DNA from: Caenorhabditis elegans
Lineage: Eukaryota > Nematoda > Chromadorea > Rhabditida > Rhabditidae
Direction of reading: 5' to 3'
DNA length: 64,000 nt
NCBI RefSeq assembly: GCF_000002985.6
Contig: NC_003282.8
Coordinates: forward strand, 3,286,001 to 3,350,000
Of the stretch, positions 1 to 64,000 are shown piece by piece. The notes below the pieces were generated by a model, which saw nothing but the letters and a program-made list of their open reading frames with translations, did no database searches and had not been told where the DNA came from. The stretch's first letter is position 1. Every line of letters begins with the position of its first letter. The position numbers were made by a program, and so were the translations under genes.

Positions 1-3000
1 GAAGAGCCAATCGAGAGCATAGACTTCATCTCATTCTCCTGAATGGTTCTAAAGTCATCTCGGTATATCCTCCAAGGAGTGTTAGCCAGAGCACGATTCT
101 CGCAGACTCTTGAAAGGATGAAGAAGCAAATGATAAGGAGAATGATCAGAAGTACAATGCATCCTCCGATAATCAATGTGGTGTAGTCGCATTTTTCATT
201 TCGGAAGCCGCATGCTGGCTCATCTGCTGGTAAGCTTCCATCAATAGACGGCCAGAATCCAGTTGACAGATCTGTAACTTGAAGTTCGTAACATCCATTT
301 CCAGTTTTTGTTCCGTCGCAATTGGTGAGCATGACTGGCTCCAGCTCACAGACTTTACGAACTGTGTCACTATTCGGGGGAACATAGAATGCCGCATAAA
401 CCGGTGCTCTTTCCGCAATATCGTCCATCATAACTGTCCCTGAAGTGACGCCGGCATTGGAGACAAGTCCCGGGAATGTGATACGTCTCATGTGATTCCA
501 AACTTCTTTTCCGTTCAAGTATGAATTCTCGTTTCCGGTTTCATTCATCGTTGCACGGACCGCCAAGGCATACAATCTCAGAGCGTCGTAGAGATGGATG
601 TAGCCGTAGATGTTTTTCTGAAATTGTGGGAACTTGACCAAAATTATTGATTTTGTTCCGAAAATGTTAGACATAAAATTGAGTTATTTCGAATTTTGTA
701 CAGGCGGACCACACTGAACTGATTGAAAATTCTGACATGTGCTAAGAAATCAGTAAGCATGGCCACGGGGTTCTGGCTTTCCTCATTGCATTTTTCGCGC
801 TCCATTGACAATCGCCTGCCGGACAACGCGTGGGAAAGTCGTGTACTCCACACCAAGGGTGTCAATTCCCGTGTCCCGTTTGTCCCGTTGTCCCGTTTTT
901 GGGGTGTTTTCACGGGAACGGGAATTCCCGTTGTCCCGTTTTTGAAATTTTCACGGGAACGGGAATTCCCGTTGTCCCGTTTTTAAAACTTTCACGGGAA
1001 CGGGACATTTTCCCTCATTTTTTGGATTTTTAAATATCTGTTTAATATTGAAAAAATCGATAAAAATGTTTATAATGCAGTTTTTTTTTTATAATTTGCC
1101 TCGAATACACTAAAATTTACGCCAACTATGCACTCTTTTTTTTTAAACCGCCCAGTTTGTCCCGTTTTTTGAGTGTTTTCAAAAAAACGGGAATTCCCGT
1201 TGTCCCGTTTTTGAAATTTTCACGGGAACGGGAATTCCCGTTGTCCCGTTTTTGAAATTTTTACGGGACATTGACACCCTTGCTCCACACGGGCAAATTC
1301 ATTTAGTTTTACAACTAAAATCGAGCCGCGACGCGACACGCAACGCGCCGTTAACCTAACGTAAATCTAATCGAGCCAAAATGGCCTAGTTCGGCAAACT
1401 CTTACATTTCAATTTATGAGGGAAGCCAGAACCGAGTGTATGGTGCTCTAAACAATATGAAAAAATTATGGAATTTTTCCTTTTCTTTTTTTTCAGCACG
1501 ACAAATTTGCCGAATTTGCCAAGTTTGCCGTGTTGAAAAATTGGCAAATATTGAAAAAAGTGATTTGCCGAATTTACCGAGCTCGGCAAATTTTGAGAAT
1601 AATTTTTCGCCCAGAAAGATGTGACGTCAGAAAGTTTTTAACCACGCGAAATCAGTTGAGATCTCTGCGTCTCAACTCCCGCATTTTTTGTAGAACAACG
1701 TAGATCAAATCGAAATGGTACACTCTGACACCGCGTGATTATTATGAATCCAGTTGCGGCATGACCCGTGGACTCCGTTCAATTTAATTTTATTAATTCA
1801 TGAGAATGCCTACTTTCTGGCGCGAAACGAGCGGCAGCAGAGAGAGCGTGCGGCAAAGAGAGATTTAGGTACCTTCGCTACGAGATATTCCCGCGCCAAA
1901 ACGGTAAGCATTCTCATGATCTCATGGTTCCTTAATTACCGCAAATTAATTTCTTACCATTTCCAAGTCATCAGTCGAGTATCCACTCGCCTCCAATCTT
2001 TCCTTGAAAGGAGTCACCAAGGTATTGTCGAATCCATTTACATCGTCGATCTAAAATTTTAATTCTTTATTTTTTTAATCGTTCTCAGGCACTCACAATA
2101 AACGAATTAGCAAAATGATCCTTAACATTCTGTTGATATTCTCCATTCTCGCCGAGCCACGGAGCCATATCTTTTGTCTCGAGTTGAAGCCACGGGAGAA
2201 TCCACGCATAATTGGCATTGTTCATTCCAGAAAGAGTCACAGCTTGCATGAATTCTTTGTTCATGTCACGGGTGGAAGAAAACGCGCAGACGACCACTGT
2301 TAATATTCTCAATCGACAATAGGGCGACTATTGAAAAAAAAAACTTACCTCTTGCACTGTTCTCCAATTCTTGAAGGAGTCCGCTATTCATGATAGCTTT
2401 CGCATTTGTGTACTCCTCTAACATAATCTTTCGAACAACATTAATTCCACGCTGGTGAAAAACTTCCTCAAATGACTGAACCCTCTCGAAAGCCACTGCT
2501 CCAGTATTTGTCGCGATCGCGACCTTATTCCATCCATAATGCTTGATCAGCGCGGCGGCAGCCTCCGCCAATGAATTCGTCGTTCTTAAAGACACCCTGG
2601 CCAGAGTTTTGAATATAGTCTTATCCGCAAAACTATTGGATGACGCCATGTACCCCACAACTGGGATATTCCAAAACGTGGCCATTTTTGCTACGGCATC
2701 CAACTCAGCGTTACAGTAAGGTCCGATAAATGCACGAACTCCTTGAACATGGTACATGTCTGCACCCACCGCAACACCTTCATACGATTCTCCGCATCCC
2801 ATTTGGTTCAGGATTCTGAAAACATTACAGGTTCTAGACAAACTTTGGAAAAGTAAAGTAGTCTTACTCAATATCGAAATCATTGCCGAGAACACCTTCC
2901 TGGGTGAGCTGCTCCTTTGAAAGTTGCAATATTTTCTCCGCATTTCTCATAGAACCCACTGCTCCGATGTGACCAACTTTTACCTTTAAAGTTAATGAAT

Positions 3001-3337
3001 TCCTAAGTTTTCAAAAGAGGCAAAATTTTGGATTTTCAGGCATTTAGGACGGCACCCAGGACAAAATTGAGTTTTGTTAGGCATCCAGCATTGAAAAAAA
3101 ATAATTGTTTCAGGAAGTATGGCCTGTCAAAATTTTGAGTTTTCCCAAAGCCTGGCACCAGAGTTTAGCTTCTGTGATCCTGTTGAAAATTTTAAATGTT
3201 TCGGATACTGGTAGGACCATTCTATCATTTTAAACGAAAAACGGGCAAATCCAGAAGCTACTACCCATGTTTCAACAAACCTTGACGTTTGCACATTCTC
3301 CTAGTAGGAGCAGAAAAATGAATAGCTCACGACGCAT
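1..3337 (-). CDS. receptor-type guanylyl cyclase (N-terminal part, runs off the window)
   Basis: Receptor guanylyl cyclase, a membrane protein that makes cGMP, mostly in sensory neurons of worms. Six exons on the minus strand: 3337-3281, 2983-2868, 2815-2349, 2296-2097, 2050-1958 and 617 to the edge. Phases agree throughout. Exon 1 (19 codons) is a signal peptide, MRRELFIFLLLLGECANVK. Residues about 20-440 are an ANF-receptor-like ligand-binding domain, with phrases such as GPYCNAELDAVAKMA and HYGWNKVAIATNTGA. A hydrophobic transmembrane segment lies at about 458-480 (LIIGGCIVLLIILLIICFF), followed by NTPWRIYRDDF, the usual start of the kinase-homology region. The catalytic domain lies beyond base 1. 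The last intron (618-1957) is long and filled with repeats. Chromosome IV carries several AFD-neuron gcy genes, but I cannot tell which paralogue this is. Confidence 0.9.
858..1275. repeat. tandem repeat of CCCGTTTTTGAAATTTTCACGGGAACGGGAATT type
   Basis: Several copies of a unit of about 44 bases, built from the self-complementary words ACGGGAATTCCCGT and TGTCCCGTTTTT, inside the last visible intron of the guanylyl cyclase gene. An AT-rich stretch (about 1025-1150) divides the array into two blocks. Confidence 0.85.
1283..1450 (+). repeat. dispersed repeat, family A (AATCGAGCCGCGACGCGACA)
   Basis: Contains CTCCACACGGGCAAATTCA, then a GCGACGCGACACGCAACGCG block, then AATGGCCTAGTTCGGCAAAC and TTTATGAGGGAAGCCAGAA. 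The same ordered blocks recur at about 6640-6870 (reverse), 12075-12240 and 19310-19535, which marks an old mobile-element family. No coding capacity is seen. Confidence 0.8.
1607..1737. repeat. MITE family B, partial copy
   Basis: Partial copy of a MITE whose full form is at 5781-5952: TGTGACGTCAG, AATCAGTTGAGA, TGCGTCTCAACTCCCGCATT and CACTCTGACACC in that order. The left terminal repeat is missing. Confidence 0.75.
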
Positions 3338-3689
3338 TGAAAATAGCGAAATGCGAAGAAGTGAGTATATATTTTGGCAATCAGCCGAAGTGGTGGACCG
3401 ACTCCAGTTGGATTATCCCAAATTTTGAATCCCTCTTCGGAAATCTCATGATATGATCCGATGGATAAGCTTCTTAAAATTGACTTACTTCAGACTACTG
3501 TAGAGGAGTTTTATTACTCACTGCTTTTATTACTCGGTTTAACCATAGACTTCAAACTTCAGATAACTTCAGATACCATCAAAATAGCTTGAAAAAACAT
3601 TTTTTGTACAAGATTGATCGTGACAGGTATTTGTTAACTACATCAAATTTCTAAAATTCACATGATTAGCTAGTAACCAACATACCTGT

Positions 3690-3800
3690 GCGGCATTCGG
3701 AATTTTTCGGCATAACGGCATTTTCGGCATATGCCGTGAATTTTGAAATCGGCATTTCGGCATATGCCGCGCTCCAAAAACCGGCATTCGGCATTCGGCA
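3690..3800. repeat. GGCATATGCCG-type tandem repeat patch
   Basis: Short degenerate repeats of GGCATTTCGGCATATGCCG, the same family as the larger patch at 4994-5242. Each repeat is itself palindromic (CGGCATATGCCG). Confidence 0.75.
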
Positions 3801-4189
3801 TTTCGGCATTTTGAACGATTGTTTTCCAGTTATAAAAAATTAACGTGATTTGAATGTTTTCAATCAAACTTCAATGTTCTTTATATCATTACCAACATAT
3901 TAAAAATAGTATTCGTCTGATTTTGGTATATGACGTAGCACTACAGGTATGCACAGTTTTTGGCTTTTGACTAAATATTGAGTCGGTGTTACTGGTTAGA
4001 TGTTTTTAGGATTCTATAGGAGTACTTCAATGCGCTCAACTGCTATGAAACTCTCTCCATTTTAGCGGTATAGGGAATCTGCAAACTTTTTTGGAAAACT
4101 AATATTGGCATCGGATGCAGCAAACCAAAATATCTCTGTATCTACAATTTTATACTCACATTTCAAAAATTGAATGCAAAAGAGCAAAG

Positions 4190-4745
4190 GTGAAAAGTCG
4201 ACCGTCCAAATGCTATGGGACACCCTGACTAGGAATCTGTCAAAAGGTGCCCATGCGACTTACATATCAGATCTATGCCATTCGATAGTACATGTCTGAA
4301 AACGGTTACTCATGAATTTTTAGCGGCAAAACTGCAGAACCAAGCTCTCGGCGGGCTCTCAAAGATCCTGAAAATAGCACTATAACGAGGCGAATTTTTG
4401 CTTTTTTTGTTAAATTACAAAATATTGATAAATATTCGGTCCATTTTTAGCAAAAATGAGTGTTTCAGCTTCTAAATTGTGATAAAAACATTATTTATCA
4501 ATATTCTATTCATATTTGAGTATTTTTTAGGAAAAAAATTAAACAAAAAAGTTGCCTCGTTTCTTATAGGGCTGTTTACAGGATCTTTCAGAGCCAGCCG
4601 TGAGCTTGGTTCTGGAGATTGCCGCTAAAAATTCATTAGTAACCTTTTTAAAACATAGGCTATCAAATGACATAGATCTCATATGTAAGTCCGATGGGTC
4701 ACCTTCTGACGGATCCTTGTTAGGGATATTTTAGGGAATTTCACA
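4190..4745. repeat. large imperfect inverted repeat
   Basis: The left arm (about 4190-4400) reads GGTTACTCATGAATTTTTAG and CAGAACCAAGCTCTCGG. The right arm (about 4550-4745) carries the same words in the same reading direction after complementing (CCGTGAGCTTGGTTCTG, AAAAATTCATTAGTAACC). The spacer is AT-rich. This looks like a decayed foldback or MITE without a gene. Confidence 0.7.
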
Positions 4746-4993
4746 CAAAGTTCTTTTTTTTTGCAAAGCATTAAATTGGTGCATTTTCAGACAATTTTCG
4801 AGTCATTTTAGAGTCAAAATTGTTGCAGAAATGTTATAAATTATCGAGCAAAAAGCTTCAAGAAATCTGAAAAAAGGAACAATCTGCAAAAAAACCTTAA
4901 TATTTGCAAGATTTTTATGTTTCATCGGATACACGAAAATTATTAAAATATGGTTTTTGACAGAAAATCAAAACCAAAAATGCAGCAAAAAAA

Positions 4994-5242
4994 ACGGCAT
5001 AATGCCGTCATAATGTCGGCATTATGTCGTTATGCCGGTCATTTCATTTTTCGGCATATCGGCATTTACGGCATATGCCGTGAATTTTAAAATCGGCATA
5101 ACGGCATATGCCGTGAATTTTAAAATCGGCATAACGGCATGTGCCATGAATTTTAAAATCGGCATAACGGCATATGCCGCGCTCCAAAAACCGGCATTAT
5201 GCCGGCATCGGCATATGCCGAATGCCGAATGCCGCACAGGTA
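4994..5242. repeat. GGCATAACGGCATATGCCGTGAATTTTAAAATC tandem repeat
   Basis: Three to four near-identical units of about 42 bases, plus degenerate flanks. Related to the patch at 3690-3800, so the two bracket the palindrome at 4190-4745. Confidence 0.85.
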
Positions 5243-5548
5243 TGGTAACCAACATGGATTGCTAACATTACCTGGACCTCCAAACTAATATCATTGATCC
5301 TATTCTCTAACTTCGGCGAGACCACTTCTGATTTGAAACTTTTGATTGTTTTTTTCTCGTCATTTAATTCTTATCATAATAGCATGTCTGTCTTTTACAA
5401 TGATTATCCGTAACCTTGTCAAATTCGATTTCCGTCAGAAACCATGTAATATAGTTTCTAGCAGGAATTGGTAAGAGATGCACGGCATATTTTTTGTTGT
5501 TTATATCTATCTCGCAATTAGTTGTACTAATATATGTTCCCGGGCAAG

Positions 5549-5727
5549 TGGTGTGTCAGGCTGTCCCATCACGGTTTGATCTACAAAAAATGCGGGGATT
5601 TTTTGCCCAAAAAATGTGACGTCAGCACGTTCTCAACATGCAAAATCAGTTGAGAACACTGCGTCTCAACTCCCGCTTTTTTTTTGTAGATCAACGTAGA
5701 TCAAGATGGGCACTCTGACACCATGTG
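5549..5727. repeat. MITE family B copy
   Basis: Begins GTGGTGTGTCAGGCTGTCCCA and ends CACTCTGACACCATGTG, with the internal words ATCTACAAAAAATGCGGG and TCCCGC...TTTTTGTAGATC forming a hairpin. It lies 55 bases from the next copy. Confidence 0.85.
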
Positions 5728-5780
5728 AAGGGGTGGGTGCTTCTCAAAATACTCAAAAACTGGCTGAAACCCGACATAAT

Positions 5781-5952
5781 CACGTGGTGTCAGGGTGTCC
5801 CATTACGGTTCGATCTACAAAAAATGCGGGAATTTTTCGCCCAAAAAAATGTGACTTCAGCACGTTCTTAACCATGCAAAATCGATTCTAAAAAAACGAT
5901 TCTCGTAGATTTAAGTAGATCAAACCGAGGTGGGACACTCTGACACCACGTG
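5781..5952. repeat. MITE family B, best-preserved copy
   Basis: 172 bases with perfect 13-base terminal inverted repeats CACGTGGTGTCAG / CTGACACCACGTG. Carries GATCTACAAAAAATGCGGG and TGTGACTTCAG internally. No coding capacity. The family is moved, or was moved, by a transposase not in this window. Confidence 0.85.
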
Positions 5953-6303
5953 CATAATGCGATTGAAGGCAGTTTTACTTAAAATGACTCTACATTTTTG
6001 AATGCTAAAAGTCTTAGGTGATCCTTATTATAATAACATGCCACCAAACATTTCCTGTACGTAGTTGATTTTGGCATCCCAGCCGCCGACGCCTAACCTT
6101 GTCAAATTCAATTTCCGTTACTCGAACCCATGTTCAACTAGTAAACACTGCTCGATCTAACTATATAGGTGCGTGACAAAACCGGTCACGGGACGACGAC
6201 CTTGGTTCAGTTGGTGTTCTGGTACGGTATGTGTGTTGTTGTTCAGAAATGCTTTCGACGAAAAGCGAAAGGCGCAAGTGAGAGAGAGAGAGGAGCGAGT
6301 AGA

Positions 6304-6311
<8 letters not shown>

Positions 6312-6335
<24 letters not shown>

Positions 6336-6339
6336 GGGG
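6312..6339 (+). repeat. homopolymer of 28 G
   Basis: Uninterrupted G run 32 bases before the predicted ATG at 6371, probably in the 5' leader or core promoter. Such runs in C. elegans form G-quadruplexes and are deletion-prone without the DOG-1/FANCJ helicase (established knowledge). Confidence 0.95.
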
Positions 6340-6370
6340 AACCGATTCGTATTCGTGTCGACACTCGAGG

Positions 6371-8471
6371 ATGAGTGGATTCCGAAAGGACGGTACGTGG
6401 ATTAGTTTAATATTGAACTTTCTCTCTCCATGACATTTCTGTTTGCAGAACTCATCCCCGTTATCATTGACATCCATGGTGAGAAGCGTAAGATGTTTGA
6501 AGATATCGCCGACACGGTGTTGAGAAGAGTTCTCGATGAAGAAGAAAATGAGGTTTTTCGTTTTCCTTTTTCTTCGTGCTTGAACCACAGGGGTGTGCGG
6601 TGAATTTTTCGGCGAATTTAGAATATTAATTTTAAGAAAAAAACAACGAAGGCTTCCCTCGTAAATTGAAATGGAAGAGTTTGCCGAACTAGGTCATTTT
6701 GGCTCGGCCGTATATGGTGTAGATTTACGGCGCGTTGCGTGTCGCGTCGCGGCTCGATTTTAGTTATAAAACTAAATGTATTTGTCTGTGTGGAGTACAC
6801 GACACTTTCCCACGCGTTGTCCATGGAGCGCAAGAATTCAATGAGGAAGGCCAGAACCCCGTGTTTGCTGATTTTTAGAATTTTTGATAAATGGTATTTT
6901 CGGAACTTGCTCAATTTCAAAATTTTCGGCAATTCGAAAAATATCGATAAATGTCGAATTGAATCAAAAATTCACGACATTTTTTGCAAAAAAGGTGTGC
7001 GCCTTTACATGGTGCCAGGTTGACCCACTAAGGTTTGATCTACAAAAAATGCGGGCATTTTTTTGCCCATAAAATGTGACGTCAGCACGTCCTTAACCGT
7101 GCAAAATCAGTTGAGAACTCTGCGTCTCTTCTCCCGCATTTTTTGTAGATCAACGTAGATCAAGCCAAAATGAGACACTCTGACACCACGTGCGCCTTTA
7201 AAGAGCACTGTAATTTCAAACTTTCGTTACTTCGGAATTTTTATTGATTTCTCGTAGTTTAAAAAAATATAATAAGAATAAATAAAACACCTGCATTTTA
7301 AAAAATCGATGAAAATTCCGCGAAGACGAAAGTTCAAAATTACCGTACTCTTTAAAGGCGCACATATTTTCGCATCTAATAAGAATTGTCGTGTCGAGAC
7401 CGGAAACCATATTTTTGGCGTTATAATCGCCCTTTTTTTGCGTCAGGGTAACATATTTTGTCTGAAGATTAAAGGCGCAAAAGTCACGGCCCGAGAAGTG
7501 GTACCTGTACGCAATTTGTCTACCGTATACCTGGACGTTTGGGCGCGTGTATCTCAAAAACGGTTGGTCCAGTTTTTTTGTGATGCATATAAAAAATGTC
7601 CGAAATTAAATTCTAAATTTTTTGGACCAAAGCTTTTTTCGTTATCACGCGCCCAAACCTGGTCTACACTCAAATTATCAGTAGAGCGCATTTGCATGGA
7701 TGTACCACTTGCCGGGCCGTGAAGTATATTATTCCGGGAATACATTCCGGGAAAAATTCCGAGGATGCGTATTGCGCAACAAAATTTGACGCGCAAAATA
7801 TCTCGTAGCGAAAACTACAGTAATTCTTTAAATTACTACTGTAGCGCTGGCGTCGATTTACGGACACAATTTTCGATATGAAATTCGTTGCTTAATTTTA
7901 ATATTCCATCGATAAATCTAATCGAAAATTTTCGAAAAAAAATTTTTTTTTTGAGAAAATCGAGCCCGTAAATCGACACAAGCGCTACAGTAGTCATTTA
8001 AAGAATTACTGTAGTTTTCGCTACGAGATATTTAGATAACAGTTTTACAGTACCCTATTGAAGGCGCATGTTCTTTTTAAAAATATTGAAATTTTAGATT
8101 AAAAAACTTGAGTTTTTTAATCTGATAATATTTTTTTTCAGTGTCCACCGATTGAGTCACGTGGTTCCAGCACATCATCATTTTCGACAACGCCATCTTC
8201 GTCTGCCTCGCCGCTTTCCATCAACCAACTTCTCAGTTCTTCGTTCTCTCAACCGCCGGCACCCCAACTGCCTGTGCCGCTGGCGTTCAACCCGTTCCAG
8301 CTAGCTCTCTATCAGTCTCTAGTTGCGAACAACACTCTCGCATTTCCCGTTTTTGGCGGTCCCCCGTCAATATTTCCGTTGCTTGTTCCGCCGCCGCAGC
8401 CCCAGCCGACTGTTGAGTCGATCGAATTGCTGAAAATTCTCCAAAATATGTTGGCAAAACAAAAGAAGTGA
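6371..8471 (+). CDS. small protein of unknown function, Ser/Pro-rich C-terminus
   Basis: Three exons, 6371-6392, 6449-6552 and 8142-8471, in consistent phase, giving about 151 residues. The first 42 residues are charged (MSGFRKDELIPVIIDIHG, then an acidic helix ending DEEENE). The rest is low complexity: a Ser/Thr run, then hydrophobic and proline-rich segments (LPVPLAFNPFQLALYQ, PPPQPQP) and a short terminal helix ending MLAKQKK. There is no signal peptide or known domain that I recognise. Intron 2 is 1.6 kb, filled with family A, B and C repeats and a palindrome, far longer than intron 1 (56 bases). The ATG was chosen because the reading frame starts there and splices cleanly. An upstream in-frame extension through the G run is possible but unlikely. 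Confidence 0.65.
6640..6870 (-). repeat. dispersed repeat, family A, reverse copy in intron 2
   Basis: Reverse-oriented copy of the family seen at 1283-1450: CCTCGTAAATTGAAATGGA, GTTTGCCGAACTAGG, GCGTTGCGTGTCGCGTCGCG and GTGTGGAGTACACGACAC. Confidence 0.8.
7008..7192. repeat. MITE family B copy in intron 2
   Basis: Ends in CTCTGACACCACGTG and begins ACATGGTGCCAGGTTG. Internal TGTGACGTCAGCACGTCC is as in the other copies. It directly abuts a family C palindrome. Confidence 0.85.
7192..7368. repeat. palindromic MITE family C (GTGCGCCTTTAAAGAGTACTGTAG)
   Basis: Inverted arms GCGCCTTTAAAGAGCACTGTAA / TACCGTACTCTTTAAAGGCGC surround a central AATCGATGAAAATTCCGCG word. Sister copies lie at 11357-11572 and 11871-12048, and a single arm at 43705-43738. 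Confidence 0.8.
7793..8035. repeat. inverted repeat ending ATATCTCGTAGCGAAAACTAC
   Basis: Arms of about 80 bases: AAATATCTCGTAGCGAAAAC and TGTAGCGCTGGCGTCGATTTAC on the left, their complements on the right (GTAAATCGACACAAGCGCTACA, TTTTCGCTACGAGATAT). A foldback MITE inside intron 2 of the small gene. Confidence 0.8.
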
Positions 8472-9144
8472 TTGATTCATTTCGATTTTCTGTCATTCTT
8501 TTTCGGTGACAAACAATTTTCAATTTTTCACAATTTTCAACGCAGTTTTGTCATTTTTCCATCTTCTGTCGCCTTATCTCCCACCTAGATGTCATGATGT
8601 TGTTCGAAATAAAAATTAAATAAATATTTTTGTTTCGAAAAAAAATAAATCGATTGTTTTTCCAAAAATAAACAACAGTTTCCCCTTTCAAACAAACGAA
8701 AAGTGGGCGCGAGAATAAAGAGACACCACAAAAAATTGTTGCTAACGCGCTCCATTGCGAAGGTCTCGCAACGATTTGTGTTCAAAAAGACATGCGCCTT
8801 TGAGCCTGTTCAAATTGTAAATCAGCATTTTTTACTTTTTTCTTCTGTTTTCTGCCGCTTTTTTAAAAGGAAATTCATTATTTTTACATCAAAAAGCCAA
8901 TATCCCAGATAAATTTCATTAAAAATGCTAAATAATGCGTTTCGAGTAATATTTTGTTGGAGAAAAACTGTGTTTTAGGATAGGCCGGTTTCACACATGT
9001 TTGTTGGTATAAAAATGTTATTTTTTGCTTGGGATTTCAAAATTAAAATTATATTTGTTAAGCGATAGGATTTTCCTTCACTTTCTTCTCTCTAGTCTCC
9101 ATGACCGTATCGATTTCAATGTTTATTCTTTCAGATAGATCAAA
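8472..9144. other. intergenic, 3' UTR and PA2G4 promoter
   Basis: AT-rich, with AATAAAAATTAAATAAATA near 8608 as the likely poly(A) region of the upstream gene. No MITE of the families above is seen here. A trans-splice acceptor (TTCTTTCAG, 9126-9134) closes the interval 10 bases before the ATG of the next gene. Confidence 0.6.
9126..9134 (+). promoter_or_regulatory. probable spliced-leader acceptor
   Basis: TTCTTTCAG lies 10 bases upstream of the PA2G4 ATG with no donor visible upstream. This is the standard layout for SL1 trans-splicing in Caenorhabditis. Confidence 0.6.
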
Positions 9145-10521
9145 ATGGTTAGAAAGGACAGTGAAAGCAGCTGCTCCAGCGATGGAAGCCACACTCACGA
9201 GGACTACACTTTGGCCAACGACGCCGTCGTCACCAAGTACCAGGTTGCTGCTGAAATCACCAATGCTGTTCTGAAGGTGCGCTGCTATAGTTTGGATTTT
9301 GTGTGAAACTAAATTTTTGTTTTCAGGAGGTCCTCGCCAACATTAAGGAAGGAGCCATCGCTGGAGATCTTTGCGATCTCGGAGACAAGCTGATTCTCGA
9401 GAAAACTGGAAAACTCTACAAGAAGGAGAAGAACTTCACCAAGGGAATCGCCATGCCAACTTGCATTTCTATTGACAACTGCATTTGCCATTACACTCCG
9501 CTCAAGTCCGAAGCTCCAGTAGTGTTGAAGAATGGACAAGTCGTCAAAGTCGATCTCGGAACACACATCGATGGTCTCATCGCCACCGCCGCTCACACCG
9601 TTGTAGTTGGAGCTTCCAAGGACAACAAAGTAACCGGAAAGCTTGCCGATCTTCTCCGCGGAACCCATGATGCGCTCGAAATCGCCATTCGTTCCCTCCG
9701 TCCAGACACTGAGAATACCACCATCACAAAGAACATCGACAAGACCGCTGCCGAATTCGGACTTACCCCAATCGAGAACATGCTCTCCCACCAGCTCGAG
9801 AGAAACGAGATCGACGGAGAGAAGAAGATCATTCAAAACTCTGGAGAGAAGCAGAAGGGAGAAATCGAGAAGATCAAGATCGACAAGCACGAGGCTTACG
9901 CCATCGATATCCTCTTCTCCACCGGAAAAGGACAGCCAAAGGACATGGATACTCGTACCACCGTCTTCAGAAAGAACGAGCAAGTCAGCTACCAGCTCAA
10001 GATGAAGGCTTCTCGTGTCTTCTTCTCCGATGTCAACAAAGTGGTAAGTGTCATTTTATCGATATTAGTTTCAATTCAATAATTTAATATTTTTTAGCAC
10101 GGACCAATGCCATTCTCTCTGCGCAGCTTCGAGGAGGAAGTCAAGGCAAAGATGGGAGTTGTCGAGTGCGAGAAATACGGACTCCTTGTTCCATATCCAG
10201 TAAGCACATCAATTTATCGTTTCGAATTCTAAAAAAAAACTATTTTAGGTGTTATACGAGAAGGAAGGAGAGCTCGTCGCTCAATTCAAGGCCACCGTTC
10301 TTGTTATGCCAAACGGACTCCTGAAGATTGCTGGACTCCCATTCGATTCGGACGTGTACCAATCTGATTTGACCGTCAAGGTAACATACTTTAACAATGT
10401 TTTTACAATTATCATTAATCTTTTTCAGGACCCGGAACTCCAAGCCGTCCTGAAATCCGCCCTCAAGCCAAAGAAGAAGAAGGAGGCCAAGAAGGACGAG
10501 CCAGCAGCCAAGAAAGCATAA
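9145..10521 (+). CDS. W08E12.7: proliferation-associated protein 2G4 (EBP1) orthologue
   Basis: Five exons (9145-9276, 9327-10043, 10098-10199, 10249-10380, 10429-10521) give 391 residues, close to the 394 of human PA2G4. The protein has the methionine-aminopeptidase (M24) pita-bread fold but is not a peptidase. It binds RNA, ribosomes and ErbB3 in animals and acts in growth and translation. Visible hallmarks are [36 protein letters not shown], the [15 protein letters not shown] segment and a lysine-rich C-terminus ([18 protein letters not shown]). Codon use is strongly biased and the leader has a trans-splice site, fitting a highly expressed housekeeping gene. The 3' UTR is about 490 bases, with AATAAA at 11008-11013. 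The cosmid name is from memory. Confidence 0.95.
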
Positions 10522-11356
10522 ACTCACCCTTTTCACTTTCTATTTATGATTGCCCTTTTGGACCTCTCTTTCCTACTATCCCCTATCTGCCTCTTTAATG
10601 GTATTTAAAATGCCGATGGTTTTCTGTCACTAATGATTTCCAAGGTTGAGACTGGGTTTTGTATTGGGTAAAAGCCGTAGTCTCAGAACTACGCTCATTT
10701 CACTGCTTTTAGTTTCTCTTCCCTGGTAGACAACAAAATCATTCTGTTAAAATCTCGATGTTAAACATTTCCACCTCTTCCCACTATTATCCTTTTTCTC
10801 TTTTCTTCCTTGTGTTCAATTATCATTATTATTTTTTGTTGGTTTATTCTCGGTTATGTCTGTGAGCCGTTTAATTCATCTATGATAGGAATCCGGTTGT
10901 TGATTTGGGATCACATTCACTTTATTGATGAAAAAAGCCTGATCATATACTTGTTCTCAGTTTCCCTTCCCAAACCCCCGTTAATTTTTTTTTCTCAGTT
11001 TGTGTCCAATAAATTGAAATCAGCAGCAGCAGCTTCTTTTGTGTAACTCGATTCATTAACATGCTCGTTAGTTGTATTGATGCTGAACTTTGAATTGCTC
11101 CGATGGGGGGAGACAGGCTCCTTGTTCCTGTTCCTGGAGAAAATACAAACAGACTGAGCTGATAAACAATCGCAAAGAAATTTATTACTGTAGTTCTTAA
11201 AGGCACATACATTTTTTTTCGATTTTTTGAAAATTTATCGGTCCATTTTTTGAAGAAATTGTCATTTTTCATGTTTCCCAGTCTCAAAACTTTGGGCTTT
11301 TGCGTCAAAATTACGATTTCCGGTCTCGACACGACGATCTATTAAAAATACAAAAA

Positions 11357-11572
11357 AGGTGTGCGCCTTTAAAGAGTACTGTAGTTTCAAACCTTTGGTG
11401 TTGGGGATTTTTTGGTTTTCAGAGCTTTTCAAGCGAGTCTTTGTGTTTCTAATTATTTTATTAATGTTTTTAAATAAATAAATGTTTATTAAACAAAACA
11501 ATTATGAAAAATCGATGAAATTCCGCAATACCGAATTTTGGAAATTACAGTACTTTTTAAAGGTGCACACCT
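11357..11572. repeat. palindromic MITE family C
   Basis: TGTGCGCCTTTAAAGAGTAC on the left and CAGTACTTTTTAAAGGTGCAC on the right, with AAAAATCGATGAAATTCCGC near the right arm, as in the other copies. Confidence 0.8.
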
Positions 11573-11870
11573 TTTTGTATTCAACATAAATTTGTATATC
11601 TCTCGCAAAATTTCCCGCCGGGATAATAAAAGTTAGATATTTTCTGAAAAAAGAACCGAAAAAATAATTTTTCACTTGACACTATATTACAAGCTCGTGA
11701 AAAATGTCCGCTTTGGTTTAAAGGCGCACACTGTTTTTTCCAGAGCAGGTCTCGCCACGATCTCAGTCAAAATAGTCACTACAAGCTTCAAAATTAACTG
11801 TTCATCAGATATATTACGCAGTTACGAAATGCTACGCTTTTTGCACAGATTTTTGTCTAATATAAAAAGG

Positions 11871-12048
11871 TGTGCGCCTTTAAAGAGTACTGTAGCTTTA
11901 AAATTTCGTGGCTGCGGAATTTTCGTTAATTTTTCGTAATTTATGAATATAATTAGTTATTCAAAAAATTAAATGTGAAAATATATAAAAAATCGATGAA
12001 AACTCGGAAACAACGAGAGTTTGAAACTACAGTACTCTTTAAAGGCGC
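11871..12048. repeat. palindromic MITE family C
   Basis: GTGCGCCTTTAAAGAGTACTG / CAGTACTCTTTAAAGGCGCA arms around an AAAATCGATGAAAACTCGG word. About 178 bases and the best symmetric copy. Confidence 0.85.
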
Positions 12049-12074
12049 ATCCTTTTTTATTTAACGAAAAATTG

Positions 12075-12240
12075 TCGTGTCGAGTCGTGTACTCCACACG
12101 GACAAATACGTTTCGTTTTACAACTAAAATCGAGCCGCGACGCGACACGCAACGCGCCGTAAATCTACCCCAGATATGGCCGAGCAAAAATGGCCTAGTT
12201 CGGCAAACTCTTCCATTTCAATTTATGAAGGAAGCCAGAA
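12075..12240 (+). repeat. dispersed repeat, family A
   Basis: GTCGTGTACTCCACACGGAC, GCGACGCGACACGCAACGCG and AATGGCCTAGTTCGGCAAAC in order, as at 1283-1450. Confidence 0.8.
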
Positions 12241-12557
12241 ATCCGTGCATACTTTCAATTATGGAGAGTTTGAAAGCTGCTCAAGTGCAAAATTGCACAA
12301 AAAAAAAGTAAAATTATGCAAATATTCTTTGAACCTCGGAAATTGTACATACTACACGTGGCACTCGAGATAGCACTAGCCGGCGCAAAAAACCCTCAAG
12401 TGCGCAATTATTAGGTATAGACGACCAAAAGATGAGAGATTTCATCCGGTACATCCTGTCCAACATACATGCTCCGCCTGATTACACTGATAACATTGTT
12501 GACACCTTTGTCTGCGTCTTCTTCCGGAATACACTCTCTTGCCGGATAACCGTAAAG

Positions 12558-12564
12558 TATAAAA
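12558..12564 (+). promoter_or_regulatory. TATA box of the Cys/Pro-rich gene at 12629
   Basis: TATAAAA, 71 bases before the ATG, with a 14-C run (12591-12604) lying between them. The position resembles the TATA boxes of the paralogues downstream (about 60 bases). Confidence 0.65.
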
Positions 12565-12628
12565 CATGGGGGACAAAAAATGAACTCAAGCCCCCCCCCC
12601 CCCCTCCACGGCTACAGCTCAAAAAAAA

Positions 12629-13687
12629 ATGTTCTCAGTTTTTTCGTCGCTTCTACTCGTCTCTGCGTCACTCGCTCAGCCATTCTTCCTTCCACCACCT
12701 CCATGCTTCGGAATCGGCTGCAATCAGCCACCGGTAGGCTTCTAGCTTCTAGCTTCTAGCTAGCGCGATCAAAAAATGATTGAAACTCTTCCAGATTGTG
12801 ATTGCCGGACCCCCGCCATGCTTTGATTGCCCACCACCAGCGCCGGTACGTCTCAAAAAAAAACTGGTTATTTACTTTTTACCAGAGAGAGAGAGAGTAA
12901 ATATTTGAAGGTTGTTAGCTCAAAGTTTTAAGTAGAGAACCCTGGTCAAATCTAGATATTGTTTAGAAAAAAAAAAGAAAAACAGAACGACACCGTTACG
13001 CAAAAATGCGGACCAGGCAATTTTTGCCTAACGGATTTTTTTCGATCGGAAAAACTTTAGCTTAATTCATCTATCAAAACGTATTCCCGTCCTTTTCTGA
13101 TTTTTGAGATTAAGGGCCTTAAGGCCGGCCTTTTGAATACTCCAAATTTCAGATCTTCGTTGCTCCACCACCACCACCATGCTTTGGACCAGCTTGCCCA
13201 CCACCATGCTTCGGACCAGCCTGTGTTCCACTTGCTCCAATCATCGTGAACGGGCCTCCACCATGTTTTGGGCCAGCTTGCCCACCACCATGCTTCGGCC
13301 CAGCTTGTGCTCCACCTGCTCCAATTATCGTTAACGGGCCACCACCATGCTTCGGGCCAGCTTGCCCGCCACCATGTTTCGGCCCAGCTTGTGCTCCATC
13401 TGCTCCAATTATCGTTAACGGGCCACCACCATGCTTCGGGCCAGCTTGCCCACCACCGTGCTTCGGACCAGCCTGCGCCCCACCACCACCAGCTCCGATC
13501 CTCTTCGGATCTGTCACTTGCTGCGCTCCAAATAGTTCGTAGAATCCTAAAATTCCTCTTCAATCAAAATTTTCCAGACTATTCCTGCTGTGGATCCTTG
13601 TTCCGTAAGCGAATCTTTAGCAAGCGATCCGATGATAAGACGGAGGCTACCACCGAGGCACCAGCCAAAGAAACTCAAGAAAACTAA
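12629..13687 (+). CDS. secreted Pro/Cys-rich repeat protein (PPPCFGPAC repeats)
   Basis: Four exons (12629-12733, 12795-12845, 13153-13534, 13578-13687) in consistent phase, 215 residues. A signal peptide ends about residue 16 (LLLVSASLA|Q). The body is built from the nonapeptide PPPCFGPAC, in pairs separated by APIIVNG-type linkers, with a higher period of about 30 residues (90 bases) in exon 3. The last exon starts after an Asn split by a phase-1 intron and reads NYSCCGSLFRKR, followed by a Glu/Thr-rich tail. This matches the last exons of the four forward genes downstream (xFSCC), so it is a divergent founder of the cluster. Likely an extracellular or cuticle/epithelial matrix protein, by inference. 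The evenly spaced cysteines could form disulphides or bind metal. Confidence 0.8.
13153..13500 (+). repeat. in-gene tandem repeat, about 90-base period
   Basis: Four near-identical units containing CCACCACCATGCTTCGG and GCTCCAATTATCGTTAACGG. Neighbouring units differ at a few third positions, so the array is recently amplified and probably variable in length. Confidence 0.85.
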
Positions 13688-14823
13688 ATGATCTATCGAT
13701 TTTTAGGAGCCAAATTCTCAACTTTGTTTGTATATAAGATACTCATATAGATTTTTATTGTTTTAATTAATTAATAATTGATATTTAAACTGTTTAATGA
13801 AGTTTCATCTTCTCATTTCACTTTATTGATCTCTGGAGAACATAGTTGAACTTTTTTTTCCGCCGTTTTTGACAGATTTCCATACCAGCTCCCGAGGGAC
13901 TGTGACGGCTTTGGCAGCCATAAAATCCGTCATACCTGCCTACCTGACTTTCTGCCTACTCTGCTTTAAATGTAGGTCACGTAAAATTGGTTGATCGAAC
14001 CTCCCAAGCACTTTAAAGATTAATTATTACAGACAACCATGGTCCGAGGTAGGCACGAGGGCAGGTAGCATGCACTGTTGGTAGGATGTAGGCTTGAGGT
14101 AGGCGCAGGTACAAAGGCAAACTGGTAGTAGGAAGGCACATATGGAAGTGCTTAGACAAGCTGGTAGGCAGACGTGAAGGAGGCAGGCACATAAAAAATG
14201 GTTGTGCGTGGGATTAATACTATGTAAGGCAGGCTTCTGGACAATAATGCGAGGCGAGGCATCAGGCATTCACATAGGCAGGCACATGCTCTTGGCAGAT
14301 TAGAAGTAGGCATGTACGCAGGCAGGCAGGTACTACTAAGGAAGGAGGACAAGTTGGAAAGCTTGTCAGGTGGGAGGAAGGCACTTAGGCAGGCAGGCAC
14401 TCAGACACCTAAGAACAATATCGTGGCATCATTTATCCTCCACCTAGGTGAAAGCTTCACTGCCAATTTGCTCGCAATTTGTAAAGAGCGGTGGATACAA
14501 TTGTTTTGCTGCTCGAGACATACTTATTGTGTGCCAACAAGCCTTATCACCGGTTTTTCTGCTCGTCAAGAGGATGTGATCAGTGATTGACAACCCTCTC
14601 CATAGACACCATCACCAGTGTGGAAGATCCCCTCTGGGAACATTTGTGACTTTGCACAAAGGAGTTCGCAAACGTTCCGCAACCTATATATGAGTCATCT
14701 AAGTTTGCACTGAGACGACTTTCCGGATGAGGAGACTGGATGGCAAATGAAACAATTGGGCAGTATAAAATGAGCACGCAATCACGTATATTCTTATCAG
14801 CTCCCTCATTCATCAGTTCCATC
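13688..14823. other. intergenic, with AGGCAGGCAGGCAC-type repeats
   Basis: 13905-14400 is rich in degenerate AGGCAGG/AGGTAGGC words, also seen at 22020-22300 and 43003-43022. 14740-14823 is the promoter of the next gene. No exon is recognised. Confidence 0.6.
14764..14770 (+). promoter_or_regulatory. TATA box, Cys-rich gene 1
   Basis: TATAAAA 60 bases before the ATG at 14824. The surrounding promoter differs from that of copies 2 and 3. Confidence 0.7.
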
Positions 14824-15300
14824 ATGCAATCCGCCTGCCTCATCGCTCTTCTTGCTCTCGTCGCCGGAGCGTCGGCTCAATGCTTCGAAGGTGGATGCGG
14901 AGGAGGACCAATCTTCCTTCCACCACCACCATGCTTCGGAGGAAACTGTGGTGGATGTTCGGGTAACAACTGTGGATGCAATGGAAACAACTGTGGACCA
15001 CAAGTCACTGTTGTCCAGGTCCCAAATAACAATAACGGATGCTCATGCAGCCCATGCAATGGACCAATTTGTGCTCCAATGTGCAATAGCTGCCCACCAC
15101 AGCCGATCTTCATTCAGCCATCTCAATGCTGCAATAATAACAGTTAGTATTCGTCGCAAGCATGGTTTTTCAAAAAGAGTTTGCTATTTTCAGACTTCTC
15201 CTGTTGCCCATTCCGTTTCCGTCGTCATAACTCTGCTGCTGCTGCCGCTTCAGATGAGATCACCGAAGAGCCAACCACAGCTGCTCCAGCTCAAGAATAG
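14824..15300 (+). CDS. secreted Cys/Gly/Asn-rich protein, tandem copy 1
   Basis: Two exons, 14824-15142 and 15194-15300, 141 residues. Signal peptide MQSACLIALLALVAGASA|Q. The mature protein has GGCGGGP, PPPPCFGGNC, GGCSGNNCGCNGNNCG, a QVTVVQVPNNNNG linker and a cysteine-rich CSPCNGPICAPMCNSC block, then exon 2 with NFSCCPFRFRRH and an Ala/Glu/Thr tail. The phase-1 intron sits just before FSCC, as in all members of the cluster. The coding sequence is the same as copy 2 as far as I can see, but the promoter is unique. Matches my memory of the W08E12 small-protein cluster of C. elegans. No function is known to me. An extracellular structural or defence role would be a guess. Confidence 0.88.
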
Positions 15301-15775
15301 ATCCCAACTTCTAAAAGTTAATTCCCAGTTTTTGTATATAAAGCAACCCATTTTGGTAGATTAATAAATATGAATTAGTCCAAGTATTCTAAAAATTGAA
15401 GCTCAATTCTTCTTTTTCAGAAATTTTATCACAAAACTGAAAGTTTAATGCATTTTAAATCTCGACCCTTAATGCATTTGGGCCGGTCCAATGCCAAGCT
15501 TTCAGATCCATAGCCAATTTGTATACGACTGAAAAAGATTATTCTGAAGCTTGAAATTCGTGAAGCCATGAAGTGTAGGCCCCTTAAACAGAACAATATT
15601 TTACAAGGTTTGGAAGTGGGAAATTCGTTTTATTTAAATTTTGCCTTAGTTTTTGGAAATTCAATATTCATGGATTTTCATAGAAAAATAACTTCCTGAA
15701 GTGAGACTATTCAAGCCTGAAAAGTTTTCACACTGTTTTTTTAAGGAATTTCGCTGTATTTGGTTGCAACGTCCT

Positions 15776-15941
15776 CACGTGATTTCAGACTGTCTCAATA
15801 CAATTTGATCTACAAAAAATGCGGGAATATTTTTACAGAACAATTGTGACGTCAGTCATGCAAAATCAGATGAGATGCATGCGTCTCAACTTCCGCATTT
15901 TTTGAAGATCAAATCGAAATAAGACCTTCTGACTCCACGTG
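15776..15941. repeat. MITE family B copy (duplicated at 17368-17533)
   Basis: CACGTGATTTCAGACTGTCTC at the left and CTTCTGACTCCACGTG at the right. It lies in the spacer of the tandem unit and was carried along by the duplication. Confidence 0.8.
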
Positions 15942-16356
15942 CTTCCTGTCCATCTTTTACAGATACCTGACAAGACTTTGGCATTAATGGAAGAGCTTAC
16001 TCAGCAGTTAATTTGTCAAGATTTTTGGCAGGAAGTTGCTCTCCTAAAGAGCGAGTTAATAACGTTTCATTCAGCCACCTTCATTGCTGAAATTGCAAAG
16101 TTTTTCTGAAAAGTGTGACGTCAAATGCGGTCTGGAAGCTTAGAAGCCTAGACGCGTTGGGTTTCAGTATCACTTTGTCAGTTTTTCAGACAATGTTTAG
16201 ATACAACTAGTTGCTAATTGGAACTGAACTTGAATAAGTATGTGTAGCGCTACACAAAGTTTGTGTGATTCGCGGCAAAAAAATGCTTGCGGAACTAGAG
16301 CAGCGCTCCGCCTCCAGCTGATAAACATACCGACCTGTCTCCCCCAGGCGGCATCG

Positions 16357-16363
16357 TATAAAA
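16357..16363 (+). promoter_or_regulatory. TATA box, Cys-rich gene 2
   Basis: TATAAAA 59 bases before the ATG at 16416. The promoter matches that of copy 3, not copy 1. Confidence 0.7.
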
Positions 16364-16415
16364 AGCGAATACTTTTACATTAGAACCATCAGCTCTTACA
16401 TTTATCCGTTTCACC

Positions 16416-16892
16416 ATGCAATCCGCCTGCCTCATCGCTCTTCTTGCTCTCGTCGCCGGAGCGTCGGCTCAATGCTTCGAAGGTGGATGCGGAGGAGGAC
16501 CAATCTTCCTTCCACCACCACCATGCTTCGGAGGAAACTGTGGTGGATGTTCGGGTAACAACTGTGGATGCAATGGAAACAACTGTGGACCACAAGTCAC
16601 TGTTGTCCAGGTCCCAAATAACAATAACGGATGCTCATGCAGCCCATGCAATGGACCAATTTGTGCTCCAATGTGCAATAGCTGCCCACCACAGCCGATC
16701 TTCATTCAGCCATCTCAATGCTGCAATAATAACAGTTAGTATTCGTCGCAAGCATGGTTTTTCAAAAAGAGTTTGCTATTTTCAGACTTCTCCTGTTGCC
16801 CATTCCGTTTCCGTCGTCATAACTCTGCTGCTGCTGCCGCTTCAGATGAGATCACCGAAGAGCCAACCACAGCTGCTCCAGCTCAAGAATAG
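16416..16892 (+). CDS. secreted Cys/Gly/Asn-rich protein, tandem copy 2 (chimeric gene)
   Basis: Exons 16416-16734 and 16786-16892, 141 residues, with no difference seen from copy 1 in coding sequence, intron or 3' flank. Its upstream region instead matches copy 3 (CATCGTATAAAAAGCGAATA, then TTTATCCGTTTCACC before the ATG). The switch lies between the ATG and about base 36 of the coding sequence, where all copies agree. This is what unequal crossing-over between copies 1 and 3 would give. Protein features are as for copy 1: signal peptide, Cys-rich body and the FSCC exon. Confidence 0.88.
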
Positions 16893-17948
16893 ATCCCAAC
16901 TTCTAAAAGTTAATTCCCAGTTTTTGTATATAAAGCAACCCATTTTGGTAGATTAATAAATATGAATTAGTCCAAGTATTCTAAAAATTGAAGCTCAATT
17001 CTTCTTTTTCAGAAATTTTATCACAAAACTGAAAGTTTAATGCATTTTAAATCTCGACCCTTAATGCATTTGGGCCGGTCCAATGCCAAGCTTTCAGATC
17101 CATAGCCAATTTGTATACGACTGAAAAAGATTATTCTGAAGCTTGAAATTCGTGAAGCCATGAAGTGTAGGCCCCTTAAACAGAACAATATTTTACAAGG
17201 TTTGGAAGTGGGAAATTCGTTTTATTTAAATTTTGCCTTAGTTTTTGGAAATTCAATATTCATGGATTTTCATAGAAAAATAACTTCCTGAAGTGAGACT
17301 ATTCAAGCCTGAAAAGTTTTCACACTGTTTTTTTAAGGAATTTCGCTGTATTTGGTTGCAACGTCCTCACGTGATTTCAGACTGTCTCAATACAATTTGA
17401 TCTACAAAAAATGCGGGAATATTTTTACAGAACAATTGTGACGTCAGTCATGCAAAATCAGATGAGATGCATGCGTCTCAACTTCCGCATTTTTTGAAGA
17501 TCAAATCGAAATAAGACCTTCTGACTCCACGTGCTTCCTGTCCATCTTTTACAGATACCTGACAAGACTTTGGCATTAATGGAAGAGCTTACTCAGCAGT
17601 TAATTTGTCAAGATTTTTGGCAGGAAGTTGCTCTCCTAAAGAGCGAGTTAATAACGTTTCATTCAGCCACCTTCATTGCTGAAATTGCAAAGTTTTTCTG
17701 AAAAGTGTGACGTCAAATGCGGTCTGGAAGCTTAGAAGCCTAGACGCGTTGGGTTTCAGTATCACTTTGTCAGTTTTTCAGACAATGTTTAGATACAACT
17801 AGTTGCTAATTGGAACTGAACTTGAATAAGTATGTGTAGCGCTACACAAAGTTTGTGTGATTCGCGGCAAAAAAATGCTTGCGGAACTAGAGCAGCGCTC
17901 CGCCTCCAGCTGATAAACATACCGACCTGTCTCCCCCAGGCGGCATCG

Positions 17949-17955
17949 TATAAAA
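17949..17955 (+). promoter_or_regulatory. TATA box, Cys-rich gene 3
   Basis: TATAAAA 59 bases before the ATG at 18008, in the same context as gene 2. Confidence 0.7.
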
Positions 17956-18007
17956 AGCGAATACTTTTACATTAGAACCATCAGCTCTTACATTTATCCG
18001 TTTCACC

Positions 18008-18481
18008 ATGCAATCCGCCTGCCTCATCGCTCTTCTTGCTCTCATCGCCGGAGCGTCGGCTCAATGCTTCGGAGGTGGATGCGGAGGAGGACCAATCTTC
18101 CTTCCACCACCACCATGCTTCGGAGGAAACTGTGGTGGATGTTCGGGTAACAACTGTGGATGCAATGGAAATAACTGTGGACCACAAGTCACTGTAGTCC
18201 AGGTCCCGAATAACAATAACGGATGCTCGTGCAGCCCATGTAACGGACCAGTTTGTGCTCCAATGTGCAATAGCTGCCCACCACAGCCGATCTTCATTCA
18301 GCCATCTCAATGCTGCAATAATAACAGTTAGTATTCGTCGTAAGCATGGTTTTTCAAAAAGAGTTCGCTACTTTCAGACTTCTCGTGCTGCCCATTCCGT
18401 TTCCGTCGTCATAACTCTGCTGCCGCCGCTTCAGCTGAGAACACAGAAGAGGCCACCACCGCTGCTCCAACCCAAGAGTAA
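18008..18481 (+). CDS. secreted Cys/Gly/Asn-rich protein, tandem copy 3
   Basis: Exons 18008-18326 and 18378-18481, 140 residues. Nearly identical to copies 1 and 2 in exon 1 (Val13 to Ile, CFEGG to CFGGG, GPICAP to GPVCAP), but exon 2 diverges more (fewer alanines, ENTEEATTAAPTQE tail). The signal peptide, cysteine spacing and phase-1 intron before NFSCC are kept. AATAAA is at 18548. Its 5' flank is shared with copy 2, so both should be expressed alike. Confidence 0.88.
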
Positions 18482-18805
18482 ATCTCTACGATCGTCTGAT
18501 TACTTGATCCAATTTTTGTATATACGAAACCTAGATTTATACGTAATAATAAACACGTTTGAATTTATATTTTATTTCTGAACAGTTAGGTGGTTCCTGT
18601 GGCATAACAGAAAGTTGGTAATGGAGAAACAAGACTAGACTTTTTCCACAATACTTCTTTTTCAAGCAAACGGTTCTTCGGACGTTGTAGTCAAACAGGA
18701 AGATGAGATCAGCGAAAAACCAGATTCAACATACAAACTTCGTTTGATCAGAGCACAAGCTTTGTAGGGGACAATTTAAAATGTCGCCCTAAAATTTATG
18801 CCTAT

Positions 18806-18977
18806 AAGTTGCGTAGCAGGCACTACAGGCTGATCTACAAAAACCGCGGGAACTTTTTCCCCAGAAAAATGTGAAGTTTAAACATGCGAAATCAGTTGAT
18901 AAGTCTGCGTCTAAATTCCCGCAATTTTCGTAGATCTACGTAGATCAAACCGAAATGGGATAGCCTGACACCACGTG
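18806..18977. repeat. MITE family B copy
   Basis: Ends GCCTGACACCACGTG and carries CGTAGATCTACGTAGATC. The left end is degenerate. Confidence 0.75.
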
Positions 18978-19309
18978 CGGACGCACACTTTTTGTCACTT
19001 GGCCTAGAAAAAGCGAAACCTCGGCCAATCTGTCTACAGAACAGGTGCAACTCAGCAATACGCTCAATATTAAATGTCTTTCATCATTTTCTCAGCAAAT
19101 TTTCATAAGTTTTCCAAATGGAGCGCACTTCTATCGGGTGGAAGTTTAAATATTTTTCTGAAATTTTATACACTTCAATTTCTGAGAGATTCTTGTTAAT
19201 TTTACATGTGATCGGTGGGAGATATGAAATTTTGAAACATTTTCCAGTCGAGAAGCGTGAAGGCGTTTTCCGGGCGAAAATTGGGGAAGCGCTTGGAGAA
19301 TAGTCGTTT

Positions 19310-19535
19310 CGCTCACGGGATTCTGGCCTTCCTCACTGAATTTTTCGCGCTCCATTGACAATTGCCCGCCGGAAAACGCGTGGAAAAGTGTCGTGTACTC
19401 CACACGGACAAATACATTTAGTTTTCAACTGAAATCGAGCCGCAACGCGCCGTAAAACTACCCCAGACAAGCCCGAGCCAAAATGGCCTAGTTCGGCAAA
19501 CTCTTCCATTTCAATTTATGAGCGAAGCCAGAAAT
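19310..19535 (+). repeat. dispersed repeat, family A
   Basis: Extended copy with GCGCTCCATTGACAATTGCC, GTGTACTCCACACGGAC, AATGGCCTAGTTCGGCAAAC and a TTTATGAGCGAAGCCAGAA end. Confidence 0.75.
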
Positions 19536-19835
19536 CCGTGTTCGCCTGATAGAAAATTTTTATAAAAATGATAAGAACTTCCCAAATTCCATTCAAAAAA
19601 CTAGTCGTGGTATCAAGTTTACCCTATCATGGCAAATCTTTATGCATGATCAAAAAGAGCATCCAGTTTTGTTGCTCAAAAGTGTGCAAGGTCGGTCACA
19701 AAACTGAGCACGTCCTACGGATCGCACAGTTTATGACTTTCAATGGGGATGCAACAACCCGACACACCGCCCACTTCCGTTGATTCAGGCTCCAACTAGA
19801 TCAGGAAAAGGAGCTGGCGATGCTTGATGGGGTGC

Positions 19836-19842
19836 TATAAAA
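19836..19842 (+). promoter_or_regulatory. TATA box, Cys-rich gene 4
   Basis: TATAAAA 62 bases before the ATG at 19898, in the context GCTATAAAAGAGC. Confidence 0.7.
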
Positions 19843-19897
19843 GAGCTTGAATGTCAATCATAGAGCATCCGCAGTTCCCCAGCTTCACCTTCCAATC

Positions 19898-20541
19898 ATG
19901 AACTCTATCTCCCTCATTGCTCTTCTTGTACTCGTCGCCGGAGCCTCTGCTCAATGCTTCGGAGGTGGTTGTGGAGGAGGATGCTTCGGAGGAAACTGTG
20001 GTGGATGTTCGGGTAACAACTGTGGATGCAATGGAAATAACTGTGGACCACAAGTCACTGTAGTCCAGGTCCCGAATAACAATAACGGATGCTCGTGCAA
20101 CCCATGCAACGGGGGAGGATGTGCTCCAAGATGCAGCTACTGCCCAAATAACTTTGGGTACTCTTCGTGTTGCAATAGCAATAGTAAGTCGTCTTTGGCA
20201 AATTTGTTTAAAATAATACTCCAGTAGAGCAAAAACGTATTGAAAATCGGAGTAAACATTCTCAAAAATTTTTATGACAAATTTTAAATTACATTCAAAA
20301 TGTGGCAGTTTCTTCCAGTCCTAATTTGGAAGGCAAAGTTCAGAGAAATATTTTTTCAACAAATTGTTTTAAATTGTAAAAATTGTGTTTTGGATTATTA
20401 CAAGTATATTTAGGTCCACATTTAGGACCACAAATAATCCACAATTAATTATCTAAAATTTCAGACTTCTCCTGCTGTGGCTACCGTTTCCGTCGTAACA
20501 TTGTCAAGGCTATTGAGACTTCCGCCGAGCCAACGAACTAA
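19898..20541 (+). CDS. secreted Cys/Gly/Asn-rich protein, copy 4 (shorter)
   Basis: Exons 19898-20183 and 20465-20541, 120 residues. Signal peptide MNSISLIALLVLVAGASA|Q. It lacks the PIFLPPPP segment of the tandem copies but keeps GGNCGGCSGNNCGCNG and the VTVVQVPNNNNG linker, then a distinct CAPRCSYC block and NFSCCGYRFRRN in exon 2. The intron is 281 bases against 51 in the tandem copies, still phase 1 and at the same site. AATAAA is at 20617-20622. It faces the reverse-strand paralogue just downstream. Confidence 0.85.
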
Positions 20542-20663
20542 ATCTGATTCTGAATTGAATTTTCATAATCCAATCGAAATATTTGTATATTAATGTGCTC
20601 AACTATTAAGTTACCAAATAAAATATTTCATTTTTCGAATCACAATTAAAATAACTATAAGAT

Positions 20664-21563
20664 TTATTTCTTCCTTCCAAAGAATGTCCGACAGCACGAA
20701 AAGTCTGAAATTTGAAATTTAGGTGCTGAAACTCTTGGAGCTAACTTACTTGTGACTGTGCAGCAGGATCTTTGCACAGTTCGGATGATGATCTGGAAAG
20801 GAGGAAATTTTGTGAAAAGTAGGCAGCAGGTAGGCGTAGGTGAGCCTGTATGTTTTTCCTTCTTTCAGAATCATGAAATTACCGTCAATGCAGATTTTTG
20901 TGAAAATTTGATAATATTAGAACTTTTGGGGGTGGGGGTAGGAAACAAGTTTTATGGTTTAAAAAATTTTTTTAATCGAAAAAACTGCCAGGATGTTTGC
21001 ATATCCCAAAAAATATTTTAAATTATTATATTTGCAAACTCTTAAACATCTTCAAAAATTTTTTAAATTGTAAGAAAAGTGTTTTTGGCATCATAAACTG
21101 GACTCCTTCAGTGAGTATTTGAACAACTTTTTTATTTTTTATTTCTTTTTTTCTTTTTTTCGGGCTCGTAGCATAGTTCTCATATTGGGTTTTATAATAA
21201 AATTTTGAAAATATCAAGGTCTCTACGGTATAACTAATTATGGAAACTTTTTGGAAAAATTTCGGAAAAAATTCTGAAAAAAGTTTCCAAAAAACTTTTG
21301 AAAATTTTTAAAAATATTCTCACTGGCGGCGGAGGCGGCGGGGGTAGGTACAAGTACTGAAAAATCACAACTATATATATACTTTTTAGTAGAACTGTGC
21401 CTACCTTCCTATAGCAAGTCACCGTATTACACACAGGCACACAAAACGGCCGAATGCAAGGTCTCGAGAATATTATATTAGTACACAACGGGCCATAACA
21501 CCCCAGAGCCGGAGCACAAGATCCCAAAAATAAAAGAATTAGTAAAAAGAACCTGGTGGTCAT
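20664..21563 (-). CDS. reverse-strand short paralogue of the Cys-rich cluster
   Basis: Predicted from splice signals: exons 21563-21405 (from Met7 of the open frame), 20792-20750 and 20704-20664, phases consistent, about 80 residues. Signal peptide MTTRFFLLILLFLGSCAPA, mature start CYGPLCTNI, a FCVPVCNTVTCY cysteine block, then a 14-codon exon with RSCCTVT and a last exon NFSCCRTFFGRKK. The last intron is phase 1 and precedes FSCC, as in the forward paralogues. A TATAAAA lies at 21602-21596, so transcription should begin about 21570. This favours Met7 over the upstream Met at 21581. The intron of about 610 bases contains low-complexity sequence. The exons are so short that gene finders could miss it. 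Confidence 0.6.
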
Positions 21564-21595
21564 TTGGAGCATAATTTTCAATCAGAAGTTGGCTC

Positions 21596-21602
21596 TTTTA
21601 TA
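21596..21602 (-). promoter_or_regulatory. TATA box of the reverse paralogue
   Basis: TATAAAA on the minus strand in the context TTATTATAAAAGAGCC, similar to the AAAAGAGC context of gene 4. Confidence 0.55.
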
Positions 21603-22810
21603 ATAATCCCCTCATCGTGTTTGTCGAGTACAATAGTTGTTTTGCAGTGAGTGGACACGTCGGAGTTCGCGTACAGCCTGATTTTCCAGTTAGTACAATT
21701 GTAATAGATTGTCGAGTGGGCTTTCAGCTAACTATTATCGTTTGCAAATAATAACGTGTAAGCTCATTGTGCAATAATTGCTCCGTGAGCTTGGAGCAAG
21801 CCTGAGCTTTTAATCAAGACTTGTAATCAAGACCAAATTTTCAATTTTTCCCCAATTTTACAACACTTTTTGCCCATTTTTTTTTCATTTTAATTTTACG
21901 AAATTATTTTCCAAAAAACTGAGCAAAAACTGCTGTCCATTTACAAATCCCAGGTATCGTGTTTGGTGGCCAAATATTGTTTATTTGCCTAAGAATGAAA
22001 GAAACGATGTTTTTCAAACATGCGGACAATAGGCGGTAGGTAGGCATGTAGCCAGGTATGAGGCAGATGCGTACGCCTAGAGAGATTTCCCATATTTTGG
22101 TGCACCTACCTAATGCCTAATGCCTGCCTACCTGATAGCCTAGTACCTGCAAGTTGACAAAAACTGTTTTCATTAACTTTTTGAGAATTCTACTACAAAC
22201 AAAAATAACTAATAATATCTAATGCTTTGGAAGCAATATAAAGGTGTGTAGGCACGAGGCAGGTGTAGGCAGGCAGGCAGGCAGGCAGGCCGGTGATGAA
22301 AAATCCAAATACTAACTATTTCATTTTCATAGCGTTTTTAATATTAATAAAAAAATGTGACAGAAAATTGTCAAACTTTTTAACTGAAAATTGTCAAACT
22401 TTGATAGAAAGTTGTCAGACTTTGACAGAAAATTGTCAAACTTTTTCAGAAAATTATCAGACTTTTTAACAGAAAATTGTCAAACTTTTTAAAAGAAATT
22501 GTCAAAATTTGACAGAAAATTGTCAAACTTTGACAGAAAATTGTCAAACTTTGACAGAAAATTGTCAGACTTTGACAGAAAATTGTCAAACGTCGTCACA
22601 AAGTTGTGACATAAAATTGCCAAACTTTGACAGAAGGCTGTCAAACTTTGAGAGATAATTGTCAAACTTTGACAGAAATTGCCAAAATTTGGTGGTGACC
22701 TACGCTTGACAGGATGTTTGTTTGAATGTTCTTTAAAAATTGTCCCGTCAGGTTCTTCTCTTTTGTTTGCACCTGGGGACACAAATCATGAAAATTAGCC
22801 ATTTCATTTT
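21603..22810. other. intergenic with short tandem repeats
   Basis: 22020-22300 holds AGGCAGG-type repeats, including GGCAGGCAGGCAGGCAGGC. 22375-22690 is an array of TTGACAGAAAATTGTCAAAC units (about 21 bases, partly palindromic). No gene is recognised. Confidence 0.65.
22375..22690. repeat. tandem repeat TTGACAGAAAATTGTCAAAC
   Basis: About 14 degenerate units, each containing TTGACA and TGTCAA, so single strands can fold into many small hairpins. Confidence 0.85.
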
Positions 22811-23260
22811 ATGATCTTCATACTGTCTTTATGTTTTCTTGCTCTCGCGAGCAACAAAATCTTGCTCCAATACTTGCTTAACCTCAGTAAACATTTTTGT
22901 TGTCTGCCAGGCTTGCAACTTTTACAAACAAACCTCACACCCAGACAACAAGTGCTCGGAGAGCCGATCAAGAAACTCCCAGAGAGAGAGAGAGAGAGGA
23001 CTACAAACTTCGAAAGTGGCAGGTTCCCATTGAACTCTCTCTCTCTCTCTCTCAGCGGAGCAAACATTCAACCGTCATTTTGTGACCAATTTTGTGCTCT
23101 CGTGTGCCGCGCGTACGCCGTCCGGATGCCATGGAGCACGGAGATAGATGAATCATCTAAAGGGACTATAAATCACACTTTTGACATGGCACACGATTTT
23201 TGTGCACTGATATTGGAAACATTGGAGGGGTTGATTGACAGACTTGACCAGGATTTTTGA
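22811..23260 (+). CDS. possible small secreted protein with a GA/CT repeat
   Basis: A 149-codon open frame starting with a good signal peptide (MIFILSLCFLALAS). The N-terminal half is leucine-rich. The middle is low complexity from a (GA) run (22980-22998, ERERER) and a (CT) run (23037-23054, SLSLSLS). The C-terminal third reads like genuine protein: FCDQFCALVCRAYAV, a charged turn, and a helix DFCALILETLEGLID. The CT run ends in CAG and could be a splice acceptor with the GA/CT section removed, so the exon structure is uncertain. I do not recognise a family. Confidence 0.4.
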   Translation: MIFILSLCFLALASNKILLQYLLNLSKHFCCLPGLQLLQTNLTPRQQVLGEPIKKLPERERERTTNFESGRFPLNSLSLSLSGANIQPSFCDQFCALVCRAYAVRMPWSTEIDESSKGTINHTFDMAHDFCALILETLEGLIDRLDQDF

Positions 23261-25567
23261 AAATAATTCAAACAGAAATTTGAAAGGTAGAGAAAGGAAT
23301 TTAAGATTTACCAAATATCATAGTAAACATTTTTTGAAATTTTTCAATTACGATTAAAGTCTAAAATTAGGCAAAGCTCAATTTACAACTATCATAATTT
23401 TGGAAGTTGGCAAAAAAAGTTATTTTTGCATTTAGACACAGAACAATCGAAACGCAATTGAAATCTACACCTGCCTGGAAGCAGTTCAAACCTTTGAAAA
23501 TGCTGAAAATTACTCAAAAAATCTAGATTTTTCAAAATTTTTTCCGGAAAATTGGCAAGTTACCGGAATTGAAAATTTCCGGCAAATTGGCAAGTTCCCG
23601 AAATTAAAAAATGCCGGGAAATCGGCAAGTTGCCGGAATTGAAATTTCCGGGAAATCGGCAAGTTACCGAAATTGAAAATTTCCGGCAAATCGGCAAGTT
23701 ACCGGAATTGAAAATTACCGGCAAATCGGCAAGTTACAGGAATTGAAAGCTTCAGGCAAATCGGCAAGTTACAGGAATTGAAAGCTTCAGGCAAATCGGC
23801 AAGTTACAGGAATTGAAAGCTTCAGGCAAATCGGCAAGTTGCCGGAATTGAAAATTTCCGGCAAATCAGCAAGTTACAGAAATTGAAAGCTTCAGGCAAA
23901 TCGGCAAGTTGCCGGAATTGAAAATTTCCGGCAAATCGGCAAGTTACCGAAATTGAAAATTTCCGGCAAATTGGCAAGCTGCCGGAATTGAAAATTACCG
24001 GCAAATCGGCAAGTTACCGGAATTGAAAATTTCCGGCGAATCGGCAAGTTACCGGAATTGAAAATTTCCGGTGAATTGGCAAGTTGCCGAAATTGAAAAT
24101 TTCCGGCGAATCGGCAAGTTACCGAAATTGAAAATTTCCGGCAAATCGGCAAGTTACCGGAATTGAAAATTACCGGCAAATCGGCAAGTTACAGGAATTG
24201 AAAACTTCAGGCAAATCGGCAAGTTACCAGAATTGAAAATTTCCGGCAAATTGACAAGTTACCGGAATTGAAAATTTCCGGCAAATCGGCAAGTTGCCGG
24301 AATTGAAAATTTCCGGGAAATCGGCAAGTTACCGGAATTGAAAGCTTCAGGCTAATCGGCAAGCTGCCGGAATTGAAAATAACCGGCAAATCGGCAAGTT
24401 ACCGAAATTGAAAATTTCCGGGAAATCGGCAAGTTACCGAAATTGAAAATTTCCGGGAAATCGGCAAGTTACCGAAATTGAAGATTTCCGGCAAATCGGC
24501 AAGTTACCGAAATTGAAGATTTCCGGCAAATCGGCAAGTTACCGAAATTGAAAATTTCCGGGAAATCGGCAAGTTACCGAAATTGAAGATTTCCGGCAAA
24601 TCGGCAAGTTACCGAAATTGAAAATTTCCGGCAAATCGGCAAACCGGCACTTTGCCGATTTGCCGGAAAATAAATTTGTAGAACGGTAATTGCCGCCCAC
24701 CCCTGGTGCATCTCTTGTTGCACTTATAAACAAATAGTACAAATTGACCCTCTATCAATCCCAACAATCTCAATGATCGTTATGCTTGAACTTTTTCCCC
24801 TCCGAATTTCGTTACACTTTTCCCTTTGCTTGCTGGTTGATCTTTTCGTTTAGTTAGGCATTTCATTTCATTTAGGCCCTGCTGCCGCTGTGCAAAGGCG
24901 TTTCATTACGTTTTACGGCATGCGCCTTCTTTCTAATAAAGTGTCGGCTTATCTGTCTGCCGAGAGGCTTTTCGAGAACAAAGTGCATTTAAGTGCAGCT
25001 TATCGCCTTTTCCAAATGTTGCATATTCTACGAAAAACTTTTGGTATACTGATAAGGCGATAAGGCGAGTACCGGTGGACGCTACTCGCGCCAAAAGATA
25101 CGAAAACCGAAAAACCATGTTCAGTGCCAAATAATTTAGAACACGTACATAAAAAAGAAGATGAAGCGAAAAATGGACAGATTTCCTTGAAAGCCTTCAA
25201 TTTTTCAGAAAAAAATCGTCTTCTCCGATGACGTGGAATCCTCATCAATCACCTGAACTCTTCTCCTCAAAAGCTGCTGCTGTGTTTTCTTTTCTCTCAC
25301 CTTTTCTCTTCTTTTTTTTTCTATTTTTCGAAACAAAAATCGGAGGACATCACGGCGCACACTCTGCGGTTCCACACCCCGCGCGCTATCTCACCGCACT
25401 GCCTAACCGACCTATCTCTGCGTCTCTCACGCCGGCACGCTCTCTCCGCGCTAAGGCCCGTCACAATCGATAGGCCGCGCTCGCTGTCTAGGCCTTTCAT
25501 TCTTTCACCCACTCGCGTCTCGTCGTTCGACGCGCCTTCGCTTTTTTAAGGCAATTTTTCGACGAAA
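23261..25567. other. intergenic: satellite array, then the bZIP promoter
   Basis: The satellite fills 23535-24672. 24680-25200 is unique AT-rich DNA. 25250-25560 has a long pyrimidine tract followed by CTCTGCGTCTCTCACGC-like sequence typical of worm core promoters. There is no ATG in the last 90 bases before the bZIP start. Confidence 0.65.
23535..24672 (+). repeat. 35-base satellite array (GAAAATTTCCGGCAAATCGGCAAGTTACCGAAATT)
   Basis: About 32 tandem units, with GGCAAATCGGCAAGTTACCG at the core. Internal subgroups (CTTCAGGCAAATCGG) show local amplification. The right end carries AATTGCCGCCCACCCCTGG. The same repeat in the opposite orientation fills 39330-40708, next to the same end word in complement. 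Confidence 0.95.
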
Positions 25568-26925
25568 ATGTGGCCCCCGAATGCAGAGAATAATCACTGC
25601 AATTATAGGTTTGTTTTAAAATGGAAATTTGTAATGGAAATTGAAATTGGAATTGATAAATTTTTAGGAAAGCCGAGAAAAATTTAATTTAAAGATTTTT
25701 CTATTCAATAATTAATAAAATAAATATGCAAATATCGATTTTCGCGAGAATAAAATATTAAAAATGCAATATATTCCATAAAAAATAGTGTTTTAATTAA
25801 AAAATATTCGAAAACCCCTTTTAATTATTGGCTATTTCTCACAATTTATAATATTAGAAGCCGAAAATCGATATTTTTCACAAAAATCAATTTTTTTTTC
25901 ATTGAAATAATATTTTATTCTTATTTTTGCGATTTTTTCAGGTCTTATGCGGAATTTCAGAATTTTAAATTCCAAACTTAACTACAAAAGTCCGCATTTT
26001 CTCGTAAATTGTCGTGCAAGTACGCAAACACCATCAATTAAAAAAAAATTAATTTTTTTTAAAACGTTAAAAAAAAACGTTATAAACCCGTTTTTTGAGT
26101 TTAAATTCCAGGAAAATGGGCTATTTCGAATGTAAAAAGCAAAAATATATTAATATAATTTCAGCTACCATGAGCACGCCGAGCTGAACCCCCACGACCA
26201 CTACCACCACCATCACTACCCGCACTCGTCGGTTCATCACACGGAATGCTATCAGACGCTGTCATGCCCATCGGATCTTCCAGTCGAGACGTCCTACTAC
26301 AATTCTGTGCCACCATCCTATCAAGGTGATCGATTATTTACAATTTTCTGCCAAATCTGTCTTGAATTTTCAAAAACCAATAAATTTCCAGATCTCGGCC
26401 AAACCGATCTCAGCCCTCAATTCTGGTGCGCCGAAGTGGATTGTGTTCACGAACGTTGCTCAACAAAGGAGATTCCACATGAGCAATCGAAGATTTTCGA
26501 GGAAATCTCGAAAGAATGCGATCATATTATGAATAGCGCCGGCGACTGCGAGAAATGTCAAGTAGAGCACGAGAATGGTGCTCAAGAAGCGATTCCGATT
26601 AATGATCTCGTCGATATTGTAATGCAAACTGTCGATAATTTGAAGAAGGAAGGCTCGTCGAATGGTAGTTTTATTCAGGATTAAAATTAAAATTTAATTA
26701 TTAAAATTTCCAGATGAAACCAAGCTTCTATCCCGTAAACGCCAGCAAAACAAAGTTGCGGCCGCCCGTTATCGTGACAAGCAGAAGGCGAAATGGCAGG
26801 ATCTTCTGGATCAGCTCGAAGCCGAGGAGGATCGTAATCAGCGGCTCAAGCTTCAAGCCGGACATCTCGAGAAGGAGGTCGCCGAGATGAGACAGGCCTT
26901 CCTCGCCAAACTTGCCAAAAAATGA
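25568..26925 (+). CDS. bZIP transcription factor, ATF4/CREB2 type
   Basis: Four exons (25568-25608, 26165-26325, 26392-26664, 26714-26925), phases consistent, 228 residues. The N-terminus is histidine/tyrosine-rich (HDHYHHHHYPHSSVHH) and then acidic, with several cysteines (DCEKCQVEH). The C-terminal exon is a bZIP: basic region RKRQQNKVAAARYRDKQKAK with the conserved N-x-x-A-A-x-R core, followed by a leucine zipper (LLDQLEAEEDRNQRLKLQAGHLEKEV). The basic region resembles ATF4 most closely. The likely role is nuclear DNA-binding regulation by dimers. I see no upstream AUG in the presumed 5' leader, unlike classical translationally controlled ATF4 genes. Intron 1 is 556 bases, very AT-rich. 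Confidence 0.88.
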
Positions 26926-27846
26926 TTCTTATATTATTTATGTCTCCAGCCATTTTCCCCCACATACTTGTATATCAGTTCAACGATATTCTCTGGAAAT
27001 TATTAGTAGATCAAGCAACTCGGCAGATTTGGCTACCTGGCGCACACACGTGATGCGCATGGCGCGCGCTCGCAGCTCGCTAGTTATTTGGTATCAAGCG
27101 CCAGACGCGTTCTCTGCGCGCACCAGTTGCATTTCCATTATGTATTATCATTGTTATTTTTATATTAATAAACGAATTTTTAATAATAACACGCGTTTTT
27201 CAATAATCAAATGTGAGATTATACGATTTAGGGAACTTCAGGGCTCTAAAACTTGAAAAAATTGGCCAAAATCGAGAAACATTGCGAAAAACTGTTTAAA
27301 GTATCGATTTTCTTCAATATCAGCAACATACAATTCTTTAAAATGATTATTTTTTGTAAATTCGATAAAAATTAATTTATTTTTCACAATTTCTGCCCGA
27401 AAATTGCCGAAATGACCAGCGTTTCTAGAACTAAAACAAGTGTCGTCAATTAAAATGCCGCGTCCGCAAAATGTCGTACGAAACTTTTCGCTGAGTATCA
27501 AACGTTGAATATTCAGTCAGCCAAATTTTACTACGGTAGAGATTTTACAGCCACGTACGGTTCGCCGGGCCGTGTTAGTGCAATAACAACTTTTCGGAAT
27601 GTGTGTTTGCACGAAAATGGGCGGGGTTTGTTGTTTACGTTGTTTACCGTATTGAAAAGGCGCGGTATTTCAAAAAATAGATTAGCGAGAGTTTTGAAAA
27701 TCACAATTTTCCGATCGAATTTTTCATTCTTACTCAATTTTCTTCGTTCCTTTTTTGTGATAATTCGATATTTTGTGCCATTCTCAGTATTTTAAAGCAA
27801 AATCCCCAACGACGCTACTCCACCTTTAAATGCAAATAATTTTATT
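26926..27846. other. intergenic with repeat fragments
   Basis: 26926-27180 is the 3' UTR (ATTAATAAACG near 27165). 27500-27640 holds TTCGCCGGGCCGTGTTAGTG-type dispersed sequence. 27700-27829 is a half-copy of the TTAA-flanked MITE whose full form is at 29185-29567 (CGACGCTACTCCACCTTTAA). Confidence 0.6.
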
Positions 27847-30757
27847 ATGTTTCAGTTGCATAACCTTCATCACAATGCGAACGGCGACGTCGTCATGTGT
27901 AAAACAGGGCCTAAGGCAATCACGACACAGGATATGATCGAAGACGCAAAGCGCACACACGGAGACAGGCTGAGCTACACCGTCGGTGTGTGAAAATTAC
28001 CTTGCATATGTTGAGAAATATGATTTTCAGCTGATGGAGGAGTACTCGACGTTACTTTCTATAAATCTTTCCCTGAAGCGATCAAGATTTTCTTGAAAAG
28101 TTGCCCTGAAGAATCTCGCGTTACCGAGTGGCGTGATGAAATCGAAGATATTTGCCAAATGGCTCCACAAGCACGAAACACGGCGTGTAAATTGGTACCT
28201 CTGGCCTAGAAAAAAGCTTGAAAAACAAATGTACGCAATTATGAAAATGCGCGTGGTGTTTGCGGACTTGACTACCGTAGTCCACATAAATTTTAGCAAT
28301 TAATACTTCCCGGTTTCGTTTTATATGAAAATATCCTTGAATTCAAGCAAAAAATGCATTATCTTTTTGGAAAAGAATAAAAGAAACACTAAAATTACAT
28401 TAAATTCAAATACAAAGAAAAAGTGAACTACGCAGAAAACGAAGCAAGGCAGTTTGAAGCTGCATTAATGAACAGCAATTTTAAGTGTAAACTTGTGATG
28501 GTGGGTATACATTTTATGTACTTAAATTGTTCAAAAACCTTCATTTAGTCAATTGGTGAAGTTTCAAAAAGAAGAGTTCTTCTTTTAATTATTTAAACAT
28601 TGTTAATTCAGCGAGATGGAAAGTGGAAAACAGGTCTTCTCGGAGTCTTCACGATAGATGAATACAATGGGCGTCTTTCCATTATGAAAGGAGAAGTGCA
28701 CGAAGACGTATGGAAATGGTAAATTCACGACTTCATCCCTCTTCAAAATCGTAACTTTATTATTCAGGTACGACAATAAAAAATCGATGTTCTTCGAAAG
28801 TGCGTCGGCGAAAGCCAAACTGATGGCTGGCCATTTGAGACAATTCTCAACTAATAACATCTCGGAGAATTTCAATCGTGCTATTAAAGTCACAATCGGC
28901 AAGCAACTGACGCTGGACAAACTGATTGTAAAGCTCAACGAGCGATGCGAAGGTGAGAAATACCAAAGTGAGAAAAATTTGAGATTTTCCATTTCAGAAT
29001 CACTCAACGAGTGTTTCTGGAGCACAGTGGGACACTCCGAGTACGTGATCGTGTCAGTTGATCTACAGACTATGTCCATGGACGAAAAACTTCAGTGGTT
29101 TGCCGATGCAGGAATTACTGGAGGAATGCTTCCAGCGTTAGATGTTCCATACCAACTACTGTCAGGTAACACACAATTACAGTTTTAAAGGTGGAGTAGC
29201 GTCGATGGGGAATTTGTTTTAAAATACGCAGAAGGTGCCAAAAGTATAAGTTATAATGAAGAAAGAACGAAAAAATTTCATTAAGTTTGAAAAAAATCGG
29301 ACTGAATATTGCTAATTCTCGCTACCAAATTTGAATGGCCGCTAAAATGAACTTAGAATTTTCTGTTTTTCTGGAAAGCACGAAAAACAACAAATTCAAA
29401 ATTCATTTTGGCGGCAATTCAAAATTGGTAGCGAGAATTAGCAATATTCAGTCCGATTTTTTCAAACTTAATGAAATTTTTTCGTTCTTTTTTCATTATA
29501 ACTTATCCTTTTGGCACCTTCTGCGTATTTTAAAACAAATTCCCCATCGACGCTACTCCACCTTTAAGTCAAAATAGGTTCCCGTTTGTAGAAGTCAACT
29601 TGGAACGAAGCCGTCAAGAAGCGGAGCCCAGTGGAGAAATCGACATTTATCAACGCGACACAGACATTTTCAATCTCCGAGATGACTCAGGTACCGGCCC
29701 AAAATATGCATCGGTGGAGCTCACGCAGGGAATGCTGATCTGCAACAAATGTAACTCTGAAAAGCTGGATTTTATTTGCCGCCATGTGTAAGTGTAGTCT
29801 TCAAGTCTCCAAGAACATAAACAATTTTAGCTTGCGCTGTCTGAAGGATCTTTCTGACACGGATAGAATGATTCAATGGCATAAAATGCTTACTTTTATC
29901 AAAAAGCAGAAGAAAGAGGAAGCTCTTCAATCACAAGGACCCAGAATCGACCCAAAAAGTGGAATGAAGCTGTCCGACAGAATTGGAAAGAAGAATTCCG
30001 CCAACAACCGGAAAAGAAAAATGGTTGAAGTTTCCACGTACGTTTCTCCCAGTCATTCGTGAATTTTTAATACGCGAATTACAGGTTGACAGTATACAAG
30101 GATGACCCGAAATCAAACGGCCAAGACGATTCCGCTAACTCAAGAACTACACTCACCGAGAGCGAAAACGAAGTGAATTTTGACAATGAAACCACTTCGC
30201 TGTTCTCGCCTCAAAGCACATTCACGCCTATTTTTTCGTCAACGCGCCTCGAAGAGAGGCAACTTGTGGAAAGGGAGCTCAAGGACAACCATGCCGAAGA
30301 GAATCAACTCGACGCTGACAAGGCCGACGAGAGCCAGCTCAACGACAGTCGAAGGTCGGCTAGAAATCGGTAAGTCGATCACACATTGTTTTCTTCTTTA
30401 ACTCTTACGTTTAGTACCAGTTCAACAATTTTCGACCCGTCGCCAACTCAACCAAACGATGATTTCGAAATGTCTCCGAGCCATAGACTATTGCGTTTTG
30501 ACGAAATCATTGATCTGTGGGATATCGAACTGTACACCAATACGACTGAGAGCCTCACCTTCCCGGCCACACTGGGAACTGAGAACAATTATTCTGTCAG
30601 ACCTGATACCGGAACTGTGTTGAAAAGCCGCATATTGAAAATTCGCCTCCTCAACGATGATGCTCCAAATGATGTTTTGACAGTCTTCTACAAGACGAAA
30701 GGTGCATTGCGTGAGAAATCATTCAACATTGAGCTTCGAAACGAAGTCGAGCTTTAA
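27847..30757 (+). CDS. large nematode protein of unknown function
   Basis: About ten exons. 27847-27985, 28031 to about 28194, about 28424-28500, 28612-28718, 28768-28952, 28998-29165, 29592-29787, 29831-30037, 30085-30369 and 30415-30757 read in frame, except that the junction near 28190-28425 is uncertain (the acceptor is weak). About 620 residues. The N-terminal half is mixed alpha/beta (MIEDAKRTHGDRLSYTV, GKWKTGLLGVFTIDEYNG). A CNKCNSEKLDFICRHV segment could be a zinc ribbon. The C-terminal half is charged and acidic, then a beta-rich tail (LTVFYKTKGALREKSF). The ATG at 27847 overlaps a TTTCAG, so an upstream exon is possible. Intron 6 is filled by a MITE. I do not recognise the family. 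Long 3' UTR, AATAAA at 31357. Confidence 0.7.
29185..29567. repeat. palindromic MITE with TTAA ends, in an intron
   Basis: Nearly perfect foldback: TTAAAGGTGGAGTAGCGTCG ... CGACGCTACTCCACCTTTAA, with arms of about 170 bases. It makes up nearly all of the intron between the sixth and seventh exons. A diverged relative lies at 57847-58309 and a half-copy at 27700-27829. Confidence 0.9.
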
Positions 30758-31600
30758 TCATATTTCTGACGAACTTACCGTCATTTTTTTGTTGTTGTTT
30801 TGACCCAATTTTTAATTAATCTGTTTTTTTTCTTTTTGTTAAGCATGTTGTAGATTTCTCAAGTTGTTAAGTTCTTAACCGAGTTTTAGTTCCATTAATT
30901 ATATTCATTCCCAGTGTTTTTTTCGAGACGGTTCAAAAAGCCTTTAGCATTATACCGGTATTTCACAACGCCATCTCCCCATTCCTTTGACATTCAATTT
31001 TAAAATTCCCCACTCAATCTTTCATTCGAAAATTAAGAACTGTTCCAACTATAGTTTGTTTTTTTTGTTTTATTGTTAAAGGCAGTTCTTTGTTTTTTAT
31101 TGTTCTAGATGTTGTTAGTTTTTTAGATTTTTTGTATTTTTTGATGTTCAGAAAGACAATCTGACTTGTTTTGTTTTCCACCCATAACCATCTCTTTAAT
31201 TTTTTGGTTTATCATATTTGTTGATCTCCACATTCCATAATTTACCCGTTTCACTTCACTCATTCCCCTCGTCTTTATGTTTCCTAGTTTTTATCCCCAT
31301 TCATTGTAAGGGTTTTTCTAGATGAATCGGATTAAAAAAAACTCATATTTATAGTAAATAAAGCCAAAAGAGCTCGAAATTTGGTATTGTGCTCTTTTTG
31401 GAGCACGAAATCCGCAGAAAAAAATTTTGCCAGCATAAGAATATTTTTCAAAACGGGCCAATTTTCTTGTATTCTTATGCTGACTTCTTTGTCAGCATAA
31501 GAAGATTTCAATGTACTGGGCGCCAGCATAAGAAGAAACGACAGCATAAGAATAGACAAAAAACCATTGACAGCATAAGAAGACGTCAGCATAAGAATAT
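30758..31600. other. 3' UTR and CAGCATAAG repeat block
   Basis: 30758-31362 is the 3' UTR of the preceding gene. 31420-31600 repeats CAGCATAAGAA words also found in the arms of the foldback element that follows (33470-33560), as if a fragment of the element lies beside it. Confidence 0.6.
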
Positions 31601-32600
31601 GGCAAACACTTTTTGACTACTGGATTTTTGACTACATTGCTTTTTGACTACGAGTGTCTTTTTCGCTACTGACCGAAAAAATAGCTACATTCGCACTTTT
31701 GTCTTTTTGACTACTGAATGTCTTTTTCGCTACTGACTGAAAAAATAGCTACATTCGCACTTTTGTCTTTTTGACTACTGAATGTCTTTTTCGCTACTGA
31801 CTGAAAAATAGCTACTTCAAGAGGACTACATTCGCACTTTTGACTTTTTGACTACCACATAAAAACCAAGACGCGCTCCGACCGACTGGCGTTTTCCAAA
31901 ACTCAAAGATAGTTTGTAGAAGTTATTCATTGAATCATTCAACAAAGTTGCAATAAAAATTGCAGTATCGCAATTTGTGAAAACAATTATTTTTTATTCA
32001 GAACTTTCCATAAGATTCTAAAATAAATTCTTGAAATTTCTCGAACATTCCCGAAGATTCTCGATTTTCACCCAGTCGTAACATTACATTACTATAGCCT
32101 ATATTCCTATGCTGCCATTTCTTATGCTGACGTCTTCCTATGCTGTCAATTTTTTTGTACATTCGTATGCTGTCGTTTCTTCTTATGCTGGCGTATTGGA
32201 GTACATTCGTTCGCGGATTTCCTACAGTCTCTCTTCATCTCCTTAGAAGACAAAAACAGGGCGTTTAGCAAACCACAGTAACGCCACAGTGATCCTACAG
32301 TACATACAGTACCAATACCGTACCACTAAATGCTATAACTACAGTATGCCTACAGGCTACCCTTTCAAAAAGTCCTCCAAATAAGCTTAGCAAAAGGGTC
32401 ACGTGGCGATAAATCACTTTTTCTCAATGATGGATTTTTCGCTACATGTCTTTTTCGCTACTCTTCCCTGCGAGACCCGTCCATCGTGTAGTCCTCTTGA
32501 AGGAAATCATTATGTTTCTTCTGCAATTTTTCCAAAGAGCTCCGCATTTTCGCAATTTCCGCTGTCATTTTTTAAAATTATTCTAATAATTTTTTTAAAA

Positions 32601-33030
32601 TTATTCTAATAATTTTTTTAAAATTATTCTAATAATTTTTTTAGCGGAATAAATCAGTATGGATCCGCCAAAATGGCTCTGCAGCAATGACTGGGAAAAG
32701 ATCATCAACCGAAAGAGGTAAGAGTTTTTCGGAGTTTTCACGATTGTATTCTCATAACGCGGTGCGTGTTTAGTAGTTTCTTGGGTGGCGCTCTTAAACC
32801 AGATATGACCGTCGAATGGCGAAGCATCATTCCCTTTCAATGGAACGCGGACTGTCAGCCTGCTCTGATGCTCAAGTTTCTGGAGAATGTCGGGTGTGAT
32901 TTCATCCGCAGCGACGTAGCTGAAATTTGAAACTACTGAATACAATCGTGAAAACTCCGAAAAACTCTTACCTCTTTCGGTTGATGATCTTTTCCCAGTC
33001 ATTGCTGCAGAGCCATTTTGGCGGATCCAT
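32601..33030 (-). pseudogene. captured host-gene fragment inside the foldback element
   Basis: On the minus strand: exon 33030-32972 (MDPPKWLCSNDWEKIINR), donor GTAAGA, a 52-base intron ending ATTTCAG, then an exon from 32919 that reads SYVAADEITPDILQKLEH and LTVRVPLKGNDASPFDGH before running into the other arm (stop at 32601). The first exon lies in the arm, so a second copy exists at 32659-32717 in the other orientation. The second exon lies mostly in the unique loop. The splice-competent structure says it was taken from genomic DNA, not from mRNA. I do not recognise the parent gene. Confidence 0.6.
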
Positions 33031-33098
33031 ACTGATTTATTCCGTTAAAAAAATTATTAGAATAATTTTAAAAAAATTATTAGAATAATTTAAAAAAA

Positions 33099-33209
33099 AT
33101 GACAGCGGAATTTGCGAAAATGCGGAGCGCTTTGGAAAAATTGCAGAAGAAACATAATGATTTCCTTCAAGAGGACTACACGATGGACGGGTCTCGCAGG
33201 GAAGAGTAG
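33099..33209 (+). pseudogene. 36-codon coiled-coil-like open frame in the element arm
   Basis: Reads MTAEFAKMRSALEKLQKK then HNDFLQEDYTMDGSRREE and stops. The other arm holds a copy (about 32594-32483, minus strand) with a few substitutions (Phe5 to Ile, Ala11 to Ser). The protein-like pattern and the few changes suggest a second captured coding piece. It could be chance. Confidence 0.35.
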
Positions 33210-34012
33210 CGAAAAAGACATGTAGCGAAAAATCCATCATTGAGAAAAAAGTGATTTATCGCCACGTGACCCTTTTGCTAAGCTTATTTGGAGGACTTTT
33301 TGAAAGGTTAGCCTGTAGGCATACTGTAGTTATAGCATTTAGTGGTACGGTATTGGTACTGTATGTACTGTAGGATCACTGTGGCGTTACTATGGTTTGC
33401 TAAACGCCCTGTTTTTGTCTTCTAAGGAGATGAAGAGAGACTGTAGGAAATCCGCGAACGAATGTACTCCAATACGCCAGCATAAGAAGAAACGACAGCA
33501 TACGAATGTACAAAAAAATTGACAGCATAGGAAGACGTCAGCATAAGAAATGGCAGCATAGGAATATAGGCTATAGTAATGTAATGTTACGACTGGGTGA
33601 AAATCGAGAATCTTCGGGAATGTTCGAGAAATTTCAAGAATTTATTTTAGAATCTTATGGAAAGTTCTGAATAAAAAATAATTGTTTTCACAAATTGCGA
33701 TACTGCAATTTTTATTGCAACTTTGTTGAATGATTCAATGAATAACTTCTACAAACTATCTTTGAGTTTTGGAAAACGCCAGTCGGTCGGAGCGCGTCTT
33801 GGTTTTTATGTGGTAGTCAAAAAGTCAAAAGTGCGAATGTAGTCCTCTTGAAGTAGCTATTTTTCAGTCAGTAGCGAAAAAGACATTCAGTAGTCAAAAA
33901 GACAAAAGTGCGAATGTAGCTATTTTTCAGTCAGTAGCGAAAAAGACACTCGTAGTCAAAAAGCAATGTAGTCAAAAATCCAGTAGTCAAAAAGTGTTTG
34001 CCTTCTTTCCAG

Positions 34013-37000
34013 ATGTCGGAGAAATACATCATGTCGTCGAAGGCGTGCGTCTACGTCTTGGGTGGCCAACACAACAAGGCGGCCAACACAGCCGCCTTGT
34101 TCGATTTTGACGGCGTCTACATTCTCGATGGGGGATTCGCCGAAAAAGGCCCAGGATTCGTGGCTCACGTCAGGGACGTCTCTGCCGTGCTGCTCGCCGC
34201 GCCGACGCTTGGTAACCTCGGAACCACGTCTGCTCTGTTGGAACAGGTTTGTAGAAACTTTAATGAAAATTTTGATAATCTACTTTTTTCAGGGAAAACC
34301 GTTGCCGGTGTTCACCAACACGAAGCCGTTCAAGACTGCCAAGCCGGGAAGCAGTGGAGAGATTGCCAAAGCAATTCAAGAAGCGAACTCGAAGCTTCTC
34401 TCCGTTGCATCGCCACTGTTCAACCCGAAATATCCGGCGTATATTCTGGCTGGAGACGTCAAAGACTCCGATGTGATCACAAAGGCGTTGGCAGGAGGAA
34501 ACGAGGCAGAAGTGGGGAAGGCGGCCGCTGAGAATGGAACCATCGCCGTCCTGCTCTGGAGGCCTGCGATGACGGATCAATCGGCGGTCAGAGTGCTTTT
34601 TTCGGGGACGAGCTCACTTGCGAGGATCCAACAATCGCTCGACAAGGCAGCGAAATCACTTCCATTCCTCAACGCGCCCACCGTGAAGTCGAAGGATGCG
34701 TTGTTGGATATTCCTGCTCCTGCCGTTCCACGACCTGTTGCCGGAAAACCATCTACTAGATCTGCATCTACAACCGGCGCCGCAAGAACTCGTCCAGCAG
34801 TCCCTGCAGTCAGTGCCCCCAGAGCGTTGACTTCTTGTGCTCCAGCAGGCCCAGCTTGTCAGACGACTACATGAAGTGCAGCTCCTGCTACCAGAACAGC
34901 CGTTCCACCGAGAGCAACTGCACCACCGATGGCCGCTTCAGCATCGAAGGCTCCGACTAGAGCTCCAATTCCAGCGAGATCTGCACCAGCGCCACCAAGA
35001 GGAGCCCCTGCGAAGGCAGCCAAGGCCGAGCCTATCGCTCAGAAGAAAGTCGCTGGGAAAGTTCAAAGAGCCGCTCCATCGAAGCCTGCTTCGGCGGTCT
35101 CAGCTCTAAAAGCTACAGCTCCAGCTTCGACACCATCGGCTCCAGCTACAGCTCCAGAAGCTTCTCGAAGGGTAAGTTGATTTCTTTCATTCCGATTGGT
35201 AGATCTCTAGTCCTCTGCTTTTTCTTTTTCGCTTAGCAGTGGTGTGTTTCATTTCAGGATCCGAACGACGTCGCCATCGTTCTCGACGACTCGCTGTTTC
35301 CAGAAGATTTCAACCAAGGATCGGCTCCAATGGATATTGTCGTGATTCCACCAACACCGGAACCACCACGTCTTGAGGTGGCTCGAGCCACGCATCCAAA
35401 GGAACCGATAGTTGACGCCGAGGACTTGGCGAAGGTGATAAGAACTTTTGACACAGAAACTGAAAATATATTTCAATTTTTCACTGAATATATCTAGTTT
35501 TTGACGCATTTCTATGTCGTTGATGTCTGTGTAATTAGACTTTTGTATTAATATTGTGGTATTGTCATGGTGAATCGGTATATTTCAGGCTCCACAGGAA
35601 GTCGATGATCTGGCTGACGTCGAAGACGAAATTCCGCCACCAGTTGACGCGTTCAAGAAGCCAGAGCCACGTCCAGAGACGAATGTTGCTGGCGGTTCCG
35701 GGGAAGACAGGATCCCAGAGCCAGTCGATGCTTTCAAGAAGCCGGATCCAGTCGAGCTGGACGATTTCGATCCACTGAAGCCATCACACCCCGACCCATC
35801 TGCACCAGTTGTGCCAAGTGGTCATTTGATCATCGCTACTCCTGATCCAGAGCTCCCGAACATTGTTGCTGCTGTTCCATTCATTCCTCCATCACCAAAG
35901 AGACCAAATGATGGTCTTGTGAAGTTGGATGATGAACTGGAGAAGATTGCTTCTGGGTTTGAGGTAAAATATCCCAAAATTGTTATTTTTCAGCATGCAA
36001 ATGAGCTCCCTTTTCTATCCAAAAAATGCTTGAAATTTTCAAATTTCACTCTCAATTTTCAAAATTATTTAATTTTCAGGAACCACTGATCCCACAAGCT
36101 CCACGTGACGATGGCACTCTTGCCGAATTCAATGAAGATGTGTCCAAATTAGATGCAAAAATTCAGAATCATGCTCTCGAACTTCAGAATCTGGCTCTCA
36201 AACTTCAGAATCTGGCTCTCGAGACGGATGAGTATCAACGAAAGCTGCACTCCAATGTGATTGAGAATGGAGCTGCTGTAAAGTACGAGAAGACTGATCC
36301 AGCATTGGATGCTGTGCTCAATGCATGTGCACAGGAGAGTGAACAGGTAGTTTTATATGTTTAAAAGTTCAGAAAAACCGCTTTCTGTTAGGATTAACCG
36401 ATATTTTGAACGTAAATTGAAAAATTGTGATTTCTATGAGGAACAAAAAAAATGAAAATTTGTACACAAAGGAACAATTTCCAAAAACTCGCATTCTTTA
36501 AAATCATTCCTAACTGATCAAGCCTGATCATGGAGGGAATCTGTGTATTTATTGTTGAAAAAGAATTTCAAGAGTAATTACATGTATTTTCACCGAAAAC
36601 ATTTGAAAATATATTTAATTTCAATGTAAAATTTAATTTTCCAGATCGATGCCTCTCATCCAGAAAATCTCCACATGCCAGCTGCTCCAGGATCCGTCGC
36701 TTCAGCGAAGCCAGTCAAATTCGCGCGTCCATACTATTTCGACGTGGTCACAGTGCCAAGGAACGAGAAATTGGAGACCTCCGTTGAAGCAGACGGTCTG
36801 CAAGAGTTCATCTCAAAGGTGCGCTCGAGAAATGTGATCCTCGCGTCGAAGGAAATCTCCGGAGAGCAGCTGCAGTCGATTCTCAGAGGAAAGCAAACAT
36901 GGTGTGATCGGGCAATCTATCCCATGCTCACATTTCCCATGCACACATTTCCCATGCTGACACTTTCTCCCGTGCATACAAAATTCCCATGCTTACGCCC

Positions 37001-38981
37001 AGTAGTTCGAGTACTCCCATGCCTACAATTAATTTTTCTCCTTTTTTTCCGTTCCCATGCTGACATTCCCATACATACATTTTCTCCCGTGCATACAAAA
37101 TATTCTGATGCTTACATCCAGTAGTCGAAGTACTCCTATGCCTACAACTCATTTTTCCCTTTTTTTTCGTTCCCATGCTGACATTCCCATACATACATTT
37201 TCTCCCGTGCATACAAAATTCCCATGCTTACATCCAGTAGTCGAACGTTCCCATGCCGACATTCCCATACATACATTTGTTCCCATACTTACAAAAATGT
37301 ATTCCCATGCCGACATGGAACAGTTTTGTGCTCCAGAAGAGCACAAAGTCAATTTTTTTGCTCATTTTCATTGTATTAGGCTTACTTGACAGCTTTCAGT
37401 TACAACTGATCGCTTTTTTTTCAAAATGCATTAGTTCTCGATTATGAACAAGGAATCGAAGAAAAATGGGGATGACTGCCTATAGAGTAAATTTTTTTTT
37501 TGCTCAAAAAAAATTTTTTTTTTGAAAAATTTTTTTCTCTCTATTTTGTAGGATATAATAAATTCGGTGAATTCCACAACTTCAAATGTTCATATTGCTG
37601 TTTCCGTGCAGTTATGAGTTTCGCAGTGTCTTAGGAACATTCCATTTGTTGTTGCATTTTGTAGGAATTCGGAGCTATCTTATAATTTCTACAAATTAGA
37701 AAATCCATTTCGCATTATTTCATGTAACTTGAACCTATTGCTTCAAAAATAGCACAGAACGAATGTTGATTCTGTTTCTTTCATTAAAAAATGTGCTACT
37801 GTGCATTTTTTCCCACTTCTACGACTTTAAAGGCGCGCGCATTTATACAAAATGGTCCCGTCATTGGTCTCGCCAGCGCTCAACAAATCAATGGGATGCG
37901 CGTGTCGTAGAAGTGGGAAAAAATGCACAGTAGCACATTTTTTAATGAAAGAAACAGAATCAACATTCGTTCTGTGCTATTTTTGAAGCAATAGGTTCAA
38001 GTTACATGAAATAATGCGAAATGGATTTTCTAATTTGTAGAAATTATAAGATAGCTCCGAATTCCTACAAAATGCAACAACAAATGGAATGTTCCTAAGA
38101 CACTGCGAAACTCATAACTGCACGGAAACAGCAATATGAACATTTGAAGTTGTGGAATTCACCGAATTTATTATATCCTACAAAATAGAGAGAAAAAAAT
38201 TTTTCAAAAAAAAAATTTTTTTTGAGCAAAAAAAATTTTACTCTATAGGCAGTCATCCCCATTTTTCTTCGATTCCTTGTTCATAATCGAGAACTAATGC
38301 ATTTTGAAAAAAAAAGCGATCAGTTGTAACTGAAAGCTGTCAAGTAAGCCTAATACAATGAAAATGAGCAAAAAAATTGACTTTGTGCTCTTCTGGAGCA
38401 CAAAACTGTTCCATGTCAGCATGGGAATACATTTTTGTAAGTATGGGAACAAATGTATGTATGGGAATGTCAGCATAGGAACGAAAAAAATGGAAAAAAT
38501 GAGGTGTATGCATAGGAGTACTTCGACTACTGGATGTAAGCATGGGAATTTTGTATGCACCGGAAAAAATGTATGTATGAGAATGTCAGCATGGGAACGG
38601 AAAAAAGGGAAAAAATGAGTTGTAGGCATGGGAGTACTCGAACTACTGGGCGTAAGCATGGGAATATTTTGTATGCACGGGAGAAAATGTCAGCATGGGA
38701 AATGTGTGCATGGGAAATGTGAGCATGGGATAGATTGCCGTGTGATCGTGGTAAGCTCATTCTCAAATTTGGCAAGTTTTATAAATTATTTTTCAGCTCA
38801 TCCATGCAACGTGATCCCAACACATTCCTCTCCGATGCTGCACGATTTCCGCCAGAAGAACGAGGAGCAGTTCGCCGCGAATCATCTGCAGTTTTCAATG
38901 CCCGTGGAGAAGCAGCGGACGACAGTGAGCTCGGACGCCGGAGTCGTTGAGTATGATTTGGCCAGAGTCGATTTGCTTTAA
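34013..38981 (+). pseudogene. MAP1-family (maph-1-like) gene, probably disrupted
   Basis: Microtubule-associated protein 1 family. Exons: 34013-34246, 34293-35171, 35258-35434, 35589-35963, 36080-36346, 36645-36910 (interrupted), 38749-38750 joined, 38797-38981. The N-terminal part matches the MAP1 heavy-chain globular region (DFDGVYILDGGFAEKGPG, HVRDVSAVLLAAPTLGN). Next come a Pro/Ala/Lys-rich linker, acidic repeats (PVDAFKKPEP) and a C-terminal light-chain domain ending with CNVIPTHSSPML and a VEYDLARVDLL tail. Two lesions: an in-frame TGA at 34872-34874 in the linker, and a 1.8 kb foldback element between bases 36910 and 38740, inside the light-chain domain. Removing the element and one target copy restores phase exactly. 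C. elegans has several maph-1 genes. I cannot say which this is. Transcribed shorter forms remain possible. Confidence 0.7.
36911..38739. mobile_element. 1.8 kb foldback element with 9-base target duplication
   Basis: Arms of 915 and 836 bases (36911-37825, 37904-38739), loop of 78 bases. Terminal words GGCAATCTATCCCATGCTCAC / GTGAGCATGGGATAGATTGCC. Flanked by a direct repeat GTGTGATCG (36902-36910 and 38740-38748). A 9-base duplication fits Mutator-like elements. The outer arms contain tandem CCCATGCTGACATTCCCATA words, the inner arms unique AT-rich sequence. No open frame for a transposase. It splits the penultimate exon of the MAP1-type gene. Confidence 0.88.
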
Positions 38982-39329
38982 TTGACTGCCAATCAATCTC
39001 CCACCATCGCCACCAATCTCCCCCACTATTTTCCTGTGAATATTTACACCCCCCCCCCCCCCCTCTTTCCCGCATAACTTATTTATTATTTTTCCCCTCG
39101 AGTAAATTTATTGCAAAGTTTTCATGTTTTATATAGCCCCCAGTACTGATCTTTTGGCCCCACCGAATGCTGCCCAAAATCACCATATTTAATTTTTCAA
39201 TTATTTATTGTATATTTATTGGCAGTTTTTTGCCAAATTCAATCATTAAATACAGTGTTTTAGCAGTCGTTCATGACATTGTTCCAACCACTTTGAAAAT
39301 ATGAATCAGGGGTGGGCGGCAATTGCAGT
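38982..39329. other. 3' flank of the MAP1 gene with a 15-C run
   Basis: C run at 39049-39063, AT-rich tail with ATTAAATACAG near 39245, then GGGGTGGGCGGCAATTGC, the boundary word of the satellite that follows. Confidence 0.6.
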
Positions 39330-40708
39330 TCGACAAATTGGCAATTTGCCGATTTGCCGTTTGCCGGAAATGTTTAGAGGGATTTTTTATCAGACGGAAA
39401 CACTTAAAACTGTCTTTTTGGAAATTTTCTCAAATTTTTTCTCGATATTTTCATAGAATTAGCTTACTTTTCAAAATAGATGTAGTAACATTGATAGGAT
39501 GCGTACAATTTTGAAATTTAAATTCTGAATTTACCAAAAAAAAATGTACAACACCACAATTTGATAATTTGCCGATTTGCCGGAAATTTTCAATTTCGAC
39601 AAGTTCGGCACTTTACCGGTCTGCCGATTTGCCGGAAATTTCAATTCCTGCAAATCGGGAAATTTCAATTCCGGCAAGATGCCGGTTTGCCGATTTGCCG
39701 GAAATTTCAATTCCGTCAATTTGCCGATTTGCCGGAAATTTCAACTCTGGCAACTTACCGATTTGCCGTTTTTCCGGCAAATTCGGCACTTTACCGGTTT
39801 GTCGATTTGCCGGAAATTTCAATTCTGCCAATTTGCCGATTTGCCGATGTCCCGATTTGCCGGAAATTTCAGTTCTGGCAATTTGCCGATTTGCCGATGT
39901 CCCGATTTGCCGGAAATTTCAATTCTGGCAATTTGCCGGTTTGCCGATTTGCCGGAAATTTCAATTCCGTCAATTTGCCGATTTGCCGGAAATTTCAACT
40001 CGGGCAACTTACCGATTTGCCGTTTTTCCGGCAAATTCGGCACTTTACCGGTTTGTCGATTTGCCGGAAATTTTAATTCTGCCAATTTGCCGATTTGCCG
40101 ATTTGTCGGAAATTTCAATTCTGGCAATTTGCCGATTTGCCGATGTCCCGATTTGCCGGAAATTTCAATTCTGGCAATTTGCCGATTTGCCGATGTCCCG
40201 ATTTGCCGGAAATTTCTATTCTGACAATTTGCCGATTTGCCGGAAATTTCAACTCTGGCAACTTACCGATTTGCCGTTTTTCCGGCAAATTCGGCACTTT
40301 ACCGGTTTGTCGATTTGCCGGAAATTTTAATTCTGCCAATTTGCCGATTTGCCGATTTGTCGGAAATTTCAATTCTGGCAATTTGCCGATTTGCCGATGT
40401 CCCGATTTGCCGGAAATTTCAATTCTGGCAATTTGCCGATTTGCCGATGTCCCGATTTGCCGGAAATTTCTATTCTGACAATTTGCCGGTTTGCCGATTT
40501 GCCGGAAATTTCAATTCCGTCAATTTGCCGATTTGCCGGAAATTTCAACTCTGACAACTTACCGATTTGCCGTTTTTCCGGCAAATTCGGCACTTTACCG
40601 GTTTGTCGATTTGCCGGAAATTTCAATTCTGGCAATTTGCCGATTTGCCGATGTCCCGATTTGCCGGAAATTTCAATTCTGGCAATTTGCCGATTTGCCT
40701 ATTTGCTC
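39330..40708 (-). repeat. satellite array, inverted relative to 23535-24672
   Basis: Units TTTGCCGATTTGCCGGAAATTTCAATTCTGGCAA are the reverse complement of the first array. A longer segment with GCCGTTTTTCCGGCAAATTCGG recurs at about 39765, 40018, 40273 and 40569, giving a higher-order period near 254 bases. Confidence 0.95.
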
Positions 40709-40960
40709 GACTAGCGGCCTGGGGGCCCGCCAGCCCTTCGCGTATGGGGTGTGCCCGAAAAAAATGGGGTCACGATCACTATGCTTCGAATAGGTTTAAA
40801 GCCGGCCCACAGTTTCCAAGAGTAAGAGGGCCTGCGGCCCTCATCCCTGATTTTTAACCTGATTTTAAACCGCTTCACTTTTGGAAGAGGGAGAAACAAA
40901 AATTTATTTTTTTGACCCACTAAGACCAGTGTTATAAATTCTCAAATGCTCAAATTTTAG
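40709..40960. other. short GC-rich dispersed sequence
   Basis: Includes GGCCTGGGGGCCCGCCAGCC and GAGGGCCTGCGGCCCTC, both palindromic. No gene seen. Confidence 0.5.
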
Positions 40961-41097
40961 GAAACCTACAAAATTGCCAGAGAAAAAGCAACGTCTCAGA
41001 ACAACTTTATGAATTCGGCCATCAAATTCAAGTAAGCTTACTCTTAAATTAAAACTTTAATACAGCTTTCAGGTACTACGGAAAAATCAAAAGATGA
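40961..41097 (+). pseudogene. orphan 3' coding tail (two exons)
   Basis: TTTTAG then an open exon (40961-41031, ETYKIAREKATSQNNFMN ...), a canonical GTAAGC donor, a 41-base intron ending GCTTTCAG, and a last exon 41073-41097 ending KYYGKIKR and TGA. Phase fits. There is no start codon or upstream exon, because the satellite array begins just before. Either the 3' end of a gene destroyed by the array or the last exons of a gene with a remote 5' part. Confidence 0.45.
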
Positions 41098-41480
41098 CTT
41101 CTAAATGATGGATTACTTGTGATCTTTATTTGAAACATGAAATGAATCATCTTGTTAACATATTAATTCAACGTGGCAAATGCTTCAATACAAATACATG
41201 AGCTACCACGTGGCTCCGGCGTGTTTTCGTTGCGGGGAACAATTTTTGTCTGCGTCTCTTCTATTTTCGAACTGTCAACGTCCACTGGATAGGTAATAAT
41301 TGATTTTCAATTGATTTTTTTCAAATTTATATAATCATTTATTGAATTCAATTGTAAAACACAAACTACTATCATGTTACAAAATTAATATTCAAATTTA
41401 TTGAAAAATAAAAGTAAAAAAATGTACAAAATAAGGTATATGACACGAGTAACGGTAAAGCAAAAGAGCATGAAAAGATG
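41098..41480. other. AT-rich intergenic sequence
   Basis: Includes the 3' UTR of the reverse P450. Nothing else recognised. Confidence 0.5.
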
Positions 41481-43645
41481 TTATATTCTGAGCTTCAAAT
41501 TCAATCTAACAGGACACCTCGGCCTAAAAATAACACCATTTGTCTCTGGAATCATTGGAGGGTCTCCTGGCACCAAGCTCAGCTCAAAAGTATCCAGTAA
41601 CTTGGCAATTGTGGTTTTAAATTCCATTTCAGCAAATCTCATTCCAACACAATATCTTGGTCCAACACCAAATGGAATCCACTTCAATGAGCTACTCTTT
41701 TCTTCCCAATTCTCAAATCTTTCCGGTTGGAATTCATCCGGCGATTCCCAGTTTGCAGGGTTACGGTGGATGGTGTGCGGTTGGACTTTGAGGGTTGAAT
41801 CTTTGGGGTAAATCTGGCCTTGTATTGTCATATCGTTCAGACAGACTCGATTGGTGAAGCTGAAAATATTAACTTTTTTGTGTATTAAACTAAACTTCCA
41901 CATCAAGAATTTAGAGACTTACTGTGTAGTTGGTGGATAAAACCTCAAAGATTCTTTATAAACACAATCCGAATATTTCATATTATGTATGGAATCATAA
42001 TTTAATCCTGCACTTTCCTTAGTTTTCTTGATTTCTTCATACAACTTCTGTTGAACTATTGGATATTCTGCCAATAGGTATGCAGAAAACATCATTGCAG
42101 TACTTGTTGTTTCATATCCAGCAATCAAAAATGCGAAACAGTTTTCAATTACTTCTCGTTTTGTCATTTTTCCGATTGTTTCCCGGCGAATGAGAAGGTT
42201 CAGAAGATCAGTGCTGTCGTTTCCACCCTCTCCAGCACGTCTTCTGTCATATCTGAATTGAGAAAATATACAGTAGTCTCTACAATCTATGCGAAACCTA
42301 TTTAGTTTGAGAGAAAGCGTTTTCAGTGGGTTAACCCCGAATAATTCTAGCTCCTGGACCATTTTGAAAAAAATGTCAATATTTATAAACAAAAATTTCA
42401 AAAGCCTAAAATTAAAGGTGTACAAAATATCAACTTACAAGTCAACTAGCCCTTTCACAAGTGGCAACTCGGCTGCCGAAAGATCACTGAATTTGTATAG
42501 AAACCTCCATAACCATGAAAGTTCTGGAAGTATCACTGAAAATACGTTTTTAAAACAACAAAACTACATAATTGAATAGCAACTCACAAGACACTGGCAA
42601 AATCCAGCTCTTCTTCAAGGCAACTGCTCCAACAAACTTTCTGGCTTGCACATAAAATAGGTCAATTCTATCTCTCTGGCAATTACTATCAATTGCAAAC
42701 GCACATTTTCCAATTATATCGAGTGAGAGGCTTTGGAAATTGCTGAAATTACCCAATGTTCGAATTTTTGAAAAAAAAATTAAAACTTATTTACTCAAAA
42801 ATATCCCATTTCTGTCCAGAACTTGATTTTTCCTTCAAAACCTCTAAGAAAATATCAATTTTTGAGACAAGAGTCTCATGCATTGCTTTCATTTTTCCTG
42901 TTGAGAAAATCGGAGCAACTGCAGATCGAGTATGCTTCCAGCCAGTTGCATACGTGTTTTGGAGCAGAGATTGGTTCAGCTCTACAATTGATTTTATTGC
43001 GTAGGCAGGTAGGCAGGCAGGCACAAGAAAGGCGTTTATGCCTACCATTGAAAAATGTTCAACTTACGATTCATCCCAAAAATGTTAGGAGTCATGCGAT
43101 CCGAAAAGTTTGAGAAATTCTGTATAAAAATCTCCTTGATATCTTCTTCTTCGGATACTGTGATATGCAATTGTGTACCACAATATAAGCTGAAATTGTT
43201 TTTAGAGTAGAATTTCATAACCTTACAGTAACCCTGAAGTAACGCGTTTGCTCTACTAAACTAGCGGGAAAGTTAATCTTGAATAGTGTGACATTATCTT
43301 CTTTTTTTACTGGCTCCTTACTGTAAGTAGAAATAGTAAGTAAATTTTTCAAAAACCTACCCAAAAATAGGCCCATATTTTGTATGAAGAGTTGGATGCC
43401 ATTGTGTAGTGTCATTATAACCAAGCCTCGAAACTCGACTGAAATTTTCAATTCTTTTTTTTTTAATTCAAAAAACTGTTCCCCCACTCTTTAATAATAT
43501 TCAAATTTCCCTAAAGCCAATTAACTGGTGGTCCAGGTATTCCAATACTCGATCGAAGTTTAAATATTGAATGTCTTCGCCATATAATGTAGCTGATAAA
43601 TGTAATAATTGTGAAAAATATTGTAGAAATTATCAGAATTGCCAT
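41481..43645 (-). pseudogene. CYP25-like cytochrome P450, two inactivating lesions
   Basis: Nine exons on the minus strand (43645-43488, 43438-43361, 43189-43068, 42981-42795, 42742-42588, 42535-42439, 42363-42298, 42252-41923, 41859-41481). All phases agree, giving 524 codons, normal for a microsomal P450. It has an N-terminal membrane anchor (MAILIISTIFFTIITFI), the proline hinge GIPGPPVNW, I-helix AGYETTS, ExxR in KESLRFYPP, and heme ligand loop PFGVGPRYCVG. Oxidises lipophilic substrates at the ER in the family. Lesions: codon 45 is TAG, where relatives have an aromatic residue before GNL, and exon 7 would need an acceptor at 42365-42364 where the minus strand reads TTTTTTTCAA instead of CAG. 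Most like the CYP25A group, from memory. Confidence 0.75.
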
Positions 43646-44825
43646 CTTCTGAAAATTCGCTCATTTTTATGGGTCTTAGAACGAAAATCCAGACGAAAAA
43701 GTTTACGAATTGCAGTACTCTTTAAAGGCGCACACCTTTTTGCGCTTAACAAACATTTTCGTGTTGAGACCGCAGAAATCGTGAATTTTTGCATTTTTTA
43801 CAATTTTTCACAGTTTTTATGTGAGAACACCATTTTTATTTGAACTATAGGTACTTAATTGAGGAAAATTTCGTGAAAAATATTATTTTTCTCTCCTGGA
43901 GGCGAGAGATATATTTCCAATATCGAATTTCACAAAACCCAGTGCGCTGGGGCGCGCCTGCATTTCTTCACTGCTGATATATCCGGATGCGAGACGGAAA
44001 TTCATATCCCGTCAATTTTGTGGGCGTGGCTTGAAGAGCTATTTTTTTCGGGGAAAGAAAATCATAGTTGGAACATTGATTTTCTGTGTTTTACATATTA
44101 AAGAAAAAAATCGATTTTTTCCCACAACTCTGGTCCCGGCACGAGCAAAACTTTATCAGCTACAGTACCCGCGAATACTGTAGATTTTATTTTTTAAATA
44201 ACTTTTCTTTTCGTAGTTTTGTTATTTTATTACTTCGAACAATTGTTTTTTATCAAAAATCACTGCAAATTCCGAGAAAAATTGCAAAATTGGCAACAAA
44301 AAAATGAAGCTACCGTACTCGCGGTTACTGTAGATGATAAATTTTCGATCGTGTCAAGACCCGAGCTAGCGCAAAATCAACGAATTTAAATAATTTTCGG
44401 CATTTTTTAAAGAAAAAACCAATTTCTTATCTCTTTTTCCAAAAGATTCGGCGATAAAAACTTGGGAAAAAGAATAAAAACCAGGAAAAATGGAAAAAAT
44501 TGATTTTTTCTCCAAAATAAGAAAAGCGAAAATAAAGAAAATTTCTTCGATTATTCGTGATTTAATTGAACATAGGACAGAATTGAAAACCGGTTTTCTA
44601 CTTTTTCAATTCAATTTTTTCTAATTTTTTTGCGTAAAATTTCAATAAATTTTTTGAATAAAAATAAAATTTCATGGAATAAATCTTGATAAATTTGACA
44701 TAGATAAACTGTCAATAAGCAAAAAAAATTATAAAAATTGCCGTAAAATACACTTAAAAACAGAACAAAGAAAGAAGAAGAAGAAATGGAAAATTAATCC
44801 TGCAGGCAGCCTATCGAATCGACAG
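43646..44825. other. intergenic, AT-rich, with repeat fragments
   Basis: One arm of family C (TACTCTTTAAAGGCGCACACC near 43710), a palindrome-like pair CTACAGTACCCGCGAATACTGTAG / CTACCGTACTCGCGGTTACTGTAG at 44160-44335, otherwise low complexity. No exon seen. Confidence 0.55.
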
Positions 44826-46623
44826 CTATGTAAGGTTGAGTTCCTCACTGATACTGTCCAATACCCATTCCATTGTCACCACATCACATTTATACAGATT
44901 CTCGATATTTTTTGATTCTTCAATTGCTTTTGAGTGTTTTGAGAAGATTATGTACAGTTTTTCAGGTGACAGATTCTCGTAGCAACTCAGAATTTCTCCT
45001 CCGCATTGTTGGACAAGCTCGATTAGTTGCTGAAAACGATAGTTTTTTAGGAGGAATTGATTAAAAAAACAATTTTCTGACTAGTTTTCGGTGTTTTCTT
45101 TATAAATTTTCAAAATAAATTGGATTTTTCAGTTTAATTTTTTTAAAAACGTTTTCCTGAAAAACGGCATTCAAAACGTGATAATAAATTTCGAAAGTAG
45201 TCTTTTTCCAGTTTAACTGAAAAAATGTGCTGAAAATTTGAGGAACAACTTTTTAATTTTTCTTTCTGTTAACCTATAAGTTATGTAAAAAAAATTTTTA
45301 GTTTAATTAAAAAACATCAGATTTAAAACAATAATGTAACAATTCAATTCAAAATAAATTTTCTTCTTAAAGATCAGTTTATTTGAAAAAAAAAGAAGTT
45401 TAAACTAAATTGAAATTTAGATTTAATTCAAAAAATATAATGTTTTAATTTTAACTTTTTTTTTGAAAACTTGATAATTTAAAAAATTAAATTATTAATT
45501 CAGTTTTTTACTCATTTTATTTTTTTAATAGTAAATTTAGCGTTTTCAAGATTTTTCAAATTCAAAAAAATCCTAAAAAGCTAAAATTTCAGCGAACTTT
45601 TTTTTTTTCAGAAAAAAAAACACAATTTTTTGGAAAAAAAAATAATTTCGAAAACTTTTTTTAAACGCCACTTTTTATGCACAAACCTTATAATCAAAAT
45701 ACGGATTCATCGTAAGTTTCCTGAGAATCATGAATCGTCGTCCCGCAAATAATTTTCCATGTTCATCGTTTCTCGATCTGAGCCATCCCATTTCGAAGCC
45801 AATTGACGGTGGTATTTTTACAGGAATTGTTGAAGAACATGACGTTATCGTGTAGTCTGCCTGCAAAAAAAAGCATTTTCTTTTTTTTTCATTGTTTCCA
45901 TGGAAATCATGGGAATTCAGCTGCCCATGCCAAAATTTGAGGAAAAATTATTACTTAAAAAAAATTTCAATTTAATTTAGCAAAAAAAATTTGAAAAGAT
46001 TATGAAATTTTAAATTTTTTTTTTAATTAAAAAAAAAATCAAAAATCGTAAACTCTAATAATTTTAATAAAATCAGTTTTTTTTAATTAAAAAACCAAAC
46101 ATTTCCATATTTCCAATTAAATATTTTCAGAAAATTCCAATCCAGTTTTAAAATTAAAAATAATTCAAATGCTCTGAAAATTAAAATGCAAAATTTTGTA
46201 ATAATTCCGAGGAGACCAAAATTTTCAGAAATTTCAAAAAAAAGTTCGCCCATATTTCAGATTATTCTCTATCATTATAAGCGAAACTCCACTGTTTCTA
46301 CTACACCTAAAGCTGAACTTAACAATTCCGCTTCCCAAAAATGCTCTAATTCCCCCGTGCTCACCCCATATTTCCAACATTTTCCATATTTTTTCCCTGC
46401 TCATCCCATATTAAAACCTTTCAATTTCATTTTAAATCTGATCGTTTTTCGAATTATGCACAATCTCAAAAAACACCCAAAATAAATACGGAAATTAAAA
46501 TGAAACACAAAAATTTAAATAATTTAAATATTACCTCAGACAGTAAAAGACCCGTTGTTATACAATCTACAAGCCATTGACGTCCTACAATAACGCATTT
46601 TCGAGCAATTTCATAGAGATATG
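44826..46623 (-). CDS. 3' part of a tandem-BRCT-domain protein
   Basis: Three exons on the minus strand: 46623-46535, 45860-45687 and 45029-44826, phases consistent, 155 codons to the stop. The first ends BRCT repeat 1 (ARKCVIVGRQWLVDCI, with the conserved Trp). The second starts repeat 2 (GKLFAGRRFMILRK). The third completes it (VQQCGGEILS, then DVVTMEWVLDSI). Paired BRCT repeats bind phosphopeptides in DNA-damage and cell-cycle proteins (family knowledge). The introns are long and almost pure A/T. I find no exon for the start of repeat 1 or for an N-terminus in 46624-48138, so the gene is either truncated or has distant 5' exons. Confidence 0.65.
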
Positions 46624-46827
46624 CTGTGGATTTTTAAGAAATTGAACGGCCTTCTGAAAATTAGTTAAAAATTATTTTGAACTAAAAATCGGTTTTAAAT
46701 AGGTTCTTCTCGATGAAAAAAATCCAACCTATTTTAAAATGTCGCGCGGAAAATCGAAAAACGAGAATTTTGTTTTTTTCGAATTTCCGATATTTTGAAC
46801 ACACTTAGACTTCACGCGCGCACCTCT

Positions 46828-46900
46828 CGCCCTTTTGGTGCAGTGGTTAAGCGCACGGTCTTCAGATACAGTCATTGCTGGTTCAAATCTGGATAGTTTC
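46828..46900 (+). pseudogene. tRNA-like sequence (degenerate)
   Basis: TGGTGCAGTGGTTAAGCGC fits an A box, and GGTTCAAATCT, 44 bases later, fits a B box. The T stem does not pair properly and I cannot fold a full acceptor stem, so it is a tRNA pseudogene or the head of a tRNA-derived element, not a working tRNA. Confidence 0.35.
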
Positions 46901-47279
46901 GGTTTTCTTTTACATCGGTAAGTGTCCTGATATAAGCTTTCAATGTGTTTTTTGGATCACGAAATTCTCGTGAGAGCTCTTGTCAGCATAAGCGCAGGTC
47001 AGCATAAGCATATTCAAAACGTCAGCATAAGAATATTTCAAAGGTTTCACCATAGGATAGTTGGCAATGAGATTTTGCAATAAAATGTGTATAACTGAAA
47101 TGTTGTTGGCAATAGTGTCAAAAACATTTGGTTTTTTTAGGTTTCAATGTTTTTTTTTCGATTTATGAAAAAAAATCCAAAGGGTACCCCTTACAAAAAT
47201 TTTCTAAATTTTGTTTTGAAAACTTTTCAAAATTTGATCAGATGTTATAGAAAAATGCAATGTTTGTTGTTTATCTAGT

Positions 47280-47760
47280 TTAGATGTTCTGAACGCGAAT
47301 TCAGACTAAAACCTGAGGTATAGTAGAACCTCAAAATTCAAAAAACGCACTCACTTCGGATGCTGATATCTCAGTGTAATAATTTCTTATGACAAAGTGA
47401 TCAACTACAAAGTTGTTTATCTTAATATAAAGTACAATTTTGCAGTTAATCGTTTTTTATCAAAAAATTGGTTGGATGAGATATGAACAGAAAAAGAAGA
47501 AGAAAATACAATCATGAAGGTGCCGAACTTTACACAACTTTATCTCGACCAGCAATTTTTTTGATGAAAAACAATCAACTACAAAGTTGTACTTTAGATT
47601 AAGATAAACAACTTTGTAGTTGATCACTTTGTCATAAAAAAATTTCCCACGGAGATATCAGCATCCGAAGTGACTGCGTTTTTTGAGCTTAGGGATTCTA
47701 CTATACCTCAGGTTTTCGTCTGCAATAGTGTGCAGAACATCCAAACTAGACAAAACCACA
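47280..47760. repeat. inverted repeat (AACTACAAAGTTGT arms)
   Basis: Arms of about 200 bases: CCTGAGGTATAGTAGAA, TCGGATGCTGATATCTC and GTGATCAACTACAAAGTTG on the left, and their complements on the right, with a short spacer near 47530. A foldback MITE. Confidence 0.85.
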
Positions 47761-47811
47761 AACATTGCATTTTTCTATAATCTCTGATCAAAAATATTCA
47801 ATCAATTCTCA

Positions 47812-47995
47812 CCGATGTCCCCTTTGAACAGGTATCCCATTGGAACCTGTGTATGTTTGTACAGATGCCCCCTCTGAACGGATGCCCCATTTGAACGGAT
47901 GCCCCCTACGAACAAATGCCCCCTTTGACCTAATGTCCCCTTTGACCTAGTGCCCCCTTAGAACGCGATGCCCCCTCTCTCGATGCCCCCTGGGA
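47812..47995. repeat. tandem GATGCCCCCTTTGAAC repeats
   Basis: About ten degenerate units of 16-20 bases. Ends 140 bases before the Hikeshi stop codon on the opposite strand. Confidence 0.8.
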
Positions 47996-48138
47996 GCATA
48001 GGCCGTTTGAGGCAAACATTTTATAATTTTATAGCAATAAAAAAATTTGAGATTCCTTTATTGATTGGTTGTAACAAAAAAAATCACAAAAAAGTACAAA
48101 AAATCGCAATTTTTATCTCATTATTCGAGTTTCTCGGC

Positions 48139-50854
48139 TCAAGAATTATTGAGAGATCTCCAAAAGTAGGGATTTGCCTGGAATCGCCGTGAAAATGAGT
48201 TGTACCACGATTGGAACGCCGACACCGGGATGTATTCGAGAGAACCTGGAAAAATGGGGAAATTGGTTTAAAATTAAGGAAAAATAGCTGAATTTTGACG
48301 GAAATCGGCTAAAAAATGGTTGAAATTTGGCAGAAATTCTGCTAAATAGTTCAGAAAAATAGTGAAAATATCTCTTGGAGATTGCTGGTATTTTTAGAAA
48401 AAATGTACAAATTTAGCTGAGAATCGACCGAATTTTCTATAGATTTACAGCCAAATTTCAGCTATTTTCTGCTTAGTCTGACTGTTTTCAAGAGAAATTT
48501 CTCTATTTTTGACATTTTTGCAGCAAAACTTCAAATTTTGGAATAAAAGTTAACAAAAAAGGTCAAATTCTGTAGGTGGCCTAGAAAATCTTAGGCCATC
48601 CGGAGAATTTTCGTGATTTTTAGAGAAAAATTAATATAATTTGGCTAAAATGGTAGAAAATTTGAGAAAACTGGATGCATGTTGGCGGAAAACTCACTGA
48701 AATTTCCCGAAAAATGCACAAATTTGGCGGAAAATTTTTAGAAAAATAGTGGATTTTCAGCCAAATTTCAGACAAAATTTGGAGGAAAATTCGACGAAAT
48801 TGCTTCGAATAAATCACTGAAAATAGAACAAAAAATTGCAGAATTTATGGCAAAAAATTTTCTAGAAATTCTGAGAAAAATTTCCAAAATTGGCTGAAAT
48901 ATCTGGAAAAACCTTCAACTTTTTAGCTTTTTCTCGGTTTTTATGCAGAAAATCCTCCAAAAATTCGAAAAACCGGTAATTTCAATGATTTTCAGCGAAA
49001 TTTTTAGTTTTTTCTATTGAAAAATCTTCCAAAAATCCAAAAAAAAAGCTGCTTACCACCAGAGGGATTAGGAAGACGAACTGAGAAGGATTCGGTGTGG
49101 TTGATAAGATTTCTTATCATTTTTTCCGCGAATTCCACCAGTGTCGACTGCAATGATTTTTTACTTTTTTACCGAAAGAGGATGATCCAATAATTGTTGG
49201 ATTTTTTACGATTTTTCTAGGGGAACTTGATTTTTTTTAGATAAAAATTCGCTTTCAGGATTTTTCCGAAAAATTCGAATCAAAAGAGGTTTTTTACCAA
49301 TTTTCTTGATTTTGTTAAGGGAAAATTGATTTCTTTTTAAAAAAAAACTTTCATAAAAAATTAAATTTTTAAGAGTTATTTTTTACTTTTTTCGGAGTTT
49401 TTTGGCGAAAAAAAAACCGACTTTCAATTAAAAAATGTTATTTGATTTTTTAAAATAAAAATTCCAGCATTCTCGATTTTTTTTTCAGAAAAAATGAGGT
49501 TTTTTGCTTCTTTTTTTTTGAGTATTTTGGGTTTTTCACGAAAAACACAGTTTTTACCGAAAAATTTCATTTTTTTTGTTGCGAAATTATTGAATTTTTA
49601 CTATTTTTCCAGAGATTGGAAGTTTTTGGTTTTTTTTTTTCAAAAAAATCAGTTTTGGTGGGAATTTGAATTTTGTTTTCCAATTTTCTTGATTTTTCTA
49701 CGAAAAAGGATTTTATCAAAATTTTCATGAATAATTCTTTTTTTTTTTGATAAAATTTGGGAAATTTCAGTTTTTTAACAAATTTGTGTTAAAAAACCAA
49801 ATTGGGTAGTATTTTACCGTTTTTTTAAATTTTTTAGAAAAATTTAATTTTTAAAACGATTTTCAAGTTTTTCGAATAATTTCAGAGCGAAAGTTAGTTC
49901 AAATTCGTATTTTTTTTGATTTTTCATTGAAAAAGTAGGCAAAAATCGCATTTTTCCAGCTTTTCAGGCCATTTTCCATGATTTTTCAGGGTTTTAAGTA
50001 TTTTTTTCAAGATTTTTCACCTGCTGGCTAGCCTGTGTCCCATCAGCTGCCTGCCGTCCAGTGATATCAGATAAACTTTCAGCATTAATTCCAATTTGAG
50101 CTGATCCACTGGAATATAGTTGCATTTGATTGTCAAATTGGGAAAACGAGTGAGAAGCGTCGGATTTGTGGAGCTGAAAAATGGAAAAATTGTGATTTTC
50201 AGCCGAAAAATTTGGATCTCTAAGGCTGAAATTCAGATTTTCTGTGAAATTTTAATGTTGTTAGCTCGAAAACTAAATTTTTCTGGAAAATTATGACAAT
50301 TTGGAGCTAAAAACTGGATTTTTAAGGGAAAAAAAAGATCAATTTTTGAGAATTTGAAACTTAAAACTGGGTTTTGTTGAGATTTTTCTTCAAAAATTAA
50401 GCTATGTGAAAAACCAGTTGAGATTCTTTTTTTTGGTGAAAAATGCGAAATTGAGAGTATTTCTAAGTTTTTAAATAAAAAAAATCGACAGAGAAACATC
50501 GAAATTTCGGTGGTTTTCTTTCATTTTTCCATCAAAAATGCACACCTGAGCAACTTTATAAATCGCGCTGGGCTTCTCGTTGCAAATAAATCCCAAATAA
50601 TGCCAATTTCCGCCGTCTTGGGTGGGCCATCTGATGTAAACTGAAATAAATTGGGTTTTTTTGGGCGGAAAATTCTGAAAATGATCACCAGAGCCACCAA
50701 TTCCGTCCGGAAACGGTTGAGCTCCGGTAAGGAAGACCACCACGTGGTTTATCGCGTCAGCGTTTACAATTTCGCAGGTGAACTCCGTATCGGAGACCGG
50801 CACCACTTCGATCGGCGTCCTCCCTGAGACAATGACTCCAAAAATTCCAGACAT
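48139..50854 (-). CDS. Hikeshi (OPI10/C11orf73) homologue, Hsp70 nuclear import carrier
   Basis: Five exons on the minus strand (50854-50689, 50640-50546, 50173-50021, 49147-49057, 48245-48139), phases consistent, 203 residues against 197 in human. Matches the family along its length: GVIVSGR at the start, INHVVVFLTGAQPFPDGIGG, WHYLGFICNEKPSAIYKV, SAQIGINAESL, and the C-terminal FQSWYNSFSRRF then NPYFWRSL. Hikeshi carries heat-shock Hsp70 into the nucleus. Introns 2-4 are long and very A/T-rich. A TTTTCAG sits 14 bases before the ATG (50869), and the poly(A) signal of hrpa-1 lies about 75 bases further upstream, so it is probably the downstream gene of an operon. Confidence 0.9.
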
Positions 50855-50868
50855 TTTTAGTTTTTACT

Positions 50869-50875
50869 CTGAAAA
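50869..50875 (-). promoter_or_regulatory. probable trans-splice acceptor of Hikeshi
   Basis: Minus-strand TTTTCAG 14 bases before the ATG. With the hrpa-1 AATAAA at 50946-50941 (minus), the spacing fits an SL2-type operon junction. Confidence 0.5.
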
Positions 50876-51232
50876 TATATCAATTTCTCAGCTCGCTGTC
50901 GTCCAGATCCAGATAAACATTTTTGTAAAGTTGAGACTTTTTTATTATTTTGGTTAAAAACAGCTTGAAAATTAAGCCAATTTGGTGTCAAACTCTGCAT
51001 TCATTCTCTAGTTGAATGGATGTCAACTGTGCGAATTTAGAAATAAATTATATAAAAAAGACAGGGTAAAAAATTGAATAATAAACGAAACTTTCTGGAG
51101 AAAGGCAACAAGAAAAAGTACAGAAGATTTTGATGAGATAGCAGAGCAAAAATGGTTGAGAAGATCGATACAGAGGAGAGAGCACGGGAAGCTCAGACAC
51201 GTTGGACACTTAGAGGGGCTTAAGGAATTAAT

Positions 51233-52405
51233 TTAATAGTTTCTGTTTCCTCCTTGAGCATGAGCCCACTGCTGAGCACCGGATTGACCTCCCCAGCCGC
51301 CTTGCTGCTGGCCTTGGCCTCCCCAGCCACCGCCGCCGCCTCCTTGTTGAGGACCTCCCCAGCCTCCTTGCTGCTGTTGCTGTGGTCCTCCCCATCCGCC
51401 TTGACCGCCGCCGCCTTGCTGTCCCCAGCCACCACCTCCTTGCTGCTGTTGTGGGCCTCCCCATCCGCCTTGACCGCCGCCTCCTTGCTGTCCCCAGCCA
51501 CCGCCGTAATCTGAAAGTTAATAATATTAGAATCGAGAATTCACAAGCCAGAATCCAACTACCTCCGCCATATCCTCCTTGGCCGCCACCTCCTGGTCCA
51601 CCATATGCTCCTGGACCGCCGCGTTGAGCTGGTCCTCCCCAGCCGCCGCCGCCACCACCACCGCCATTGTAACCGCCACGCTGTCCATCGCGAGATCTTC
51701 CGCCACGGGTTTCACGATCGCGGTTCATCTGAGCCTTGCTCATCTCGTCCTTGGAGAGTCCTTTGCGCACGTCACATCTGTGTCCGTTGACCATATGGGA
51801 TTTTTGAAGAACGCATTGATCCACAGAGTCATGATCATCGAAGGTGACGAATCCGAAGCCTCTTGGCTTTTGGGTGGCTTTGTCGAGAATAATCTCGGAT
51901 TTGGTGACGGTTCCATACTTTGTGAAATACTCGGTGAGCATGTCCTCGGTGTGATCCTCACGAACTCCGCTGACGTACAGGCGTTTGGTGGAGACATTCG
52001 ACTCGGAGCGGTTCTTATCATCACGTGGCACGGCACGCTTCGGGTCCACGGTCTTTCCGTCGATGATGTGCGGGCGTTGTTTCATGGCAGCATCGACTTC
52101 AGTTTTGCCAGAGAAGGTGACAAATCCGAATCCGCGGGATCTCTTGGTAGTTGGATCTCTCATGACGATGATATCAGTGATTTCTCCGAATTGTGAGTAG
52201 AACTCTCGCATCAGGTCATCGGTGGTGTTTGACGTGAGTCCTCCAACGAAAATCTTTCGAAGGTTCTCTGGCTCGAGCGAGGCATCTCCGCTTCCATTCT
52301 GAAAATAAAATCGATAATTAAATGATCGGGACCCAAATCAGGTGGCCTACACCCTAAAAGCAAGTGAACAAACGTAACCTCAGCCTTGATTTCCACGTCC
52401 GTCAT
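51233..52405 (-). CDS. hrpa-1: hnRNP A1 homologue, RNA-binding protein
   Basis: Three exons on the minus strand (52405-52379, 52298-51563, 51510-51233), 346 residues, the known length of C. elegans HRPA-1/HRP-1. Two RRMs: residues about 24-101 (RNP2 IFVGGL, RNP1 RGFGFVTF) and about 115-193 (LYVSGV, RGFGFVTF). The C-terminus is Gly-rich, with an RG box (RETRGGRSRDGQRGG) and a prion-like GGW/GPQQQQ repeat, ending GGNRNY like an M9-type import signal region. It binds RNA in splicing, telomere and stress-granule contexts. Exon 3 carries about 30-base repeats. AATAAA at 50946 (minus) lies about 290 bases after the stop and close to the next gene. Confidence 0.97.
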
Positions 52406-53791
52406 GATCTAGTTCTTAGTAGTCGATCGGATTGTGCTAACAAGTAGTTCTTAGCTTATGAAGTAGGAAATAGACAGGCTAGTTTCACGGTGTAACTACC
52501 TATCGAACGCTATTACTCACAAAGAGTGACAGAGGTGTTGATCACTGAAATAGGTACAAGTTAGAGTAAAGATAAATCTAAAAATAGATTATTAAGTTAA
52601 ATATAGACGCCATGCACGAGTAGACTATTCGTGGAAAATAACAAATCGATAAATATCTGAGAAATAAGACTATTTTAGCGAGTTTTATTCGTATTTAATC
52701 AAAGATTACGGATAAATTCGAGCTAAAACTACACAACAATTAGATTATCTGAATTAAAATGAAGAATTACGCGAAAACAGTGCGCGGAAAACCTGTAAAA
52801 CATACCTTTTTGTGACGAAAACCGAGAGAGAATGCTCTCGAAAACCACAGAGAAAAGGGTTACACGCGACGCGCCGCATTCCTAACCGCGTCGCGTCGCG
52901 TCTGTTCGCGGCGAGACCCGAGTCGATAAATGTGTGTGCCTTTAAGAAAAAAAGGAGGGAAACTTTATTTTTTGAATTTAGTTAAATTTTTACAAATTAA
53001 AAAAATAACTTTTAAAAAGTATTTTCAATACCAAATTCCAATTTTGGAATTTTTGTTTAAAAAACGTTAAAATTCTTCTACAAATTTTAAGAAAAATATT
53101 TCTACAAATTTTTATGAAAATCAACTAGTTTATAATGGCTTTTCGGATTTTTCACAAGGAAGATGAACATTTTGATTTCTTTGACATTTTTTCACGAAAA
53201 AAACGTTCAAATAATCTTTGAATCCTTTATTTTTCTCGAAATTCTCACGATTTCTTATGAAAAATAATGTTTTAATTTATAATTAATGTGGTACTGTAGG
53301 GATACTGTTGGTTTACTGTAGTTTAGGAAAAATGTAGTTCTTAGCTGTTGAAGAGATATATTGGGCTGGGAGTTGGGCGAGGAAAAATAATGTCAAGGTA
53401 CATACAGTAGTGGGATAATGCAGGATTACGGTAGGACTACTGTAATTTGGAAATTTTTTATACCATGTGATTTTTCTGAAACAGAAGCATCCCAGCGCTG
53501 CGCAGAAAAAAGAGATATTCATACCTGTTTTAGGTTTATAAAAATATTATACTGGTAAGACTAGGGCTGTCATATTTGGCGTCCGGTCGTCCGGTTTTGA
53601 CAGGTTATCAATAGACTTTAATAATTTTCCAAAATTTTCAAACATCTAAAACCAGACGCACAAGGTTCTGACGCCGGACGTCCGATATGCCAGCCGTAGG
53701 TAAGACTGGTTAAATATGAAACAACGATTTACTTAAGTAACAGAAAAAGGTTTGATAGACATGTAAACGTATTAGAGCAACCATTGAAACT
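52406..53791. other. hrpa-1 promoter region and AT-rich spacer
   Basis: 52406-52560 is the probable 5' leader. 52850-52925 is GC-rich with GCGTCGCGTCGCGTC and is a candidate promoter island. 53140-53790 is low complexity, including GTACTGTAG words and a CCGGTCGTCCGGTTTTG piece near 53585. No exon recognised. Confidence 0.5.
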
Positions 53792-54729
53792 TCACCATCC
53801 ATCTTGCCTTTGACGTATACGCTCGTGGATTGGCCGTTCGTCTCTACGACGTGGTGGATTAGCTCCCTTGTGCTTGTGGATTTCAAGCTTGTTTTTTGTT
53901 ATATTGATCACAAAACTGGAATCAGTTCCCACCGGTCTGAACTCTCTTCCTCTATAAATTAATAGGTGATTCGGCGTAAAGACGTTCTCAATGGCTTCTT
54001 TTTCAAGTAGTTGAACATCGATAGTTGCTGACTCGAAGCTGGGCGATCTGAGGAGAATCTGGAATATAGAATACATTACAAAACGCTACTTTAACTACCA
54101 ACTCACATCTCTTATCTGAACAGCATCATCGATTGATAGAGTCTGAAGACCGATGGAGAACTGGTCAAAGTGGAAAAATCTTTGAATAGGAATGTTCATT
54201 CTACCACCAATGCACAGAAAATGTTTCGCTTGCTTCCACTGCTCGAGATTTGCAATTTCTTCACTCATCTCCTGGCTAGCTGAGCAATAACAAGAATACA
54301 TGCGGATTTTCTCGAGATAACCTGGGCGAAAGTACTTCACCATCGAAATATTGTCCACAAAGTCGATTCCAGTCACTTCAAGCACCTTCGCATGTGGTAA
54401 GTTCATAGCCTTGAAGCAGTCATCCACAGATTGCATATTCTCTTTCCCAGATAACCCAACCAGTCCATATGTGTTATCAAAACTGAACTTTCTTAGTCTA
54501 AGTTTCGGCATGCCCATCACGTCGGATAGCTCACCGAAGGCTGCCCTCATCAGCCTGTTACTACCAGTGACTTCTTGCCAGGCAGCCAGGTTTTCTAGAT
54601 TCAATTCTCTATATCCGGTAAAAACTACACTACGGACTGGCAGAACTGAGTAAATGAATTTTCTCAATGCCTGGATCCATCAAATCGATGGTTTGGCGAA
54701 AGAGTGGTGACACATGGCGAGCGACTATG
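53792..54729 (-). CDS. FTH-domain (DUF38) F-box-family protein, apparently frame-broken
   Basis: Minus strand. The last exon 54058-53792 and the large exon ending at 54107 join in phase (QIRD|ILLRSPSF). They encode the C-terminal FTH domain common to the large worm fbxa family: NLENLAAWQ, LEVTGIDFVDNISMVKYF, IANLEQWKQAKHF and FFHFDQFSIGLQTLS. Upstream, from 54729, another frame reads HVSPLFRQTIDLMDPGIEKIH, which is what should precede the domain, but it hits TAG near 54620 while the downstream frame is open. The two differ by one base, so an indel is likely. A short ATG exon (54897) and a 50-base exon (54780-54830) further up do not join in frame. In worms these proteins are thought to be ubiquitin-ligase adaptors. 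The F-box itself is not visible. Confidence 0.6.
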
Positions 54730-55481
54730 CTGAAATTGTAAATTTAGAATGCCATAGATTTTTTTTTGTTAGGCACATACAACTGACAATCTCTTGAACA
54801 ACACTATATGAATACGACTTTTCTGGTTTTGGTCTGAAAAGAAATTCAGGTATAATTAAAAATGATTTGTGGTTAAACTTACAATTGTAGCATCCATTCT
54901 TGCTGGAAATTTGAGGGAGTCAATGAGAAATGAAAGATCTGATTCAAATACATGTGTTAATACAATATAGGATCGATTTATTAGCTACCTTGTTGGTCTT
55001 CTCACAAAACCGATCAATATCATGCTCCAGGCCTGACAATTGCCCCTTTCACACGGAAGGGCAGTTTCCCAGCCCTCGAAACGAGAAGATCTAGCCCAGG
55101 TCCCTGATATTTGCATTTTTGAACCTCTGGTACCATTTCTGAGGTTTTACATTTTGAGGCCGTGATGCATCTAGAAGGAGTTAGAAGTAGAAGGAAACCT
55201 TGAGAAACAGTTTCATGCTTTGAAGAGTCCTAAAAATTGCTTTAAAATTTGAAAACTTTTGCACCAAAGCTTGTCTCCTTATCATCCAGGTTATGCTTGA
55301 TGTTTGGTGGACACTGATGCACCACAATTGCCGAGCCGTGCAGAACACCTCTCCAACCAAAACACCACTTCCCACGGTTCATACTCCTGTTCTCATGTTT
55401 AATAGAACTCCAGCATCACCAGGAACCAATTCTATTCTATAAAAGCCGAGTTACAGCTATTTTTCTGGCATAAATTCCAAC
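54730..55481. other. divergent intergenic region
   Basis: Contains possible 5' exons of the F-box-type gene (54780-54960). 55000-55430 is unique sequence without a convincing frame. The TATA box of the next gene is at 55438. Confidence 0.5.
55438..55444 (+). promoter_or_regulatory. TATA box
   Basis: TATAAAA in CTATAAAAGCCGAG, 44 bases before the ATG at 55482. Confidence 0.65.
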
Positions 55482-55939
55482 ATGAAGCTGTGTTTTGTAC
55501 TTTTTGTCTTATTCGGTGCTGTTCTAGTGTCCCAAGCAAGGAAACACGTAAGAAATTAACATTTTCTGACAGTTTTCTGCAAACTTTTACCAAAATTTTT
55601 AGACAATTTCACTACAATTTTTTCCAGAATTGTCTAAAATTCGGAAATTTTTTCGGCATGTTTTTAGGCGAATTTTTCCTAAAAAACCTAGATTTTCAGT
55701 TCCTCGCCGACCCTGAACCACGTTCAACTCTTGCTGCTCCGACCCCAACCCCAGCTGCTCCAGAACTCCGTTCAACTCTGTCTGCTCCAACTCCAACACC
55801 GGCTCCATCTGGCTCTTCTGGCTTTTCATTTGGCTCAATTGCCAAATTAATGGAAGAATTCATGGAAAAAGTGTTTAATTTTGGAAAATCGGAGGCATTG
55901 AAGATGGGCTCAGCTCCTACGCCTGCTCCGAAGAATTGA
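55482..55939 (+). CDS. small secreted Ala/Pro/Thr-rich protein
   Basis: Two exons, 55482-55547 and 55700-55939, 101 residues. Signal peptide MKLCFVLFVLFGAVLVSQA. The mature part has two copies of RSTLxAPTPTPA, then a Ser/Gly turn, an amphipathic helix (IAKLMEEFMEKVFNFG) and a second APTPAPK motif at the end. AATAAA at 55956. The layout (TATA, signal exon, one short intron) is like the Cys-rich cluster, but the sequence is unrelated. A secreted peptide of unknown role. An antimicrobial role would be a guess from the amphipathic helix. Confidence 0.8.
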
Positions 55940-56756
55940 ATTTCATTTTTTACGGAATAAAATTTTTAAACGTCATTTTCTAGGTTAAAATATAGATACT
56001 CAGATCTGTAAAAACCAGAGCTTTCAAAAAAGTATACCTAATAAGACTATGCTAGGTCCCGCCACGAAATGGAGGTACTGTAGTTTTCGTGGCGGGACAC
56101 ACTTTTTTTTAAATCCAAGCAAAGTGTAGCTTGAATATACTTTTCTGAAAGCTCTCAACAAGCTTAACACAGTTTTATGTTTAAATTTTGAAAAAAAAAA
56201 TCAAAATTTCTAACAAAATTCGAAAAAAAAAACCTCTAGTTTTGAACTTGAACCCCTTTATCGTGGCGGGACCCATAATTTCAGAATTTTCAAAACAATT
56301 TAATTTGATTTCTGTATTCAGCTTGTCTTGTCAATAGCTTGAACTTAAGTATAATCATGCCATTTTTTACTAGAATGAGGTCCCGCCACGAAAAAAAAAT
56401 TCCGGGTTTCTGTAGTGTTCGTGGTGGGACCAAATTTGCTCTAAATTTATACATGATTATACTTTTCTGAAAGCTCTCAACAAGCTAAATCTGAAAATCA
56501 TATTTAAAATTGCAAATTAAATAATTATTTATTAGAAAATCATAAAAACATTTGGGTAACTTTTAAAAATGCAAAAATCATATAAAACAGACCCAGACGG
56601 CTAATTTTTGAAAGATCGGGAAACAAATGTCAAAAAAAAATGCAAAAGGGTTTGTGTGCCATTGGATGTGAGATTTTTTTCAAAAAAAAAGTAAGTGAAC
56701 AGATATGAGAAAAAACTGGGAAATTTCGGAAAAGTTCAGACAATTCTAGACAATTT
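55940..56756. other. intergenic with GGTCCCGCCACGAA palindromes
   Basis: Palindromic copies at 56058-56097, 56270 and 56380-56430, with GAAAGCTCTCAACAAGCT and AGTATAATCATG words between them. The repeat continues through the introns of elks-1 to 59330. Confidence 0.7.
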
Positions 56757-59330
56757 TCAGGCCCAAATTCCGTCAGCATCGTCGTGATCTACCTGTGGCG
56801 GGTGCTGAGAGTGTTGTGGAATGCCAATGGTACCGGGAATCACTGGAGCCGGTAACGGGGCTCCTGGAATCACACTGGCCATCGCGTTCATCGATATTAC
56901 AGGGTCCGGGTGGGAGACCAGAACGCGTCTGGAAAAATAATTTCAGTGGTTTTAAGGTAAAAGTTTGAATTTGGCTCTCTGAGAGCTTTGATTTAAGTAT
57001 ACTCACGACTAGGTTCGAAAAAAGTTGGGTCCCACCACGAAAACTACAGTAACCCAGTATGCTTTCACGGTGGGACCGAAATTGAAGCAAGCCTAGTCAT
57101 GATTATACTTTTTTGAAAGCTATTGGCAAGCCAAATCCAGAGATGACATTTAATTGTTAAACGCTTCGAAATTTGGGTCTCGTCACAAAAACCGAAGTGG
57201 TTGTTCAATTTTTCGATATTTTTGTGTTAAATATCAAGATTAAATGTTCTTTGATGCAAAATACAAGTTCAGCTCGGAAAGAGGATCGCACTGATTTAAG
57301 TATAATCATGCCATACATCACTCAGATTTGAAGAAATTGGGTCTCACTATGAAAACCTTCCCAGGTTACTGTAGTATTCGTGGCGGGACCCAACATTCTG
57401 CGAAAACTAGTCTTAATTTTTCTTTTTAAAAGCTCTCAAAAAGCTTAACACAGAATCAAGCTTGAAAATTAGAAAAAAGTTAACATTTCCAACGAAATTT
57501 AAAAGAAAGCGTTTAGTTTCTACCAAAAACCCCTTTTCGTGGCGGGACCCTGAATTTCAAAAATTTTCAGACAAATTAATGTTATTCCTGTGTTCAGCTT
57601 GTCAATAACTTTAATTGAGGTATAATCATAACATACTTTACTAGAAACAGACTATTATTATATTGGTGTTCAGCTTGTTGATAGCTTCAATTTAAATATA
57701 ATAATATTATACTTTACTAGAATATGGTCCCGCCACGAGCTAACATTCCCGGGTTACTGTAGTTTTCGTGGCGGGACCGAACTTTTCTTGAAAACTTGGT
57801 ATGATTATACTTTTTTTAAAGTTCTCGACGAGCCAAATTCACGTTTTTAAAGGTGGTGTAGTCGAATTTTTTTATTGCTTTATTAGACTCAGAATTGTCT
57901 GAAAACACCGAATTTCATGATGAAACTTCTTGGAAACTATTCAAAATAAAGTTATGGCCTCTTGAAAAATGGCCTAAAATTAGTGAAAATTTTAAATTTG
58001 AAAGTCAAATTTTTTTCACCAATTCTCTTCGTCCATCAACTTTTAAATACCATAATAAAGCTGAAAACGCAAGATAATTGACCATTATACCCAAAATTAG
58101 ACGACAATTTCAAAAAAAAATTGTTTCCAGCCGCCGCGGCAATGATAAGTTGGTCAAATTTCAAATTTTCACTAATTTTAGGCCACTTTTCATGAGGCCA
58201 TAACTTTTTTTTTGGAAAGTTTTCAAGAAGTTTCATCATGAAATTCGGTGTTTTCAGACAATTCTGAGTCTAATAAAGCAATAAAAAAATTCGACTACAC
58301 CACCTTTAAAAATTTTCGCAAAAAAAGTTACCGCTCATTTTCCTGCTTCAACTTCCGAATCAACGCGTCCTTATGCCTCCGGATCGTCTCAATTTCGTCA
58401 CGAGGCCCACGTGATTTTTCGAGAAGCGCCAGGTGGGTATCTTTTTCAGAAATTGCAGCTAGCAAGGCTTCTTGTCTGAAAAATTGGGTTGTTTAAGAAA
58501 ATTTCGAAATACTCCAGGAAAAAAATGCTCACTTTAGCTGGAAAAGTTGCTCCAAATGCTGGCGACGCTCAGTTTCGATGGCTCTGATTATTTGATCCCG
58601 ATCGCCAGTTTCAGACGGGTTTTGCTTGGTGCGACGGAGTTCGGTGATCTGAAAATTTGAGAAAAATGTTAAAAATTTGTTTTTTAAAAATAATTATGTT
58701 CAGTTTTTTTTGGGCTTCGTGGCGAGACCCTATTCTAGCAAAGTATGTCATTATTATACTGAAATTTGAGCTACTAACAACCTGAACACAAAAATAACAT
58801 TCATTTGGTTGAAAAATTATAAAATTCAGGGTCCCGCCACGAAAATGGGGTTTAGTTCAAAACGAGACTTTTTTTGAAATTTTGTGAGAAATTTTTATTT
58901 TTTACAAATTTCAAGCTTGAAACTGTGTTGAGCTTGTTGAGAGCTTCCAGAAAAGTATAATCATGTTATACTTTGCTTGCATTCGAAAAAAGTTGGTTCT
59001 CATCGCGAAAACTACAGTAACCCAGTTTTCGTTGCGAGACCCAAACTTTCTCAAATTTGAGAAAAGTAGGTCATACTTATACATAAATGAAAACTCTCAG
59101 CAAGATAACTTCAAAAATTCCCAAAATAATCTAAAAATCCGAAAATTTTGAAGAAAAACATTTTTTTTTCTGGTGAAATTTCAATATTTTATGAGTTATT
59201 CATATTTGCAATAATTTTGGCGTTCTGAAAGCTTCAATTAAAATAAAATCCATACTTCACTCAAATTTGAAGAAATTTGGGTCACGCCGCTAAAACTATA
59301 GTAACCCGAAAAAGGTTTTCGTGGCGAGAC
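56058..59330. repeat. cluster of GGTCCCGCCACGAAAACTACAGTAACCC palindromic repeats
   Basis: About eleven copies near 56058, 56271, 56380, 57028, 57360, 57540, 57726, 58724, 58835, 58990 and 59275, in both orientations, mixed with AGTATAATCATGCCAT and TTGTTGAGAGCTTTC words. It lies between and inside introns of the last elks-1 exons. Probably an expanded MITE-like family. Confidence 0.75.
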
Positions 59331-62300
59331 CCAACTTTTTAAAATTCAAGCAAAGATTATACTGAAATCAAAGTATTCAGCAAGCTAATTACGAATTTTC
59401 ACAACTTTGCTATTGAAAATGAAAAAAATCACCTCTTTTCTAGCCTCATTCAACTGAGAGGAGACCTGCTGTAAGTGATGCTTCTGCTGCGACAAATGAA
59501 CTTCCCGTTCAGCCGTAATCGATACCGACTCCCTGAGAGCCTCTTCCAGCTCCTCAATTCTTTTGTGCATATTATTCTGAGCACTCGTGCTTCTGGTCAA
59601 AGTTCCCGGTGCACTAGGCGCAGAGGTGGTGCCGGCTCTCGGCGTGTCGTCACGTTTGAGCTGCTTGCATTGGGCTGTCAAGGTTAGATTCTCCTTTTCC
59701 AGAGAGTGCACCATTTTGAGCAGCTTCTCAACTTCATTTCTTGCTCCTTCAACGTCTCGTCTCAGCTCATCGGTACCCTTGTCAACCATTGCGTCGTCCA
59801 AACTGCAAAATTTGAAAATGAAGTTTTGGGAAAACTATTTTGGAACTTCCAATTTGAAAGTAAAGTATTCTGGTAGATCTTCAAATTTTATAGCCACGTT
59901 GTTAACTTGGCTCAAAGATGACGTGCATGTTTTCTGTCAATTTTTAGATGGGAAACAAATACTTCGAAAAAATCAACGCGTTGCAGTCGCGTCGCGGTTC
60001 GACCTAAAACTTCAAAAGCACATAACTCGGCTCCCTGCTAACCAAATTTTCTGAAAATTTCACAGAAAACTCACCGCTTCTTTGCTTGCACAAGATCCCG
60101 ATTCATATCTCCAATCTTCTCATTTTGCGACTCCAGAAGTATATCCCTATCCGACAACTCCTTCTGCAAGTTCTCAATGGTCGCCTTCAACTGTGTCATC
60201 TCATTCTGATAGGTCTTCTGTTGCTCCATCGCATCCTTCTCCGCATTTCTCCGCACTTGATCAATGTGCTCGGCGAGCCGCTGTCTCTCTCGTTCTCCTT
60301 GCTCAATTTTCTCGGTCATCTCCTTCTCCTTCACCACATCCGGGTGGCTTAGCAGGCGGATCTTAGCCCGATCGAGTTCTTGCTCCTTTTCCCGAACTGT
60401 TGTTTCAAGGCTGTCAACTCTGCCGATCAATTGAGAAGTTTTCATCTCGGTCTGCCTGATCAACTCGCCCTTATCCGACACATCAGCCTTGCTGGAACTT
60501 AGATCTCTCTCCAGTGCAGCCACACGCTCGTCTTTCTGCTCCAACTGCTTATTCTTACTATCCAGCTTCTGCCTTAACGCATCCACATCACCCTGTAGCA
60601 AAGTGTTATGTTGCTCTCGATTTGTCAGCTGATCCTTCAACAACTGAAGATGACCTCTCATCTCATTCGCAGTCTCCTCAGCGGTCTGCATTCTTGTCTG
60701 ACACCCGAAGAGCTCCTGCTTCTTCTCCGCGAGCTCCACCTCACTTCGATCCATTTTCATGCGCATCGTCGCCATCTCATGACCGGACAGGTTCTTATCA
60801 GTAAAATCTCTTGGCTGATTACTCCTTCCCATCCGCTGCCTCATCAGTTCCTCCTCCAACTCCACGATCCTCGCCTGCTTTTCATCGATCCTCCGAAGCG
60901 CGTTTTCGATAGCTTGCCGGCCTGATGGATCCTGACTTGCCATCATAGATTGCGTCTCCTTGGTTGTTAGAAGATCCTGAAGCCTCATAATAGTATCCTC
61001 TAGCTCTCGAATCCGTCCGTCCATGCCACCGGAGCCGGATTCTAAAGCTGTGGTGAGTTGGCGAATGCGTTCGTCGCGTTCTCGGAGTTCCATTCGGAGT
61101 TGTAGCGCTGAAAGAATGAAGACTGTGTAAGAGATTCCTAGGCCAGGTGGCCCTAACCATAAGGAAACCTACAAAAACATGGGTACCCTAGAGCCTTACA
61201 GATTTAATCGGTAAGGGGTAAAGCACAGCCAAGGCTTACTTGACGGTAGCCTAAAAAGTCCATGACCCTGGTAGCAGAGGATTTTATGTTTTTAGGATCT
61301 TAAGGGCGTTGTTCTGCTTCTAAGGTGTTGGTTTCATTCGAACCAAGATCTTGACCTTTTCAGAAACATTGAACTCCTGGGACCCTTTTGTTTTAACTTG
61401 TCATCCGCTTGGGGTTAACAAGCGTTTAAATTAACTTAATTTAATTGCAGGCTTTGAAGCTTATTTTAAAAAAAACACCTAAATTACCTTCGCTAGAACC
61501 TAGGCCGTAGTCATTACCGCCACCTCCTCCCGACTGAACCATCCTCTCCAGCTGCGCTATCCGAGTGGCTTCATCACGCCGCATTTGCCTCTCCCTCTGG
61601 AACAATTTCACATAGCTAATCATACACTACGGTAGCTCTATTACCTTTAACTCGGGACTCCAAAACGTTTTGATACTATTCATAGTCTGATTTAGCTTCT
61701 CCATCATTGTGTCGTATTCGACTTTCAGCTGCTCGTACTCTCTCGCGATGTTCAGGCCACTTCCAGTGCCGGTGGGGATTCGGGATATGCCTGGTTGCAT
61801 TAGGTCGTAGTCTTGGACTGATGTGGTGGCCATGCTGAAATATTGGAAAATTGAGGAAAAAAGTCTTCCGCGTGTAATATTACACAAGTTTCTACCGATG
61901 CTCTGGCCCTGGGTGTTGCCCTTCAAACGCTATAACTTTTTAGCTATTAAACATTTAAAAAAACATAAAAATTTGTTGTAAACTGGAAACATGCTCAAAA
62001 TTAAAAACTGCACAGTTTCCATGTTGACTACATTTTTGTATCTATTCTTACCTAGGAGATAAGAGGGATTGAAGACCATCGTATCATCCCAGGTAGGCAA
62101 GGCAAGTGAAAAGGCAGAGGCTGTTTCGGATCTAACTTTATTGCCTTTAACGATACGAGTTTTTGTCAACTAACAAAATGCTCAAAATTAAAAACAGCAT
62201 AATTTGTTAGTGGAAAATTTTTTTGTACCTCTAACCTCCTCGACGATATAACAGTTCAAAGTAAAATTACATAATATTATTTGAATCTCCAGAGCTCCCC

Positions 62301-64000
62301 CACCCCACTTAAAATTCATCTGTTTTGAGCCCCCAATTTTTTTTCGGAAGAGAACGTCAGCAGCAGTCAATGTGTGCAAAAAAATATATATATATACATG
62401 CATATTATACTCCCATGAGAGATGAGGAGCAGCAAAAACCCGCAAATTCTTTAAAAATTGGAGGAAATTCAACTGAAAGAACAAAAACTAAAAAATGTTG
62501 GTTTTCGGAGGGTCCACCAGCACCACCCCCCCCCCCCCCGCAAATTAAATTAGGTTAGGGTGGGGTCTTGGAGCCGTAGATTTGTGTCGTTTGTGGTGTG
62601 TTAACTGGAGGGGGAGGAAGAAACGGTATAGGAAGAAAGGTAAAAGCCCTAATGGATGATTTAGAAGACGGCAGGGTCCTGTCCGACAAGCACTATAGAA
62701 ACTGGGATCTAGTTTAGGCGGCAACCAAGTCAGGAAATTGACAACGCCACTGGCTTCTGATGGGCAACCAATACAAATTAGACAACACTAAAGGCTCTTA
62801 GGATCCTGGCATCCCTAATGACAAGCACACTGACTACTTTTTGTCTACCAGGCAGCCTTACCGACAACCCGGCGACTTTAGAAGCTGTCGACCTCCCCGA
62901 ATACCCGGCACCCCTAACTAACCTATTATTATGCTGCCAGAACGCATTCTGCGTGGGAATCGGATTCGATAACGCCAGCGATTGCCCACGCTGGAACTGT
63001 GTTGGGTGGTGATGTGGTGGATGGTGATGTTGACTTGTGGATATCTCCAATGGAAGGTATGATGGCTGATGTAGAGGTTTCGGTGGAGACGGCTGGAGCA
63101 TCATATCGTAGTCTAGGGAGTCTTTGTAGGCGTCCAGGACACCAAGGCCGTCCATCGAGCGGTGTTGCCTGGAATTGGATGGTTCTTAGGTAGGCCTCGA
63201 GAGTAGTTGGTCTTCGAGGGGCAGGCTGTAGGCCCGTTGGGAGACAGAAAATTTGTGCTTGGTCTTAAATTTTCCTCAGTTTATCCCTAAAAAAGCTACT
63301 CACCGTTGCAGTGGGCGCCTCGACGCGGCGGATATGGATGTATGGGGTGGGACTGATGGATAATTCATCGGGTTTCGGCCACTGGAATTCATCACCGATG
63401 TTCGGCTGCTGTATGGTGCGGGACCTGAAACGAAAAATTGGAAAATTCTTTTTGGAGCGCACTTGTTGTAGAATTTTTCAAAAAGGTTGTGCCAAATTTA
63501 ACGAAACGCTTCAACTCTTTTTGCATTAGAGCGCCCTTACATTTTGCGATTGGCGGGAAATTTGAAATGTTCTTTCCAAATTTTTATCAACACACTTTTT
63601 TTTTCAAGAGATTGCACATTTTTAGCAAAAACCTCCTCGGTTAAACATTGGAGCACACTGAAATTTGGAATTTTAACAAGCTTTGCAAAAATTGGCATAA
63701 CTCTGCGAGTTTTGGAGATATGAGAAAGTTATCAACTAACAAACTGTGTGAAATTTTGTGATCTACAATTAGTTAGTCATAAATTTTTTAATAGAGTTTT
63801 CAGTTTTTGAGATATTCATGCTTTTCTGGCGAAAAAAAAATCAAAAAAAATTTTTTTTGAGCGAAATTTGTTTAATTTGCAAAAATTTGCAATCTTCTAA
63901 AAACTCACCAGGTGCCATATTGTACTGCTCCGGGTAGTTTGATGGTCCGGGTACGTGTTCGTTGTAGGACCACTCGGCGTCCAAGCCGTTACCGTACCAC
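56757..64000 (-). CDS. elks-1: ELKS/CAST/Bruchpilot active-zone scaffold (5' end outside window)
   Basis: Exons on the minus strand: edge-63909, 63424-63304, 63168-62923, 61834-61645, 61596-61488, 61107-60075, 59802-59433, 58648-58533, 58475-58332, 56928-56757. All phases agree, about 864 residues present. The N-terminal part is low complexity (Tyr/Pro/Asn, then a His-rich STSQHHHPPHHHP). From MATTSVQDYDLMQP on, it is long heptad coiled coil (ELRERDERIRQLTTALES, ALERDLSSSKADVSDKG, QQKHHLQQVSSQLNEARK). It ends DDADGIWA, the GIWA motif by which ELKS/CAST proteins bind the RIM PDZ domain. It organises presynaptic active zones. The large exon of 1,033 bases is the heart of the rod. A shorter product starting at the Met at 61833 is possible. 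Confidence 0.95.
57847..58309. repeat. palindromic MITE with TTAA ends in an elks-1 intron
   Basis: TTAAAGGTGGTGTAGTCGAAT / ATTCGACTACACCACCTTTAA with arms of about 190 bases, and TTTCATGATGAAACTTCTTG against CAAGAAGTTTCATCATGAAA further in. Related to the element at 29185-29567 by its TTAAAGGTGG ends. Confidence 0.9.
62526..62539 (+). repeat. 14-C homopolymer in an elks-1 intron
   Basis: Uninterrupted run of C (G on the coding strand of elks-1). One of four long G/C runs in the window. Confidence 0.9.

Follow-up and report, generated by a model that had tools for sequence, protein, structure and literature searches.

A Foldback Element of Caenorhabditis elegans, Probably Derived from the Transposase-Proximal End of a Mutator-like Transposon

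An inverted structure found in a 64,000-nucleotide stretch of Caenorhabditis elegans DNA (C4:3286001-3350000; the whole stretch analyzed, hereafter the window) is very probably a foldback element, non-autonomous and derived from a Mutator-like (MULE-type) family of transposons in this nematode. In this derivative, the transposase-proximal end is duplicated in inverted orientation, and a part of exon 2 constitutes the loop. Judged from sequence comparison, the exons inside it belong to the beginning of the transposase-like gene of the element itself.

Structure of the Foldback Element

The inverted structure is 2402 nt long (31601-34002). It is composed of a left arm (31601..32751), a loop of 186 nt (32752..32937) and a right arm (32938..34002); no strand is assigned to the arms. 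The arms, 1151 and 1065 nt long, with an internal 64-bp subrepeat, place the element in the foldback type. One block of 682 nt (31741-32422 / 33246-33927) is fully complementary (100%), and the remaining blocks are 88-100% complementary.

The left arm starts with the terminal inverted repeat (TIR; GGCAAACACTTTTTGACTAC...), followed by 64-bp tandem repeats, subterminal DNA, the 5' leader, a copy of exon 1 (32659-32717, + strand) and 34 nt of intron 1. There are 2.8 copies of the 64-bp repeat in the left outer arm and about one unit fewer in the right arm. The right arm is the same end in inverted orientation, exon 1 included. On the minus strand, exon 1 of the right arm (59 nt, 33030-32972, ATG...AAGAG) is followed by intron 1 (52 nt, 32971-32920, GTAAGA...TTTCAG) and a part of exon 2, which extends from 32919 to a junction near 32749. 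Exon 1 is present in each arm together with the initial 34 nt of the intron. Only the loop has the acceptor and exon 2; on the minus strand, it contains the intron's 3' end (to 32920) and 168 nt from the start of exon 2.

The original prediction had described a foldback at this position with a minus-strand exon, a 52-base intron and a second exon inside outer arms of short tandem words. This anatomy is borne out, including the reading frame and the proper donor and acceptor. The stem prediction far exceeds what chance gives: on the minus strand, the inner 901 nt have a folding energy of -613.8 kcal/mol, whereas 20 shuffled sequences give -199.5 +/- 6.4 kcal/mol.

Origin of the Exons

The genome (100.3 Mb, 7 contigs) was searched with the two exon peptides. 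The search gave 16 matches, 14 of them with E up to 1e-3. Among these 14, two belong to a second transposon family, one is at IV 4.73 M and the other 11 belong to the foldback's own family. Of the two weaker matches, one lies in a long element of the foldback's family and the other at I 4.557 M (27%, E 0.2), where a collinear gene was looked for and none was seen. The best matches (94-100%) are all in loci of the foldback's own family. Five loci have exon 2 at 96-98%: the window and a second foldback, on II (14.14 M; C2:14144244-14146613), as well as three long elements, at IV 2.908 M, I 13.930 M and V 17.636 M. Across the 170 nt of exon 2 compared, 1 nt separates the window copy from each of the three long copies, and 2 nt separate it from the II foldback. 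The long elements carry the exons within the end where a multi-exon gene begins.

Homologous multi-exon genes are found at V 14.903 M and V 8.576 M; they are collinear over nearly 4 kb and show 40-43% amino-acid identity to the exons. The second transposon family is represented by the V 14.903 M locus, whose TIR differs (GGCAAATGCTCTTTTACTAC) and whose 9-bp target site duplication (TSD), CAACTTTTA, is perfect. As the same exon order is present inside two diverged transposon families, the simplest view is that the gene belongs to the transposons themselves. At IV 4.73 M there is a more distant relative (40% over 45 aa), collinear along part of the gene; no terminal inverted repeats were seen in the 9.9 kb inspected around it, and it could be either a relic or a domesticated copy. 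Contig C6 contains two more relatives of a central exon (40%).

The exons had originally been attributed to a captured host gene, with the signature of a Pack-MULE. It is true that the inverted repeats enclose a proper donor and acceptor, and that the IV 4.73 M gene, devoid of transposon ends in the inspected region, and the two C6 relatives could be taken for host genes. Nevertheless, the check proposed along with that idea, a search of the C. elegans genome with the exon peptides, leads chiefly to transposons: the closest matches and most of the significant ones fall in the foldback's own family, and the further ones include a collinear gene in a second TIR-bounded family. Judged by these closest parents in this genome, the internal sequence does not derive from a non-transposon host gene, and host-gene capture is rejected as highly improbable. 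Because the closest parent is the transposase-like gene of the same family, the term Pack-MULE is inapplicable. The hairpin part of the original prediction stands, since exon 1 is present in both arms and a transcript would form a long hairpin; the siRNAs, if any, would target the transposon instead of a host gene.

The Parent Transposon Family

The three long exon-bearing copies measure, between outer TIR tips, 7162 bp (IV 2.90 M), 7142 bp (I 13.93 M) and 7441 bp (V 17.63 M). In a fourth element (V 14.20 M, 5271 bp), the exon part is absent. The genome DNA search scores the best candidates only, and the copy numbers of the family are therefore lower bounds.

TSDs of 9 bp, the length of about 9 bp characteristic of MULEs, are present at four of the seven two-ended loci (L009, L011, L012 and L013, the last being the II foldback), in addition to the CAACTTTTA of the second family. 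Their sequences are GATTTAAAG, TGTTTTGGA and TCAGATTAC, plus that of the II foldback given below. No TSD was found at the other three two-ended loci (L010, L014 and the window). One TIR end each was found at L015 and L017 and none at L016. In the locus L043, the TIR starts near position 3320. At one end of the long element L009, TIR starts are arranged in tandem (773 and 985), and the 9-bp TSD flanks the outer one. L014 (IV 4.186 M) was considered as a third foldback and rejected; it has an 82-nt left TIR and a single long right arm, with no exons.

The joined 581-aa product of a relative had no Pfam MULE match (E up to 1), and a genome search with PF10551 in six frames, without regard to introns, gave no match. 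The assignment to the superfamily thus rests on the 9-bp TSDs, the long TIRs and protein motifs. These motifs, TNNISENFN, which we take to be an instance of TNNxxExxN, and a presumably SWIM-like CxxC...CxH, were seen by eye; together with the TSD length and the TIRs, they are the reason why the gene is called transposase-like. The last reading frame of this gene in L012 (2396-2779, -) shows a weak match to the major sperm protein (MSP) domain (E 0.02-0.03, under the Pfam cut-off). An MSP-like tail on a transposase would be odd.

Formation and Transposition of the Foldback Form

The right arm is 91-100% identical per block to the gene-start end of the long elements, and some blocks of L012 are absent from it. 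The left arm is the inverse of the right arm and ends within intron 1. At the inversion junction (32749..32751, minus strand), exon 2 (TATGAGAA) continues as intron 1 in reverse complement (GAATACAATCG), and the 3 bp GAA are common to both. Such a junction could have arisen by microhomology-mediated template switching during interrupted gap repair. The inverted duplication would then span the TIR, the upstream region, the 5' leader, exon 1 and the start of intron 1, and leave the exon 2 part as the loop.

The II foldback has a junction identical to that in the window, with one base different a few bases upstream. Based on this common loop junction, one event is most likely, and both copies appear to be its descendants. 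TIRs are present at both copies, and the left TIR tip of the II foldback is mutated (AGGAAACAC). The II foldback is flanked on both sides by AATTAATTG, a 9-bp TSD, which indicates that this copy was inserted by transposition and that the foldback form has moved. The mobilization was presumably performed by transposase supplied in trans and acting through the TIR ends. Long perfect palindromes are difficult to assemble, but an assembly artefact is extremely unlikely here, as two loci on different chromosomes have a common junction, private substitutions and different flanks.

Flanking Sequences in the Window

The DNA to the left of the foldback (27578..31600) is not host DNA but a truncated, internally deleted body of a parent-family transposon. 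Its transposase-like gene is on the + strand, and its blocks are 98.5-99.3% identical to L012. The body ends in CAGCATAAGAAG subterminal repeats, which are fused to the foldback TIR: it runs to ...AAGAATAT, and the foldback TIR follows from its outermost base. Four long elements have other subterminal DNA at this position. Inside the body, about 390 nt (28178-28569) have no match in the nine compared loci and replace about 735 nt of the transposon.

On the right, the junction between TIR and host DNA is at 34002/34003. A host splice-acceptor-like sequence, TTCTTTCCAG (34003..34012, +), directly precedes the ATG of a gene which we take to be MAP1-like. Three paralogues of this gene (I 14.846 M, I 10.421 M and III 3.845 M) have upstream DNA homologous among them, and this upstream DNA was sought in 15001-31600 of the window and not found. 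The copy in the window (34013-34900) has an early stop, and the transposon junction replaces its upstream region.

The 9-mers flanking the window foldback differ (TAAGAATAT on the left, TTCTTTCCA on the right), and the right flank is a host gene. A clean nested insertion of the foldback in the transposon body is for these reasons rejected as a full account. Both ends are TIR junctions, each to unrelated DNA: the truncated transposon on the left and the start of the MAP1-like gene on the right. Such junctions are expected from recombination between two foldback insertions, or from deletion. The absence of a TSD in the window is best explained by recombination or deletion after insertion.

Another palindromic repeat is present in the window at 46814-47792. 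It is 81% self-inverted across ~560 nt and 92% identical over 972 nt to the locus L016 (IV 12.249 M). L016 itself contains a 1.57-kb palindrome at 93% and has the 3' subterminal block of the parent family.

Sequence Evolution of the Arms

The alignment of the four arms from the two foldback copies contains 1039 ungapped columns. Nineteen columns vary: 15 are private to one arm, and four split the copies, with the arms alike in each. No column (0/1039) shows an arm difference common to both copies. Assuming that the arms started out identical, a substitution found in the two arms of a single copy indicates exchange between these arms or with other family members. It is likely from these substitutions that some gene conversion occurred within the copies. 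A 63-column gap, corresponding to one repeat unit, splits the arms identically in both copies; this gap argues against complete exchange. All these numbers are small.

Possible Role in Transposon Silencing

The arms hold the sequence that extends from the TIR tip to intron 1, presumably with the promoter of the transposase gene in it. A transcript that starts at either end, or in a neighbor, would pass through the leader and exon 1, then the loop and finally the complement, generating double-stranded RNA (dsRNA). This dsRNA could seed siRNAs against the parent family. From this anatomy, it is plausible that the foldback silences its parent transposon.

It is slightly more probable than not that the foldback is an inert relic. 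Such a deletion derivative would be silent, with a hairpin that either is not produced or, once produced, only undergoes ADAR editing, for instance within the outron of the MAP1-like gene. The state of the window copy suggests this; on the right, it stops 10 bp short of the ATG of that gene, in place of the missing upstream region, and on the left it is fused to a truncated transposon. On the other hand, the II copy is evidence that the foldback form has moved since its origin, and the 5' leader of the transposase gene is retained in the arms.

A natural hairpin silencer similar to Mu killer of maize, on which Dicer would produce primary siRNAs and RNA-dependent RNA polymerase (RdRP) would make 22G-RNAs that silence the parent transposase gene in trans, is less likely. 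The anatomy, an inverted partial transposase gene, is as reported for Mu killer (PMC3440606, PMC2563033). A long stem is predicted, and the arms are partly homogenized within copies (four sites versus none). Neutral gene conversion, however, also gives such homogenization, and the repeat-unit difference between arms is common to both copies. CEMUDR1, an autonomous DNA transposon of C. elegans, is a reported target of piRNA/22G control (PMC7917558, PMC5554785), and its link to the foldback's family is by name only. CEMUDR1 22G-RNAs are described as lower in prg-1 mutants (PMC7917558), and piRNAs might therefore be enough by themselves. In the case of Mu killer, too, the role of the long hairpin versus shorter antisense RNAs is presented as debated (PMC3440606).

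Comparison with Other Systems

Mu killer is reported to be an inverted duplication of the mudrA end of MuDR, whose hairpin RNA and siRNAs silence MuDR (PMC2563033). A later study describes mostly shorter antisense transcripts and leaves the share of the hairpin open (PMC3440606). According to these reports, both TIRs of Mu killer come from the transposase-gene end of a MULE, a partial transposase gene is inverted, and a long hairpin can potentially form (PMC3440606, PMC2563033). The foldback has the same combination, the transposase-proximal TIR and the 5' part of the transposase gene in an inverted duplication. It differs from Mu killer in its animal host, in being present at least twice, once with a 9-bp TSD of its own, and in a shorter gene part, with the 59-nt exon 1 in the arms and exon 2 in the loop. 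Furthermore, its hairpin transcript and silencing are putative.

Foldback-like Mutator elements with 9-bp duplications are already known in nematodes, as reported for Tm1 of root-knot nematodes (PMC3169594). The Tm1 Mutator/Foldback elements are described as having composite TIRs of variable tandem repeats, 9-bp TSDs, and both transposase-coding and non-coding members (PMC3169594), features they share with the foldback and its family. The motifs in the Tm1 TIRs differ, and an inverted transposase start was not seen for Tm1 in the accessible part of that report (PMC3169594).

Pack-MULEs and Pack-TIRs resemble the foldback in holding exon-intron fragments between TIRs; in the foldback, by contrast, the fragment comes from the element's own gene. 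A scan of 100 animal reference genomes reportedly found no Pack-MULE; the same work describes the Pack-MULE Ssk-FB4 from populations of flies and lists four Pack-TIRs for the worm reference (PMC8277862). The foldback leaves that reported absence of Pack-MULEs in animal reference genomes unchanged.

By its name, CEMUDR1 is a MuDR-type family of C. elegans, as the foldback's parent may be. That the two are the same family is a suspicion from the name only. CEMUDR1 is reported to be derepressed in hrde-1, emb-4 and rpb-9 mutants (PMC7917558, PMC5554785) and expressed in 1- to 8-cell embryos (PMC6873666).

No description of such a hairpin element of C. elegans was found among the matches listed in the open-licence literature, judged mostly by title and the start of the abstract. 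The foldback Tc4 and the TIR hairpins of Tc1 are also near-perfect inverted repeats in C. elegans, and TIR dsRNA can trigger RNAi. Tc4 and Tc1 differ from the foldback in superfamily and TSD. The accessible parts of PMC3213143, PMC13271001, PMC12401492 and PMC8616582 contain nothing on the foldback element.

A bold reading, with a rather small chance of being right, would make the foldback the first Mu killer counterpart from an animal: a mobile element that, by holding the upstream region and first exon of its autonomous partner as an inverted repeat, would act as a spreading RNAi trigger against its own parent, its arms being kept alike via gene conversion. In maize, a rearranged Mutator shows that heritable silencing of a transposon can begin with an inverted duplication that arose by chance. 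An element of equal structure in C. elegans, with at least two copies and a loop exon differing by 1 of 170 nt from the long parents, would make it testable in an animal whether silencing is initiated by hairpin derivatives and only later passes to piRNAs. Should the foldback be inert, it would still be a clean record of the birth of foldback elements from MULEs.
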